From NCBI GenBank assembly GCA_030747075.1, contig JASLLL010000007.1:1-64000 (forward strand): a stretch of 64,000 bases of DNA, read 5' to 3'. Below the pieces are notes generated by a model. That model was not told where the DNA came from. It was given only the letters and a program-made list of their open reading frames with translations, and did not search any database. The stretch is from Gemmatimonadota bacterium (GTDB lineage Bacteria; ARS69). Positions 1 to 64,000 of this stretch are shown here, in pieces; position 1 is the stretch's first letter, and each line of letters begins with the position of its first letter. The position numbers were made by a program, and so were the translations under genes.

Positions 1-1553
1 GACGGCATCACCAGGAAAGAATCTCCCGCGCGCGGCACCTGAGAGAACCCCTGGACCGCGACAGGCTGACTGGGTCCGGCGCTCTCCACGCGATGGTCGC
101 GCTCGTCGTGCATGGCCCGTACGCGGCCGAACTCGCCACCGGCAACCAGTGCATCTCCAACGCGAAGCGTGCCTTCCTGAACCAGGGCGGTGACCACAAC
201 ACCGCGCCCCCGGTCCTTCCGGGCCTCCACGATCGTTCCCCGTGCGGCGCAATCATGGCTGGCCTTCAGCTCCAGGACCTCCGCCTGCAGGAGGATCATC
301 TCCAGCAGACGATCCACCCCCTCGCCGGTCTTCGCGGAAACATCCACCACGATATTCTCTCCACCCCACTCCTCGGGGGTGATGCCGTAACCCGTGAGCT
401 GCTGCCGCACCTGCTCCGGGTTGGCCTCCGGGCGATCGATCTTGTTCACGGCCACCAGGATGGGCACGCTGGCGGCCTTCGCATGATCGATGGCCTCCAC
501 CGTCTGGGGCATGACGGAGTCATCCGCCGCCACCACCAGAACCACGAGATCCGTCAACTGCGCGCCACGAGCCCGCATGGCGGTGAATGCCTCATGCCCC
601 GGCGTGTCCAGGAAGGTGACATCCCCGTTCGCCGTCTTCACATGGTAGGCGCCGATGTGCTGGGTAATCCCTCCGGCCTCTCCCGCAATCACATTCGTCT
701 TGCGGATGTGGTCCAGGAGGCTCGTCTTTCCGTGGTCGACATGCCCCATGATGGTCACAATCGGTCCGCGGGGAGCCAGCGTGGCCGGGTCCACTTCCTC
801 TTCGCGGTAGGGCACTTCATCCGCGTCCATCTCGAACACCACTTCATGGTCGAACTCGATGGCCAGCATCTCGATCATGTCGCGGTCGAGACGCTGATTG
901 ATGGTCACCATGGAGCCGAGCTCCATGGCCTTCCCGATCAGCTGGGATGCGGCCACTTCCATGAGTGCGGCCAGCTCGGAAGTGGACATGAACTCCGACA
1001 CCCGAAGAGTCCTGTTCCCGTCCTCAGCTTCCTCCACATGAGCCCGGTCCTTCTTCTTGTGCCGTCGGCGCTTGCCCCCCGATTCCGCCATGGTCTGGCG
1101 GATGGTCGCCTGGACCACCTTCGGGTCTGCCGACGGACGCCCTCTCCGGCGGGAACCCCGTCCCGTGCGACGCTTGGCGCTGTCGGCTTTGCTGTCCTTT
1201 GGAGACCCCGCCGACGCAGACACCTTCACCACATCCGCTGCCGAGGGCGCGCTCTTTCCTGCAGAATCCGCCTTCAGATGAACCACCTTCCGCCGCTCGT
1301 CGTCCTGCCTGGCCACTTCTTTCTCTCGATCGAATGTCAGCCGGACGGCTTCCACCGTATCCACTTCGATGGAGCTCATGTGGCTCTTCACGGCCACTCC
1401 CATGTCCCGCACGATCTTCAGCACGGCCTCCGACGAAACGTCATGTTCCCTGGCAACCTGATAGATCCGCACCTTGCCGGTCTTCGCGCCCGATCCCGAA
1501 GGCTCGGCGGCGAGGACCCACCCGGGGCCCACTTCACCCGTTCCGGTCTTCAT
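1..1553 (-). CDS. infB: Translation initiation factor IF-2 (3' end cut by window edge)
   Basis: IF-2 is the GTPase that places initiator tRNA on the 30S subunit and promotes 70S formation. About 517 codons are visible and the C-terminal domains lie beyond position 1. From the N-terminus there is an IF2_N helical domain (about residues 26-75), a basic low-complexity linker, a second IF2_N-like segment, and then the G domain. Its motifs are GHVDHGKT at 270-277, DTPGH at 316-320 and NKID at 370-373. The ATG overlaps the stop of the upstream ylxQ gene by one base (TAATG), which fixes the start. It is the last visible gene of the rimP-nusA-ylxR-ylxQ-infB operon. The assignment is secure. Confidence 0.97.
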
Positions 1554-1879
1554 TATTCACGCCCCTTCCGGCTCGTGTCCGCGTCTGCCGCATCCCGGCG
1601 CACGGCCTTCGCCAGGTTTGCATCCTTCACACCCACCACAGCGACCGCCCCTCGGCCCAGAGTACCGCCCAGTTCCAGGCGGCTCCCCCCGCGAAGAACG
1701 GGGACTTTCCCCTCCGCCGCGATCCTTCTCAAACGCTCCCCGTCGCGCGGGGATCCATCCTCGGCCAACAGCACCAGGCGCACTTCACCGCGGCGCAGAC
1801 CTTCCCGCGTCTCCCGGGAGCCCACGGCCAGCATCCGGGCTTTCATCGCAAGTCCCAGGAGCCTCGCCAGTTTCTCCAT
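1553..1879 (-). CDS. ylxQ: L7Ae-family RNA-binding protein, YlxQ type
   Basis: A 108-residue protein of the L7Ae/L30e/YlxQ fold, a probable kink-turn RNA binder associated with the ribosome or with RNA processing. Visible support is the N-terminal LLGLAMKAR segment, the VLLAEDGSP strand-turn, the [18 protein letters not shown] segment, and its position between ylxR and infB, where Firmicutes and many other phyla carry ylxQ. The start at 1879 is chosen because MEKLARLL begins the conserved domain and GGAG sits just upstream. An in-frame ATG at 1903 is the alternative. The first 95 bases overlap the 3' end of ylxR in another frame. It stops one base into the infB start codon. Confidence 0.85.
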
Positions 1880-2150
1880 GCTTCTCCGCTTTGCGCCGGA
1901 CATTCTCTCCGAGGCGCGCTCGAATCGCAAGCCGGAACACCATTTCCGCACCCCGCAAATCCGGCCCCTTGCGGTTTCGCACGCTCAGCACCTTGTCCAG
2001 GCAGGCCTCATCCAGACAGAGGTAAGCCCCCCTGCCGGGGGCCCTTCCCGCTTCGTCCGGAACCGGCCCGGACGCCCCGGCCACCCAGCGCAGAAGACGC
2101 GTGTTCTCCTCGCGCTTCCGGCAGGCCACACAGGTCCTGACGGGTGACAC
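1785..2150 (-). CDS. ylxR: YlxR family (DUF448) RNA-binding protein
   Basis: A small nucleic-acid-binding protein of the YlxR/DUF448 family. The family hallmark near the start is RTCVACRKR, followed by the GRGAYLC segment and a DLRGAE segment. The GTG start at 2150 lies five bases after the nusA stop, with a GGAGGGGG purine tract upstream. At 121 residues it is longer than the usual roughly 90. The extra 30 or so C-terminal residues (about 88-121) are low complexity and lie over the start of ylxQ in a different frame. The family is proposed to act in RNA metabolism next to NusA, but its exact role is unsettled. Confidence 0.85.
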   Translation of the reverse strand: MSPVRTCVACRKREENTRLLRWVAGASGPVPDEAGRAPGRGAYLCLDEACLDKVLSVRNRKGPDLRGAEMVFRLAIRARLGENVRRKAEKHGETGEAPGTCDESPDAGRGLPGDAGRSAPR

Positions 2151-2154
2151 GGGC

Positions 2155-3726
2155 TTACTCCCCCTCTGTCTTCCCGGAATCCTCGGCCGCCGGTTCTTCC
2201 GTGGGCTCCTCCGCTTCGTCCGTGTCCACCGACTCTCCGCCGGAGCCCATCGCGGCATCCAGCGCGGCCATCTCTTCCTCTTCGGCCAGCCTTGCCGCTT
2301 CCAGCGATGCCTGCTCCTCGGCCTGAATCGACGGATCCACGAAGACCTCCTCTTCCTTCTCCGCCGGAGGATCCTCCTCCGCTTCCACGGGGCCCGCCGC
2401 CAGAGATGCCACGGCATCGGCGGCTTCCTTCGCTTCCGCGGCCTCTCGATCGACACGGGCGGCCTCTTCACGGGCCTTCTCCGCCTCGACCTCTTCCATG
2501 TGCTGGACGGCAGCCAGATAGATCTTCTGCGCGGTGACATCTCCCACGCCGGGAACATTCACGAGGTCTTCCAGCGAAGATCGTACCACCGCCTGCACCG
2601 TATCCAGGCCCGCTTCCACGAGACTCTCCAGTGTCTTCGGCCCGATCCCCTGAATCTCCCCGACCGGCACTCCCACTTCCGCGGCAGCGGAGTCTGCGGA
2701 AGTCTCGTCCGGCACGAGATCCACCTCCCAGCCGGTAAGCCGGGCCGCAAGACGAACATTCTGCCCGCCCTTGCCAATCGCCAGCGACAGCTGGTCTTCG
2801 GTCACGATGACGCGCATGGTCTTCGTCTCTTCTTCCGGGAGCACATGCAGGATCTTCGCGGGTGACAAGGCCTTGGTCACAAACGCAATGGGATCCTCCG
2901 AGAAGGGAACGATATCGATTCGTTCGCCGGAGAGTTCGCGCACAATCCCCTGCACCCGCGACCCCTTCATTCCCACACACGCTCCGACCGGGTCCACGCG
3001 GAACTCGGTGGAGGCCACGGCAATCTTCGTGCGTCCGCCCGCCTCGCGCGCCACTCCCTTGATCTGAACGATCCCCTCCACGATCTCGGGGACTTCCATC
3101 TCAAAGAGCTTCGCGAGAAACTCGCCCGAGGCACGAGAGAGAATGATCTGCGGACCCTTGGTCTCGCGAAGCACCTCCACGATGATGGCCCGCACTGTGT
3201 CGCCCTGGCGGTACTGTTCGCGACGAATCTGCTCGCGAAACGGAAGCATGGCCTCCGCCCGGCCGAGATTCACGATCACATTCCCACGGCTCACCTGCTG
3301 AACGCTGCCGGTGACGATCTCGCCCACGCGGCCATGGTAGGTGTCGAACACCTTCATGCGCTCCGCTTCGCGGACACGCTGAACGACCACCTGCTTCGCG
3401 GCCTGAATGGCATTGCGCCCGAACTCCTCGAAGGCCAACTCCACGCTCAGTTCCCCTCCCGTCCGGATTTCCGGATCGATCAGGCGAGCGTCGTCGAACT
3501 CGATCTCCAGTTCGGGGTCCGTGAGATCGTCCACGACCTGACGGACATAGGTCACCTTCATGCCAGCGGTCTGGCCGTCAAACTCCACGCGGATATCCGC
3601 ATTCAAACCGTACCTTCGCCGCGCAGCCGACACGATTCCGGCTCGCAGAGTCTCCACGACAAGTTCCTTCTCGACATTCTTCTCCCGGGCAATCTGACCG
3701 AGAGCTTCCAGCACTTCGTAGTTCAT
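2155..3726 (-). CDS. nusA: Transcription termination/antitermination factor NusA
   Basis: NusA binds RNA polymerase and nascent RNA and modulates pausing, termination and antitermination. The 523-residue protein has, in order, the N-terminal RNAP-binding domain (about 1-125), an S1 domain beginning GEIVTGSVQQ (about 135-200), KH1 with GMKGSRV (about 250-256), and KH2 with IGKGGQNV (about 315-322). Two helix-hairpin-helix-like repeats follow (IQGIGPKTLESL, VPGVGDVTAQK), then an acidic Glu/Ala-rich tail of about 90 residues. The tail is a lineage-specific extension compared with short NusA forms. The ATG overlaps the rimP stop by four bases (ATGA), so the two are probably translationally coupled. 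Confidence 0.97.
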   Translation of the reverse strand: MNYEVLEALGQIAREKNVEKELVVETLRAGIVSAARRRYGLNADIRVEFDGQTAGMKVTYVRQVVDDLTDPELEIEFDDARLIDPEIRTGGELSVELAFEEFGRNAIQAAKQVVVQRVREAERMKVFDTYHGRVGEIVTGSVQQVSRGNVIVNLGRAEAMLPFREQIRREQYRQGDTVRAIIVEVLRETKGPQIILSRASGEFLAKLFEMEVPEIVEGIVQIKGVAREAGGRTKIAVASTEFRVDPVGACVGMKGSRVQGIVRELSGERIDIVPFSEDPIAFVTKALSPAKILHVLPEEETKTMRVIVTEDQLSLAIGKGGQNVRLAARLTGWEVDLVPDETSADSAAAEVGVPVGEIQGIGPKTLESLVEAGLDTVQAVVRSSLEDLVNVPGVGDVTAQKIYLAAVQHMEEVEAEKAREEAARVDREAAEAKEAADAVASLAAGPVEAEEDPPAEKEEEVFVDPSIQAEEQASLEAARLAEEEEMAALDAAMGSGGESVDTDEAEEPTEEPAAEDSGKTEGE

Positions 3727-4211
3727 TCTCTCTTCCCCCCGGGACCACCGGATCGGGGTTCGTCCGGATCAAGCTGTGCCTTGTTCACTTCCGACCAGGG
3801 GATCGCCACTTCCCCCTCACTTTCCGTCCCAATCACAACGCTCTCTCCTCGAGTCCCGGCGCAGACCCCGAGGAGTTCCCGCTCCGTATCTTCCATCTTC
3901 GTCCGGACGCGGACCCGACGCCCTTTGAAAAGGTCAAACTCCTCTTCGTTTCTCATCGTACGGCCCAGCCCCGGAGAAGTCACCTCCAGCACATAGTGGT
4001 CAGGAGGCGAGTCCCCTGCATCCAGTTCGCGGGCCACGGCGGAGGTTACCTGCCCGCAGAGCTCATGCGTCACGCCCTCTTCCGCGTGGATCACCAGCCG
4101 CATGACTTCCCGGCGGCCCGCTCTCCCCAGGACCAGGTCCACCAGAACCGCACCCTGGGCCGCGACACAGTCCTCCAGGCGGACGAACAGCTCCCGTTCT
4201 CGAGTTTGCAT
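3723..4211 (-). CDS. rimP: Ribosome maturation factor RimP
   Basis: RimP assists 30S subunit maturation. The 162-residue length is typical. The N-terminal half matches the RimP alpha/beta domain, with the conserved DHYVLEVTSPGLGR motif at about 97-110, followed by the FKGRRVRV start of the SH3-like C-terminal domain. It is the first gene of the rimP-nusA-ylxR-ylxQ-infB operon. CTCTCCTCCC on the plus strand gives a GGGAGGAGAG ribosome-binding site immediately upstream of the ATG at 4211. The C-terminus overlaps the nusA start. Confidence 0.95.
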   Translation of the reverse strand: MQTRERELFVRLEDCVAAQGAVLVDLVLGRAGRREVMRLVIHAEEGVTHELCGQVTSAVARELDAGDSPPDHYVLEVTSPGLGRTMRNEEEFDLFKGRRVRVRTKMEDTERELLGVCAGTRGESVVIGTESEGEVAIPWSEVNKAQLDPDEPRSGGPGGKRE

Positions 4212-4304
4212 CTCTCCTCCCGGGGGCTGTTTCCGGCTGACAAGAAGAAAGCCCCGGAGAACCCCCGGAGCCGGTCGGAAACTTGCCGCTTCCGGAGGCT
4301 GCTG

Positions 4305-5231
4305 TCAAGGGGAAAGGGTCCGCTCCGCCTCTGCGATCACGGCAAGGACCCATCGTGCAGTCTCCTCCAGAGCCAGCGGGGAGCAGTTTGCCGGGAGATC
4401 GTCCGTCGTGTGCCACGCGGGGTCCGCCAAATCCACCAGATCCAGTGCCGGGACCCCCGCACGGAGAAACGCGACATGATCGTCGTAGACCGGGCCACCC
4501 AGCGAATCCGCCATGACCGACACTCCGGCTTCCCGGCCGATCCTCCAGACCCACTCCACCAGCGCCCCGGCTGACGCGGCCGAAAGCGCCTCCCGGGGGA
4601 TTCGCGTGCCCGCACGACCGACCATGTCCACAATCAGCGCAAAGGCCGGTCGGTACGATGGGTGGTCACGCACAAACCCGGCGGACCCCAGCGCGAAAGT
4701 CTCCGCTTGGCCGTCGAGCCCGAGATCCTCTCCGTCAAAGAAGACCAGATCCACGCCGATCGAAGGCGGTTGGTCGGCCAACGCCCGGGCCACTTCCAGC
4801 AGTACCGCCGTCCCCGAAGCACCGTCATTCGCGCCCGGCACCGGCAGATGCCGACGCGCCGGATCTTCCTCGCGGTCCGCCCCGGGGCGTGTATCCCAAT
4901 GCGCTCCGAGTAGAATCCGAACGGGACTCTCGGGGCGGAAGACGCCGAGGATGTTCCGCAAGACGACCTCGGAGGAGTCCCAGGGAGAGATGATCTGAAA
5001 CGAATGGACGCGCACCACTTCCGCAGTGGCCTCCAGATGGCGGATGATGAGCGCCTCGGTCTCCCGGTGACCTGCGGTTCCGGGGACTCGCGGCCCTGCG
5101 GCCACCTGCGTGCGAACCAGAGCCAGGCAATCCTCTCCATCCACGACACGGGGCGGCGCATCTCCGCACCCCGTGCACAGGACGACCAGGGCCGTCCCCG
5201 CCGCTCTCCACGCTCGCTCGGGCACCTGCAT
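4305..5231 (-). CDS. M28-family zinc metallopeptidase / glutaminyl cyclase-like lipoprotein
   Basis: A 308-residue exported protein with a short hydrophobic leader ending in a lipobox-like LCTGC (Cys22), so probably membrane-anchored on the periplasmic side. The M28 zinc-ligand pattern is visible: GAHWDTRPG (His/Asp), GANDGASG (bridging Asp), FFDGEDLG (Glu pair), LIVDMVG (Asp) and the late WHTTDD (His). M28 covers aminopeptidases and glutaminyl-peptide cyclotransferases. The WHTTDDLPANCSP ending resembles the cyclotransferase-like branch. Some T9SS-bearing bacteria use such enzymes to make N-terminal pyroglutamate on exported proteins. Either activity is possible, and only the fold and the metal site are certain. 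Confidence 0.85.
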   Translation of the reverse strand: MQVPERAWRAAGTALVVLCTGCGDAPPRVVDGEDCLALVRTQVAAGPRVPGTAGHRETEALIIRHLEATAEVVRVHSFQIISPWDSSEVVLRNILGVFRPESPVRILLGAHWDTRPGADREEDPARRHLPVPGANDGASGTAVLLEVARALADQPPSIGVDLVFFDGEDLGLDGQAETFALGSAGFVRDHPSYRPAFALIVDMVGRAGTRIPREALSAASAGALVEWVWRIGREAGVSVMADSLGGPVYDDHVAFLRAGVPALDLVDLADPAWHTTDDLPANCSPLALEETARWVLAVIAEAERTLSP

Positions 5232-5282
5232 TCACTTTCCTCCGGCACTTCGTACTTCATCACCCACGGCAAGACCCATCCG

Positions 5283-8200
5283 TCAGAACTTGATGAGTGC
5301 TTCCACCGCCACGCTGATGGAGGTGTCAGTGCGATCTCGCAGAAGATCCTCTGTGCGACTGTAGCTCAGGTCCAGACTCCCCTGAATCTTCCGCGAGAAG
5401 TTGTAGGTGGCCCGCGGCTTGATTCCCAGCGACTTCCGATGACTTCGCACGGTGGTCGTTGCCTCTCCGTCCGGTTGAGTCTGAGTCTCCTCCACCTTGT
5501 CCTCGCTGCGGTCAAAATCGAAGTTCAGCGTCAGATCGCTGCGAAAGCGAAGCCGCTTCCCGCCGAACAGGGAGAGTCCGCGCGGGGCGGAAAAGCTGTA
5601 TCGGGCGTTCATTCGGAACGCGTTGTTGGTGGTGCGCGTACTGGAGACCACCGAGTTGAACTCCGACTCGTCCAATGCCACCCCGCGATTCACCGTGAGC
5701 GTCGTGTTTACACCGCCCTTCCAGTTCGTGCTCCAGGAGACGAGTGGCGTGAAGTCCGATCGCGTGGCGTCGGAGTCGTACCACTTCGTCCCTTCAGGGA
5801 GCGGCGCCGCTTCATCGGAGATACGACCGCTGCGCTTCGACTCCCTCCGGAAGGACGAAGAGAGGTTGGACGAACGCGCCCATCTTTGCAGAAAGAACCG
5901 CTTCTCCAGACCGTCGATGCTGAGCGCAACATCCGGGAAGGTCACATCTTCCGTTCTTGTACGGGTCGCGTTGAGAACCTTGCGGGTCGTTCTCTTCGTG
6001 TAGTGCCAGTTCGTCACAATGTTAGAGGTCGGGGAGAAGGATGTGTCCAGCTTGCTGGAGCGGCTCCGATCCGTATTGTCCTCGATCAGACTGGCCCCCC
6101 CAATCTCGGGAAGGACCAAAAGCCCGGAATCGAACTCCGACAGCCCCATCTGATAGCCAAGGCCCGGGCTTGCTCCCACGCGGCTGAAGCGGGAGGAGCG
6201 CCGATCCGAATACGAGTACCGAATGTCCCCCACCATCCGGGCCACGCCGCGCGCGCCGTTCAGCACCTGCTTCCACGCGGGATCTCCTTGCTCCTCTTCC
6301 CCGGCCTCCTCGTCACCCGTCTCCTTGCCGGACCCGGAAACGGGTCTTCGCCGTCCGGTACTCCCCCCGGAAGGACTGCCGCCTCCCTTCGACCGGAAGA
6401 GTTGCCGGAGATTCAGGCTGCTTGAAATCTCCCTTGTACTTGCGTTCTGCACTCTTCTCAGGCGCAACTCCGTATCCGCCGCCTGGGCGCCCGGCCCCTG
6501 ATCCTCCTGATAGTTGGAGTCGTACGACATCACCGGCCGAAGCCACCGAACAAAACCCGGCCTCCAGCTGACCCGCATATTGTGATCCCGTCGGAGTTCC
6601 CTTCCGCCTGCCTGGAAACTCTCCACAAGCGACAGATCCTTCCGCAGATCCAGATCCTGCCGCTTGTTGAACGCAAACTGACTGTCGAAAGAGTTCGAGC
6701 GCAGAGGATCCCACTGGAATCCCAGGGATCCCTCCAGTAGGCGATTCCGAACCGGCGCACGCGGGGAGTACACGGCATTGCCCGTCGCCCCCTGCCGAAT
6801 ATCGCTCGACTCTGTGCCGTTGAGGCTCCCGTTGATCCCGAGTTTCAGCGTGGGAAAGTAGTTGAAGTCGAAGGTCTTCAGCAGGCGAATGGACCGGGCT
6901 CGCCCCGGAGTGAGGTTGTAGGTCGTCTGCCCGGTGGCTGTATGCCCCCGACTTGCCAGGAAGGGAGTGCGGTTCCTGCTGTTTGTGCGCGCATAGCTCA
7001 GACTCAGGTTGTCCAGCGTGTAGTGGATGAAGGGATTCGAGGATTGTCGCGTCTTTGCAATTCGAGCCGAGAAGGAGGACTTCCTTCGAACGGTCCTTGC
7101 GTTCATCTTGTCCTCATCGGAAATCAACTCGATGTCCGAGTTCGGAGAAAGAAGCGGCACCGACTCCGAGAAGTCGTACGACCCGCTGATGGGAAAGGAC
7201 AGACCTCTCCCGTCAATGAACTTGTTTAACTTGAGATCCCCCCGAGCATTCCAGGAAAACTCATCGCTCCCGTGTCGCTCGCCCTCGATCCTGCGAAACT
7301 CCGACCCAACTCGCCGGATTCCGCCGTCCAGAGTCAACAGGTCCGCCACTCGGGCGCTTCCGTGGAGCCTCGCCGCCGCACCACGCTTCTTCTTCACCGA
7401 GCGAAGACGAATCTCATCGAACCAGACCTCGCCGGAGACTTCCGGACGAGCCGGATCATCTCCACGCACGCCGACCGTCATGCGTCTCACACGCGTCAAC
7501 GACGGGGCCCCGTAGACGGACAATGTGTCTCCGTCCACGATCATCTCCCGGTATTCGACCACCGCACCCTCCACGGTCAGAGTGGTCTCCGGTGCGTCGA
7601 GTTTCAAGACGGCCAGTTCGTCCAACGGGATATTGACTTCCTGCCAGGAACTGTCGGGAACCGTCGCGAACTCATAGAAGTTCAGCGTGTCCGCTCCGAA
7701 TCGAAAGAAGAAGGTCCCTGTAGAGCCCTCCACCGGATCAAAGCCCGGCCGAACCGCTCCCGCGCGATCCCTTGCGCCATCCCGAAGATAGAAGCTCATG
7801 GTCTCGTACTGGGTGAAGTTGGTACTCGTTCCGTCGCCTGTATCCAGGATCTCCTTGTAGGCGCTCCCCTGTCTCCCCTCCGTCACGGATCCGGAGGGAA
7901 TCTCGCTGTATTGCACCACGAGGCTCTGTTCGCGCTTCTCTTCGTTGCTCTGGTCCTTGCCGGGATCGAAGGGCGGGAAGTAGTCGTCGTCTTCCTTGGT
8001 GTTCTTCACATTGATGAGGAACGATCCGGCATCCTCGGACTCCGGCACGGGTTCTACCGTGTCATTGGTGGCCATGGCTTCCTCCACCCATGCCGCCCCC
8101 ACGATCTTGATCGACGCCACGCGTGCCTTCACGCCGGCGTCTTCCGAAAGGCCCTCGAACCAGAGGCGCGCATACTTCACAGCCTTGCGTCGAACCACAC

Positions 8201-11200
8201 CGCCCACGGGCACTCCATCATCGATAGGAATCCGGTAGAGCCTCCAGTAATTGTCGGCCTCGCCAGTCACCTCGGAGTTCCGCTGGACCAGGTACGGGCT
8301 TCCCAGCGTGTCCGACAGATCGATCTCGAACGACAGGTACTTATTGTCTGTATCAAGGAAGTTGTCTCCGTCCGTGTCTTCCGTATCGAGACGGCTGTTA
8401 CCTTCCGTTCCGTTGATCTGCGTATAGTCCGGAGTGGAAGTTCGCTCAAAGAAGAAGTCGTCGTCTCCATCGTCCCCTTCCGACCCGCTACCGTCCGTCC
8501 CTTGAACATTGTCCAGCCCCAGATCCTCTCGACTGACCGTCAGCGATCCATCAAACGGATCAAAGTCCTCGGTGTCGAGAAAGCCCCGTCCCTTTTGAAG
8601 TCCCTCCGACTCCAGATAGTGGTCTTCGCTGATCTCCCCGATGTCGAATGTCATCACTCCTTCGTACCCGCCAAGATCGTCCACCCAGATCTCCACGAAC
8701 TTCTTCTCCGTGTAGTCCTCGCCTGTCATGGAGAGATTCCGCATGATGCCCACCCACGATGAGTCCGGGGACGCCGTCTCCCGCGTTCTGAACTCCAGAA
8801 TCTGGATAAAGTCCTGCCCTTCCCGTTCGTCCGCGACCTGCGGGTACACATCCTTTCGACGAACAACATTCTCGGGGTTGTACCAGTTGAAGACTGTCCT
8901 CGGCAGATACTCCATCCCCACCGGTTCCGACGCCGGATGCCATGTTCCCCGGGCAAGAGAGAGCTCCCGGCTGTCTTCCACTCCTTCCATGTCGTCGATG
9001 TAGATCTGGTTTTTCGTGTTTGGATTCGGCATGGAGAACGCCACTTCGCCCTGAAGCTGCACATCCGATTTGGCGTCTGTTCGAACCAGAGGAATGGCAT
9101 TCGCCAGCGAGGTGAGGAAGTCCGGCTCCTTCACCCACTGCCCGTAGAGATTCCCGACAAAGGTCCGTGTGGGTTCCTGCCCGAGCTTCGGGCGCTCCTC
9201 CGGAGTGGCTTTCGTGAAGAACAACAGGGACGAACTCAGGTGGGTGCGCGGGCCGAAGTTGTAGGTTCCCGACAGCCCCAGGAGTGACTCTTTCGCCTGC
9301 CCGAAGAGCGGGACAAACTCGAAGTCCACCGAGATCTCCGCGTCAGGAAGGCTGGCGTCCGCCGTTCGGAAGGTGAGAATGCCGTAGTCGTAGTCAATAT
9401 CGTAGTCGGAGCCGCGATTGAGGAGCCGACCGTTCAGGTGTACGCGCTCCGATCCTTCCAGGATGTTGAACCGGTTCAGGCTGTAGGTGGGGGTCGGCGT
9501 CGTGTACTTCGTCTCAATGTAGTAGCGATCCTGATTGTAGAGTTCATCCGGAGGAAGCGAGTAGAGCGCCCCGTTGTCTTCCGCCAGCGGAACACCCGGC
9601 TCCGAGGACCGCCCCGTGGATACCTGCGAAGGACTCACGATCACATTGATCGAGGAAGAGTCCGGCGCGAACGGCGTAATGTTGGGAAAGGTGATCGTCC
9701 CGGCTTCATAATCAACGAACTCCGGCTCGACGCGAAGATCCGGAATGTCATCCGCAAGGCCTCGGTAGTCGAGCCCCATGATCCTCACAAACTCCTGGTT
9801 ATTCGCCGCGTTGGCCTCGTCAATCTGAATGTCCTCGTCCGGTTCCCCGGCCGTGGCGCCCTTCCTTCGGATCACCAGTTCGAACCCTTCGGGCACGATA
9901 TTTCGCGCACCCAGGAAATAGATGTTCTTCTGCTCGTAAGCTCGGGCGCGGACGAATCCCTTCGCGTCGTCGTCCAGTTCCGACTGCGGAGGCCGCAAGA
10001 GCTTGAGGGAGATCGTGTCTCCCTCCGCAACGCTCAGGGCCCCCACGCTGTCTCCCGACGCCCGGACATAGTGCGCCGCCAATGCGTAGCGGTCATCCAG
10101 CGGACGCGTGAGGACAACATTCCCCGACTGACGGTCCACCTGATAATCCACATTCTCCTCCAGGCGCGTAAAGAACCCGGTGAAGTTCGCGGAAGTGGTA
10201 TCCACCACATCGATCCACGCATTCGCAATGAAGGTATTCGTGAAGTTGTTCTGGGCGTCCCGATCATCCATGAAGAGGTCAAAACCCTCTCCCCCGAGAG
10301 GCAGCACTGCCGCACCGTCGCCGGGGTCCGAGTTCATCGCCAGCACTTCCGGCGTGTCGATCCAAAAGTACTGCCGCTTGATGTAGTCGATGTCCCGCAC
10401 TGTGACCGAGTCTCTGCGGGCACGCCCGACAAAGGTCTGGCTGGCGGTCTTCCCTTCCTGCTTCGACGCAATGACCGTCAGGTTCAGCGGCCCCAGGCTG
10501 CCCTGGGCCTTCGCACCAAACAGCCCCTGTTGAGACTTTCGAAAGCTAAGAAACTCGGACCCGGGAAGAGAGAGATCCGTGTTGCCCATCTCAATCTTCT
10601 GGACGATTTCATCTTCGTCGCCGTCATAGCGAAGTTGAATCTTGTTGTCGAGATCGGTGCTGACCTCGCTGTCATGATTCACCAACACATGGATTTTCCG
10701 CCCAATCGTTCCGTCCAGATTCAGCTTGAGGTGCTGCTTCATGTCCAGATCCGGGAACGCGGACGGGTTCCCGGATTCGTAAGTCGGGCCGCCCTCAATG
10801 ATGTTGGAGGTGCCGGAGAATGTGATGCGCTCCGACCCGGTCAGGTTCAGGCGCGCGCCCTGTCCGATGATGTCTGCGAGCGCATCGGGGAACTCCACCG
10901 GAATGTCGATCGAGATGAGGCCCGCATGCTGATCTCCCCTTCTGGCGGAGGTCTCCCGGCGAAGCACATCCATCCACACCTCCCGGGCGGAGTGTACCGC
11001 CGCCGCGCCGATCATCGTCCGGAGATCCTCGACCCAGACCGGGGCCATGTCCACGGAGCCATATCGCCTGTACACCACCATGCGGCCGCCAAGAAGATCC
11101 AGTTCCGCTTCATCCCGGATGCGGGTGCTCTTGATCCGAAGGAGGCCTCCCCGCACGGGGGAATGCAGCGACGCGATGGGCTCGGGGCCCTGGACGCCCG

Positions 11201-11351
11201 GCGGCATCCAGAACTGCGTGCCTTCAATCCGTGACGACAGGAAGTCCGCTCGCGCGACCTGGGCAGATCCGGCAAACAGCACGCAGGTCCCCAGAAGAAG
11301 GATTCGCGTTCGGAATCCGGGCAGAAAGCGGGCCGCGAGGATCGTCATCAC
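5283..11351 (-). CDS. sprA: SprA/Sov-type T9SS outer-membrane translocon
   Basis: A 2022-residue outer-membrane protein of the SprA family, which in Flavobacteriia and Porphyromonas is the giant beta-barrel translocon of the type IX secretion system. There is a signal peptide (about residues 1-36, cutting near VARA). The SprA N-terminal hallmark follows at about 160-200 (IDIPVEFPDALADIIGQGA, then NLTGSERITFSGTS). Long alternating beta segments run to the C-terminus, which ends in aromatic Phe as outer-membrane barrels do. Its length is in the usual SprA range of about 2000-2500. It follows no coupled gene and is divergent from lptF. Its presence implies T9SS-like export in this organism, and PorV is encoded 38 kb away. 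Confidence 0.93.
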   Translation of the reverse strand: MMTILAARFLPGFRTRILLLGTCVLFAGSAQVARADFLSSRIEGTQFWMPPGVQGPEPIASLHSPVRGGLLRIKSTRIRDEAELDLLGGRMVVYRRYGSVDMAPVWVEDLRTMIGAAAVHSAREVWMDVLRRETSARRGDQHAGLISIDIPVEFPDALADIIGQGARLNLTGSERITFSGTSNIIEGGPTYESGNPSAFPDLDMKQHLKLNLDGTIGRKIHVLVNHDSEVSTDLDNKIQLRYDGDEDEIVQKIEMGNTDLSLPGSEFLSFRKSQQGLFGAKAQGSLGPLNLTVIASKQEGKTASQTFVGRARRDSVTVRDIDYIKRQYFWIDTPEVLAMNSDPGDGAAVLPLGGEGFDLFMDDRDAQNNFTNTFIANAWIDVVDTTSANFTGFFTRLEENVDYQVDRQSGNVVLTRPLDDRYALAAHYVRASGDSVGALSVAEGDTISLKLLRPPQSELDDDAKGFVRARAYEQKNIYFLGARNIVPEGFELVIRRKGATAGEPDEDIQIDEANAANNQEFVRIMGLDYRGLADDIPDLRVEPEFVDYEAGTITFPNITPFAPDSSSINVIVSPSQVSTGRSSEPGVPLAEDNGALYSLPPDELYNQDRYYIETKYTTPTPTYSLNRFNILEGSERVHLNGRLLNRGSDYDIDYDYGILTFRTADASLPDAEISVDFEFVPLFGQAKESLLGLSGTYNFGPRTHLSSSLLFFTKATPEERPKLGQEPTRTFVGNLYGQWVKEPDFLTSLANAIPLVRTDAKSDVQLQGEVAFSMPNPNTKNQIYIDDMEGVEDSRELSLARGTWHPASEPVGMEYLPRTVFNWYNPENVVRRKDVYPQVADEREGQDFIQILEFRTRETASPDSSWVGIMRNLSMTGEDYTEKKFVEIWVDDLGGYEGVMTFDIGEISEDHYLESEGLQKGRGFLDTEDFDPFDGSLTVSREDLGLDNVQGTDGSGSEGDDGDDDFFFERTSTPDYTQINGTEGNSRLDTEDTDGDNFLDTDNKYLSFEIDLSDTLGSPYLVQRNSEVTGEADNYWRLYRIPIDDGVPVGGVVRRKAVKYARLWFEGLSEDAGVKARVASIKIVGAAWVEEAMATNDTVEPVPESEDAGSFLINVKNTKEDDDYFPPFDPGKDQSNEEKREQSLVVQYSEIPSGSVTEGRQGSAYKEILDTGDGTSTNFTQYETMSFYLRDGARDRAGAVRPGFDPVEGSTGTFFFRFGADTLNFYEFATVPDSSWQEVNIPLDELAVLKLDAPETTLTVEGAVVEYREMIVDGDTLSVYGAPSLTRVRRMTVGVRGDDPARPEVSGEVWFDEIRLRSVKKKRGAAARLHGSARVADLLTLDGGIRRVGSEFRRIEGERHGSDEFSWNARGDLKLNKFIDGRGLSFPISGSYDFSESVPLLSPNSDIELISDEDKMNARTVRRKSSFSARIAKTRQSSNPFIHYTLDNLSLSYARTNSRNRTPFLASRGHTATGQTTYNLTPGRARSIRLLKTFDFNYFPTLKLGINGSLNGTESSDIRQGATGNAVYSPRAPVRNRLLEGSLGFQWDPLRSNSFDSQFAFNKRQDLDLRKDLSLVESFQAGGRELRRDHNMRVSWRPGFVRWLRPVMSYDSNYQEDQGPGAQAADTELRLRRVQNASTREISSSLNLRQLFRSKGGGSPSGGSTGRRRPVSGSGKETGDEEAGEEEQGDPAWKQVLNGARGVARMVGDIRYSYSDRRSSRFSRVGASPGLGYQMGLSEFDSGLLVLPEIGGASLIEDNTDRSRSSKLDTSFSPTSNIVTNWHYTKRTTRKVLNATRTRTEDVTFPDVALSIDGLEKRFFLQRWARSSNLSSSFRRESKRSGRISDEAAPLPEGTKWYDSDATRSDFTPLVSWSTNWKGGVNTTLTVNRGVALDESEFNSVVSSTRTTNNAFRMNARYSFSAPRGLSLFGGKRLRFRSDLTLNFDFDRSEDKVEETQTQPDGEATTTVRSHRKSLGIKPRATYNFSRKIQGSLDLSYSRTEDLLRDRTDTSISVAVEALIKF

Positions 11352-11532
11352 GCCTCAGAGATCGGGTCCAAAGGTCGGCGCCTCAAGAGTCCTGAATTGA
11401 ACCACCCCGGGGCTGCCAGGGTTTCGCTTTTCCGGCATCGACCCCCTGCATCAACCCCAAGTGGCCCTTGCCCGATCCCTGGAGGCCCATTACGCTTCAT
11501 TCTCGCCATTGGGAGGTCACCCAGAATCGCTC

Positions 11533-12852
11533 ATGAACACGCTGGATCGTTATATCCTGAAGAGGCACGCGGGGCCATTCTTTTTCGCCTCCTCCACCAT
11601 TACCTTCATTTTCGTGATGAGGGTTCTTGTGGATTTCCTGGATCTCTTTGCCTCACGCAATCTTGACTTCCCCACCGTCGGTGAGACCTTTCTCCTTTCG
11701 CTGGGCTGGATTCTTGCGCTCACCTTTCCCATGGCGGTGCTGGTCGCCGTGGTCATGGCCTTTGGCAAACTCTCCCAGGACCGGGAACTGGATGCCATGC
11801 ACGCGGGCGGGGTGTCCTTCTTCCGAGTGCTGGCTCCTGTTCTCGGGGCCGCCGCCGTGCTGTCAGTCGCACTGGTGTTCTACAACAACGAAGTCCTTCC
11901 GGAAGCCAACCATCGCCTCAAGACGCTCACCGGCGACATCCACAAGATGCGGCCCACGATTGCCATTCGTGAGGGGGTCTTCATGGATGACTTCGACGGA
12001 TACAGCATTCTCGTGAGAGAGGTGGAGAAAGGCACCGATGCCCTTCACGATGTCACGATCCATGTTCTGGACCCGGTCGAATCACCCCGGACCATTCACG
12101 CTCCCCACGGGCAGGTCCTCTCCGAGGATGACGGCAACAGCCTCACCATCCGCCTGTTCGACGGGGAGATTCATGAAGTCGATGCACAGGACCAGCACAG
12201 CTACTTCCTCCTCGACTTTGAGACCCATGATCTGGTCTTCGACAATCTCGGGACCAAACTGGAACGAAGGGGCGAATCCACCCGGGGGGACCGAGAGCTA
12301 TCCTCCGCGAGAATGCGGGAACTGACCGCGGAGTTCCGAACGGAGAGAGAAGCTCTCAGCGATTCACTGCGCGCCGAGACGCAGCGAAATCTCGACGGCG
12401 TTCGACGACTTCTTCAAGCCAGTGTTGAGACAGACACCCCCGATGCCTCTGTCCGGCCGGGGGAATTTGTTTCCCGAGCGCGGATCCTCGCCCGAAGAGT
12501 CCGCAGTCTGGACAGGCGCATGGATCGAAAGACCCGCGACATCCACCGTTATGAAGTCGAGATCCACAAGAAGTACTCCTTCCCGTTCGCCTGCATTGTC
12601 TTTGTACTCGTCGGCGCCCCCCTGGGTGCGCGGTTCCGCCGTGGCGGAGCGGGAATGGCAGCCGGGCTCTCATTCGCATTTTTCCTTGTGTACTATATGT
12701 CCACGCTGGGTGGCGAGAAACTGGGAGACCGCGGCCTGGTCTCTCCAGCCATGGGAATGTGGGGCATCAACGGTCTTCTGGCTGTGGTCGGCTTCCTCGG
12801 GATTCTCAAGCGCGATCATCGCTTCCCGTTTCACCGACGAGTTCGCCTGTGA
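11533..12852 (+). CDS. lptF: LPS export permease, LptF/LptG family (first)
   Basis: An inner-membrane permease of the LptB2FG complex that extracts LPS from the inner membrane. The 439-residue protein has the family architecture: N-terminal TLDRYILKR and TM1, further N-terminal TM helices, a large periplasmic domain, then C-terminal TM helices after the conserved FPFACIVFVLVGAPLGARF. The periplasmic part carries a charged, helical, coiled-coil-like insert at about residues 275-365, longer than in LptG. The ATG at 11533 is chosen because MNTLDRYI is the conserved N-terminus. An in-frame GTG at 11461 is the alternative. GGGAGGT lies upstream at a rather long spacing. The gene overlaps lptG by four bases (GTGA). 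Confidence 0.92.
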   Translation: MNTLDRYILKRHAGPFFFASSTITFIFVMRVLVDFLDLFASRNLDFPTVGETFLLSLGWILALTFPMAVLVAVVMAFGKLSQDRELDAMHAGGVSFFRVLAPVLGAAAVLSVALVFYNNEVLPEANHRLKTLTGDIHKMRPTIAIREGVFMDDFDGYSILVREVEKGTDALHDVTIHVLDPVESPRTIHAPHGQVLSEDDGNSLTIRLFDGEIHEVDAQDQHSYFLLDFETHDLVFDNLGTKLERRGESTRGDRELSSARMRELTAEFRTEREALSDSLRAETQRNLDGVRRLLQASVETDTPDASVRPGEFVSRARILARRVRSLDRRMDRKTRDIHRYEVEIHKKYSFPFACIVFVLVGAPLGARFRRGGAGMAAGLSFAFFLVYYMSTLGGEKLGDRGLVSPAMGMWGINGLLAVVGFLGILKRDHRFPFHRRVRL

Positions 12853-13925
12853 CCATTCTCGACCGCTACATCGTGCGTACTTTTCTGGCGCCCCTCGGTG
12901 GATCCGCCCTCGTCTTTCTGACGGTCGCCATCGTGGTGGATCTCTTTGAACGGCTGGACACCTTCATCGACCATGAGATTCCGCCCGCCACCATTCTCGA
13001 GTATTACGCCGCGACCATGCCCTACATCTTCCTGCTGACGCTCCCCATCGCAACCCTCATCGGCATCCTCTTCTCTCTGGGAGGAATGGCTCGTCGGAAT
13101 GAACTCATCGCCATGACGACAAGCGGAATCAGCCTCTACCGAATCCTGCTGCCTGTTCTCCTGACAGGTCTCCTTGTGAGCGCGGGAGGGTTCCTCTTCA
13201 CTTCGGAACTCGTCCCCCGCGGAAACCGCACCTCCCACGAGATCTACAACCATGTCATCAAGGGGCGGCCTCGCGTCCAGGGCACTTCCCGGTCAGACCT
13301 GAACTTTCTCGGAGAGGACGGCCGATTCTTCCTCATAGGACGCTTCGACGGTTTGAAGGGACACATGAGTGATGTCGTCGTGCAGCAGTTTTCCGAAGGA
13401 ACGCTGGTTCGACGCATCGATGCGGAGACTGCCGACTACGGCGATGATGGCTGGGTCTTTCGAAACGGCTACATCCGCACCTTCCACGAAGCCGGAATCG
13501 ACGCGCGCGCATTCCTGAACCAGTCCATTCCGGAGATTCGTGAGACCCCTTCGGACTTTCTCAAGACGCGCAAAGCCCCCGACGAGATGACCCTTTCCGA
13601 ACTCACCGAGCACACACGAAGAACGGCACTATCCGGCGGCGATGTCCGCCGCCTCCGGGTGGATCGCCTCATGAGATTCTCGTTCCCGTTCTCGTGCTTT
13701 GTGATTGTGCTCCTGGGGGCTCCGCTGACCAGCGCCATTCGCAGAGGGGGTCATGCGCTGGGGTTCGGGATTGCGCTCCTGGTGGGGTTCCTGTACTACA
13801 TCCTGCTCGAGATCGGGAAGACCTTCGGCTACAATGGAACGCTCCCGCCGACACTGGCCGCCTGGCTTCCCAATCTCGTCTTCACGGCGGGCGGTGCCGT
13901 CGGTCTCTGGCGTACGCGGAAGTAA
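12849..13925 (+). CDS. lptG: LPS export permease, LptF/LptG family (second)
   Basis: Partner permease of the LptB2FG complex. The 358-residue protein starts VTILDRYIVRTF from a GTG overlapping the lptF stop, so it is translationally coupled. TM helices flank a periplasmic beta-jellyroll. The conserved FSFPFSCFVIVLLGAPL segment leads into the C-terminal helices. It lacks the long charged insert seen in the upstream paralogue, so the pair divides as LptF-like and LptG-like. Exact assignment of which is F and which is G from sequence alone is less certain than family membership. Confidence 0.92.
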   Translation: MTILDRYIVRTFLAPLGGSALVFLTVAIVVDLFERLDTFIDHEIPPATILEYYAATMPYIFLLTLPIATLIGILFSLGGMARRNELIAMTTSGISLYRILLPVLLTGLLVSAGGFLFTSELVPRGNRTSHEIYNHVIKGRPRVQGTSRSDLNFLGEDGRFFLIGRFDGLKGHMSDVVVQQFSEGTLVRRIDAETADYGDDGWVFRNGYIRTFHEAGIDARAFLNQSIPEIRETPSDFLKTRKAPDEMTLSELTEHTRRTALSGGDVRRLRVDRLMRFSFPFSCFVIVLLGAPLTSAIRRGGHALGFGIALLVGFLYYILLEIGKTFGYNGTLPPTLAAWLPNLVFTAGGAVGLWRTRK

Positions 13926-13946
13926 GCGGCCAACCTCTCCGCGTCT

Positions 13947-15113
13947 CTAGCGGGCCGCGGTCAGCGCTTCCACCCGATCCCGCTCCTCCCACGGGAGTGC
14001 CTCGCCTTCTCGCCCGAAGTGCCCGTACGCGGCCGTCTTCTGATAGATGGGCCGAAGGAGATCCATCCCTCCGATGAGGCCCGCCGGAGTCAGGTCGAAT
14101 GTGTTGCGGACCAGTTGCGTAATCTCCGTCTCCGGAAGAACCCCTGTCCCAAAGGTCTCCACACGGATGGAAACGGGTTCCGCAACTCCGATCGCGTAAG
14201 CCACCTGCACTTCGCAGCGCCGCGCCAGTCCGGCCGCCACGAGGTTCTTCGCGACATAGCGCGCCCCGTAACTCGCCGAGCGATCCACCTTGGACGGATC
14301 CTTCCCCGAAAACGCCCCGCCACCGTGTCGTCCCATGCCGCCATAGGTGTCGACGATGATCTTCCTGCCCGTCAGACCGCAGTCCGCATGGGGACCGCCC
14401 GCGACGAACTGCCCCGTGGGGTTCACATGGAAAGTGACGGGGCGGGAGGGATCGACCAGTTCTTTCGGAAGAACGGGATCGATGACCGTCTCTCGAACCG
14501 CCGCCTCTATCTGATCGTGTGTGACATCCGGCTTGTGCTGCGTAGAGACAACCACCGTGTCGATGCGGACAGGCCTGTCTCCCTCGTACTCGACCGTCAC
14601 CTGCGACTTGCCGTCAGGACAGAAGAAGTCCACTTCGCCGGAATGCCGCACGCTGGCAAGCTGCCGGCAGAGGCCGTGCGCAAGCGAAATGGGGAGTGGC
14701 ATCAGTTCCGGGGTCTCATCGGTGGCGTAACCGAACATGAGGCCCTGATCCCCCGCGCCCTGTGCCTTGTGAAGGCCTTCGCCGGCGTTTACCCCCAGAG
14801 CGATGTCCTCGCTCTGGCGATCGATCGTGGTCATCACGGCGCAGGTTTCCCAGTCGATCCCGTAGGAAGAACTGTCATACCCGATCTTCCGCAGCGTATT
14901 GCGGACAATGTCCGGGATCTCGACATAGGCCTTCGTGGTGATCTCGCCCGACACAATCGCGATGCCTGTCGTCACCATGGTTTCGCATGCGACCCGGCTC
15001 TGCGCGTCCTGTTCAAGCAGTGCGTCCAGAACACCGTCGGAGATCTGGTCGGCGACTTTGTCCGGATGTCCCTCCGTCACCGATTCCGATGTGAATAGAT
15101 ACCTGTCCGACAT
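13947..15113 (-). CDS. metK: S-adenosylmethionine synthetase
   Basis: MetK makes S-adenosylmethionine from methionine and ATP in the cytoplasm. The 388-residue protein has the N-terminal [14 protein letters not shown], the [12 protein letters not shown] hexapeptide region and the later [17 protein letters not shown] loop that binds ATP, potassium and magnesium. The start at 15113 is chosen because [11 protein letters not shown] is the family N-terminus and AAGGAG precedes it by about eight bases. An in-frame ATG farther upstream at 15167 would add an unconserved leader. The gene faces lptG tail to tail with a 21-base gap. No SAM riboswitch is evident in the 86 bases upstream. Confidence 0.97.
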
Positions 15114-15199
15114 GGCCCTGCTCCTTCCCGCACTCCCTGGATGATTTCGAGTCATTCTGTCAGTCATCGTGGCCCCGACGGCACGACGAGCCCGACAGA

Positions 15200-16258
15200 C
15201 TAGCCCCGCTTCTCTGCGGACGCAAGATCCTGCTTGAGACGCACAATGCTGTCGACGGGGGTCGGGTCGATACTCCGGGCCGACGCAGCCCAGAGGCTGG
15301 CCAGATCACCAAGAATCGACAACGAGTAAAGACGCGCGACTGCGCTCTGCCCCCGGGACGAAAACCAGGTCGGGCGGCCTCCGGCGGCCTCCACGGAAGC
15401 CGCCACGATCTCCATGCGAAGACGAACCCGAGGATGAACGCCTGAGTCATTCAGGAATGCCACCTCCGCCATCTCTCCGGCTCTGGAGGGAACCTCCCAC
15501 CCCACAATCTCGTTGTGGTTCTGCTCCGGCAACAAGCACCCGTGCGCCAGAAGCTTCGCGTTCTCATTCAGTTGACACACCCACCGCGTGACGCCCGGGG
15601 CTGTCAACCCGGCGGACGCATAGATCATCGGGAGTCCCCGGGCCGCTCGCTCCGCCCACTGGGCCACCCGGTTCTCCCCGGTTGCGTGCGGACCGCTCTC
15701 CGACACGATCTCCTCCACCACGGTGGCCGCTTCCTCCAGCGCATTCCCGTCCTGCTCGATCAGCCCCGCCTCGGCCACCGCGTGCAGCAGCGGAACCGAT
15801 GTCCAACCCAGCGCCGCTCTCGGGGGAAGACCACCCGGGATTCGGAGGGTGGGGACGCCGGCAGCAGCCGCCGCCTCTGCCAGTGCGCCTCCGCTTGTGA
15901 CGGCGCATCCCGGGACTCCGCGAGTTCTCGCTTCCGCCCAGCAGGACAGAACCTCCTCCGTATTCCCCGAATAGCTGACAAAGAAGACGAAAGCCGAAGG
16001 ATCCGCCCCTGCCGGAAGCGTGTAGGATCGCACCACTTCGACAGGTGTCGGGCAGCGGTCCGCCATCAGCGCACGAAGGTAGTCGCCCCCGATCGCACTG
16101 CCGCCCATGCCGGCCACATAGATCCGCGACGGCGAGACGCCCTCCATGAGCGACGGCCCGTCGGCGGCCAGCAACGCGGCACTGCGCAACTGCTCCCCGA
16201 ACCCGGCCACCAGTCCCATCATCCCCGCCGGATCGTGCGAGATCTTCCGCTCAGTCAC
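15200..16258 (-). CDS. Bifunctional phosphoglucose/phosphomannose isomerase, SIS-domain type
   Basis: A 352-residue cytoplasmic sugar isomerase of the PGI/PMI type, made of two SIS domains. It should interconvert glucose-6-P or mannose-6-P with fructose-6-P. The first SIS domain has [14 protein letters not shown] (about 48-61) and [13 protein letters not shown] (about 92-104), which are the phosphosugar-binding loops. The second contains [13 protein letters not shown] with the catalytic Glu/His. The GTG start overlaps the HPr stop by four bases (GTGA), tying it to the HPr/HprK pair. That link is suggestive of carbon control but not proof of it. Confidence 0.88.
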
Positions 16259-16539
16259 GCGTCGCCCCCATTCACGCCTTCACCGAAACCCGACTCCACG
16301 AGATCCACCAGTTCCTGCACGCCCTTCTCTTCGTCGACGCCTTCCACTTCGATGACAATCCTGGTTCCGAGCGGCGCGGCCAGCATCATGAGCCCCATGA
16401 TGCTCTTTCCGTTGACCGTGAGTTCCCCCCGCGTGACGCGAACCACACTCCCGTAACGGGCCGCCGCGAGAGCGAACACATTGGCGGCGCGCATATGCAT
16501 CCCCAGGGTGTTGGGGATCTTCACCGTCCGTCGGATCAT
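16255..16539 (-). CDS. ptsH: HPr family phosphocarrier protein
   Basis: A 94-residue HPr-like protein. The PTS phosphorylation residue His15 is present in GMHMRAAN, and the HPr-kinase target Ser46 is present in NGKSIMGL. It should therefore be phosphorylatable both by Enzyme I and by the adjacent HPr kinase. No Enzyme I or sugar permease is in the window. HPr in such non-Firmicute lineages is usually regulatory, and this is inferred from context. It lies 16 bases after hprK and overlaps the isomerase gene. Confidence 0.93.
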   Translation of the reverse strand: MIRRTVKIPNTLGMHMRAANVFALAAARYGSVVRVTRGELTVNGKSIMGLMMLAAPLGTRIVIEVEGVDEEKGVQELVDLVESGFGEGVNGGDA

Positions 16540-16555
16540 TCGGGCCGCTCCGCGA

Positions 16556-17527
16556 TCACTCCGTATCCCCTGCGTCCCCGACCTCGGCGGCCGTGCGCTG
16601 TTCTTCCATCAAGAGGCGCAGGCGCGCATCGAGATCCGCCGCCGGACTGTGCCCGCCGGACCGGATCAGGTGGTTCATGGCCACCACCTCCGCGAGCACG
16701 GAGACATTCTTCCCGGGGATCAACGGAATGGTGACATGAGATACGCGAACTCCCAGTATGGAAGTGGTGCGGTCATCCAGCCCGAGTCGCTCGTACCGTT
16801 CTTCCGGGTCCCAGTGTTCGAGCCGTACCTCCACCTCGATTCTCTTGCGCATGCGTGTGGCCCGGATTCCGAACATCCGGCGAACATCCACGATGCCCAC
16901 CCCGCGTATTTCCATACGGTGTCCCAGCAACTCATTGGAACTCCCGACCAGCACCGCGGGAGGCCGCCGACTCACAATCACGATATCGTCCGCGACCAAG
17001 CGGTGGCCGCGCTCCACCAGGTCCAGCGCCGTCTCGCTCTTGCCGATTCCGCTCTCGCCCGTCAGGAGAAGGCCCACGCCATACACATCCACCAGAGAAC
17101 CGTGGAGCGTCATCCGGGGCGCGAACACTTCGTTCAGATACGCGGTCAGCAGATGAATGAACGGGGTCGTGGAGAGTTTCGTGCGAAGAAGCGGAACCGA
17201 CCCCTTTATGCACCTTGCGAGCAATGGGTCCGGAACCGGCAACCCCTTCGAGAGGATCACGCACGGGAGATCCTGCTCGAACAGATGGTCATACGCCTCT
17301 TCCTGCTTCTCCGGAGAAAGGGTGCCCATGTAGAGCATTTCCGTCTCACCCAGAATCTGGATTCGCTCGAAGAGGAAGTTCTCGGTGAAACCGGCCAGAG
17401 CCAGACCCGGGCGGTTCACATCACTCACCGTGATCGGGAGACGCGCTTTCTCGATCTCGGTGACCATCTCGAGATCGAGATCGACCACCTTATCCTCGAA
17501 GAGCTTCATCGCGGAGATTCCGCGCAT
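16556..17527 (-). CDS. hprK: HPr kinase/phosphorylase
   Basis: HprK phosphorylates and dephosphorylates Ser46 of HPr in response to metabolite levels. The 323-residue protein has an N-terminal domain to about 135, the Walker A GESGIGKSE at 157-165, and the HprK signature MEIRGVGIVDVRRMFG at about 210-225. The start at 17527 has GGGAGGG about seven bases upstream; a second in-frame ATG six codons in is possible. It sits directly before HPr and after hpf and rpoN, an arrangement shared by several Gram-negative lineages where sigma-54 and HPr-type regulators are linked. Confidence 0.95.
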   Translation of the reverse strand: MRGISAMKLFEDKVVDLDLEMVTEIEKARLPITVSDVNRPGLALAGFTENFLFERIQILGETEMLYMGTLSPEKQEEAYDHLFEQDLPCVILSKGLPVPDPLLARCIKGSVPLLRTKLSTTPFIHLLTAYLNEVFAPRMTLHGSLVDVYGVGLLLTGESGIGKSETALDLVERGHRLVADDIVIVSRRPPAVLVGSSNELLGHRMEIRGVGIVDVRRMFGIRATRMRKRIEVEVRLEHWDPEERYERLGLDDRTTSILGVRVSHVTIPLIPGKNVSVLAEVVAMNHLIRSGGHSPAADLDARLRLLMEEQRTAAEVGDAGDTE

Positions 17528-17575
17528 CAGCTGCCCTCCCTTTCCCGGCCTGAACCGCCACGCAAGTCACCCGCA

Positions 17576-17962
17576 TCAGTCGAGCTCTGCGGTCTCCTCC
17601 CAATCCTCGGCCTCTCCGGCATCCTCGGGGATGTTCGCCTCCATCCCTGGCACCACTCCGGCGCGTTCGCCCCGGTTGTGGTCGTGCATCTTGTCGGCCT
17701 GCTTCCTGATCTGGCGCTCAATCTTCTCCACCGCCAGATCCACGGACACCATCATATCGTCCGACTCCGCCTTCCCGGTGAATCCCCCGTGTCTTGCATG
17801 GATGGACACCTCCGCAGTATGGCGGTACTTCTCCGTCACCAGCACCACATGAGCCTTGATCAACCCGTCGGTGAACTTCTCACACCGATCCAGACGGCCT
17901 TCCACATGGTCCCTCAGTTCCGGCGAAAGATCAAAATGTCGGGCGGTGATGGTCGTCTTCAT
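17576..17962 (-). CDS. hpf: Ribosome hibernation promoting factor (HPF/RaiA)
   Basis: A 128-residue protein that binds the 30S decoding region and drives ribosome dormancy in stress or stationary phase. Visible features are MKTTITARHFDLSPELRDHV at the N-terminus, the beta-alpha-beta core with VSVDLAVEKIERQIRKQ, and an acidic tail. It is the short/medium form without the second dimerisation domain. It lies between rpoN (27-base gap) and hprK (48-base gap), which is the conserved rpoN-hpf order. Confidence 0.95.
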   Translation of the reverse strand: MKTTITARHFDLSPELRDHVEGRLDRCEKFTDGLIKAHVVLVTEKYRHTAEVSIHARHGGFTGKAESDDMMVSVDLAVEKIERQIRKQADKMHDHNRGERAGVVPGMEANIPEDAGEAEDWEETAELD

Positions 17963-17989
17963 GGAAACCTCCCCGGTTGTCGAGAGCGG

Positions 17990-19468
17990 TCAGTATTCTT
18001 TGCGGAGCCGTGCCGTGAGCAGTCCCATCTTCTCACGGTACTTGGCCACCGTCCTCCGCGCCACGATCACGCCATCTTCCCGAAGAAGATTCGCAATCCG
18101 CTGGTCCGACAGTGGCTTCTGTTTGTTCTCCCCTTCGATAAGATCTCGGATTCTCTCCTGCGCCATCTTCGAAGATACGGAATCTCCCGACTCCGTCTCC
18201 AGACCACTGGAGAAGAAGTGCTTCAGCGGGAGCACACCCCGGTTCGTCTGGACATACTTGTTGGTCGTCACCCGGCTCACCGTGGATTCGTGCATCTCGA
18301 TCCGGTCCGCCACATTCTGCAGCGTGAGGGGACGCATAGCCCCGGGGCCTTTCTCGAAGAAGTCCCGCTGCACTTCCACAATGGCTTCCATCACCCGGAT
18401 CATGGTTCGGCGACGCTGTTCAATGGTCTGAATCAGCCAACTCGCCGACTGGAGCTTCTGCTGAACGAAGTCCACCTCTTCCTTCCTGCGGGAGTCTCCT
18501 TCCGGCTTCGGCTTGCCGTTCGCGGACGCGGTCTCCCTTGGCGTGCCCCTGCGCAGAATCTCCTGATACTTCCGGCTGATCCGAAGACGCGGCACGCTGC
18601 CGTCAAAAAGGGACACGACATACTCTCCCTCTACCTTCTCCACGACAAGATCGGGAGTGACATAGCGGGCGTCATCCAGCGCCAGTTGAGCGCCCGGCCT
18701 GGGATTCAGCCCACGGATATCCCTCTCGGCGTCCTGGAGATCCTCCACCTTCACGCGGAGTGCTCTGGCGATCTCCTGGTACTTTCGGCGGAGAAACGCC
18801 TCAAAGTGATGCCGGACGATGCACGCCGCCAGGGAATCTCCCTGTCCGAGTACCTCCAGTTGAATGAGAAGGCTCTCGCGAAGATCCCGCGCTCCCACGC
18901 CCGGAGGGTCCAGTCGCTGGACGGTGCGCAGTGCCTGCTCGCACAGATCCGTATCCACCGCGAGTTGTTCCGCAATCTCCTCCATCGGAACGACCAGGAA
19001 CCCCTTGTCATCCAGGCAGCCCACGATGTATTCCGCGACGCGAAGGATCTCTTCATCCTCCTCGTTCATGCGCAGCTGCTCGGTCAGTTCTTCGCCCAGC
19101 GTGGAGCGCCCCACCTGATCACGCTCATGGAACTCGAGGTCCTCACGGATCGTCCGGGCCCCGTCGGTAAACTCGAAGCCGTCGTCGAAATAGTCCGCCC
19201 AGTTGACCTCTTCCTCGGGCTGTGAAGCCTCTGTGTCGTCCGCCGGAGAGTCCGGGGCGGATTCCGCCTCCGGAGTCTCGGAGGAGTCCTTGCGCTCTTC
19301 CTCCGCATCCTCCGCGACTTCGAGCAGCGGGTTCGCCAGCAACTCTTCCTTGATGTGCTGCGACAACTCCAGAGATGGCATCTGAAGCAGCTTCAACGCC
19401 TGCTGAAGGCGTGGCGTCATCACCAGCTTCTGTGCCAGTTTCTGACTGAGACGAAGTCCGAGATCCAT
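17990..19468 (-). CDS. rpoN: RNA polymerase sigma-54 factor
   Basis: Sigma-54 directs RNA polymerase to -24/-12 promoters with AAA+ activators. The 492-residue protein shows region I (about 1-50, Leu/Gln-rich, with QALKLLQMPSLELSQ), an acidic region II, the core-binding domain, the helix-turn-helix region around LTLQNVADRIEMHESTVSR, and the RpoN box ARRTVAKYRE at about 470-479. It sits 20 bases after lptB in the LPS/Kdo operon. No sigma-54 activator gene is present in the window, so its targets cannot be inferred here. Confidence 0.97.
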   Translation of the reverse strand: MDLGLRLSQKLAQKLVMTPRLQQALKLLQMPSLELSQHIKEELLANPLLEVAEDAEEERKDSSETPEAESAPDSPADDTEASQPEEEVNWADYFDDGFEFTDGARTIREDLEFHERDQVGRSTLGEELTEQLRMNEEDEEILRVAEYIVGCLDDKGFLVVPMEEIAEQLAVDTDLCEQALRTVQRLDPPGVGARDLRESLLIQLEVLGQGDSLAACIVRHHFEAFLRRKYQEIARALRVKVEDLQDAERDIRGLNPRPGAQLALDDARYVTPDLVVEKVEGEYVVSLFDGSVPRLRISRKYQEILRRGTPRETASANGKPKPEGDSRRKEEVDFVQQKLQSASWLIQTIEQRRRTMIRVMEAIVEVQRDFFEKGPGAMRPLTLQNVADRIEMHESTVSRVTTNKYVQTNRGVLPLKHFFSSGLETESGDSVSSKMAQERIRDLIEGENKQKPLSDQRIANLLREDGVIVARRTVAKYREKMGLLTARLRKEY

Positions 19469-19488
19469 GATTCTCCGATGCCCGCGTT

Positions 19489-20232
19489 CTACAAGCGGAA
19501 CCTCTCCCCGAGATAGATGGCCCGCGCTTCCGGGTTCTCCGCAAGCTCCTCTGAAGTCCCTGAGATCAGCACGCGTCCTTTGAAGAGGATGTACGCCCGA
19601 TCGGTGATGTGCAAGGTCTCCCGGACATTGTGGTCTGTGATCAGGATTCCCAGCCCTTTGTCCCTCAGTCCCGCGATGATCTCCTGGATATCCCCCACCG
19701 CGATGGGGTCAATCCCCGCGAAAGGTTCGTCCAGGAGAAGGAACGCCGGAGCTGTCACAAGAGCCCGGCAGATCTCCACACGGCGCCGCTCACCACCCGA
19801 GAGGGTGTGCGCCTTTTGAGAAGCGAGGTGACGGATCTTCAATTCCTCCAACAACTCCTCCAGCCGGTCCTCCCGCTCCTTCCGGCTTCCGGGCAGCGTC
19901 TCCAGGATGGCCATCACATTGTCCCGCACGGTAAGTCCGCGAAAAATGGACGCCTCCTGCGGAAGGTACCCAATCCCCTTGCGAGCGTGACGGTACATGG
20001 GAAGGCGCGTCACCTCTTCGGCATCCATCATGACGCGCCCGGCATCCGTCGGGATCAGACCGGTCATCATGTAGAAGGTGGTCGTCTTCCCCGCTCCGTT
20101 CGGACCGAGCAGACCGATCACTTCCCCGCGGCGCACCGAAATGTCCACCTCATCCACAACGCGATGGCCACGATAACTCTTCACCAGGCCTTCGCTGCGA
20201 AGCTCCTGTGCCCGCTTGGCAATGCTCGTCAT
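19489..20232 (-). CDS. lptB: LPS export ABC transporter ATP-binding protein LptB
   Basis: Cytoplasmic ATPase of the LptB2FG complex. The 247-residue protein has Walker A GPNGAGKT at 43-50, the Q-loop GYLPQEASIF, the signature LSGGERRRVEICRAL, Walker B FLLLDEPFAGIDP and switch ITDHNVRETL. This pattern is diagnostic for LptB against generic ABC ATPases. Its ATG overlaps the stop of the lpxL-lptC frame (ATGA). No separate lptA gene lies between lptC and lptB, where it often is. Its permeases are encoded at 11.5-13.9 kb. Confidence 0.96.
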   Translation of the reverse strand: MTSIAKRAQELRSEGLVKSYRGHRVVDEVDISVRRGEVIGLLGPNGAGKTTTFYMMTGLIPTDAGRVMMDAEEVTRLPMYRHARKGIGYLPQEASIFRGLTVRDNVMAILETLPGSRKEREDRLEELLEELKIRHLASQKAHTLSGGERRRVEICRALVTAPAFLLLDEPFAGIDPIAVGDIQEIIAGLRDKGLGILITDHNVRETLHITDRAYILFKGRVLISGTSEELAENPEARAIYLGERFRL

Positions 20233-21776
20233 GAGTCTCCCTGCTCGTCCTCGTCCAGGATCTCCTCCGGTTCGCTCCGGAGCGTTCCTCGAACATCCTT
20301 CAGGATCTCCACACGGTCGAGTCCCGGGTCCGCTTCCAGCCCCCAGCCCGTCAGGACATCTTCCTCACGAAGGATCTTCACGAAGCTCTCCGTGTGAATG
20401 CGCGACGCGCCATGATCCCACAAGAGGAGATCCGTCTCCAGTACCACGCCGTCATCCGATTCCATCACGACATCCCCACGGACCTCCAGATCGTCGGAAG
20501 CCTGATGAAGCGTGCCTTCGTCAGCAGTCAGCTTCGACACATGCTCTTCCTCTTCGAAGAAATCGATCGTCACGGCTCGGGCCACCAGTTTCTTCGAATC
20601 CCGATACACCGAGGCTGTATCCGCATGAAGAACCCAGCGCGTCATTCCCACACGGTAGTTCTGAAGGCGAACGCTGCGCATTCCCTCGGTCGGGCGGCCT
20701 CTTGCCGGAGGTTCGCCCGGCTCCTCTCGCGACTGAAGACAACCCGAGCCTCCGAGGAGAACCCCGCAGAGCAACCCCAGCAGGATCAGCGCCCCTCCAC
20801 TGTTCATCGGGTGGAATCGGCGGGATCTCCACCGCGAAAGAGCCCCCTTTGCCCTCTGGCGCCGCTCTGGCAACTCCGCCGGGGGCGTACTCTTCCAGCG
20901 TCGATGGAACCAGACCCACTGCTCCGGGCAGGACCGGATGCTGCGCTCCATGTGCCGGTTCCAGCGTGTCGCATCCTGGCGGCAAGCCTCTGCCGAGTCT
21001 TTGTCCGGGTGCGGCTCCTCTCCCGGGTGAACCCGAACGCGATGGATTCCGGCGGCATCCATGTGAATCCAGATCGGCAAAAGGAGTGCGCCCGTCCGCC
21101 GGGCCAGCATGAACGGCCCGGTCGGGGTGCGTGCGGGCGTTCCGAAGAAGGGTGCGAAGACGCCTTCGCCGGCGGTGTCCTGATCCGCAAGCACCCCCAC
21201 TACCTCGCCCCGCCGCAGAGCGCGGAGGACACCCGTCAGTCCGCCCTCTCTCCGGTGCACCTGCACCCCCGCTCCCTTCCGCCACCTGTCCAGAAGACAA
21301 CCCGCGCGACGATCGAAAGCGCGGCGTGACACCACATGAAGCGGTACCCCGCGTGCGGCGAGTGCCGCCCCGAGGATCTCCCAGTTTCCCATGTGCCCGG
21401 AGAGCGCCACGACCCCGCGACCGGTGGCCACGGCCTCTTCCAGATGCTCCAGTCCCTCAAAGCGAACTGCGGCCTTGAGATCCTCGCGTGACATATCCGG
21501 CATCCGGAGAAGGTCCACGACATTCCGGCCCAGCGCTCGGAACATCCGCCGCACGATGCGATCCCGCTCGGCGTGCGAAAGTTCCTCTCCATACGCAATG
21601 TTCAAATGGGTTCGGGAGCGACCGACTGCGGGACGATCCACCAATCGCACCCCATCTCCGAGAAGCGCGAAACACGCGTGCGCAACGCGCCTTGGAACGC
21701 AACGCACGAAGCCCCGCAAAGCCCGGACTCCCAGATAGAAGAGAAGCCGCTTTTCGCGGCGAAACCGTCCTCTCAA
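20229..21776 (-). CDS. LpxL-type lipid A acyltransferase fused in frame to LptC
   Basis: One uninterrupted frame of about 515 codons encodes two envelope proteins. The first 320 or so residues are a lysophospholipid acyltransferase of the LpxL/HtrB family: a basic N-terminus, a membrane segment and the catalytic LSGHMGNWE (HX4E). It should add late acyl chains to Kdo-lipid A. From the ATG at 20807 the frame continues as LptC, with a hydrophobic leader ending in a lipobox-like GGSGC, then the LptC/OstA-like beta domain (YRVGMTRWVLHADTASVY, KLTADEGTL, DLEVRGDVVME). No stop separates them and I see no good ribosome-binding site at 20807, so a fusion or re-initiation are both possible. The start is unclear; TTG 21776 with GGGAGGG is preferred over GTGs at 21815 and 21830. 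Confidence 0.85.
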   Translation of the reverse strand: MRGRFRREKRLLFYLGVRALRGFVRCVPRRVAHACFALLGDGVRLVDRPAVGRSRTHLNIAYGEELSHAERDRIVRRMFRALGRNVVDLLRMPDMSREDLKAAVRFEGLEHLEEAVATGRGVVALSGHMGNWEILGAALAARGVPLHVVSRRAFDRRAGCLLDRWRKGAGVQVHRREGGLTGVLRALRRGEVVGVLADQDTAGEGVFAPFFGTPARTPTGPFMLARRTGALLLPIWIHMDAAGIHRVRVHPGEEPHPDKDSAEACRQDATRWNRHMERSIRSCPEQWVWFHRRWKSTPPAELPERRQRAKGALSRWRSRRFHPMNSGGALILLGLLCGVLLGGSGCLQSREEPGEPPARGRPTEGMRSVRLQNYRVGMTRWVLHADTASVYRDSKKLVARAVTIDFFEEEEHVSKLTADEGTLHQASDDLEVRGDVVMESDDGVVLETDLLLWDHGASRIHTESFVKILREEDVLTGWGLEADPGLDRVEILKDVRGTLRSEPEEILDEDEQGDS

Positions 21777-21840
21777 GCGCGCAGGCCCTCCCGAAACGGA
21801 ATCTAGCGCGGACACCCGGTCCTGCGCCACGAGGAAATGA

Positions 21841-22865
21841 CTACCTCGCCTCGCCTCCCAGACAGTCGTGGAGGTGCAGAATCCCGATCGGCCGATTCTC
21901 CGCATCGACCACGATCAGGCTCGTGATGCGGCGATCGGGGGACTCCATCGCTCGAACGGCCCTCGCCACGGGTTCCTCCGGGGCGATCGTGCGCGGATCG
22001 GTCGTCATGACCTCTGAGACGGGGCGACGCAATGCATCGGGGTTCTCCTGAAGGGCGCGCCGAATGTCACCGTCGGTAAGGACTCCCCGAAGCGTCCCGC
22101 ACTCCGCGTCCGCAATGACCGCAAGTCCGAGTCTCTTGTCCGAAATCTCCTGCAACGCATCCACCAGAGAAGTCTGTCCGTTCACTCGGGGAAGAGCCTC
22201 CCCTTCGTGCATGAAGTCCCGCACCTGTCGCGCAAGGCGCCTTCCAAGAATCCCCCCCGGATGGAGCATCGCGAAGTCCTTTGCGGCCAACCCGCGGGCG
22301 CGGAACAGGGCAATGGCCACGGCATCGCCGAGCGCCATGGCGGCGGTGGACGAAGCCGACGGGATGAGGGTGTCGGGATCCGCTTCCGCCCCCACCTCCA
22401 GGACGATGGCCACCTCGGCCTCCCTGGCCAGGGGGGACTCCGCCACCGATGTCCAGCCCAGAACAGGAACGCCCCTTCTTCGCGCTGTGGAGAGCAGCGA
22501 TTCCAGCGACTCGACAGATCCACTCCGGGAGATCACCACCAGTGCATCTCCGGGGGTAATCAGCCCAAGGTCTCCGTGCGCAGCTTCTGAAGGGTGCAGG
22601 AACACGGCCGGCGCCCAGGTGCTGCACAAGGTGGACGCAACCTTGCGACCCACGAAGCCGGACTTCCCCAGACCGGTCAGAAGGATCCGACCTCCCCCGG
22701 TCACTGTGTCATGCAGCGTCTCGACGCTGCGCGCAAATGCGCCCGCGGCCTCACCGGAAAGCGTCGCGCTCAGCATCCGCAGCGCGTCCGCTTCCCGCGC
22801 CACGACCTCCGCTCCCATATTCGCAAGCGTCGCGGCGGGTGGAAGGACGCTCCCGTTCCGCGTCT

Positions 22866-22869
<4 letters not shown>
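21841..22869 (-). CDS. kdsD: Arabinose-5-phosphate isomerase (KdsD/KpsF family)
   Basis: Converts ribulose-5-P to arabinose-5-P, the first step of Kdo synthesis. The 342-residue protein has an SIS domain (LLTGLGKSGFVGRKVAST at about 63-80, HPSEAAHGDLG, VISRSGSVESL) and two C-terminal CBS domains, the first around VRDFMHEGEALPRV and the second around VSEVMTTDPRTIAPEE. The conserved KDFAMLHPGGILGRRL lies between. The GTG start overlaps the kdsA stop by four bases. It is followed by the acyltransferase-LptC frame. Confidence 0.94.
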
Positions 22870-26148
<3,279 letters not shown>

Positions 26149-26364
26149 GAGTACGCCTCGGAAAGAACCTTCCCAAAAGAGGTGAGGCCGCCCCTGTCCC
26201 GACGCGCACGCGCCGGAACTGGAACGGCCTCGGTGCGAAACCGGACCGGGGTCTTTGACCGACTCACCCCAAAAGGAGAACATCCTCCGTCCTCTGTCTC
26301 TCGACAGCGTCGGCCCGCGGAAAGCAATGCCCGAACGCACGGGTCCACACAATACTCAGATCCA
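26149..26364 (-). other. Intergenic stretch between rpmA and kdsB
   Basis: These 216 bases separate the ribosomal genes from the kdsB operon. I see only small palindromes (CTGTC-GAGA-GACAG, and a GGGGT...ACCCC pair), no convincing -35/-10 pair and no tRNA. A promoter for kdsB would be expected here but is not recognisable by eye. Confidence 0.4.
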
Positions 26365-26631
26365 TCAGGCGTCCGGCGAAACCGGCATCACAGCGACCCG
26401 CCTTCGGCTCTTCTGAAACCTCTCAAAACGCACGCGCCCGTCCACCAGCGCAAAAAGGGTGTGGTCCCGTCCCAGGCCGACATTCCTGCCGGGATGAGTC
26501 CGGGTTCCCCGCTGCCGGATCAAGATGGAACCGGCCGACACCCACTGGCCATCCCCGACCTTGACTCCCAGCATCTTCGGGTTGCTGTCGCGGCCGTTCC
26601 TTGAACTGCCGCCTGCTTTCTTGTGGGCCAT
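26365..26631 (-). CDS. rpmA: 50S ribosomal protein L27
   Basis: An 88-residue L27 located near the peptidyl transferase centre. It begins [17 protein letters not shown], which is the mature-type N-terminus without the Firmicute leader, followed by [21 protein letters not shown] and [11 protein letters not shown]. It follows rplU by 30 bases in the universal rplU-rpmA order. Confidence 0.98.
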
Positions 26632-26661
26632 TTCAATGCTCCTCCCGGGGGACTGCCCGGG

Positions 26662-26973
26662 TCAGGCGACTATGTCCTTGATAAGAATGTCGGTGCAAGG
26701 CTGGCGGTGTCCGCGCTTCTTCTGGTAGCGCTTCCGCCTCTTCTTGTGGAACACGATGATCTTCTCTTCCCGGTCATGGGCGATCACTTCCGCCACGACA
26801 CGCGCGCCTTCCACAAGAGGCTTCCCGACGCTCAGCTGGGAGCCTCCACCCACGAGAAGAACCCGATCGAACTCCACATCTTCACCCACGGCTGCCGTCA
26901 GCCTGGGAATCCTCAACTTCTCTTCGGGGGCAACTCGAAACTGCCGCCCGCCCGTCTCGACGATGGCGTACAC
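26662..26973 (-). CDS. rplU: 50S ribosomal protein L21
   Basis: A 103-residue L21. It carries YAIVETGGRQFRV at the N-terminus and the basic KKRRKRYQKKRGHRQ rRNA-binding segment at about 75-90. The GTG at 26973 is preferred because it gives the canonical N-terminus and is preceded at five bases by GAGGAG. A start six codons earlier (26991) lacks such a site. Confidence 0.97.
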   Translation of the reverse strand: MYAIVETGGRQFRVAPEEKLRIPRLTAAVGEDVEFDRVLLVGGGSQLSVGKPLVEGARVVAEVIAHDREEKIIVFHKKRRKRYQKKRGHRQPCTDILIKDIVA

Positions 26974-27019
26974 GGTTCTCCTCTTCTGCAATCAGCTTTC
27001 AGGGCCAAAATTCCGTGTC

Positions 27020-27049
27020 ATTGAACAGGATCGGCCCTTCCCGTGTCAA
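27020..27049 (-). promoter_or_regulatory. Probable sigma-70 promoter for rplU-rpmA
   Basis: On the minus strand TTGACA (27049-27044) is followed after 18 bases by TTCAAT (27025-27020), a 4/6 match to the -10 consensus. It lies between the rng terminator-like hairpin and the L21 start, about 40 bases upstream of the GTG. Confidence 0.5.
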
Positions 27050-27058
27050 GGAAGGAAC

Positions 27059-27085
27059 CCCTCCGGAGTGGCTCGCCCCGGAGGG
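27059..27085 (-). terminator. Terminator-like hairpin after rng
   Basis: A perfect inverted repeat CCCTCCGG / CCGGAGGG with an 11-base loop lies 17 bases beyond the rng stop and just before the rplU promoter. The following bases are TTCCTT rather than a long T-run, so termination efficiency is uncertain. Confidence 0.5.
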
Positions 27086-27101
27086 AAATCCGGCAAAACC
27101 G

Positions 27102-28778
27102 CTACAGGAAGCGACTCGTCACATCCTGCCCCCGTTCGTCCCGTACGGCGATATCGTCCCGCTGGAGCTTCTTGTCCTCCCGAATGTCCACTTCCATGTC
27201 GAAACGACGCTCCAACGCCGCAATCAGATCCACTCCGTCCTCCAGGAGGGCGAAAGCCCGGTCCGGATGCAGAAGGATCTCCACCCGGGGCATCAGCGTG
27301 TTCATGCCAACCCGCCGGATGACCCGCTCCACACGAGCCCTCATGGACTCCTCGGAGAGAACCCGGCCCGAACCGTGGCACTCCGGGCACCCGATTGAGT
27401 AGTAGCTGGACATAGGCGGACGCACCCGCTGGCGGGTCATCTCCACCAGTCCGAGATCGCTCACGGGGAACGCCTTCGTTCGCGCGCGGTCCTTTCGGAG
27501 GTGCTTGCGAAGTTCCTCCAGGAGCTTCACGCGGTTCTCCTCCACCTCCATGTCGATGAAGTCGATCACCACGATCCCGCCAATGTCGCGAAGGCGAAGC
27601 TGCCTCGCCACCTCTGCGGCCGCTTCCAGATTGCAGCGAAAGATGGTGTCTTCCTGATCCTTCTTCCCCTTGAACCGACCCGTATTCACATCGATGGCAA
27701 TCAGCGCCTCGGCCTCGTCGATGCAGATGTAGCCGCCCTTCTTCAGCCAGACTTTCCGGTGCAGCGTTTTCTCGATCTCCGGCTCGATGTCGAACGAATC
27801 GAACAGCGGAACATCGTCTTCATAGAGCACCACGCGATCCGCAAGATCCGGGGAGATCGCTTCCACATACTCCCGGAGAGAACGGTACTCATCGGGATCG
27901 TCCACAATGATCCGATCGAATCGCTCACTGAAGACATCGCGAATCAGGCCGGTCGTCAGCGACATCTCCTGATGGATCAGCGCGGGCGCCACCGCCCCGA
28001 CCGAGTCGCGGAGCACCTTCTCCCACTGGCCGTGCAGGTGCGCAATGTCACTTGCGAACGCATCCTCCGGCTCTCCGGTGCCCACAGTGCGCACGATGAG
28101 TCCGACGCCGCGCGGGCGATGCTTGCGAATAATGTCGCGCAGGCGCACGCGCTCTTCCCGGCTTTCGATCTTCCGCGACACGCCCACATGGTCCATCTCG
28201 GGCATCAGCACGACAAACCGACCGGGGATGGTGATCTGCGCGGTGACGCGCGGCCCCTTCGTACCGATCGATTCCTTGATCACCTGCACGAGGAACTCAT
28301 CGCCCTTTTTCAACTGTTCCTCGATGGGGCGGCGTCGAGAGTCCCGGCGCTTCCGGTCGGACTTCCTCTCCTCTTCCTCTTCCCCGATCCCCAGCGCCTC
28401 ATCGATTGTCGGATCCAGTTCCGCAAGATCCGACACATGCAGGAACGCGCCGCGCTCCATCCCAATATCCAGAAACGCCGCCTGGATCCCGGGCAATACC
28501 GCGGTCACCTTTCCCATGTAGATGTCGCCCACGGTCCGCCGCTGTTCGGGCCGTTCGATCATGAACTCCACCAGAGCGCCATCCTCCTGGATGGCGACCC
28601 GCGTCTGACCGGGTGCCTGATTGACGATGATCTCGCGAAAGATCCCGTCGGGTCCGGCGGACTCCCCGCCTCTGGAGGAGCGCTCGCGGCGCCTTCCCCC
28701 GCGTCTGCGCGATCTTCCCGACCCTGCGGATCGGCCGCCTCGCCGCCTGGGCGGGGCCTTGGTTTCAAGCTTTTTCAA
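27102..28778 (-). CDS. rng: Ribonuclease G/E family endoribonuclease
   Basis: A single-strand-specific endoribonuclease that matures rRNA and degrades mRNA. The 558-residue protein has an Arg/Gly-rich basic N-terminal extension (about 10-42). The S1 domain follows (YMGKVTAVLPGIQAAFLDIG, GAFLHVSDL) and is interrupted by an acidic and basic insert (about 125-150). The catalytic DNase I-like segments AIDVNTGRF and VVIDFIDME follow, with the CPECHGSGR zinc-link-like motif near 450. It lacks the long RNase E scaffold tail, so RNase G is the better name. The start is TTG with GGAG upstream. It lies 13 bases after nadD. Confidence 0.93.
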   Translation of the reverse strand: MKKLETKAPPRRRGGRSAGSGRSRRRGGRRRERSSRGGESAGPDGIFREIIVNQAPGQTRVAIQEDGALVEFMIERPEQRRTVGDIYMGKVTAVLPGIQAAFLDIGMERGAFLHVSDLAELDPTIDEALGIGEEEEERKSDRKRRDSRRRPIEEQLKKGDEFLVQVIKESIGTKGPRVTAQITIPGRFVVLMPEMDHVGVSRKIESREERVRLRDIIRKHRPRGVGLIVRTVGTGEPEDAFASDIAHLHGQWEKVLRDSVGAVAPALIHQEMSLTTGLIRDVFSERFDRIIVDDPDEYRSLREYVEAISPDLADRVVLYEDDVPLFDSFDIEPEIEKTLHRKVWLKKGGYICIDEAEALIAIDVNTGRFKGKKDQEDTIFRCNLEAAAEVARQLRLRDIGGIVVIDFIDMEVEENRVKLLEELRKHLRKDRARTKAFPVSDLGLVEMTRQRVRPPMSSYYSIGCPECHGSGRVLSEESMRARVERVIRRVGMNTLMPRVEILLHPDRAFALLEDGVDLIAALERRFDMEVDIREDKKLQRDDIAVRDERGQDVTSRFL

Positions 28779-28791
28779 CGATGTTCTCCCT

Positions 28792-29376
28792 TCAGGAGAT
28801 GTAGAGCCCCTGGGATCGAATGTACTCCTCCACCGATTCCGCCACGAGATACCGAATGGACCGCCCGTCTCTCACGGCCGCCCGGATCTCCGAAGAGGAG
28901 ATCTCCACAAGCGGGGTCGGGAGCAGGGTGATCCGGTCTCGGATCGCTGCGGGGAGTCCTTCCGTGCCGCTGCCCTGACGGGCAAGGACGACCACTTCAG
29001 ACTCCTCAAGGAGGGTGTCGTAGTCCTTCCAGGACTCGATCTCCAGAATGCTGTCAGTTCCCATGATCAGGAAAAGCTCCGTCCCGGAAGGAGAATCCCT
29101 CCGAAAATCACGAAGCGTTTCCACAGTGTAGGAAGGTCCGTCCCGACCCAGTTCAGCATTGGATGCCGAGAACCCGGGGTTGCCATCAATGGCCAGGACG
29201 ACCATGCGATAACGATGTTCAGCGGATGTCCCGACCGGTCCCTTATGTGGGGGAACCCGGGCGGGCACAAAGAGAACTTGATCCAGACGAAGACGATCCG
29301 CCGCCGCCGCCGCGATGATCAGGTGACCCGTATGGATTGGGTCGAAAGTGCCGCCGAAGATGCCGAGGCGTGCCAT
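28792..29376 (-). CDS. nadD: Nicotinate-nucleotide adenylyltransferase
   Basis: Adenylates nicotinate mononucleotide in NAD synthesis. The 194-residue protein carries the nucleotidyltransferase motif GGTFDPIHTGHL at residues 8-19 and the late ISSSEIR. The ATG at 29376 has AGGAGG seven bases upstream and overlaps the bamD stop (TGATG). Longer frames upstream would read through bamD. Confidence 0.95.
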   Translation of the reverse strand: MARLGIFGGTFDPIHTGHLIIAAAAADRLRLDQVLFVPARVPPHKGPVGTSAEHRYRMVVLAIDGNPGFSASNAELGRDGPSYTVETLRDFRRDSPSGTELFLIMGTDSILEIESWKDYDTLLEESEVVVLARQGSGTEGLPAAIRDRITLLPTPLVEISSSEIRAAVRDGRSIRYLVAESVEEYIRSQGLYIS

Positions 29377-30143
29377 CAGTCGGCCTCCTCGGAATGCATC
29401 CCGGCGAGAATGCTCAAAGCCTCCGCGGCTTCGTCTGTATCCGGCCCCATTTCGGCGACCTTGCGATACCACGACGCGGCGAGATCCAACTCTCCCCGCG
29501 AGCCATGGATACTCCCGAGTCGGAAGCAGGCCCGCGCGGCCCAGACTGTCTCGGGGAAATGCTGGAGAATGTACTCGTGCTGAATCTTGGCCGAGCGAAG
29601 GCGACGCTGCTTCTCATAGAAAAGGCCTGCCTCGTATTCCCGGCGAGCCAGGCGATCCCGGCATTCCGCCAGACTCTCCTCCACTTCGGCCCGGTAGTCG
29701 CTCTCTGGATGATTCGCACGAAAGTCAGAGAGGAGCACAATGGCACGCTCCGTAATGCTCTGATCCAGATCGTAGGGAAGAATGGACGCGAAAGCACTCC
29801 GCGCGATTCCGAACTCCGCCTCCTCTGCAAACGGGGAAGCGCGGAAGTCCTGCACCACTGCGGAGTACTCCCCCTCGGCCAGTATGTACTGTCCCAGCCC
29901 GAACCGGGCGTCTCCGAGGCGCATCCGCACACGCGGCATCAGGGCAGATCCCGGATAACTCCGTGCGAAATGCTCCAGATAATCGACGGCATCCAGATAC
30001 TTGCCCGCCTCAATGCGAGCTTCCGCGTACTCGACCAGCACGACCGGATCCGAGCCCATGGAAGGCCCCGAACCCGCGCACCCCGCGAGCAATGCTGCCG
30101 TTGCGACCGAGAACGCGGCCGCCGTCCACCAGGTTGTCTTCAT
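29376..30143 (-). CDS. bamD: Outer membrane assembly lipoprotein BamD
   Basis: A TPR lipoprotein of the BAM complex that inserts beta-barrels into the outer membrane. The 255-residue protein has a lipobox LAGC at Cys22 and about five TPR-like helical repeats (for example YLDAVDYLEHFARSYPGS, IAECRDRLARREYEAGLFY region). Length and layout match BamD (YfiO). It sits between a PorV/Q-type barrel gene and nadD. The ybgF-type TPR proteins are an alternative, but the number of repeats and the lipobox favour BamD. Confidence 0.85.
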   Translation of the reverse strand: MKTTWWTAAAFSVATAALLAGCAGSGPSMGSDPVVLVEYAEARIEAGKYLDAVDYLEHFARSYPGSALMPRVRMRLGDARFGLGQYILAEGEYSAVVQDFRASPFAEEAEFGIARSAFASILPYDLDQSITERAIVLLSDFRANHPESDYRAEVEESLAECRDRLARREYEAGLFYEKQRRLRSAKIQHEYILQHFPETVWAARACFRLGSIHGSRGELDLAASWYRKVAEMGPDTDEAAEALSILAGMHSEEAD

Positions 30144-30158
30144 CGATTCCCGAGTCGG

Positions 30159-31712
30159 CTACTCGCCGACATCCTGATTCGCGAAGAAGACCAGCACGAG
30201 TCCCGTGACAATTCCACCGACGATGGCAGGTTCCACCAGCGGATGGGATTTCCAGCTCTTCCCGTTCTTTCCATCCAGCCCCAATCTCGGCGGATAACCC
30301 GTCGATTCAGGAACGGATGCCTCGGCCACTGTCTCCGACCGGGTACCGGCACCGCCGGCTGTCCAGAACGAGTCTCCCTCTCCCGCGGCAGTCAGGTGGA
30401 GCGTAAGCCCTACCGACGCAGTCCGGTCGAAGGAACGGGGCCCGATCCATCGGGCTCTTCGTGCATGGGTCTCCAGATATTCCGATTGAACGACTTCAAC
30501 CTCGATCAGCGCCGACCCGGAATCCGGCAATGAGCCGCTTGTCTTCAGAGACTCCAGCAAGAGTGCCTTGGTCTCCAGATCCACGTCATCCAGGATCTCA
30601 GGGAGCGCGTCACTTTTCTTCACTTCCAGCCCGCGAGCTTCGAGGGCCGTTGCCAGGGCGTCGGTCAGAAGAGACCCCGCCCGATGGTTCGTCATGGGCC
30701 TCACAAGGACAGCCCCCACATCCTCAGGAAATGCACTCAGCGCATCTCCCACCGCCACCGCCGCCACCTCACTGAAATACTCCACACGACTCAGAACTCC
30801 CGTCTCCCGGGCGACACTTCCAGCAGGGGTCCAGCGCACCCCAAACCGATGGCTGGGGGTCACCGCACCATTCCGAAACGCGTAGTCCACTTCCAGCCCC
30901 GGACGAACCAGGAACCCGGCACCCAAGGCCCACGGGTCCACCCCTCCATCCGGTTCCTCTCCGACGCGAGCTCCCGCTCGCAGCGAGGCCCGCTTCCCGA
31001 CACCATACTCCACACCGAAGCCCGTGGAGGAACCGAAACCGTTTCTCCACTCCGACTCCACACCAAATCGAAAATCTCCCACCGTGCCCGCCACGCCTGT
31101 GGTGAAGCGCGTGGGAAGTGGTTCCTCCGCCCCCTCACCATAACCGATCGCCGACCCGAAATCCCGGACTCCGACGGAAAGATTCCACCCCGGCACGAAC
31201 CGATACAGGAGTCCTCCCCCGGCCACCCAGCCGCTCGCGGTCTCTCCCGCCAATGCGCTTCGTACCAGCCCGAGCGAGGCTCCGGCATCCAGACGCCCCC
31301 GAAGTGTCCGGGCATAGCCCGCCTCGACCGCAAGATCTGTTTGCCCCACTGCGGCTTCGGCACCCGCCGTGTTGTCGAACTCCGCCACCGACAGCGACCT
31401 CACGCCAAGAGCCCCGGTGCCTCCGCCCATCGGACGAGCGGCTGCGAGATACCCGGAAGTGGCCGCTCCCATCCAGCGAAACAGCGATGCCGACACGGTC
31501 GCGGAGGTCTCCGATGCGAGAAGCGCCGGGTTCCAGCTGAGGGCGTCCGCGCCGGTCGCGAGCGTCGCGCCTGTCCCGCCCAGGGCCTCGGTTCGCGCCC
31601 CCGCTCCCAGCTCCAGAAAGTGGAAGCCCGTGGAGTTCGGCTCGGCCGCCGCTCCCGGGGCGCACAGCAGTAGCGCGGCCAGGCAGAAGCTTGCGATTCG
31701 CAGAATCATCAC
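30159..31712 (-). CDS. PorV/PorQ-like outer-membrane barrel with C-terminal CsgG/LpoB-like domain
   Basis: A 517-residue exported protein with a signal peptide (about 1-23). The N-terminal 280 residues resemble the PorV/PorQ (UPF0164) barrel family. The hallmark is FLELGAGARTEALGGTGATL followed by ALSWNPALLA, then short alternating beta strands with GVRDFGSA. From about 310 the protein changes to an alpha/beta domain (VGAVLVRPMTNHRAGSLLTD, ALEARGLEVKKSDALP, IEVEVVQSEYLE, then LTAAGEGDSFWTAG). This resembles the CsgG/LpoB/FlgT-type envelope domain. A hydrophobic helix near 495-512 closes the protein. The combination is unusual and the second domain is assigned by pattern only. The start overlaps the previous gene (ATGA). 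Confidence 0.75.
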   Translation of the reverse strand: MMILRIASFCLAALLLCAPGAAAEPNSTGFHFLELGAGARTEALGGTGATLATGADALSWNPALLASETSATVSASLFRWMGAATSGYLAAARPMGGGTGALGVRSLSVAEFDNTAGAEAAVGQTDLAVEAGYARTLRGRLDAGASLGLVRSALAGETASGWVAGGGLLYRFVPGWNLSVGVRDFGSAIGYGEGAEEPLPTRFTTGVAGTVGDFRFGVESEWRNGFGSSTGFGVEYGVGKRASLRAGARVGEEPDGGVDPWALGAGFLVRPGLEVDYAFRNGAVTPSHRFGVRWTPAGSVARETGVLSRVEYFSEVAAVAVGDALSAFPEDVGAVLVRPMTNHRAGSLLTDALATALEARGLEVKKSDALPEILDDVDLETKALLLESLKTSGSLPDSGSALIEVEVVQSEYLETHARRARWIGPRSFDRTASVGLTLHLTAAGEGDSFWTAGGAGTRSETVAEASVPESTGYPPRLGLDGKNGKSWKSHPLVEPAIVGGIVTGLVLVFFANQDVGE

Positions 31713-33298
31713 AAGGCTGCCCCTCTCACCACCGCGACCTTGCGCACCTCTTCACGCTCCTCTCCCAGAATGCGGAAGATGTGAACGCCCGAGGCCGCCA
31801 CGCCGCCGCCGTTCGTCGTCCCGTCCCAGGAGACCGAGCCGGTCCCCTCCAGACGGCGCACGAGGCGACCCGCCAGATTGTAGACTTCCACCACCAGGTC
31901 TCCACTACCTCCGGGAAGCGTGATCGTTACGGACTCGGCGGCACCCGGATCGAAGCGATTGCAGTCGATGGAAGCCGGCGCATCCGCAGACGGCCCGTCC
32001 AGAAGTGTCAGCGTCACGGTTCCCGTCCCCTGGACAATCCCCGTGGAGCCGGTCACCACCACCGGGTAGCTGCCCGCCATCTGAAGGTTGGCTGCAGTCA
32101 CGGTGTACTGAATGAGGTACGCACCCCCGCCTTCATTCGTCACGGTCTCTGTCCCGGACAAGTACCCTGTATCGACGGTGGTAAAGTCGACAGTCAGCGT
32201 GAGGTCGTCCCGGTTCCACCAGCTGCGGATGGTCAAGTCTTCGCCCGGTCCCGCGCCCGCCTCCCCGGTCACCACCACCAGCGAGTCCAGCACTGGAAGA
32301 ATGGGATCGAATGCCAACCGGAGCGTCTTTTCCGTGATCAGACCCACCGCATCCGTTGCGCGCACCACCAGATCCCGAGCAAAGGGAATGCCGGTTGTGT
32401 CATTCACGACGACAAGCCAAGCTACCGAGTCTGCGGTGCCATCCGTCCAGTCGGGCGCCCCAAACGATGACAGGGAATCCCGCTGAACTTCCACGAAGGC
32501 GACGCGGTCGTTGTCCAGCGCGTATCCCGAGAGCGTATCCGGGAATGCATCGGTCTGGAGCGTGTCCGCGTCCGCGAACAGCGTGGGATCCGTCACATCC
32601 AGCGTCACAAACTGCGAGACGGAGTCGGCGTTCCCCGCGAGATCCGACACATACGCGAAAATCTCGTACACGCCGGAAGGGGCCGTCGCCGCGAGCGTAA
32701 GGGAACCGTCCCAGCGAACCTCAAACAAACCCGTGCCCTCCTGCACCGCGACCGTGTCCACCACAGTTCCGGCCTGTCGCACCAGGATCATACTGGCCGT
32801 CGACGAGTCCGTGGAGGTCACCACACACGGGATGACCAGTTCATGATCCGGCGGCGGAGACATCGGGCTGAAGGGGTTCGGCCCAATCGATCCGAACGCC
32901 AGCGAGGGAGTGGACGAATCCGCAACCACCACCGCGGAAGCCATGGTTGCGTCTATCCCTTCCGAGGCCACGATGTCAAAACGGTATTCTCCGTCCGCCA
33001 GCAACCCGGGCGCCCATGCCACATGAGTGGTTTCGCCCGAGGCCACCGTGGCCAGCGGGAAAAGGAGCGTCAGAAGCGAGTCCGGATCCACCGAAGAGAC
33101 GGAGACCACTACGGAGAGTGAGTCCGAGCTTCCAGTGGGGACAAAAGACACGACCGTCGAATCCGTCAGGCCATCTCCATCGGGAGTGAAAGGGTTCGGC
33201 CGGACGCCGAGTCCCTCGATCGTGGGGGATACAGCCCCGGCAAACGCGGGAAGCAGGACGAAAGCCAGAATGCCCATGCCCAGTGCCCCGGCACGCAT
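31709..33298 (-). CDS. Secreted protein with FlgD-like / T9SS-type C-terminal domain
   Basis: A 529-residue exported protein of unknown function. A signal peptide (about 1-22, ending GAVS) is followed by RPNPFTPDGDGLTD, a short motif common at the start of FlgD-like Ig domains. Several beta-sandwich stretches follow. The C-terminus LVVEVYNLAGRLVRRLEG with SGVHIFRIL is typical of FlgD-like or T9SS sorting-type domains. It is probably a T9SS-like cargo or a cell-surface protein. The ATG at 33298 begins the hydrophobic leader. The frame remains open for 178 codons upstream, but that part is the Ser/Arg-rich complement of the plus-strand gene at 33372. It is translationally coupled to the PorV/Q-like gene. 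Confidence 0.8.
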   Translation of the reverse strand: MRAGALGMGILAFVLLPAFAGAVSPTIEGLGVRPNPFTPDGDGLTDSTVVSFVPTGSSDSLSVVVSVSSVDPDSLLTLLFPLATVASGETTHVAWAPGLLADGEYRFDIVASEGIDATMASAVVVADSSTPSLAFGSIGPNPFSPMSPPPDHELVIPCVVTSTDSSTASMILVRQAGTVVDTVAVQEGTGLFEVRWDGSLTLAATAPSGVYEIFAYVSDLAGNADSVSQFVTLDVTDPTLFADADTLQTDAFPDTLSGYALDNDRVAFVEVQRDSLSSFGAPDWTDGTADSVAWLVVVNDTTGIPFARDLVVRATDAVGLITEKTLRLAFDPILPVLDSLVVVTGEAGAGPGEDLTIRSWWNRDDLTLTVDFTTVDTGYLSGTETVTNEGGGAYLIQYTVTAANLQMAGSYPVVVTGSTGIVQGTGTVTLTLLDGPSADAPASIDCNRFDPGAAESVTITLPGGSGDLVVEVYNLAGRLVRRLEGTGSVSWDGTTNGGGVAASGVHIFRILGEEREEVRKVAVVRGAAL

Positions 33299-33371
33299 AT
33301 CAAGTCCGCACCGCCGGAAGTCGATGGGTAGGGGGATCCGAGAGACTGACGAACGAAAGGACGGACGGCTC

Positions 33372-33809
33372 ATGCCCGACACCCGCGAAGTCGTGCACCA
33401 GATGTTCCTGAATCTCGTGAAGATTCGGCTGGACCCCGACACGATAGACCGGATGGTCCCCGTGGTGGACGGCCTCATGGAACGACTGCGCGGAAGCCTC
33501 GATCTTGAGTCCGATCCCGACTGGAATCGACTGAGGATTGCGCTGGCCGGCATGCTGGCCCACGGCTGGGCCATGGGGATGAACCCCTTCAACTCCCCGA
33601 ACCAGCACTCCGATGGCGAAGCCGTGGAAGTGCGTGTATCCCGCGACATCCTGATTCCCATGGAAGTGCTGAAGGCACTCCGATATGTCAAGAAGGACTC
33701 ACTGGGACGCGTCGAGAAAGCCCTCTTTGAGCCGGGTACGGAAGTGCGCGCTCGTGAGCAAATTGACATCATCCTTCGGGAAATCGAGAAGAAGCACTGG
33801 AAGGAGTGA
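33372..33809 (+). CDS. Hypothetical helical protein
   Basis: A 145-residue protein that I do not recognise. It is mostly helical and charged, has no signal peptide or membrane segment, and contains VEVRVSRDILIPMEVLKALR followed by DSLGRVEKALFEPGTEV and a Lys/Glu-rich end. The codon usage, with GC at third positions, and the AAGGACGG upstream of the ATG support a real gene. It is the only plus-strand gene between 14 and 34 kb other than none; it is divergent from the secreted FlgD-like protein and convergent with the pilin-like gene. No function is proposed. Confidence 0.65.
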   Translation: MPDTREVVHQMFLNLVKIRLDPDTIDRMVPVVDGLMERLRGSLDLESDPDWNRLRIALAGMLAHGWAMGMNPFNSPNQHSDGEAVEVRVSRDILIPMEVLKALRYVKKDSLGRVEKALFEPGTEVRAREQIDIILREIEKKHWKE

Positions 33810-33828
33810 AGCTTCCTCCGGAACGCCC

Positions 33829-34203
33829 TCACCAGCTTGGATCCCCGGTGTCGACTTTGAATCCCGTCCCGCGTGCCGCGATCAGGTAGTTCTGCCCATC
33901 CACCGCAAGGAAGAACGGCAGATCCGTGATCGGGCAGACGAAGGACATTCCCTCCGAATCCTTCTCAAGCAGTGGACGAAGATCGTTCAGTTTCGTCGCA
34001 AAAGCCCCGTTGATGATCAGGTACTGCTGTTGTGCCTGGGAGAGCGCGAGAAGGCGCGTCTGACACTCCGACTCCAGGTTGGCCTTGCGTGTCCGAATGC
34101 CCATGGTAGTCAGGAGGAACCCCAGCAGGATCAGGGCGAGAACCCCGACCAGCGCATCGTAAGCGACGAAACGACGCTTCGGTCGTACAGGTTCTTCGGT
34201 CAT
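33829..34203 (-). CDS. Pseudopilin-like single-TM protein
   Basis: A 124-residue protein with a short cytoplasmic basic segment, one membrane helix (about 17-37, ALVGVLALILLGFLL) and a periplasmic domain. Residues after the helix (LESECQTRLLALSQAQQQYLI, then LNDLRPLL and VCPITDLPFFL) resemble the body of type II/IV pseudopilins. However, no G/A-FTLxE prepilin cleavage motif is present before the helix, so this is a pilin-like protein rather than a processed pilin. A GGGGAGGAG ribosome-binding site precedes ATG 34203, and a good promoter lies upstream. Confidence 0.6.
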   Translation of the reverse strand: MTEEPVRPKRRFVAYDALVGVLALILLGFLLTTMGIRTRKANLESECQTRLLALSQAQQQYLIINGAFATKLNDLRPLLEKDSEGMSFVCPITDLPFFLAVDGQNYLIAARGTGFKVDTGDPSW

Positions 34204-34252
34204 GCGCCCACTCCTCCCCTTCTCTCCGGTCTTCTGAGAACGCAACTCGGGC

Positions 34253-34281
34253 ATCCTAGGAACCCCCCGGGGGAGCGTCAA
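34253..34281 (-). promoter_or_regulatory. Probable sigma-70 promoter (pilin-like gene)
   Basis: On the minus strand TTGACG (34281-34276), a 17-base spacer and TAGGAT (34258-34253). It lies about 50 bases upstream of the start at 34203. The spacer holds a CCCCC-GGGGGG palindrome that could bind a regulator or form a hairpin. Confidence 0.55.
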
Positions 34282-34317
34282 GGGCAAACAGGGACTCCAG
34301 AGGGGCCATCCGCCATC

Positions 34318-34346
34318 TTGACAACACCTTGGAGCAGGATTAGCGT
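34318..34346 (+). promoter_or_regulatory. Candidate sigma-70 promoter (34395 gene)
   Basis: TTGACA (34318-34323), a 17-base spacer and TAGCGT (34341-34346), about 48 bases before the ATG at 34395. The -35 is consensus and the -10 is weak (3/6). With the minus-strand promoter this makes a divergent pair. Confidence 0.45.
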
Positions 34347-34394
34347 GCCCCATCGCAGGTGAGCAACCCCCCGGCCTGAAAGGAAACTGGAACG

Positions 34395-34958
34395 ATGCGC
34401 AGACTCTTCCCGGTCCCGACCTCCGTGCTTCTTCTTGCCTGCCTCCTTGCAGGCGCCTCCGTCGCCCTGGCAGGCGCTGAGGTCGGACGGGGTTCCTCCG
34501 GAGACCAGCAGACGATTCCGACCGATGCCTCCCGCCGATTCTCCGAAGAGAGCCCCCTCTCCATGCGGGGCGCTCCCGGCCAACTCCTGCTTGAGGGCAC
34601 GGTCACGGACATCCTCGGGACGCCGATGGAAGGCGTTCCCGTGAAGCTCTTCGGCAACGGGCGTGTCATCCACTCGACGCTGTCCGGCGCGGACGGCCGC
34701 TATCGACTGGAGGCGAACCCCCTGTTCGGCCCCACCCGTACCGTGAGCCTCTGGTTTGAGTCGCCGGACACGGAACAGTACCTGGACTTCAGCGTTGTCC
34801 TCGCCGAGGGGGAGACGGCAGAAAAGCGCGGACTCTTCCCGCCCTGTACGCAGCGCGTGTCCCCGGCCGGTGAATCTGTGCGCGTGGATGTCGCGCTGAA
34901 GTCTCTTGCCGACCGCCAGAAAGAGCTGTCTCGTTCGGGATGCATGTCTGCGGAGTAG
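34395..34958 (+). CDS. Exported protein with carboxypeptidase regulatory-like domain
   Basis: A 187-residue exported protein with a signal peptide (about 1-26, cutting after VALA). The centre (about 65-125) has the pattern LLEGTVTDILGTPMEGVPVKL with GADGRYRLEA, typical of the CarboxypepD_reg/Cna-B-like beta-sandwich found at the front of TonB-dependent receptors and in surface proteins. It has no barrel or plug here. The role is unknown; it may be an adhesion or structural module. The 3' end overlaps the convergent rhomboid gene by 170 bases. Clear promoter and AAAGGAAA upstream support the start. Confidence 0.7.
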   Translation: MRRLFPVPTSVLLLACLLAGASVALAGAEVGRGSSGDQQTIPTDASRRFSEESPLSMRGAPGQLLLEGTVTDILGTPMEGVPVKLFGNGRVIHSTLSGADGRYRLEANPLFGPTRTVSLWFESPDTEQYLDFSVVLAEGETAEKRGLFPPCTQRVSPAGESVRVDVALKSLADRQKELSRSGCMSAE

Positions 34959-36183
34959 CGTTCCCTCCCCGCTCACTTCTTCGCAGCCTGTCTCTTGCAG
35001 CCTCCGACCATTCGGTGTCGGCGTGTTCCTCCAGAATGACTCGCCAGGACTCCTCCGCCGCCTTCTGCCCTCGCGGGAAGCGCGCCAGAAGATCGCCCCG
35101 CCTCAGCCACGCCAGCGGCACCGCCTCTCCCTCCGGACACGCCTCCAGGTAGATGTCCCACGCCTTCACCGCTTCGTGCGGACAGTCCATGCGCACAAAC
35201 TCAAACGGAAGCCGGAGGAGAACTCCCTCGCCGAGCCCCCCGACCAGTCCGTGTCTGCGCGTGCGATCGAGAATCCGCACCATCGCGTCGGGGTCGCGAT
35301 CCTGCCGGGCACGCTTGAGCAGCAACCGGTAGTCCAGCACGGCCTCGGTCGGCCGCCCCGCAAGAAGAAACGCTTCCGCGCGTTCGCCGCGCGCCGTGGC
35401 GTCTTCCGGAGACTGCGAGAGGTGTGCGGTCAGTTCCCCGATTGCCGGGTACCACTCCCCTCGCGAGAGGTGGCGTCGCGCACGATCCCGATGCACTTCC
35501 CGACGCGGAAGACGCGACAACCCGAGCACCGTCGCCATCAGCAACCCTGCGGCGAATCCTCCGCCATGCGAACCCCAGGCCACTCCACCGGTCGCCCCGC
35601 CGACAGCCACAAGTCCGTGAGCCAGCTGGAGCCCCGCCCACACGAGAATCGCCGGGACCACACCGACTCGCGCCACGCCCGCACGGTTCACCCCGTGGAG
35701 CAACGCGAACAGGAAGTACAGAATGCGCACTCTCCGATGGCGAAATGCGACGAGCGCGGCACCCAGGAATGCCGCGACCCCGCCCGACGCGCCCACCACC
35801 GGTGCCGTCCATGAGGGACTCCCGACCGGAGTGATCGCTGCCTGAATCCAGCACCCCGCGACACCGCCGGCCACAAAGAGCAGCGCCAGTGCGGAGACGC
35901 CGATCCGGGATTCAATCTGGCGTCCAAACACCCAGAGGTAGAGGGCGTTGCCGAGCACATGGAACCAGTTTCCATGCACGAACAGGGACAGGACCGCGGC
36001 CGTCAGGCTGGGGGAGTCCGGACGAAAGGAAGCGTGAACAAGAGAGGCGTGCAGCCCGGGAAGGACACGACCGGCCGCAAAGATCAGGAGGCAGACCGAT
36101 ACAAGGCACGCGGTTCCAACCGGCGGGTGCCCGTCTCGTCCGTCGGCTTCGGTGCCGACCGGAAAGAAAAAGAAGAAATACAC
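34789..36183 (-). CDS. Rhomboid-family intramembrane serine protease with C-terminal TPR-like region
   Basis: A 464-residue membrane protein. About six TM helices show the rhomboid signature: the HGNWFHVLGNALYLWVFG segment, the catalytic serine in VGASGGVAAFLG and the catalytic histidine in WGSHGGGFAAGLL. The cytoplasmic C-terminal half (about 215-390) has helical TPR-like repeats. The N-terminus YFFFFFPVGTEAD matches the family, so GTG 36183 is preferred over TTG 36228. The last 50 or so residues read through the opposite-strand gene and are Arg-rich, so the true domain ends near 34930. It should cleave unknown membrane substrates. Confidence 0.82.
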   Translation of the reverse strand: MYFFFFFPVGTEADGRDGHPPVGTACLVSVCLLIFAAGRVLPGLHASLVHASFRPDSPSLTAAVLSLFVHGNWFHVLGNALYLWVFGRQIESRIGVSALALLFVAGGVAGCWIQAAITPVGSPSWTAPVVGASGGVAAFLGAALVAFRHRRVRILYFLFALLHGVNRAGVARVGVVPAILVWAGLQLAHGLVAVGGATGGVAWGSHGGGFAAGLLMATVLGLSRLPRREVHRDRARRHLSRGEWYPAIGELTAHLSQSPEDATARGERAEAFLLAGRPTEAVLDYRLLLKRARQDRDPDAMVRILDRTRRHGLVGGLGEGVLLRLPFEFVRMDCPHEAVKAWDIYLEACPEGEAVPLAWLRRGDLLARFPRGQKAAEESWRVILEEHADTEWSEAARDRLRRSERGGNATPQTCIPNETALSGGRQETSARHPRAQIHRPGTRAAYRAGRVRAFLPSPPRRGQR

Positions 36184-36290
36184 TCCTACCCCCCCCGAAC
36201 GGAGGCTCGACCCCAACGGAGGCGGCAACAGGAGACCCCGCTCACTTCCTCACGCGCAAGGTCGCTCCGGACCGCGGTGAGACAGGGGGG

Positions 36291-36506
36291 CTAGTCCTCC
36301 TCTTCCTCGACTTCCTCCCAGGACGCATCCACTGCGTTCCGGGGATCGAGTCGCTTTCCACCGGTCTCCGCACTTCCCTCGCGGGGGGGCGCTCCCACAC
36401 GGAATATCCCGCGCACGAAACGCGCTACCATCCACGCGAAGAGGCCGAACAGGACCGTCCGGATCAGGGACATGGTCCGCTCGCGTTCGGAGGAATCATC
36501 GGTCAT
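36291..36506 (-). CDS. Small single-TM protein with acidic tail
   Basis: A 71-residue hypothetical protein. A membrane helix (SLIRTVLFGLFAWMVARFV) follows a short polar start and the end is EEVEEEED. The ATG at 36506 overlaps the stop of the PspC gene, so it is probably co-translated. A second in-frame ATG at 36473 would start just before the helix. No family is recognised with confidence; small Bacteroidota membrane proteins near PspC look similar. Its acidic end and the gene order suggest an accessory of the PspC protein. Confidence 0.55.
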   Translation of the reverse strand: MTDDSSERERTMSLIRTVLFGLFAWMVARFVRGIFRVGAPPREGSAETGGKRLDPRNAVDASWEEVEEEED

Positions 36507-37206
36507 CCGCCGGGGGATCTTGAATGTCTCCGCTCCACGGGTGCGTGGGCGGAGCCGGGGGCGGTTCCCGGGGAATGTCCGGTGGCGAGGCAAAGGACTC
36601 AACCGTGTGCAGATCTTCGGACTCCTCCGGGAGCACCAGCAGGAGTGCGACATAGACCACGGCGACAAACCCGGCGCTCAGGAGCCCCGCCAACACCATT
36701 GCCAGTCGGAGGACATTGGAGTCCGCGCCCATGTGGGCGGCCAGGCCTCCGGCGATTCCGCCCAGCATCCGGTCCGACCGGGAACGCAGGAGCGGGCTGC
36801 GGCCTGCAAGCCCCGTACGATTCCGAACGCCCGGGAAGATCAGGGCCAGCCCCACACCCACCAGGAGAACCCCCCCGATCAGCGGCAGAAAGACCCCGCC
36901 GAACAACACCGACCACGGCGAGACCAGACCCAGCAGCCATGCAAGAAACAGCGCCGCAAGCGCGACCAGTGCAAACCCTCCGGTCCGGGCTCGATCCAGT
37001 TCGGGCGGCGGCTCCACCTCCACTTCCTCTTCCCGGGGGGCCAGCAGGAACCCGGCCAGATAGAGGGCAATCCCCATTCCCCCCACCGTGGCCAGCACAA
37101 TCCACGCCACTCGGAGAAGATCCGCATTCCATCCCATCGACCGGGCCAGTCCACCACAAACACCCACGATCACCCTGTCCGACGAACTCTTTTCAAACTT
37201 ACGCAT
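36496..37206 (-). CDS. Tandem PspC-domain membrane protein
   Basis: A 236-residue inner-membrane protein with two PspC domains. The first (about 5-60) has SDRVIVGVCGGLARSMGWNA and a TM helix; the second (about 140-200) has SDRMLGGIAGGLAAHMGADS and a TM helix. A four-segment hydrophobic region (about 75-140) lies between them. PspC modules occur in envelope-stress sensing. The start ATG 37206 is preceded by AGGAAGG. A loose TTGCCA-N15-TACAGT is visible upstream. The C-terminus is Pro-rich. Confidence 0.85.
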   Translation of the reverse strand: MRKFEKSSSDRVIVGVCGGLARSMGWNADLLRVAWIVLATVGGMGIALYLAGFLLAPREEEVEVEPPPELDRARTGGFALVALAALFLAWLLGLVSPWSVLFGGVFLPLIGGVLLVGVGLALIFPGVRNRTGLAGRSPLLRSRSDRMLGGIAGGLAAHMGADSNVLRLAMVLAGLLSAGFVAVVYVALLLVLPEESEDLHTVESFASPPDIPREPPPAPPTHPWSGDIQDPPADDR

Positions 37207-37275
37207 TCGATCACCTTCCTCTTCCCACTGACCAGACTGTACCACTCGCCGCACGCTGGCAAGTCTCGCATCCAA

Positions 37276-38133
37276 CTACGCGGGCCTCCCTCCTGAAGTT
37301 CCCGGTCCTGATTCAGTCCTGGGATCCAGCGCATCCCGAACCCCGTCGCCCACGAGGTTGAGTCCCAGCACAGTCGCCGCCAGAAACACACCCGGGAAGA
37401 GCGCAATCCACGGGGCTGCGGTCATGTGCTCCTTCCCTGCCGCCACCATCGCGCCCCAGCTGGCCATCGGGGGCTGCGCGCCAAGCCCCAGAAACGAGAG
37501 GCTCGCCTCCGCGAGGATTGTGGTCGCCACCCCCATGCTGAAAGAGATGATGAGCGGGCTCGCGCAGTTCGGAAAGACATGGCGCCACATCACGCGGAGA
37601 GGTGTCATCCCCAGTGCTCTCGCAGCGACGACGAACTCCCTCCCGCGAACAGACAGGGCCTCTCCCCGCACGAGGCGTGCCACTTCGGCCCATCCCACCA
37701 CGGCCAGCGCGAAGAATGCCACGCCCGGCCCCGGTTCAAACGCCGCCGTGATCCCGATGAGCAGAAGAAGCGACGGGAACGCCAGAAAGACATCCGCTGT
37801 CCGCATAATCAGCCCGTCCACCTTCCCGCCCAGAGCACCCGCCATGAGCCCCAGCACCGCTCCCGCAAGCACCGCCAGCGTTCGCGCACCCACGCCCACC
37901 GCCAGCGACAGGCGCGCCCCATGGAGCGTACGCGCCAGGACATCCCGGCCCTGTCCATCCGTGCCGAACGGGTGCTCCGCAGACGGCGGCAACAGGCGTG
38001 CATGAAGATCGGACTCCAGCGGCCCCGACGGAGCGATCACCCCTGCGAAGACCGCGCCGCAGAGAACCACGAGCACGAGCATTCCGCCGACACAGACCCC
38101 GGAATCCCGAGCGAGCTTCCTCATGACACGCAT
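37276..38133 (-). CDS. Dipeptide/oligopeptide ABC permease, DppC type (first set)
   Basis: A 285-residue inner-membrane permease with about six TM helices. It has HPFGTDGQGRDVLAR, the EAA-type loop EFVVAARALGMTPLRVMW and the ending SFLGLGAQPPMASWGAMV plus GDGVRDALDPR, all typical of DppC/OppC. It begins in a TGATG overlap with the dppB-like gene. Its partner ATPase is not adjacent, so it may share the fused OppDF at 55.4 kb or another. Confidence 0.92.
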   Translation of the reverse strand: MRVMRKLARDSGVCVGGMLVLVVLCGAVFAGVIAPSGPLESDLHARLLPPSAEHPFGTDGQGRDVLARTLHGARLSLAVGVGARTLAVLAGAVLGLMAGALGGKVDGLIMRTADVFLAFPSLLLLIGITAAFEPGPGVAFFALAVVGWAEVARLVRGEALSVRGREFVVAARALGMTPLRVMWRHVFPNCASPLIISFSMGVATTILAEASLSFLGLGAQPPMASWGAMVAAGKEHMTAAPWIALFPGVFLAATVLGLNLVGDGVRDALDPRTESGPGTSGGRPA

Positions 38134-39077
38134 CAGGAATCTCTCCCGGAGTGGAACGATCGTCGTATGCGCGGATCCAGCACTCCATACCCCAGGTCCA
38201 CGAGGAGGTTCACCCCGACGAAGATCACCGCCAGGAAGAGCACGGTTCCCTGAATGGCCGGGAGATCCCTCCTCAGAATCGCCTGCAAGGCATACTGCCC
38301 CACGCCGGGCCACGCGAAGATCGACTCCGTGAGAACCGACCCCGACAGGTAGCTTCCAAAGTCCAGACCGATCAGCGTGGTCACTGGAACCAGGGCATTT
38401 CGGAGTGCGTGCCGCAGCATCACCACGGTCTCCGTGGCACCCTTCGCCCGGGCGGTCCGTATGAAGTCGCTCCCCAGTACTTCCAGGAGACTCGCCCGCG
38501 TCATCCGCGCGAGAACCGCTGCAGAGCGAAGACCGAGCGCTAGCGCGGGGAGCACAATCGCTCGCGGATCGGCGGTCACATAGCCGGACGGCGGCACCCA
38601 CCGCAGCACCAGCGCGAACACCCACAGGAGGAGAATGCCGGACCAGAACACCGGCGTGGAAATCCCCCCCAGCGCGAAAACCATGGCCAGCCGATCCCGC
38701 CACCCACCGGGCCACGCGGCCGCCACAATCCCCAGAGTCAGACCCATGATCACCGCGAAGGCCATCGCGGCGGCTGCCAGCAGCACCGTTCGCGGGAAGC
38801 GCTCCGCCAGTTCCTCCGCGACCGGTCGGCCCGTCGCAAAGGAATCTCCCAGGTCCCCACGAACGAGACCCTTCAGGTAAGCCGCATACCGCACCGCGAC
38901 CGGGCGGTCGAGCCCCAGCTCCCGGCGGATGGAGACCAGATCCTCCTCACGGTAGCGGTCCCCGGCCAGAGAGCGCGCCGCGTCTCCGGGAAGGAGATCG
39001 GACAGCACGAAAGTCACCAGCGTGACACCAAGCAGAACAGGCAGAAGCGCAAGAAGGCGTCGCGGTAGGAAGCTCAC
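38133..39077 (-). CDS. Dipeptide/oligopeptide ABC permease, DppB type (first set)
   Basis: A 314-residue permease with the DppB/OppB pattern: an N-terminal TM and LLPGDAA motif, the SILLLWVFALVLRWVPPSGY region, and the EAA loop DFIRTARAKGATETVVML followed by the TESIFAWPGVGQYAL hallmark. The GTG at 39077 overlaps the SBP stop (GTGA) and has GGAGGAGG directly upstream. It belongs to the six-gene run 37.3-43.9 kb. Confidence 0.92.
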   Translation of the reverse strand: MSFLPRRLLALLPVLLGVTLVTFVLSDLLPGDAARSLAGDRYREEDLVSIRRELGLDRPVAVRYAAYLKGLVRGDLGDSFATGRPVAEELAERFPRTVLLAAAAMAFAVIMGLTLGIVAAAWPGGWRDRLAMVFALGGISTPVFWSGILLLWVFALVLRWVPPSGYVTADPRAIVLPALALGLRSAAVLARMTRASLLEVLGSDFIRTARAKGATETVVMLRHALRNALVPVTTLIGLDFGSYLSGSVLTESIFAWPGVGQYALQAILRRDLPAIQGTVLFLAVIFVGVNLLVDLGYGVLDPRIRRSFHSGRDS

Positions 39078-40672
39078 CCCCCTCCTCCTGCAGCAGAGTT
39101 CACCGGGCGCACATCCAGCCAGCGCTCGGAAGATGGAACGGGCCGCGGGGAGAACCCACGGACGCGATCCGAGACCGCCACTTCCAGCACCGGATGCCAC
39201 AGGTAGATCCACGGCGCCAGCGCGTGAACAGTGCGATCTGCCCGGGCGATCCGCTGAGCTCTTCGGGCGGGATCCCGCTCGAGATCCATCTCCGCCAGGA
39301 GACGATCCACCCCGTCATCCCGGAAGCGAGCCCGATTGCCCCCGCCGCCGACATTGTCCGAATGGAAGAGCGGCTGGAGGAAGTTCTCCGCGTCCGGATA
39401 ATCCGCATACCAGTTGATGAAGAAGGCCGGGGCCAACCCCCGGTCGATGGAGGCCTTCAGCGCATTCCAGTCCCGCCTTCGGATCACCGAACGGACCCCG
39501 ACCGCTGCCAGATCCGCCTGCACCGCTTCCAGAATCGCCGATACTCTCGGAGACGGACGCTGCCACATCTCCAGAACCCAGTCGCTGGAAACGCCCGCCT
39601 CGGCCAGAAGTTCCCGCGCCCGGGCAGGGTCGTAGGACCACGCTTCGCCGGTGCCTCCACCCGGAAGACCCGGCGGAACCGCTCCCGTCGCCCGGACCCC
39701 CCGGCCGCCAAGGAGGGTCGACAGGATCAGGTCCCCGTTCACGGCATGATTGAGCGCGCGACGCACCCGGACATCCGCAAGAACGGGGTCGTCGTTGTTC
39801 AACCCGACATACTCCACAACCAGTGCCACACGCCGCGCGATGGTGGCCCCGCCCGGCGGAGAAGAGGACCACCTGTCCGAGACCGACGGGGGAATCTCCA
39901 GAATGTCCAGGCGCCCCACCTCAAACTCAGCGGCGCGCGTGAAGTCCTCTGGCAGAATCCGGACGGTGACAGCGCGGAATGCGGGTGCGCGCCCGTGCCA
40001 GTACGGGTTTGGCACGAACGATAGATGCGAGTCGCCCACTCGCTCCTTCAGAACCCACGGACCGGTGGATACCGCCCCTGACTCCCCACCGTCTACCGGA
40101 AGAACCACCGCGTTCGGCATGGCCAGCAGCCCCAGGAACGCCGCGGATGCTTCGGCAAGCTCTACTTCCACGATATCCGGGGCCGGCGCGCGCAGACCTT
40201 CGGGGGGATCGCCTCCGTTGGCGTGGAAGCGGGCTGCGCCTTTCACGCGATCCAGAACCCACGCGCGCGGCGAGGCCGTCTGCGGGTCGAGAAGGCGCAC
40301 GAAAGTGCGGATCACATCCGCGGAGGTGATCGACGAACCATCCGATGCGCGGGCCTCCGGATCCAGATGAAAGCGATAGAGTCGTCCGTCATCGGAGAGT
40401 TCCCATGCCCGCGCGAGCGACGGGACGATCTCCCCCCCGCCATCAAACGCGACGAGGCCTTCGTGGAGCATGGCGAGCGCCTGACCTCCCACAACATCGA
40501 CCGCGCGCGCAGGATCCAGCGTCGCGGGGCCGGAACTCCACGCGAGACGAAGTTCATCCGCGGGAAGGGAACCCGAATCCGGCGCGCACCCGACCGCCGA
40601 AATCAGAAGGGCTAGTAACCATCCCCCGCCAGAATGAAATCGCCCGTTCCTGAGGAATCGACGAAGAGGAAC
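39074..40672 (-). CDS. Oligopeptide-binding protein, SBP family 5 (start unclear)
   Basis: A solute-binding lipoprotein of about 530 residues (SBP_bac_5). It has a hydrophobic leader ending ISAVGC, then LHEGLVAFDGGGEIVPSLA, the EWKPFIG-like region FVGLN, FINWYADYPDAENFLQPLF and a typical C-terminal PWIYLWHPV. The 5' end is odd. In frame there is no ATG, GTG or TTG close to the leader; the visible n-region (about 40672-40630) follows a GAGGAGG tract but begins with CTT/CTC-type codons. The true start may be noncanonical, or a sequence error may be present. It overlaps the GWxTD gene and couples to the DppB gene. Confidence 0.8.
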   Translation of the reverse strand, partial: VPLRRFLRNGRFHSGGGWLLALLISAVGCAPDSGSLPADELRLAWSSGPATLDPARAVDVVGGQALAMLHEGLVAFDGGGEIVPSLARAWELSDDGRLYRFHLDPEARASDGSSITSADVIRTFVRLLDPQTASPRAWVLDRVKGAARFHANGGDPPEGLRAPAPDIVEVELAEASAAFLGLLAMPNAVVLPVDGGESGAVSTGPWVLKERVGDSHLSFVPNPYWHGRAPAFRAVTVRILPEDFTRAAEFEVGRLDILEIPPSVSDRWSSSPPGGATIARRVALVVEYVGLNNDDPVLADVRVRRALNHAVNGDLILSTLLGGRGVRATGAVPPGLPGGGTGEAWSYDPARARELLAEAGVSSDWVLEMWQRPSPRVSAILEAVQADLAAVGVRSVIRRRDWNALKASIDRGLAPAFFINWYADYPDAENFLQPLFHSDNVGGGGNRARFRDDGVDRLLAEMDLERDPARRAQRIARADRTVHALAPWIYLWHPVLEVAVSDRVRGFSPRPVPSSERWLDVRPVNSAAGGGG

Positions 40673-41877
40673 CTCCTCCGCGGAGAACGATACTCCCAGA
40701 TTTCCACCGGGTGCCCGCCCATCGTCTGCCCTTCCCGGGTGATGCGTTCGTCCGGTTCTCCGTACTTCACAAGAATGCTCCCGCGATCCGTATTCCATCC
40801 CGTACGCTCCCCCCACTCCACAAAAAGGTCGTTCGCAATGGCGATACGCCGGAACACCTCGTCGCGAAACTCGTTCTCCGGTGTGGACGGCAGCGGATCC
40901 TTCGCCATCCAGTACGCTTCGAGAAGTTCCGAGCATTCCGCCCTCTCTCCGGTTCGAATCGCGTGGGCCGTGTCCATGTCGCCGAGAATCATGAGAAGCC
41001 GGACAGCATCCTCGGGATACCCCCCCGGCCAACCCGGTCCCGGAACCACCATCAGCAGTGCTTCGGTGCGCTCGGTGACGCGACTCGTCTGCTCCGTCAC
41101 TTCCACGATCAGACGGTTCGTTCCCGGCACCAGTCGCGCCGTAGGAACCCGAACATCCAGCGACGCTTGCGTGGCGCCCACGGCGGGGATGACCGTGGTG
41201 TCTCCCTCCGCGAGATTCCCTCGCCCGACTGCCGAGAAGCCCCACCGGACTCGCCATACAGGACTTTGGCCGGGATCTCCCGCGATGTCGATGCTCCAGA
41301 GATACGCCTCTTCCCCCATCCGCACTTCGCGCCGGATGTCCGACGCACGCACACCATCCGGTGTGCGCACGAATCCCGGGGCGCTCACTCGCAGAGGGCC
41401 CGTCCTCTTGCGAACACGAACCTCCTCTTCGATGCGGCACGAGGATCCGCTGCCCCGATCCGTCACCGTCACCCGAACACGGCACTTTCCCGGGGACACC
41501 TCGAACGAGTAGTCTCCCCGGGCTTCCAAAGCACGGCTGAAGGTGTCCTGCCGATTCGCGGCCCGCGCCTCCGACTCCAGCACGGTGCCCGCAAGCTGGC
41601 GGCCCTTTCTCTCGACCACCACCACGACATCGTACCGTGCAAGCTGCCCTCCCCCATCCACTGGAGCGAAGAGCAGGCCCAGGTACGGGATGGCCCAGCG
41701 GACCTCCACCGTACCGTCGGCATGAATGCCCGGGCGGGTACTCACTTCCAGAGCGAATGCGGGATCGTCCTCAACGAAGAGTGAAGTGCTGGTTTGAGGA
41801 ATCCCCCGACAGGGAAAGAGAACAAGGAGCGCAATGAGGACACCTCGGCAGGCGCGCCTCCAGCACTTCACAATCAT
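40612..41877 (-). CDS. GWxTD-domain exported protein (first copy)
   Basis: A 421-residue exported protein. A signal peptide (about 1-27) is followed by Ig-like beta strands. The C-terminal domain carries [20 protein letters not shown] (about residues 355-375), the GWxTD motif that names the family, then [16 protein letters not shown] and [10 protein letters not shown]. The family is widespread in FCB-type genomes but has no established function. The start overlaps the ATPase stop by four bases. It lies between an ABC ATPase and an oligopeptide-binding protein, which suggests a role with transport or the outer-membrane channel. That is inference. Confidence 0.85.
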
Positions 41878-42596
41878 TCGCTCTCCACAGAGGGGGGTTC
41901 AGATACGCTCCGGGAAGGCGGGGGCGCGTCTGATTCAATCTTCCCGTCGCGCAGGCGCACAACCCGCCCGGCTCTCCTTGCGATCGACTCCTCGTGAGTC
42001 ACGACCACCAGTGTTCGACCCGCGGAATGCAACTCGGCGAACAACTGCATGATCTCCTGACCCGTACGCGAGTCCAGGTTGCCGGTGGGTTCATCCGCCA
42101 GAAGGATGGACGGAGAGTTCACCAGTGCCCGGGCCACTGCGACGCGCTGCCGCTGCCCGCCGGACAACTCGCTGGGGCGATGATCCGCGCGATCCGCAAG
42201 GGCCACTTCCTCCAGCGCCTGCATGACTCGCTCCCGACGCTCCCGGGGCGAAACGCCCGCGTAGATGAGCGGAAGTTCGACATTGTGGAACGCATCCGAA
42301 CGCGGGAGCAGATTGAATGTCTGGAACACGAACCCGATCTCCTGATTCCGGATTCGGGCCAACTCGTCATCCTCCAGATCCGAGACGAGCTTCCCGGCCA
42401 GTGTGTACTGGCCGGAACTCGGACGATCCAGGCATCCTACGATATTCATCAGTGTGGACTTCCCGGAACCCGACGGTCCCATGATTGCCACATACTCGTT
42501 GGAAGTGATCGCAAGGCAAACGGCGTCCAGCGCGAAGATGGTCTCGGCCGCCATGTCGTACCGCTTCGTGACGTCGCGAATCTCGATCAGACTCAT
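41874..42596 (-). CDS. ABC ATPase, LolD/MacB/FtsE type
   Basis: A 240-residue cytoplasmic ATPase. Walker A GPSGSGKS at 40-47, Q-loop [19 protein letters not shown], signature [15 protein letters not shown], Walker [13 protein letters not shown] and the LVVVTHEES switch are of the LolD/MacB class. No cognate permease (MacB- or FtsX-type) and no membrane fusion protein is next to it. The only neighbour on the outer-membrane side is the TolC-like protein. The start ATG overlaps the TolC stop (ATGA). Confidence 0.93.
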
Positions 42597-43903
42597 GGGG
42601 ACGGCTCGGAACGCACCGCACTTCCCATGGCCCGGCGCAATCCGGCTTGAGCAAGGCGGAGATCATAGGTGGCGGAAACCAGGCTGGTGCGAGCCCGCGT
42701 GTGGTTCACCTGCGCGTCGATCACTTCCAGTATGGTCCCCTCCCCGAGTTTGAAGCGCTCCTGCGCCAGTCGGAGATCTTCTTCCGCTGAGCGTACTCCG
42801 CTCCCGGCCACGCCAATGGACTCCCGCGCAATCTCCACATCCAGATGCGCGGAGTGAACCCCCAGAACGACCTCTCTCTCCGCGCTCTCCACCGCAGCTT
42901 CCGAGGAAAGCAACGACGAGCGGGCCTGCCGGACGCCGGCTGTGGTCAGAAACCCGTCGAAGACCGTGAAGTCCAGACTGACGCCATAGCTCCATTCGGT
43001 ACGCTCATCGTTGAGGGCGCTCCACTCTGTATCCTGATAGCTGATCCCGCTCCAGAGATTGAGCGACGGGAAAAACCCCGACTGAGCGGAGCGCACGCCC
43101 CACCTCTCCGCGCCCACCCCCGCCCGAGCGGTTCCGAGACGCGGGTGCGAGGCCCGGGCTGCCTTCACAGCATCGCCGAGCACTGGCAAGTCCTCCGCGG
43201 GGGGAGCATCGTCCAGAAGTTCCAGATCCTCCAGAGGATCCAGCCCGACGAACGACGCCAGGCCCGCGGTCGCAAGGCGACGGTCCCGCTTGGCGCGAAG
43301 GAGCGCGAGTTGATTGTTCGAGTGGTCCACTTCGGCCTTGAAGACATCCGCCCGGGTCGCGGCTCCCAGGTCCAGCATGGCGCGGGTCTTCTTCAGTTGC
43401 TCCGCGGAAAGCCTCACGGCTTCTTCATTCACTTCGCGAAGTGCATCGCTCCGCAGCGCCTCCACAAAGAGACGCTCGGTCTCGTACGCCACTTCCTGAG
43501 CCGCGGAGCGCAGCGCCTCGGTCGCCCCTGTTCTTCGGGCGAGGGAAGCTCGGTATCCGGACAGTCTGCCCATTCCGTCGAAGAGCGTCAGGGAGGCGTT
43601 TCCGCTGAGGCGGTAAGATTGATCGTCTATCTCGAAATCCCCACCCTGCATGAAGAACGACTTCTCCTCATAGCGGGTCCACCCGCCGCTCATGGAAAGC
43701 CGCGGCAGGTATGCGGACCGCGCCCCCAACACACTGGCCTTCGCCGACTGAACATCCGCCCGCGCCGACCGAACACTGAGATTCCGCTTGAGCGCCAGGC
43801 CCCTGCATTCGGTCAGCGTGATCGCGGCGGAGTCCGTCACCACGCACTGAAGAACCGCGGAGAAGAGGGTGCCAAACAGAATGAGCTGAAGAGTGCGCTT
43901 CAA
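42593..43903 (-). CDS. TolC-family outer-membrane channel protein
   Basis: A 436-residue outer-membrane efflux protein. A signal peptide (about 1-27) is followed by two OEP domains with helical coiled-coil stretches, for example [36 protein letters not shown] and the second repeat [15 protein letters not shown] with [19 protein letters not shown]. The start is TTG 43903 with GGGAGG seven bases upstream. It is the first gene of the run that ends with dppC, 43.9-37.3 kb, all linked by 1-4 base overlaps. Confidence 0.92.
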
Positions 43904-43992
43904 GGGTGACCTCCCGATCGCTGCAGACTTTCGTTCGCACGCATTGGATGACTACGGACATGAGAGCACGGAGGTTCCGTGAATGCCATCGC

Positions 43993-44748
43993 CTAGAGGG
44001 TTCCCTGCATCCAGGCGGTCGCGGCGCGAGACGAGAACACGAGAAGCGCCTTGAAAACCCAGTACGACCCGCAGACCCACCTTGCTGTCCCGCGAGAGAG
44101 TCCGTGCACCGCCATCACTCCAAGCAGGAGGAACCAGAGATTCAGAAGGGAGAATACATCGAACAAGTCCAGGAAGATCCCCGTCCACGAGTGGAAGTCC
44201 ACGCCCGGAATCAGGGCCGGGCTGAAGGCCACCTCGAGGGTTCCGCTCAGACTTGCCAGCAAGCCATGCGCCAGAACCCCGACGCAGCTGACCGTCCAAG
44301 CGAGGAAAAAGAGCGCCAGGCTTCCTCCAAAGGCCGGATCCCCTCCGGCCACCTTCACCCCCAGATGGAGTAGCACGGCCCCGAGAAAGCCGAAGACCAG
44401 CGTCGAAAGCACGCCCTGCCCGACACCCTTGGCATAGTCGGCCGCGGTGAGGTTCTCCGGATCCGGCAGCGCCGCCATGGCGGCCTCCACATCCTCTTCA
44501 GGCAGGTCGAACCTCTGAAGCGCGCTTTCCTGGACTTCTCGGCCAAAACGCAGCGATTCCTGGTACTGCACTCCCTGCCCGGCTCCCAGGAGAAGCACAC
44601 AGACGAGAAGCGACGGAATCCAGAACGGATGAATGGCCAGCGCGCCAAACGCGACGGTCGGAGATCGGACGAGCTCACGCAGGATTGCCCACCCAATCCC
44701 GGGAGAAGTCTCTTCCGCTGTCGGTGGCTGGAGGTCGGCCGATGTCAT
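43993..44748 (-). CDS. Yip1-like multi-TM membrane protein
   Basis: A 251-residue inner-membrane protein with about five TM helices (WIPSLLVCVLLLGAG, LSTLVFGFLGAVLLHLGV, LALFFLAWTVSCVGVLAHGL, LLNLWFLLLGVMAVHGLS, VFKALLVFSSRA). The order and the small cytoplasmic N-terminus resemble the Yip1/YIF1 superfamily proteins found in bacteria. Function unknown. GGGGGTGAT lies just upstream of ATG 44748. It follows tonB after a hairpin. Confidence 0.65.
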   Translation of the reverse strand: MTSADLQPPTAEETSPGIGWAILRELVRSPTVAFGALAIHPFWIPSLLVCVLLLGAGQGVQYQESLRFGREVQESALQRFDLPEEDVEAAMAALPDPENLTAADYAKGVGQGVLSTLVFGFLGAVLLHLGVKVAGGDPAFGGSLALFFLAWTVSCVGVLAHGLLASLSGTLEVAFSPALIPGVDFHSWTGIFLDLFDVFSLLNLWFLLLGVMAVHGLSRGTARWVCGSYWVFKALLVFSSRAATAWMQGTL

Positions 44749-44779
44749 GAGATCACCCCCTGGCTTATTCACCTTGCCA

Positions 44780-44808
44780 TGCACAGCCGCGTCCTCGTCG
44801 GCTGTGCA
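44780..44808 (-). terminator. Hairpin after tonB
   Basis: A perfect 10-base inverted repeat TGCACAGCCG / CGGCTGTGCA with a nine-base loop lies two bases beyond the tonB stop. There is no T-run after it, so it may be a terminator, an attenuator or an mRNA 3' stabiliser between tonB and the Yip1-like gene. Confidence 0.5.
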
Positions 44809-44810
44809 CA

Positions 44811-45422
44811 CTACTTGTTGAAGGTGAAGCTCAGCGGGATCACGATCGTGGCTTTCACGGGGTTGCCACTCTGCTCCGCAGGAATGAAGCGCCACTTCTT
44901 GACCGCTCGAATCGCGGCATCGTTGAAGATCTCTGCATCGGACCTGACGACCGTCACATGCATGACCTTGCCTCGCTCATCAATCGTGACCTTCAGCAGA
45001 ACCTCACCCTCAATCCCCGCGCGACGCGCCAGATCCGGATACTCCGGGATTACGCGCTTCTTCACCTTGGGCATCTTGTCAAAAACATAGAACTCTTGCG
45101 ACGCAGGCGGAGGAGGAGGCGGAGGAGGAAGATCATCAAGGTCCAGCGCGGTGTCCTCAATCGTCTCTTCTTCGTCCACGCTCTCGTCAATGGCCTCGAC
45201 CGGAATCTTCGGGCGCTGGATCTCCTTAGGCGGCGGCGGGATCTCGATCTCCGGAGGGAGCTCGATAACCTCCAGCTCCTCAGTCACCATCCTGTAGGGA
45301 GTGATGTTGATTTCACCCCAGACAGCGAACACAAGCAGGTGCATGCCCAGCGAGATCGCCAGCGCGACATCAAAGTACTTGCGGTACTGATCCTTGAACC
45401 GGACATTGGCGGTCGCGGACAC
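44811..45422 (-). CDS. tonB: Energy transducer TonB
   Basis: Links the ExbB-ExbD motor to outer-membrane receptors. The 203-residue protein has an N-terminal TM helix (about 21-36, LAISLGMHLLVFAVWG), a Pro/Glu-rich periplasmic spacer (IELPPEIEIPPPPKEIQRP and PPPPPPPP), and a C-terminal domain VIPEYPDLARRAGIEGEVLL with DAAIRAVKKWRFIPA. GTG 45422 is chosen because AAGGAAGGGGG precedes it; a TTG at 45446 is an alternative. It ends the exbB-exbD-exbD-tonB operon. Confidence 0.92.
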   Translation of the reverse strand: MSATANVRFKDQYRKYFDVALAISLGMHLLVFAVWGEINITPYRMVTEELEVIELPPEIEIPPPPKEIQRPKIPVEAIDESVDEEETIEDTALDLDDLPPPPPPPPASQEFYVFDKMPKVKKRVIPEYPDLARRAGIEGEVLLKVTIDERGKVMHVTVVRSDAEIFNDAAIRAVKKWRFIPAEQSGNPVKATIVIPLSFTFNK

Positions 45423-45426
45423 GGAA

Positions 45427-45843
45427 TCAGCCCCCTTCCTTCTCAAAATCGGTCGTGAAGGAGACCCGAGTGGCGTTGGCCAGCTTCAGTTGCTCCATCA
45501 CCTGGTCCACTACCCGAAAGGGAGTCTGCTTGTCGGTATTGAACGCCACGATGAGCGCGGGATTCGCCACGAGCTTCATATAGACGAGCCCTTCCACCTG
45601 ATCCACGGCAACGATCTTGTCATTGATGCTGATCTGTGAAGCCCGGTCGATCCATATGTGAGAAACCCTCTCGCGCGGCACCTTCACCGCGGCTTCCGCC
45701 TTGGGCATCTCGACAGGCAAACCATCCTCCAGCTTGAAGATGGTGGTGACCATGAAGAACACCAGCAGGAGAAAGGCAATGTCCGCCATCGAGGAGGTCG
45801 GGATGTTCTGGCCGACATTGGACTTCCTCGAAAACTTGGCCAT
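45427..45843 (-). CDS. exbD: ExbD/TolR-family protein (second copy)
   Basis: A 138-residue inner-membrane protein. It has an N-terminal TM helix (SMADIAFLLLVFFMVTTIF; the conserved Asp in DIAFLLL is the proton-pathway residue) and a periplasmic domain. Paired with another ExbD just upstream (TAATG overlap) and TonB just downstream. Divergence from the first copy suggests the two form a heteromeric stator. Confidence 0.92.
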   Translation of the reverse strand: MAKFSRKSNVGQNIPTSSMADIAFLLLVFFMVTTIFKLEDGLPVEMPKAEAAVKVPRERVSHIWIDRASQISINDKIVAVDQVEGLVYMKLVANPALIVAFNTDKQTPFRVVDQVMEQLKLANATRVSFTTDFEKEGG

Positions 45844-46259
45844 TATTGCACCACTTCCATTCCCTTGATGGAGATCTTCGCCGCATCCGCAAGGCGGAGT
45901 TCATCCAGAATGTCCACCATGGTGCCATAGAATGCGTCGGGGTGAATCTCCAGCTGAATGACGAGCTTTTCATTCTCCCCGATGCGTCTTCGCACCTCCG
46001 CTTCGATGCCCGAAACCGGAATCCCCGCGCCGTCCAGATAGATCAGATTGTTGGCCTGAGCTTTGATCTTCAGGATGTTCTTCTGGGAGATGGTCGCCGT
46101 CTCCGAAGCCTGACCGGGAAGCTGCATGGGCAGCCCCTGTTCGACATTGAAGATGGTACTCACCAGGAAGAAAATCAGCAGAAGGAACGCGATGTCGGAC
46201 ATCGACGCGGTCGAGATGTCGTCATCCGTTCGCTTCCGTCTTTTGAACTTCACCGCCAT
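45843..46259 (-). CDS. exbD: ExbD/TolR-family protein (first copy)
   Basis: A 138-residue paralogue with SMSDIAFLLLIFFLVSTIF at about 19-37, including the conserved Asp. The N-terminus is basic (KFKRRKR). It sits 60 bases after exbB. The tandem ExbD arrangement is common in Bacteroidota-like and Fibrobacterota-like lineages. Confidence 0.92.
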   Translation of the reverse strand: MAVKFKRRKRTDDDISTASMSDIAFLLLIFFLVSTIFNVEQGLPMQLPGQASETATISQKNILKIKAQANNLIYLDGAGIPVSGIEAEVRRRIGENEKLVIQLEIHPDAFYGTMVDILDELRLADAAKISIKGMEVVQ

Positions 46260-46319
46260 GACGCGTGCTCCTCGTGGCGGGGGGAGGCAACGCCCCGCAC
46301 CCCGCCGAAGGCTGTCGGA

Positions 46320-47210
46320 CTACTCGGCAGCTGACCGCTCCAGCCCGAGATCCACCAGTGTGTCCACCAGATCCGCAGAGGTCTCCTGCATCTCGATCAC
46401 GAAGCGATCAATCTGCGAGACGAAGTAGTTGTGGAAGATGGACATCGGGATCGCGATCACGAGCCCGGCCATGGTCGTCAGGAGTGCTTCGGAAATCCCG
46501 CTGGCCACAAGCTTCGCGTTGACCTGATCCGCCGCGGCAATCGCGTCGAATGCAGAGACCATCCCCGAGACCGTCCCGAGGAAACCGAGAAGCGGCGCGA
46601 CATTCGCGATGGTTCCCAAGGCCAGCAACCCTCTTTCCAGGAAGGAGAGTTCGATCACACCGGCGCTCTCGATGGCCTTCTCAGTGGCTTCCACACTCAC
46701 GGTGGCTCGCCGAAGACCCGCGTGCAAAATGGCGGGGATCGGCCCACGCGTCTTCTCGCAAAGCGCAGCAGCGGCCTCCACGCCCTCGGTGCGCAAAGTG
46801 GTGATCACTCCGTTCATGAGAGTGCGGATGTTGGTCCGCGCTCGGCTGAGCGTCCAGAACCGCTCAATGATGAAAGCCACACCTGCAATCAGCAGGATCA
46901 GGAGCGGCCACATGAACTTGCCGCCCTTCTGGAAGTACTCTACCGCCCCGCTTCCCGCGAACTTCTCCAGGAACCCCGGGCTGCCGCCGACTTCTTCGAC
47001 CACATCCAGATCATCAAAGCCGCTGCCCCACGCCAGAGAATCAACCGCAGCCGAATCTACCGCAGCGGAGTCCACAGGCGCGGCTGCGAGAGTCGCGCTG
47101 TCGCCGGGAGCGTCGGCGCCACCCTCCTGGGCGACGACCGTAACGCCGGTGATCCCGCAAAGCGCGAGGGCCGCACCGATCGAGAGGATCTGCTTCCGCA
47201 CCTTTCGCAT
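46320..47210 (-). CDS. exbB: ExbB/TolQ/MotA-family proton channel protein with long leader
   Basis: A 296-residue inner-membrane protein. The MotA/TolQ/ExbB core (about 120-290) has WPLLILLIAGVAFIIERFW, GLLALGTIANVAPLLGFLGTV and LLTTMAGLVIAIPMSIFHNY. Before it lies a signal-like helix (about 7-28) and a periplasmic Ala/Asp-rich region with repeated AAVDS units (VDSAAVDSAAVDS). The start ATG 47210 has AAGGAG about nine bases upstream. A consensus-like promoter lies 140 bases upstream. Confidence 0.9.
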   Translation of the reverse strand: MRKVRKQILSIGAALALCGITGVTVVAQEGGADAPGDSATLAAAPVDSAAVDSAAVDSLAWGSGFDDLDVVEEVGGSPGFLEKFAGSGAVEYFQKGGKFMWPLLILLIAGVAFIIERFWTLSRARTNIRTLMNGVITTLRTEGVEAAAALCEKTRGPIPAILHAGLRRATVSVEATEKAIESAGVIELSFLERGLLALGTIANVAPLLGFLGTVSGMVSAFDAIAAADQVNAKLVASGISEALLTTMAGLVIAIPMSIFHNYFVSQIDRFVIEMQETSADLVDTLVDLGLERSAAE

Positions 47211-47354
47211 TTCGATGGTTCTCCTTCGACATGGAACCAGGGCTGACGAGAGGATCTCGGAGAATACCCGGGTCCGCATCATTTGCTCCGTTTCCCAAAA
47301 CCGTTCCCGGAGCCGCTGAGTGTTTTCAAGCCACCAAGACTAAATGGGTTAGGC

Positions 47355-47384
47355 ATCTTATTGCCCGATTTCTCAGAGTGTCAA
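47355..47384 (-). promoter_or_regulatory. Sigma-70 promoter of the exbB-exbD-exbD-tonB operon
   Basis: On the minus strand TTGACA (47384-47379), an 18-base spacer and TAAGAT (47360-47355). The transcript would begin near 47348, giving a leader of about 138 bases before the exbB ATG at 47210. The region sits in the only AT-richer stretch nearby. Confidence 0.6.
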
Positions 47385-47417
47385 CCCGGATTTTGGAGAA
47401 CGCGCCTCAAAGGCCCG

Positions 47418-48971
47418 TCAGTGCCCGGGACCTCCCTCGCTGGACACAAGATGGAAATCACCGCTCCCGAATTCGTCCGCGAATATGAACTTCAACCCTC
47501 GGTGCGCACGCTGATCCACGGTTCGGCGGTCTCGCAGTTCCTGCCCGGGACCATCGTAGATCCAGACGATGAGTTCCTTGCTCTTGATCGTGGTCCCCCC
47601 CCTCTGGGAGCTGAGGGATCGGGAAAGCTCATCCGAAGGATCTCCCCGGCCACGAAACTCCGCGGAGGGCAGCGACTGCAGTGCGATCCTCTCCCCCGGA
47701 TTCGTCACCTGCTCGCGAAGGCCGTCTTCCCGAAATCCTGATGACGAGTATTCGGTGATCCGATCATCCGGCTCCCCATACCGGACAAAGACACGGCCCC
47801 GGTCGGTGAGTATTCCCCGCTCCAGGGTCGAACTGAAGTTGCGGTCCGCAAAGTCGATCCGGCTGCGGAACTGCATGCGGATTTCGTTCTCCGGAGTTCC
47901 CGGCGACGGATCCAACCCTCTCCAGAACTCGTTCAGAAAGTACTCCCTTCCCGCAGGAGACAACCCCTCATACTGCCGCAGTTCTCCCGGATACAGGATC
48001 AGCGTCAGCTCCCGGAGGACTTCCTCTTCCTCGCGGGTCCAGGACTCGGCCCTCCACATCACCTCGAACGGACTCCGGGCGGATGCAATCCTGCCGGAGT
48101 CGGGGTCGCGGAGCGTCAGTTCCGCCTCATAGAGGCCCGCCGGGGTGATCGCAAGCAGGTCCAGTTCCTCCATGACAATCCACGCGCCCGACGACGGCCG
48201 AACACGACGCGTTCTCGCCAGCAATTCCTGCCCCGCCGCATCCAGAATCCGGATGCGCACAATGAAGCCCGGAGACTCCGAAGACGGTTCGGGAGAGTAG
48301 ACCTCCGCAAAGAGGCTGAGTCTTGGAGCAAAAAGACCGAACCGCCCGGACGGGCTTGGCTCCAGGTTCGTCCCGTGCCGCCAGGCCCCGGAGTCTACGG
48401 TATCCAGTCGGCGAACCGTTCCCAGAACCAAGCTGGAGAGAGCCAGGCTCTCCTTTCCTGGATCCGGTACTGAAAACCGACTCTCAAACTGGCCGGTTCG
48501 GTGCCCGCCTCCACGAATCATGTAGAGAAGACCCGGCTTGGAGGAAGCATAGTCCTCCATCCGGATCCGCAGGGAATACTCTCCGGGCTCCAGAAGAGCG
48601 CGGTCAATGATCGTCTGCAGAATCCCCCGGTCGGTCGTGTCCAGTCTCTCGGAAGCCACCGGGCAGAGCTTCGACTCTCTGCTCAGGACCGTGGTGCCGT
48701 CGTGGTCAAGAACCGCGATCGTCAGTCGGAGGTCGGCCTCATGGGTGGAGCCTGTCTGGCGAAAGGTGATCTGATCGTTGCTGACAGATATGTGAAACTC
48801 CGCCTCCACGAGTTCGCCGGCGACGCGAAACAGGGCCGTTCGCGCATAGAAGGCAATCTCACCGGAGGAGGCACTCCCCGACACTCCCGCCGCGGCCGGG
48901 AGGGCGAAATGCCCAACGGCCAGCAACAGAACCGGACTGCATTTCAGGAGAGAAATGGGGCGCGCGCGCAT
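47418..48971 (-). CDS. GWxTD-domain exported protein (second copy)
   Basis: A 517-residue exported protein. A signal peptide (about 1-28) precedes beta-sandwich regions. The C-terminal domain matches the first copy (RGILTDRGRVFVRYGEPDDRI, later FIFADEFGSGDF), but the strict GW is replaced (GILTD instead of GWNTD). The shared parts are RYGEPD, TPENE at about 370, and the final FxFADxxGxGDF. It follows PorV by 61 bases and ends before the exbB promoter. No function is known. Confidence 0.78.
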   Translation of the reverse strand: MRARPISLLKCSPVLLLAVGHFALPAAAGVSGSASSGEIAFYARTALFRVAGELVEAEFHISVSNDQITFRQTGSTHEADLRLTIAVLDHDGTTVLSRESKLCPVASERLDTTDRGILQTIIDRALLEPGEYSLRIRMEDYASSKPGLLYMIRGGGHRTGQFESRFSVPDPGKESLALSSLVLGTVRRLDTVDSGAWRHGTNLEPSPSGRFGLFAPRLSLFAEVYSPEPSSESPGFIVRIRILDAAGQELLARTRRVRPSSGAWIVMEELDLLAITPAGLYEAELTLRDPDSGRIASARSPFEVMWRAESWTREEEEVLRELTLILYPGELRQYEGLSPAGREYFLNEFWRGLDPSPGTPENEIRMQFRSRIDFADRNFSSTLERGILTDRGRVFVRYGEPDDRITEYSSSGFREDGLREQVTNPGERIALQSLPSAEFRGRGDPSDELSRSLSSQRGGTTIKSKELIVWIYDGPGQELRDRRTVDQRAHRGLKFIFADEFGSGDFHLVSSEGGPGH

Positions 48972-49032
48972 CGTTCACATGACTCCGAACTCTGGCACAT
49001 CCCCCGGGTGACCGCACCGGGCCAACCTGGGG

Positions 49033-49998
49033 TCAGAAGCGAAGTTCTGCCGAGACCTTGTGGGTTCCCACCAGAAACTTCATGTCCGAGTAGGCGTAGT
49101 CCACCCGCATCCATGACGCCGAACCGGTAGGGAACTCCACGCCGAACCCACCCGCGAGACCCTCCTCGTCACGATTGTAGCGATAGCCGCCACGGATCTG
49201 CAGCGTGACATTGGGTTCGAAGGCTTTCAGCGTGTATTCTGCTCCGACGCTCGCCCTTTCCGCGTTGTCGGACGGGTGATCGAACTCCGCCGCCGCCAGA
49301 AGGTTGTGATTCGCACTGGAGTAGACATCCATCGCCGTGCCCACGCGGAACATCGTGGGAAGCGGGAAGTCCTGTTCGAGGAACCGGAGAGACGGCCCCA
49401 GGTTCTGGATGGCCATTCCGATCCGGATGGTCTTGTAGTCTGTGAAATAGAGCGTCCCAAGGTCCACGGCCACGCCGTCCGCATTGGCATCGGCGAGCCC
49501 CATGTGAATGTACTTGGCCGTCAGGCCAAAGGAGAACCGGTCGATGAGATTGCGCGCCCAGGTCAACGCCAGGTTGAAGTCACCGGCATCGAAGTTCCGG
49601 CCCGTTCCCTCCGGACTGTATGCGGTGCGAATGGCCATGGGGTCCATCTGCAGAACCGTCGAACTGAACGCGAAGGCGCCGGGAAGGCCGTGGTAAGTGA
49701 ATGCATAGCCGACAAACTCGTGGGAAATGTCCGCGGGCCAGGAACTATGGTTCAGCGAAACACGACTGGTCCCGTCGCGCGTGATTCGAGCCACGCCGGC
49801 AGGGTTCCAGAAAATGCAACTGGCGTCGTCCGCCACCGCGACGAAGGTCTCCCCCATCCCAACAGCCCGGCCGCCGACACCTATCTTCAAGAACTGGGCC
49901 CCTGCTGTACCCACCTTCTTGAAGATCTTGGCCGCATCCGCCGAAGGGGCGGACAGAATGGCCACTGCGGCAATCGCCACACACAGGCGCGTCTTCAA
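49033..49998 (-). CDS. porV: PorV-like T9SS outer-membrane protein
   Basis: A 321-residue outer-membrane barrel of the PorV (LptO) family. In T9SS it shuttles cargo from the translocon to the attachment complex. Visible hallmarks are a signal peptide (about 1-22), FLKIGVGGRAVGMGETFVAV, FWNPAGVAR, further short beta strands, and a C-terminal KVSAELRF with terminal Phe. TTG 49998 is chosen because GGGAGG precedes it; the frame extends upstream without a leader. It follows the large secreted protein by 76 bases. Confidence 0.87.
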   Translation of the reverse strand: MKTRLCVAIAAVAILSAPSADAAKIFKKVGTAGAQFLKIGVGGRAVGMGETFVAVADDASCIFWNPAGVARITRDGTSRVSLNHSSWPADISHEFVGYAFTYHGLPGAFAFSSTVLQMDPMAIRTAYSPEGTGRNFDAGDFNLALTWARNLIDRFSFGLTAKYIHMGLADANADGVAVDLGTLYFTDYKTIRIGMAIQNLGPSLRFLEQDFPLPTMFRVGTAMDVYSSANHNLLAAAEFDHPSDNAERASVGAEYTLKAFEPNVTLQIRGGYRYNRDEEGLAGGFGVEFPTGSASWMRVDYAYSDMKFLVGTHKVSAELRF

Positions 49999-50074
49999 GA
50001 TGAAACCTCCCTTACCGGTCGACCCGGAACAGTTCCCACATTCGGGGGAACACCGTCCACAATCCGCGAACAAG

Positions 50075-52297
50075 CTAACGGATCACGGCGAACTTGCCAA
50101 TGGTCTCCTGCCCGCCGGGCGTGATCACATGATAGAGATAAATGCCGCTGACGGTATCCTGGTTGTTCATCGAAATCAGGTTGGAGTGCGTCCACTCATA
50201 CTCCCCCGTTCGCCCATCCCCGCCATGGTGTTCGATCGTTTGTACAAGATCTCCGGAAAGCGAGAAGATGCGGATGGTCGCTCGCGGGGGAAGGTTGATG
50301 AACCGAAGTCGACGACCCGTAGGCTCAAAGTCCGTTTCCTCCAGATCCCACTCCGCTCCGAGATAATACGGATTCGGGACGACCGCCACTTCGTCGAGGG
50401 TCTGCGTTGCCGACCAACCGGCCATGACCTTGGCCATGTTCTGTGAGTACTTCCCGAACTTCGGCTCCACTGTCCGGACCCTGGTGGTTTCCGGACTTCC
50501 GGGGGTGGTCAAGCTGTCGATCTCCGTGGTGTAGACGCCGCGGTCATAGGCCGTTACTGCATACCAGTACCAGAAGCCATTGTGAACGCGGGTATCCACG
50601 AAGCGGTACATGCCCACTCCACTCAGCCCCGTATCAATCTTGGCCAACTCGGTACTGTCGAAGTCCGCGATCAATCTCCACATGGCGTCTGACGGGATGT
50701 TGGCTTCTCGCCTCCATCCTTCCGCCTTCCAGACCTGATAGCCTGCAAAGTCGATCTCCCGGGTCAGCGGGTCCGGCACTCCCTCCGGGAAATCATCCCA
50801 CTCCATGCTCACATACTGATCGCCGGCCTGAAGGCGGACATTCGGGGGAGGGGGTGGAGAACTGGTGGCCCAGTGAATCACCTCTCCCTGATCGTCAATG
50901 AAGCCATTGTACACGCGCTGCGCCTGGATGGGATTCGTGAAGTCGGGCTTGCGAATCGTCTCCCCTCCCGCGTCGAAGCTCTCCAGCATCTCACCGCATA
51001 CAAACGCCACCTGGAATGTCAGCGTGGAGCCGGGAGGAATCTTGGCGAAGGGCCCGGCGGACACCAGGAATCGGTAGTCATCCGGCTTGCCCGTATTCGC
51101 ATCAATCGTCGGGCGAGTGTCGCTGTTGCCGCGAAGGAATCGATAGCGGTCCACATCATCGCGAGGGTCCTGATCTCCGCCCGACCAGACGCGGTAGGCA
51201 TGAATCCGCACAGACTCCGGCGCGAAGAGATCCTCGGGAGCCCCACCCGATTCGTCTACGGTGTGCCCCAGGAACAGAACCCCGACATACCCCGGGACAT
51301 CATCGTTTGCATTGTCTCCACCCACCTCGTCGAAGGTGTAGCCCATGGTGAGCTTCAGCCGAAGAGGGTCCTCATCTCCGGTGGGAGCGATGAGCGTGTC
51401 CAGCGTGGCGAAACCCGACTGGTCGTCTTCCCAGTACTTGAGATCCTGATCGTCGATCCCGATATCGCCATCCACCATGAAGCCCAGATAGGCACTTTCC
51501 ACATCCCAGCCCACTCCGTCCATCACCTGAGAGATGTTCGTGACGGTGAACTCAATCCCGACAAAGTCGTCAAACTGAGGGTCCGTCCAGACATAGCTCT
51601 CCTGCTGAATGCGGAGCCCAAGCGGTTCATGGAAGTCAGCCGGGTCCGACCAGAACTGATTCGCGAAGGTGGAAGTATCGTAGTAAACGGTTCGGAACAT
51701 CTGCTGGGAAATCCCGGCGAAGTCCTCGTCTATGCGACCGTCGAAGTCGTTGTCCTGCCCGTCCAGTCCGTCCTCGTCTGCCGTGCCGTCTCCGTCGTCA
51801 TCAAACCCTCGCAGTCCGGAAGGGGCACCCTCAAAGGTCTCACAAATCCCCGAGGGAGGACTGCCGCACCCCTCATCGTTCTCCATGTTCCAGTATTCAC
51901 CGAACTGGTACAGCCCGGCCGAGACAATCGTGTCCGGTTGGCCTCCGCGATTGAGCACCCCGCCGATCCAGAGACCCGCCGCGTACAGGTACTCGTTGTT
52001 CGATCCTGCGGGCCACTCCCCCGAAGGGTTCGTGAGGTCTGCGCTGCCACGACCGAAGCGTCCACGGTTGGACACATGCAGGAGCAGGTTTCCAGCATCG
52101 TGGAACCAACCTGCAAACTCATCGATGCGATAAGGCGGAAGCTGCGGACTGTTCTCCGGGACCACGCGTGCCACAGCCGTCTGCCCGACAGAAAGAAGGC
52201 CCGCGATCAGGCACAAGACTCCCACGCACCTGGCAAAGGGACTTCCCCCGCTACTGCAAGTTCTACTCCTCTGGCTCTCCACTCCCCATCCTCTCAT
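50075..52297 (-). CDS. Large exported protein with calcium-type repeats and T9SS-like C-terminus
   Basis: A 740-residue exported protein, with a signal peptide near the start (CVGVLCLIAGLLSVG). An Asp-rich stretch at about 165-195 (FDDDGDGTADEDG, then DGQDNDFDGRIDEDF) resembles calcium-binding thrombospondin type 3-like repeats. Beta-rich regions follow, and the end is a FlgD-like/T9SS sorting-type domain (VVPNPYYLG, ATIRIFSLSGDLVQTIEH, SGIYLYHVI). It is the likely cargo of SprA/PorV. The start is uncertain: ATG 52297 is preferred, with a second ATG at 52312; the gene begins within 10 bases of the TonB-receptor stop. Confidence 0.78.
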   Translation of the reverse strand: MRGWGVESQRSRTCSSGGSPFARCVGVLCLIAGLLSVGQTAVARVVPENSPQLPPYRIDEFAGWFHDAGNLLLHVSNRGRFGRGSADLTNPSGEWPAGSNNEYLYAAGLWIGGVLNRGGQPDTIVSAGLYQFGEYWNMENDEGCGSPPSGICETFEGAPSGLRGFDDDGDGTADEDGLDGQDNDFDGRIDEDFAGISQQMFRTVYYDTSTFANQFWSDPADFHEPLGLRIQQESYVWTDPQFDDFVGIEFTVTNISQVMDGVGWDVESAYLGFMVDGDIGIDDQDLKYWEDDQSGFATLDTLIAPTGDEDPLRLKLTMGYTFDEVGGDNANDDVPGYVGVLFLGHTVDESGGAPEDLFAPESVRIHAYRVWSGGDQDPRDDVDRYRFLRGNSDTRPTIDANTGKPDDYRFLVSAGPFAKIPPGSTLTFQVAFVCGEMLESFDAGGETIRKPDFTNPIQAQRVYNGFIDDQGEVIHWATSSPPPPPNVRLQAGDQYVSMEWDDFPEGVPDPLTREIDFAGYQVWKAEGWRREANIPSDAMWRLIADFDSTELAKIDTGLSGVGMYRFVDTRVHNGFWYWYAVTAYDRGVYTTEIDSLTTPGSPETTRVRTVEPKFGKYSQNMAKVMAGWSATQTLDEVAVVPNPYYLGAEWDLEETDFEPTGRRLRFINLPPRATIRIFSLSGDLVQTIEHHGGDGRTGEYEWTHSNLISMNNQDTVSGIYLYHVITPGGQETIGKFAVIR

Positions 52298-52301
52298 CAG
52301 A

Positions 52302-55040
52302 TCACCACTCATATGCCACGCCAAAGCGGAAGGAGCGAGGCTCACCGTATACCCGCGGATCATTCAGCGGGACCAGAATGTCGTCCGGGGTTCCCATGGT
52401 GTCGTGAAGGTTGTACGCCCCGCCCAGTTCTCCGAACTCGGTGAAGTACTCCTGATAGTAGGAGTTGGCCGGCGACGGGGAAATGTAGGGTGTCACCGTC
52501 ACGACATTCTTGCGGTCCAGGAGGTTTCTCCCCTCAACGAAGAGCCGGAACTCCTGCCCGTACAGCGAATATTGTTTGTTCGCCTTCATGGAGAAGTACA
52601 TGGTGTACGGAAGCCGGATGGAGTTGAAGAACTCGGCCCGCACAATCCGATCCCCAAGTCGCTTGGGTGTAGTCGGGGAACCCGATGCGATGGAGAAGTC
52701 CGCGTTGACACCCCAGATGCCCGGATCGGAGAGGTACAGGTACATGTTGAAGACATGGCTCCGGTCCCAGTCGAGCGGGATCTCCTTGATCGGCTCCCGG
52801 TCTGCGGCCTCCCCGGACACCACCACCGCCTGCAGGACATCGGACGAAGAGCCCGTCGCCTTGGACAGCGTGTAGGCGAGTCCTCCTCTCCAGTAGTGGG
52901 AGAACCGCTTCTCCAGCGTCAGCTCCAGCCCACGAACGGAACCGTAGTCTTTGTTGATGAAGACAAATGGGGCGAAGGCGTCCTGCTCCGTTTCGTTCTC
53001 GGCTTCCAGCGCTTCCGCCCCGGTCAGCCCGAAGATGTCCTTGAAGAAGACCGACCCGTCCACCCAGACCTCGTCGCTGAGCTGACGCCGAACGCCGAAC
53101 TGATAGGAAATGGTGGTCTCCGGCTCCAGGAAAGCGTTGCCCACAGTCTGGTTTCCGGGCGCGGGATTGTCGCTGTAGTCGAAGATCCACTCCAGATTCG
53201 GCAACTGGAAGAAGCGACCATAATGGAAGTGGAGAACATCCCGATCAGAAATGGGATACGACATCCCCACTCGCGGAGAAACCTGTGCTCGCCAGCGCTC
53301 CAGAAGAGATGTCCCCTGCGTGGGCCTCTGGAGGGCAAGCACACGCTGATTGGCAAGACGGATGGCGCTTTCCCCAGGGTCGAAGAAGTCAAACCGCAGG
53401 CCAAGGTTCATGACCATTGATTTCTTGTAACGAAGCCGATCCTGCACATAGAACACGCCGCCCATGGCGCGCTCAGAGTACTGATTGGGAGAACTCCCCT
53501 GATCGTTGTCCTCGGAGGGGGCATACCGATCGTCTTTGGAGAGGTCGTAGTAGTCCAGCGTGGCGCCCGTCTTGAACTCGTGGGTGTCCCCAACCTTGAC
53601 CTGGTAATCCGACCTCCAGGTAATCTGCAGCGATTCCCGCTCTGTCCAGTCGGGGAAGTCTCCTGAGATCGCATAGAAGAGGTTCTCCGGATCCCGCTCC
53701 CGATCGTTTCCCCGGAACGGAACATACTCCCCGGGGCTCTTCCCTCCGACATCCTCGTGATAGCGCGTCTTGAAGTAGGCGACTCGCGTCTTGAAATAGG
53801 ACCCTTCACTCACGGGGTGGGTGTACGACAGCTTGTACTGGTTGATCTTCGTCGTCTGATCGGTGAGGTGCGCAGGCCCGTTGTAATAGGTGTAGGTGGA
53901 GTCCAGCGGGGCATGCCACCAGTGCTCAAGATCCTCCGACCAGTACCCGACGCGGCTGAACCCGTGGTGATACCAGTCCCTGCGACTGCTGGAGAAGAGA
54001 ACCTCGCCGGATATCTTCTTGGCTCCGGGGAGTACATAGGTGAGCTTCCCCTGCCCGGACAGAAGGTTTCGCTTCCGATCCCGGAAACTGGCCAGTTCCC
54101 AGTCGTTGAATGTCAGCTTCTGTGCGGGTCTCTCCTCCAGTGTCCGGAGGTAAGTATCCGAAAAGGTGCCCTCTCCCGATGCATAGAACCGCAGGCGGTT
54201 GCCCGTAAAGGGAACGGGGCCTCCGAAACCCAACGAGAAGCTGTCGTAGTTGAAGTAGGTCTTGTCCGGCGCGCCGAAGTCGTCCGTCATGAACTTGAAC
54301 TGCCCCGTGTACTTCTCCGTGCCTTCCTTGGTCTTGATCTGAATGACCGCGGACTGAGCGTTTCCATATTCCGCATCCATGCCGCCCGAAATCATGTTCA
54401 GTTCCGAAAGCGACTGAAGCGACACTTCCATCGTGCCGCCGGAAGACCCGGCGAATGCATCCGAGACGGGCATTCCGTCCACATAGGTCTTGATCTCGCC
54501 AGACCGCCCTCCACGCACGAAAAGCTCTCCGCCGAGAGAGGTCACGCCCGCCTGCGTGGCGATGGCCTCTTCCACCGTGTTGATGGCACGGATCTTCGCT
54601 TCATCCTGCTTGAACGACTGAATGGAGGCGGACTCTTCCTTCTTCAGGACATCGTAGGCGTCCGTGCGAATGTCGACGACATCCACTTCCAGAACCACCG
54701 ACTCCTCAAGCCGAATCTCCAGTGGGGTGGTGCGGTTGGCGTCCACGCGCACATTCGCCACCTCCAGAGACTCAAAGCCCATCATAACGACGCGCACAAC
54801 ATGAGTGCCCACGGGAACTTCCGAGATGGCGAAGGAGCCATCGTCCCGGGCGAGCGAACCGCGCGCTGTGTTCTTGACGACGACATTGGCGTAGGCAAGA
54901 GGCTTGCCCGTCGAGTCATCCAGCACGACCCCCCGGATACTCCCGGTGACGCCCTGAGCCTGAACCGGCGCGGCGCCCGAGAGACACAGGGCGGCGAGGA
55001 TTGGAAGGACAAAGGCCGTCATGGCGTGAGCTTTGCGCAT
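52302..55040 (-). CDS. TonB-dependent receptor with CarboxypepD_reg N-terminal domain
   Basis: A 912-residue outer-membrane receptor. A signal peptide is followed by a CarboxypepD_reg-like domain (about 33-110, SIRGVVLDDSTGKPLAYANV, SLARDDGSFAISEVPVG), a plug domain (about 150-250, TVEEAIATQAGVTSLGGELF and VRGGRSGEIKTYVDG) and a large barrel to the C-terminus. It is SusC-like in order but lacks an adjacent SusD gene. The ligand is unknown. ATG 55040 is preferred because GAAGGGTG sits six bases upstream. It is driven from a strong promoter with a structured leader. Confidence 0.9.
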   Translation of the reverse strand: MRKAHAMTAFVLPILAALCLSGAAPVQAQGVTGSIRGVVLDDSTGKPLAYANVVVKNTARGSLARDDGSFAISEVPVGTHVVRVVMMGFESLEVANVRVDANRTTPLEIRLEESVVLEVDVVDIRTDAYDVLKKEESASIQSFKQDEAKIRAINTVEEAIATQAGVTSLGGELFVRGGRSGEIKTYVDGMPVSDAFAGSSGGTMEVSLQSLSELNMISGGMDAEYGNAQSAVIQIKTKEGTEKYTGQFKFMTDDFGAPDKTYFNYDSFSLGFGGPVPFTGNRLRFYASGEGTFSDTYLRTLEERPAQKLTFNDWELASFRDRKRNLLSGQGKLTYVLPGAKKISGEVLFSSSRRDWYHHGFSRVGYWSEDLEHWWHAPLDSTYTYYNGPAHLTDQTTKINQYKLSYTHPVSEGSYFKTRVAYFKTRYHEDVGGKSPGEYVPFRGNDRERDPENLFYAISGDFPDWTERESLQITWRSDYQVKVGDTHEFKTGATLDYYDLSKDDRYAPSEDNDQGSSPNQYSERAMGGVFYVQDRLRYKKSMVMNLGLRFDFFDPGESAIRLANQRVLALQRPTQGTSLLERWRAQVSPRVGMSYPISDRDVLHFHYGRFFQLPNLEWIFDYSDNPAPGNQTVGNAFLEPETTISYQFGVRRQLSDEVWVDGSVFFKDIFGLTGAEALEAENETEQDAFAPFVFINKDYGSVRGLELTLEKRFSHYWRGGLAYTLSKATGSSSDVLQAVVVSGEAADREPIKEIPLDWDRSHVFNMYLYLSDPGIWGVNADFSIASGSPTTPKRLGDRIVRAEFFNSIRLPYTMYFSMKANKQYSLYGQEFRLFVEGRNLLDRKNVVTVTPYISPSPANSYYQEYFTEFGELGGAYNLHDTMGTPDDILVPLNDPRVYGEPRSFRFGVAYEW

Positions 55041-55092
55041 CGGGTCACCCTTCTCGCACGGCGAAGGCCGGGGAAACATGCCGGACTACGGA

Positions 55093-55156
55093 GGCTCGCC
55101 GACGCAACACTGCGCCTCGGCGAGCCTTCGGTTGCGCCCTTCCAAACGGCGCAACC
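55093..55156 (-). promoter_or_regulatory. Two hairpins in the receptor leader
   Basis: The 355 bases between 55041 and 55395 hold two back-to-back promoters and no gene. In the transcribed leader of the receptor there are two perfect inverted repeats: GGTTGCGCC / GGCGCAACC at 55130-55156 (8-base loop) and GGCTCGCCGA / TCGGCGAGCC at 55093-55126 (14-base loop). The leader is about 158 bases long. I do not recognise a riboswitch class; no B12-box-like sequence is evident. These could be a regulatory leader or stabilising structures. Confidence 0.55.
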
Positions 55157-55204
55157 CCTTGGCAAGACAGGAGAAACGCACATCAATCCATAAGACGCGC
55201 GGCC

Positions 55205-55233
55205 ACTATAGCGAAGCCCCTCAGGGGTGTCAA
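55205..55233 (-). promoter_or_regulatory. Sigma-70 promoter of the TonB-dependent receptor
   Basis: On the minus strand TTGACA (55233-55228), a 17-base spacer and TATAGT (55210-55205), close to consensus. Transcription should begin near 55198. Confidence 0.75.
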
Positions 55234-55319
55234 GCAGCCACAACTCCCCGTCACTGCCTGAGTTGCGTCGGTGCGGGCGAAGCCGGGCGGCGCTCCCGTC
55301 GGGACCCTCCTCCCCCCGA

Positions 55320-55348
55320 TTGACACCCCATTCCCTCGACTCTATTCT
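55320..55348 (+). promoter_or_regulatory. Sigma-70 promoter of the fused OppDF gene
   Basis: TTGACA (55320-55325), a 17-base spacer and TATTCT (55343-55348). Transcription should begin near 55355, about 41 bases before the GTG at 55396. It is divergent from the receptor promoter. Confidence 0.7.
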
Positions 55349-55395
55349 GCCCCCTCGCACCGTCCGGTATCCTCATCACCCGGGAGCCTTGCTCC

Positions 55396-57183
55396 GTGAA
55401 TGCGCCCCCAAAGACCGTCCTTAAGATCGAAGGCCTCCGGACTCAGTTCCAGGTGGAGGAAGGAACGGTTCACGCCGTTCGAGATATCGATCTGGAGATC
55501 CTGGAAGGCCGGACACTCGGGCTGGTGGGAGAATCCGGGTCAGGCAAGTCCGTCACCAGTCTGTCGGTGATGCGGCTGCTCCCGGAGAGGATCGCGCATC
55601 TGGAGGCGAACGGAGTCCGGTTCCTCGGGCAGGATCTCCTTTCGCTTCCGGAGAAGGAGATGCGGCACATCCGGGGCGGACGGATGAGCATGATCTTCCA
55701 GGAGCCGATGACCTCGCTGAATCCCGTTCTGACGGTGGGCAGTCAGGTGATCGAGGCCATTCGGATTCATCAGACGCTGGGCAAGTCGGAAGCCCGGGAA
55801 CGGACGGTCGACCTCTTCGAAGAAGTGGGGATTCCGGAGCCATCCCGACGGGTGGACTCGTATCCCCACGAACTCTCCGGCGGGCAGCAACAGCGCGTCA
55901 TGATCGCCATGGCGCTCTCGTGCAATCCCCGGCTTCTGATCGCAGACGAGCCGACGACCGCGCTCGATGTCACGATTCAGGCTCAAGTACTGGAACTCCT
56001 GCGCCAACTCCGCGACACACGCAGCATGTCGATCCTCTTCATCACGCACGACCTGGGGGTCATCGCCGAGATCGCCGATGATGTGGCGGTCATGTACGAC
56101 GGGAAGATCGTCGAGCACGGACCGGTCCTTGACCTCTTCACCGCTCCGTCTCATCCCTACACCCGGGGGCTTCTGGCCTGCCGCCCCCGGCTTGAACAAA
56201 GGCTCTCCCGACTGCCCATGGTGTCCGACTTCATGGAAGTCCATCGCGACCCGGAAGAAGGCGCCGTCCTTCGCGAGCGCATCATGCCTCCGGAGAGACA
56301 GGCGGAACTGGAGCGAGTCTCCACCCCCTGCGCACCCCTCCCAGACGCGCAACCTGTCCTGCGGGTGGAAGGTCTCAAGGTCCACTTTCCGATTCGCAGG
56401 GGCCTCCTTCAGCGGGTCGTGGATCACACGCGCGCCGTAGACGGGCTGGACCTTGAAGTCCACGAAGGGCGCACACTCGGGCTCGTCGGAGAGTCCGGAT
56501 GCGGGAAGACGACCGCCGCGCGCGCCATTCTCCGGCTGCAGGAGCCGACGGAGGGCACGGTCTCGTTCCGGGGGACGGACCTCGCGTCGCTGAGCCGACA
56601 CGAGCTTCGGAAGATCCGCGGCGAACTCCAGATCATTTTCCAGGATCCCTATGGCTCGCTCAATCCGCGCCTCTCCGTGGAGAGCGCCATCACGGAGCCC
56701 ATGCAGATTCACCGTGTCGGAACCAGTCGCTCCGATCGCCGGGACCGCGCGGCCGCCCTGCTGGAAGAGGTCGCGCTGAGCGCGGATCACCTGCGACGAT
56801 ACCCGCATGAGTTCTCCGGCGGGCAACGCCAGAGAATCTGCATCGCCCGGGCTCTCTCGGTAAACCCGTCGTTCATCATCTGCGACGAATCCGTTTCCGC
56901 CCTCGATGTCTCCGTGCAGGCTCAGGTCCTGAACCTCCTGAGAGACCTCCAGGACCGGCGCGGCCTCACCTACATTTTCATCAGCCATGATCTCGCGGTG
57001 GTGAAGTTCATGGCGGATACCATCTCCATCATGCACGCCGGGAGGATCGTGGAATCCGGACCCGCAGAGGACATCTACGCAGATCCGAAGCAGGCCTACA
57101 CGCGGAGTCTGATCTCCGCCATCCCTGACGACAGCCTGGACGCCATCCGGAAGCGCGTGGCGGGCCGCGCCGCCACACCCTGA
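55396..57183 (+). CDS. Fused dipeptide/oligopeptide ABC ATPase (OppD-OppF / DppD-DppF)
   Basis: A 595-residue cytoplasmic protein with two ATPase halves. The first has Walker A GESGSGKS at 45-52, [15 protein letters not shown] and [11 protein letters not shown]; the second has GESGCGKT (about 370), [15 protein letters not shown] and [11 protein letters not shown]. Both C-terminal parts carry the Opp-type HPYTRGLL or QAYTRSLI tails. The fusion matches YejF/GsiA-like arrangements. It is alone on the plus strand facing two permease operons on the minus strand, and may energise both. GTG start with GGGAG upstream. Confidence 0.93.
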
Positions 57184-57187
57184 CCGG

Positions 57188-58330
57188 CTACTCCACGCCG
57201 TCGGGGCGCGTTCTTGGATCCAGCGCGTCACGCAGGCCGTCGCCCAGCAGGTTGTAGGACACGACGGTCAGGACAATCGCCAACCCGGGGAATGTCGAGA
57301 TCCACCATGCTCCCAGGAGATTGTCCCTGCCCTGATTGATGATGTTCCCCCACGACGCGGTCGGTGGCTGCACTCCCAGCCCGAGGAATGACAGCACAGC
57401 TTCCACCAGAATCACATCACCGATCATGAGCGTAGCCGCGACGATGACCGGTGACAGTGTGTTCGGCAGCAGGTGACGGAGGATTGTCCGGTGCGCCGGA
57501 ATACCCAGAGCGCGCGTCGCCTCGACGAACTCCTGCTCGCGCAGTGAGAGGATCTGCCCCCGCACGAGCCTCGCAACTCCCATCCAGCCGGTCAGCCCGA
57601 GGACCGCGACAATCAGCCAGATCTTCGGACTGTAGATGGCAATGAGCGTCAAAATGATGAACAGCTTGGGGAATGCGATCAGCACATCCACGACACGCAT
57701 GACCACCCAGTCCACGCGGTCACCGAAGTAGCCTGCGATGCATCCGAAGAACAGACCCAGCGTGATCGCGAGGGTGACCGCCACGAATCCGATGGAGAGT
57801 GATATCCGCGAGCCGTAGATCACTCGCGAGAGAATGTCCCGTCCGAACTTGTCGGTTCCCATCGGGTGATCTTGACGGGGCGAAAGAAACCGCGTCCGCA
57901 CGATGTCCTCCTGCGCATTCGGATCATGCGGCGCAAGAAGAGGCGCGAGAATCGCCACACAGTACAGCGTCAGCACCAGAAAGAGCCCCGTCCGCGCAAT
58001 ACGATTTCGCATGAACCTGCGGTAAGCGATTCGCGCGCGACTCGTCCCCGCCGTTGCTTCCGAGTCGGATGCGCTCTCGAGCGATCGAATCCGGCGACAA
58101 TCCACCGTGGATGCGACCGGAATCCCAATCAGAGCCAGAGCCAGGAACACCACCGCCGACATGAGGCCGCCCCCTCCCCCGCCGTGCAGGACTTCGCTCA
58201 CCTCCGCGCGGGAACCGACCGCGACTGCCCAGAACGCCAGCCACGCCACGGCGAAGAGCACGCCGCGGGCCCATCTCCGATGAAGCAGGTGGCCCGCCCC
58301 CGGGACAGCGGAAAGCACGCGACGCATCAT
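57188..58330 (-). CDS. Dpp/Opp-type permease, DppC type, with N-terminal extension (second set)
   Basis: A 380-residue permease with a canonical DppC core (about 115-380): HPMGTDKFGRDILSRVIYG, the EAA loop EFVEATRALGIPAHRT, SFLGLGVQPPTASWGNII and GDGLRDALDPRTRPDG. Before it are two extra hydrophobic helices (VLSAVPGAGHLLHRRWARGV and LMSAVVFLALALIGIPVA). The first resembles the PGxGHxxxRRW pattern of small membrane modules attached to other proteins. ATG 58330 overlaps the DppB stop (ATGA). Confidence 0.9.
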   Translation of the reverse strand: MMRRVLSAVPGAGHLLHRRWARGVLFAVAWLAFWAVAVGSRAEVSEVLHGGGGGGLMSAVVFLALALIGIPVASTVDCRRIRSLESASDSEATAGTSRARIAYRRFMRNRIARTGLFLVLTLYCVAILAPLLAPHDPNAQEDIVRTRFLSPRQDHPMGTDKFGRDILSRVIYGSRISLSIGFVAVTLAITLGLFFGCIAGYFGDRVDWVVMRVVDVLIAFPKLFIILTLIAIYSPKIWLIVAVLGLTGWMGVARLVRGQILSLREQEFVEATRALGIPAHRTILRHLLPNTLSPVIVAATLMIGDVILVEAVLSFLGLGVQPPTASWGNIINQGRDNLLGAWWISTFPGLAIVLTVVSYNLLGDGLRDALDPRTRPDGVE

Positions 58331-59292
58331 TCGTAGCGAATCCTGGGATCCACGACTGCGTACAGCACATCCGCAATCAGGTTCCCGCCCACGACCATGA
58401 CACCCGCGATGAGATTGACCGCCATGACCACGGGATAGTCCCTCGCGAAGATCGCGCCCACAGTCAGGCGCCCCATGCCCGGCCACGCGAAGATCGTCTC
58501 CGTGACCACCGCGCCCGACATGAGAAACGGAATGTAGAGTCCGAGGAGCGTCACCAGGGGAATCAGCGCGTTTCGCAGCGCGTGCCGGAACACGACCACG
58601 CGTTCAGGCAGTCCCTTCGCGCGGGCGGTTCGAATGTAGTCCTGCCGGATCACCTCCAGGAGGCTCCCGCGCATGAACCGCGCAACGGAAGCAGCCGACG
58701 CAATCCCCAGCACGAACACAGGCAGCACAAGATGGAGCGCCCGGTCCCACAGCCTGGGCAGAAACGCCATGTACTCCGCATCCACGGAGGCCATCTGGCT
58801 CGCGGGGAGGATGCCCAGCTTCAGCGAGAAGACAATGATGAGTACCAGCCCCAGCCAGAACCCCGGCATCGAGTAGACGAAGAGCGCCCCGAGCGTGAGC
58901 ACATTGTCGATCCAGGAGTACTGACGGGCGGCGGAAACCAGACCGACCGCAACTCCCACGACGAGATCGAGCAGCAGCGCGAGGAATGTCAGGATGAGCG
59001 TGTTCGGAACCGTCTCAGCGAGAATCTCCGCCACCGGTCTGTGATGCGAGAAGGAGACGCCGAACTCCCCCTGGGCCAGCGCGCCGAGCCACTTCACATA
59101 CTGCACATGAAGAGGCTGATCCAGTCCCAGACGCACACGCACCGTCTCCATGACGGAGGGGTCAATCTCCGGATTGAAGTACATCGCCATGGGGTCACCC
59201 GGAGCCAGCCGGATGATGAAGAAGGTCAGCGTCGCCAAGGCCCATACCAACGGGATTGAGGCCAGCACGCGCCGAATGATGAAGCGAATCAT
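58327..59292 (-). CDS. Dpp/Opp-type permease, DppB type (second set)
   Basis: A 321-residue permease with an N-terminal TM and RLAPGDPM, the SIMPG-like stretch YSMPGFWLGLVLIIVFSLKLGILPAS, the EAA loop DYIRTARAKGLPERVVVF and the TETIFAWPGMGRLTVG motif. Coupled to the dppC-like gene and 69 bases after an SBP gene. Confidence 0.93.
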   Translation of the reverse strand: MIRFIIRRVLASIPLVWALATLTFFIIRLAPGDPMAMYFNPEIDPSVMETVRVRLGLDQPLHVQYVKWLGALAQGEFGVSFSHHRPVAEILAETVPNTLILTFLALLLDLVVGVAVGLVSAARQYSWIDNVLTLGALFVYSMPGFWLGLVLIIVFSLKLGILPASQMASVDAEYMAFLPRLWDRALHLVLPVFVLGIASAASVARFMRGSLLEVIRQDYIRTARAKGLPERVVVFRHALRNALIPLVTLLGLYIPFLMSGAVVTETIFAWPGMGRLTVGAIFARDYPVVMAVNLIAGVMVVGGNLIADVLYAVVDPRIRYE

Positions 59293-59361
59293 CTTTCTCC
59301 CCCGCGCGGCATACGAACGCCTCTCCGGGGAGCCGCGAGGGCGTCTGCCGAATCCTGCAGC

Positions 59362-60981
59362 CTAGCTCGCATAGCGACGGTCCCCCGGGGCAATCCACCA
59401 CTCCCCGGCGTTCAGCAGAAACCCGCGCACATCCGTCTCCACTCCCCGGATGCGCCGCGACACACCGACCGAGTAGTTCAGTTCGAACAAGACCGTATAC
59501 GGTTGCTCCTGATGAAGCACGCGCTGGAACTCCCGCCAGATCGGCAGAGCGTCCGCATGGGTCCGCGCAAGCAACCCGCGATCGATCAATGCGTCTACCT
59601 CACGATTCGTGTAGCTCCCCATATTGTACTTTCCCAAGACCGCATCGGAGTGGAATGTGTCGTACGGATTGACCACGAAGTCCGACTGCCACGCCATGTG
59701 GTAAGCGTCGAAGTCCTTCGCCATGATCTCATCGAGAAACACCGTCCACTCCCTCACCTCCGGGGTCGCCGCGATCCCGATGCGCGCCAGATCAGCCTGA
59801 ATCATCACCAGCGTATCTTCGCGGAGCTGGTTCCCCAGATTCGTCTTGATCCGGAACTCGAACTTCTGCCCATCCCGGTCCAGGACGCCGTCTCCGTCTG
59901 TGTCCCGCCAGCGAAGTTCCGCGAGGATCCGCGAAGCCTCCGTCGGATCGTACGGATGGGGCGCGATCTCCGTGGCATACGCCTGGGATAGCGACATGAT
60001 CGGATGCGCGGTCACCTTGCCCTGACCGAACACCAGCGCGTCGAGAATGCCCTGCCGGTTGATGGCCATCGTCATCGCGCGCCGGACCGCACTCTCGGCA
60101 AAGAGCGGGTTCTGAATATTCCATCCGATGAACTGAAACCCCCGCTGCGGAACCGTCTTCACGCGGTAGCGATCCTCCTCGCGAAGGCCCGGGACGGAGG
60201 AGAAACGCAGCCGCTCCACGATGTCCAGTTCACCACTGCGAAACGCCGTCTCCACCGCAGTCTGGTCCGGAATGACCCGCACGACGATCCGATCCAGCCA
60301 GGGTCGTCCCGCAAAGTGATCCGGGTTCGCCTCCAGGACCAACTCCCGATCACGCTTCCATCGAACGAAACGAAAGGGGCCGTTTCCGATCGGTGCCCGG
60401 TTGAAGGACGCGGACTCCATGAGTTCCGCGGGAACATCGCCCAGGAGGTGGTGCGGAAGAATCACACGACGCAGTGCCGGCAACTGGTCCGCATAGGCAC
60501 GCGCGAATCGGAACACCACGGTGTGGGGCCCGACGGCCTCCACTTCCTCCAGCGGACGCAGCGATCCCACATCCGGGTAACCCAGGAGAGGGTTCTTCAT
60601 CATGCGAAATGTGAACACGACATCGGCCGCCGTCGTCGGCACGCCGTCATGCCAGAGGACATCGTCGCGAAGGGTGACCGTAATCTCGCGCCGGTCCCCG
60701 GAGAACTCCCAGGCGCTTGCCAGTGCTCTTTCAAGTTCGAAATCCGCCCCCCAACGAAAGAGTGGCGTGTACAGGAGGTTCGTCATGACCTCCGTCGCGT
60801 TGGCATCGGTGGAGACGAACTCGTTCAGCCCGTCCAGGTCGGAAAAGAGCCCGATCACGCAAGTCCCCCCGGGGACGGGGCCGGCGGAGGGCTCTTCCGC
60901 CTCGCGTGCGCCTCTCTCGGACCCGCAGCCGACGACGAAGATCAGTGCGGCCGAGACAATCCACGCCCGCCCACGGCTCAC
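59362..60981 (-). CDS. Oligopeptide-binding lipoprotein, SBP family 5 (second of a pair)
   Basis: A 539-residue lipoprotein. The lipobox is at Cys19 (FVVGC). It has NLLYTPLFRWGADFELERAL, LRDDVLWHDGVPTTAADVVF, FNRAPIGNGPFRF, FIGWNIQNPLFAESAVRRAM and the SBP_bac_5 tail. An EF-hand-like DTDGDGVLDRDGQ near 370 is unusual for the family. GTG overlaps the preceding SBP stop (GTGA). Confidence 0.92.
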   Translation of the reverse strand: MSRGRAWIVSAALIFVVGCGSERGAREAEEPSAGPVPGGTCVIGLFSDLDGLNEFVSTDANATEVMTNLLYTPLFRWGADFELERALASAWEFSGDRREITVTLRDDVLWHDGVPTTAADVVFTFRMMKNPLLGYPDVGSLRPLEEVEAVGPHTVVFRFARAYADQLPALRRVILPHHLLGDVPAELMESASFNRAPIGNGPFRFVRWKRDRELVLEANPDHFAGRPWLDRIVVRVIPDQTAVETAFRSGELDIVERLRFSSVPGLREEDRYRVKTVPQRGFQFIGWNIQNPLFAESAVRRAMTMAINRQGILDALVFGQGKVTAHPIMSLSQAYATEIAPHPYDPTEASRILAELRWRDTDGDGVLDRDGQKFEFRIKTNLGNQLREDTLVMIQADLARIGIAATPEVREWTVFLDEIMAKDFDAYHMAWQSDFVVNPYDTFHSDAVLGKYNMGSYTNREVDALIDRGLLARTHADALPIWREFQRVLHQEQPYTVLFELNYSVGVSRRIRGVETDVRGFLLNAGEWWIAPGDRRYAS

Positions 60982-62558
60982 GACGCCCCTCCGGCAGGGC
61001 GCCAGCGGTGGACCTCTACCAACGCCCCGCGCGAATCCATCGGCGCCTCAGCAACGCGGTCGCGGCGGTACGGGTAGTTGGCCTCTCCGGCGTAGAGCAC
61101 CGACACGGGCTCGAGGCGATGCATGACCTCCTGGAACTCCCGCCAGATCCGTTTCGTCTCTTCCCGATCCTGTGTCACACGCGCCCGATCCATCAGGCTG
61201 TCCGTAACCGGATGAGAGAACGAAATGGAGTTGTGCCCGCCTGCGATCGCGCGCGTGTGAAAGTTGTCCTCCGGGTCGAAGACGAAATCAGTGCGGCTCG
61301 CCAGCACCGTCGCGTCAAAGTCCTTTGCGTAGATCTTCTCCAGATAGACCGTCCACTCAAAGAACTCCGTATCCACGCCAATCCCCAGTTCTTGATAGTC
61401 CGCCTGCACCATCGTCGCGATTTCCTCCGAGATCTCGTTTCCTGAAATCAGCGTGAAGGTGAACTCAAAGCGTTGACCGTCCTTCATGCGGATGCCCTTT
61501 GAGTCGCGCTCCGACCACCCCGCTTCGTCGAGAAGTCGTCCGGCAGCCGCCGGGTCGAAGGGGTACGGCTCGATCCCCGGGTGAAACGCCCAGTGTTCCG
61601 GATAGATGGTCGTCGCGATAACCTGTCCAAAGCCGACCCGGAACGCATCCACGATCGTCTGCCGGTCGGTCACCATCGTGAGTGCCCGGCGAACACGCGG
61701 GTCGGCGAACAACGCGGCGCGATGATTCCAGCCGATATAGGTATAGGTCCGATCGGAGAAGCGCCCGAACCCGTACTCGGCGCGGCCTTCCAGTGCCTGA
61801 AAGAAGCGGCTGGGCATCCGATGGTACACATGCACGCCGCCCGTCTCCAGTTCGGTGCGGAGCGTCGTTTCTTCGGGGATGATCCGGAACACAAGCCTGT
61901 CGAAGCCGGCCCGCCCGAGCGCGCAGGTCTCGCTGGCGTCGAAGACCAGGCGATCCTCCGCCACCCACTCCCGCAGTCGCCAGAACGCATTCCCCACGGG
62001 CGCCCGGTTGAAGGGGAGCGACGGAAGCGCCGCTGCCGTAGCGCCGGAGAGGAGGTGCGCGGGCAGAACATGAAAGCGCGTGTCATTCACCGGTTCCGCC
62101 ACCGCCTTCCGGAAGCGAAAGCGCACTGTCCGCGGGTCCGGAGCGTCACACGACTCAATGTGGCGAATCTGTCCCTTGTCGCGATAGGGAATGTCCGGGT
62201 CCGCCATTCGGTCGAAGGTGAACTTTACATCGTCGGCGGTAGTCGGGACACCATCCTCCCAGACAACATCCTCGCGAAGCGTGTAAGTCAGAACGAGTCC
62301 ATCGTCAGAGAGTTCCCAGGACTCGGCGAGCATCGGACGATCTGCAAGTTCCGGCGGAGGCCCGAAATCCGTGAGCTTCAGGAAGAGGAGATCGGCCATC
62401 TCGGTCGCCTGCGAACTGGTCGAAAGAAGCGGGTTCAGAAGATCCGGCTGGTAGCCCATTCCCCAGACCAGCGTCCGTCCCGCCCCGTTACCGGGGGAAC
62501 CGCACGAAAGCCCCATCAGCACAACCGCCGCGAGGAGGAATGCGAGGGTGGCCCTCAC
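60978..62558 (-). CDS. Oligopeptide-binding lipoprotein, SBP family 5 (first of a pair)
   Basis: A 526-residue lipoprotein paralogue, lipobox Cys19 (GLSC). It has LREDVVWEDGVPTTADDVKF, FNRAPVGNAFWRL, YIGWNHRAALFADPRVRRAL and typical SBP tail. The two consecutive SBPs differ enough to bind different ligands. It starts as GTG overlapping the upstream membrane-protein stop. Confidence 0.92.
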   Translation of the reverse strand: MRATLAFLLAAVVLMGLSCGSPGNGAGRTLVWGMGYQPDLLNPLLSTSSQATEMADLLFLKLTDFGPPPELADRPMLAESWELSDDGLVLTYTLREDVVWEDGVPTTADDVKFTFDRMADPDIPYRDKGQIRHIESCDAPDPRTVRFRFRKAVAEPVNDTRFHVLPAHLLSGATAAALPSLPFNRAPVGNAFWRLREWVAEDRLVFDASETCALGRAGFDRLVFRIIPEETTLRTELETGGVHVYHRMPSRFFQALEGRAEYGFGRFSDRTYTYIGWNHRAALFADPRVRRALTMVTDRQTIVDAFRVGFGQVIATTIYPEHWAFHPGIEPYPFDPAAAGRLLDEAGWSERDSKGIRMKDGQRFEFTFTLISGNEISEEIATMVQADYQELGIGVDTEFFEWTVYLEKIYAKDFDATVLASRTDFVFDPEDNFHTRAIAGGHNSISFSHPVTDSLMDRARVTQDREETKRIWREFQEVMHRLEPVSVLYAGEANYPYRRDRVAEAPMDSRGALVEVHRWRPAGGAS

Positions 62559-63247
62559 CCGGCATCCTCTTCCGACGCGCCTCTCCCGCCACGCCTCGCC
62601 CAGAGGGCCAGGAAGACCGCGACGCACACCAGCAGCATCCACGACACCCGGCCATGCGCGATAAGATCCCGAGAGCGCCCGATGGCCAGCGAGATCCGCG
62701 ACATCACCGTGTATCCGAAACTCGCGCCGAAGGACACCATCAGGAACCAGACGCCGATCCGCGTCACAACCCCCAGCGCCCCGCGATGCTCTCTTGAGAA
62801 GTAGAAGTACAGGAGGCTGGATGACAGCCCCAGCACCAGGATGGCATTGCTCACGGCTCCTGCCCCGCCGTGCACCACATCCAACATCGTCGACTGAAGC
62901 TGGATGATGAGATCTCCCGACCCGAATGCCACAACATTGATCCCCGAATACATCCCCACGACGAAGGCCAGCGGCCACCTGGACAACCAGGAGTGCTTTT
63001 CGGAAAACCGCGTGAACATGAGAAGGGAGAGCCCCAGAGGAATCCACTTGAGCAGATCCCCCTCCGCAAGCGGAACGATGAGGTTGGGCCGCACCGTCTC
63101 CTGCCAGGCCATGGCGATCCCGTACCCCGCCGTGATCCCCACAAAGACATGCTCGGCGAACTTGTACAGAGGATTGTCCCGATACAGGAAGCTCAGTATG
63201 CAGAATGTGAGTGCCAGGCTGATCCACACATGCAGAGCGTCGATCAT
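62555..63247 (-). CDS. Multi-TM membrane protein of unknown function
   Basis: A 230-residue inner-membrane protein with about seven TM helices (HVWISLALTFCILSFLY, FAEHVFVGITAGYGIAM, WIPLGLSLLMFTRF, PLAFVVGMYSGINVVAFG, AILVLGLSSSLLYFYF, VVTRIGVWFLMVSFGASFGY, WMLLVCVAVFLALWA). I do not recognise the family. It overlaps the upstream gene and the SBP by four bases at both ends, so it is firmly part of the operon. Confidence 0.7.
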   Translation of the reverse strand: MIDALHVWISLALTFCILSFLYRDNPLYKFAEHVFVGITAGYGIAMAWQETVRPNLIVPLAEGDLLKWIPLGLSLLMFTRFSEKHSWLSRWPLAFVVGMYSGINVVAFGSGDLIIQLQSTMLDVVHGGAGAVSNAILVLGLSSSLLYFYFSREHRGALGVVTRIGVWFLMVSFGASFGYTVMSRISLAIGRSRDLIAHGRVSWMLLVCVAVFLALWARRGGRGASEEDAG

Positions 63248-64000
63248 GACTCTCTCCGCCGACGAAGGAAGTACATCACATTCCCGAAGAGAATGAACAC
63301 GATGATCAGCACATGGCTCGCGCTCTGCGCCGCCATCCCTCCGACCGCTTCCCCCGGACGCCCCACGAGAAGTTCATACTCGGCCGCGCCCTTCATTCCG
63401 GCCGAGAGCCCGACCAGTTGCTTGGGAATGGCCTGATAGTACGGCACATAGTCCGGCCCGCTCACCGCTGTACACGCGCCGCCGATCCGCACTCCGTACT
63501 GGCTCCGTGCGATCTGGACATACTCCTTGATCCCGGGCACCCCGGCGGAGACATTGATCAGCATCTCCACATCGTCATAGCGAAACACCTCGCGCATGAG
63601 CGGCAGCGAATCCACCGGTGTCCCGTCGCGGTCGAAGGGGAAGGCCTCGTGAATCGACTTCCCCATGGAGCGAATCACGATCTGCCGACCCTCCTTGTAG
63701 CCCAGGTGCACATAATCCACGCCCGGGACATATCCATACTCCGACTCCAGCCCCACTTCCTCCAGCACCCTCTCCGTGATGGGAGGAGCCGGTGCCCACA
63801 GGCTGACCATGACCATGCGAATCCGCTTTTCCGCCAGATGATGCAGGACCGCAATGTGGAAGGGGAGCAACTCCGGTTTTCCCGGGGGATCGTAGTCTGC
63901 GGACACCAGCACGATCGACCCTTCCGGCAATGCCTCTACGGCATCGTACAGATCCCGCACCATCGGTGAGATCGGGATGGGCAGGCTCACCGGAAACAGG
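63244..64000 (-). CDS. Exported or membrane-anchored protein of unknown function (N-terminus cut by window edge)
   Basis: At least 248 residues from a possible GTG at 63990, but the frame is open to the window edge and the sequence before that point (LFPVSLPIPISP) looks like the end of a membrane helix, so the true start is probably upstream. It has an alpha/beta-looking domain (IVLVSADYDPPGKPEL, VMVSLWAPAPPITERVLEE, GYVPGVDYVHLGYKEG, VEMLINVSAGVPGIKEYV) and a C-terminal TM helix (ASHVLIIVFILFGNVMYFL) ending RRRRES. It does not match a family I can name. Confidence 0.65.
   Translation of the reverse strand, partial: LFPVSLPIPISPMVRDLYDAVEALPEGSIVLVSADYDPPGKPELLPFHIAVLHHLAEKRIRMVMVSLWAPAPPITERVLEEVGLESEYGYVPGVDYVHLGYKEGRQIVIRSMGKSIHEAFPFDRDGTPVDSLPLMREVFRYDDVEMLINVSAGVPGIKEYVQIARSQYGVRIGGACTAVSGPDYVPYYQAIPKQLVGLSAGMKGAAEYELLVGRPGEAVGGMAAQSASHVLIIVFILFGNVMYFLRRRRES

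Follow-up and report, generated by a model that had tools for sequence, protein, structure and literature searches.

The gene of a SprA-like protein on a Gemmatimonadota contig, of which 64,000 nucleotides were analysed (the window), raises the question of how much of a type 9 secretion system (T9SS), and which source of energy, accompanies this translocon outside the Bacteroidota. A survey of 2016 reported T9SS in Bacteroidetes only, in the genomes of that time (PMC4793230). SprA has been described as FCB-specific (PMC12611786), T9SS in Gemmatimonadetes, Cloacimonadota and Fibrobacterota has been mentioned as possible (PMC11285876), and the present case resembles the SprA/T9SS of other FCB phyla in these latter two reports in that the same translocon occurs outside the Bacteroidota. 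Since such occurrences are already in the literature, the phylum range alone is not new. As to energy, GldLM has been described as the source which drives the translocon (PMC10994853, PMC8986121).

The SprA N-terminal pattern which the first-pass annotation had recognised in a frame of 2022 residues indeed belongs to a full-length SprA. The frame is single and free of stops, its score of 578.7 bits against TIGR04189 clearly exceeds the cut-off of 200 with matched stretches spanning model positions 9 to 2306, PF14349 (SprA_N) is matched with 55.6 bits, and phmmer relates the protein to the solved SprA of Flavobacterium johnsoniae (6h3i/6h3j; E 5e-43 to 7e-43). The listed start codon is GTG, while a later ATG opens a signal-peptide-like sequence. 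An M28 peptidase gene like the one directly downstream lies beside sprA at loci L034, L039, L041, L047, L048, L072, L079, L090, L104 and L109. This adjacency, which spans at least three lineages and comprises an Eisenbacteria locus and Gemmatimonadota loci, also occurs in genomes without PorU and C-terminal sorting domains (CTDs) and was not seen in the three Bacteroidota loci checked. A candidate for a second SprA on contig C14 of the same genome was rejected as it turned out to be merely a segment of about 50 SprA residues within a 1228-residue outer-membrane-type protein (G000:C14:28811-32494; L163:6811-10494), which adjoins a BamA/TamA-like protein. Segments of this kind are also present in G002-G004.

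Table 1. Features of the window, all on the reverse strand, and SprA loci of compared genomes without C25 peptidase or CTD matches.
Feature	Position or locus	Strand	Evidence
M28-family peptidase, directly downstream of sprA	4305..5231	-	PF04389 111.5 bits
sprA/sov, outer-membrane T9SS translocon barrel	5283..11351	-	2022 aa; TIGR04189, PF14349, PDB 6h3i
Second PorV/PorQ-family protein, overlaps end of cargo gene 31709-33832	30159..31712	-	NF033709 113.9 bits (cut-off 90)
Secreted protein, C-terminal FlgD_ig/type A-like sorting domain, candidate cargo	31709..33832	-	PF13860 45.7 bits; TIGR04183 E 0.0029
TonB force transducer	44811..45446	-	PF03544 79.3 bits
ExbD 2	45430..45900	-	PF02472 74.9 bits
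ExbD 1	45846..46319	-	PF02472 75.2 bits
ExbB/TolQ-type proton channel	46320..47282	-	PF01618 105.7 bits
GWxTD-domain protein of the cluster	47418..48971	-	TIGR04514 72.6 bits
PorV/PorQ-family outer-membrane protein, paralogue; candidate dedicated shuttle/anchor for adjacent cargo	49033..50073	-	NF033709
Secreted protein, C-terminal type A-like sorting domain, candidate cargo	50075..52363	-	TIGR04183 E 0.0024; fold
TonB-dependent outer-membrane transporter: CarboxypepD_reg, Plug, beta-barrel	52302..55079	-	PF13620, PF07715, PF25183
SprA loci of nine Gemmatimonadota genomes without C25 or CTD match	L041, L044, L047, L048, L072, L079, L090, L104, L109		

The source genome is a draft of 2.67 Mb in 61 contigs (100% complete, 0.96% contaminated). 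Its phylum was sampled as a single family of five genomes, M3-44_Bin_119, M3-22_Bin_282 and 'Gemmatimonadota bacterium DHS20C21' being among the other members; SprA is present in all five and scores above the cut-off in four. In a SprA tree of 32 rows the window sequence clusters with its same-family relatives (support 100), this group adjoins the Eisenbacteria with weak support (87), and the Bacteroidota form a single clade on a long branch (support 100), while the deeper branching order is unsure owing to long branches. SprA thus sorts by lineage, and the tree shows no sign of a transfer from the Bacteroidota. The position of the window SprA outside the Bacteroidota clade agrees with the non-Bacteroidota host presumed at first pass and likewise contradicts contamination by Bacteroidota DNA, which is ruled out by the order sprA-M28-rimP-nusA-infB being the same as in M3-44_Bin_119 and at the Eisenbacteria locus. 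SprA was also observed in MAGs labelled Armatimonadota (L040) and Elusimicrobia (L100); the former sequence clusters with Cloacimonadota (support 100), and its label may be wrong.

Further components of the outer-membrane machinery are encoded elsewhere in the genome. Contig C14 carries PorU (NF033707, 541.9 bits compared to an equivalog cut-off of 420) and, directly downstream, the canonical porV, whose product reaches 195.5 bits against the PorV/PorQ family profile NF033709 (cut-off 90) and, across its full length, 139.5 bits against the PorV equivalog, which is under the cut-off of 250. Family membership and synteny, rather than its equivalog score, mark this protein as the predicted PorV shuttle. 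Proximity of porU and porV is also found in G001-G004, in G007 and in the Bacteroidota, and C14 additionally encodes a CTD-bearing relative of T9SS-dependent M6-like proteins. The PorV homologue which the first-pass annotation had placed at 49033 in the window proved to be a member of the family (NF033709, 194.2 bits, cut-off 90) but not the canonical PorV, which is ruled out by its paralogue-level equivalog score (80.8 bits, far below 250) and by the location of porU-porV elsewhere. Genome-wide, ten C25 peptidase matches, which are matches rather than verified genes, and ten PorV-family matches were obtained. According to a local profile applied to the fetched stretches, a CTD gene lies beside four of seven PorV-family genes, a proportion which is suggestive only as the two window pairs it includes were the starting point. 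In F. johnsoniae a single PorV serves all type A CTDs, while type B CTDs are known to have dedicated shuttles together with PorP/SprF proteins (PMC12618676). In contrast to that single PorV, the family is expanded here, several members being encoded beside a cargo gene.

The profile of type A CTDs, TIGR04183, produces 95 matches in the source genome, again not verified as genes. Both proteins of the window in which C-terminal FlgD-like or T9SS-like domains had been noticed do carry such domains, as both match TIGR04183 weakly, the protein at 31709-33832 matches PF13860 and that at 50075-52363 is supported by its fold. The predicted CTD of the latter is of modest confidence (mean pLDDT 67). Its best match in a fold search, and the sole one below 1e-3, is PorZ (5m11, E 2.9e-5), and the top eight include the RemA CTD (8gl6), NucA (8glk), the RemZ CTD and PorU (6za2), the matched structures of RemA, NucA and RemZ originating from translocon complexes. 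The flagellar hook cap ranks 23rd, below the T9SS CTDs, whereby the reading of these domains as flagellar FlgD only is ruled out for 50075-52363. This protein ends in the motif GKFAVIR, whose near-terminal lysine is kept in most homologues. The gene at 31709-33832 probably starts near 33298, where it had been placed earlier; it is matched by a custom CTD profile among whose seeds the same sequence is found.

The motor presents a different picture. We compared 23 non-Bacteroidota genomes with SprA, which represent about nine lineages, with six Bacteroidota controls, using the profiles of GldL, GldM and GldN. GldL and GldM are matched in none of the 23 genomes compared to all six controls, and GldN in none compared to five of six; even at E 1e-3 no match to any of the three appears in the 23 genomes. 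Were the genomes independent, a contrast of 0/23 to 6/6 would arise by chance about 2 times in a million; they are not, but about nine lineages are represented among them. For the source genome this means that neither the GldL/GldM (PorL/PorM) proton motor nor GldN/PorN of the PorK/PorN ring is found by profile, and the first-pass remark that the window holds no PorL/M gene extends to the whole genome. The 13 genomes with C25 matches, partial ones included (G000-G008, G010, G011, G013, G014), all contain CTDs, and TIGR04183 is matched in 14, the additional one being the Elusimicrobia-labelled G020, in which no C25 match was found. Among the remaining nine, which belong to one Gemmatimonadota clade (G009, G012, G015-G019, G021, G022), no C25 peptidase, type A CTD or GldL, GldM or GldN match was detected, and their SprA genes are long and open save one which is cut by a contig end. 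The idea raised at first pass of a wider phylum range with the same core holds for the outer-membrane half, i.e. SprA, PorU, PorV and the CTD, but not for GldL, GldM and GldN. A report of missing motor genes in a non-Bacteroidota T9SS was not found in the open-licence literature searched, so that the absent power unit, rather than the phylum range, is apparently what is new.

Taken together, we consider it likely, with a probability of roughly 0.7, that the genome, including the window, codes for a type 9 translocon which does without the known power unit. SprA, PorU with the adjacent PorV and about 95 type A CTD matches are present; the absence of the motor we infer from missing profile matches. 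Compared to the T9SS of F. johnsoniae and Porphyromonas gingivalis, the system would be alike in SprA (Sov), PorV beside PorU, the PorU sortase and type A CTD cargo, and unlike in that GldL, GldM and GldN (PorL, PorM and PorN) are undetected. By analogy to this homologous system, cargo would cross the inner membrane via Sec, fold in the periplasm and enter SprA, with PorV recognising the CTD; cargo and PorV would then leave the barrel sideways, and PorU would process the cargo. Some cargo may instead use dedicated PorV paralogues encoded alongside. With no recognisable GldLM, the energy would have to come from elsewhere; Tol-Pal and the Ton complex which the window encodes together with cargo and a PorV paralogue are the candidates that can be recognised here.

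This Ton complex forms part of a run of genes (44811-55079) which comprises ExbB-ExbD-ExbD-TonB, a GWxTD protein, the PorV paralogue, CTD cargo and the TonB-dependent transporter. The run is also present in four relatives, in some of them partially or split across contigs. Two GWxTD-domain proteins (40612-41877 and 47418-48971) flank the Ton/ABC-transporter stretch, one of which recurs in the cluster of the relatives. We lean slightly towards a role of this cluster in nutrient uptake, in which the transporter would act with a T9SS-exported surface partner held by its own PorV-family protein, much as SusC acts with SusD. A profile of the N-terminal part of the cargo matches 148 of 297 Bacteroidota genomes, and in 16 of 20 Bacteroidota cargo loci (L276-L295) a transporter and a PorV paralogue are nearby, this PorV being a distinct subfamily which no named NCBIfam equivalog covers. 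Uniqueness of the cluster to motorless genomes is hence ruled out for the triad of transporter, cargo and PorV; because it also occurs in the Bacteroidota loci, the triad is most simply taken as an FCB-wide unit, putatively an uptake complex. The CarboxypepD_reg and Plug domains of the transporter, which resemble those of SusC-type importers, point in the same direction, although the partner in this candidate complex is a CTD protein, no SusD relative being found by profile. Uptake is compatible with a motorless translocon, and Ton-driven uptake is more ordinary than Ton-driven secretion.

Less favourable to a motorless translocon would be a GldLM-type motor which is present but too diverged for profiles built on Bacteroidota sequences, a reading we regard as unlikely. 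Even within the Bacteroidota the short proteins GldL and GldN obtain lower scores (113-249 and 159-271 bits), and in the Flavobacterium control, where the position of GldL is known, the general MotA/TolQ/ExbB profile PF01618 gave no match there. This profile detects two proteins in the source genome, TolQ in the Tol-Pal operon (contig C6) and the ExbB of the window; as it misses GldL in the control, an unknown motor could escape this count of two as well. Against divergence stands the joint absence of three separate components from 23 genomes, even at the permissive threshold. Where present outside the Bacteroidota, the best C25 match reaches 223-266 bits compared to 334-361 in the five intact controls, and the best PorV-family match in C25-bearing genomes about 170-312 bits compared to 411-454 in the controls, which amounts to roughly 40-75% of the Bacteroidota scores. 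Since PorV and C25 score this strongly in these lineages, similarly conserved motor genes should have been seen. The absence nevertheless is one by profile, and the non-Bacteroidota genomes compared are MAGs.

That type 9 secretion is driven by the ExbB-ExbD-ExbD-TonB complex of the window in place of GldLM, be it directly or via the linked transporter, appears quite doubtful to us. The complex is one of the two recognisable proton-channel motors of the genome and is clustered with CTD cargo and a PorV paralogue, and whole or partial linkage of this kind is found in several phyla (G001-G006, G008, G013 and G014, all without detectable GldLM). ExbB-ExbD-ExbD-TonB lies beside the transporter, cargo and/or PorV paralogue in G005, G006, G008, G013 (Cloacimonadota) and G014, while in Eisenbacteria G007 the Ton half and the transporter/cargo/PorV half are apart; as the Ton-linked loci were found via PorV-ExbB proximity and ExbB, their frequency is biased upward. 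A precedent is provided by Myxococcus xanthus, where Oar with ExbB, ExbD and TonB is needed for the secretion of PopC (PMC6434023). In both loci the gene of a TonB-dependent transporter is clustered with exbB, a pair of exbD genes and tonB; unlike the Oar-TonOar locus, the window adds T9SS-type cargo and a PorV-family gene, and secretion by its transporter is only putative. Several observations speak against a Ton drive: there is no physical link to SprA, no linkage of the Ton genes was found at the inspected ExbB loci of G010, G011 and G020, and ExbB, ExbD and TonB are missing within the inspected stretch from all 20 Bacteroidota cargo loci, including the 16 with the triad. Ton linkage is the sole difference between motorless genomes and Bacteroidota in this comparison, whose sample is small and was chosen differently on either side. 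Most simply, the Ton genes are there for the adjacent TonB-dependent transporter. The general proposal that outside the Bacteroidota a TonB-ExbBD complex encoded with cargo and PorV paralogues powers type 9 secretion, with the GldLM rotary motor as a Bacteroidota addition, is rather improbable. Finally, that SprA is a retained barrel with another role is suggested by the nine Gemmatimonadota genomes which keep it without any C25 or CTD match, yet this is very hard to maintain for the source genome, which has PorV, about 95 CTD matches and a PorU scoring above its equivalog cut-off.

For the type 9 translocon without its known power unit, the simplest evolutionary account would be that SprA, PorV, PorU and the CTD signal form a shared core of the FCB group, and that GldKLMN is either an addition made in the Bacteroidota or a unit which survives there only. 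If genomes with a channel, a sortase and about a hundred tagged proteins do manage without GldLM, then either the translocon can be powered by some different force transducer or there is a motor that has escaped recognition. Either answer would bear on the mechanism of the channel and on how the rotary motor came to join it, and the present set of genomes makes the question of the motor directly testable.
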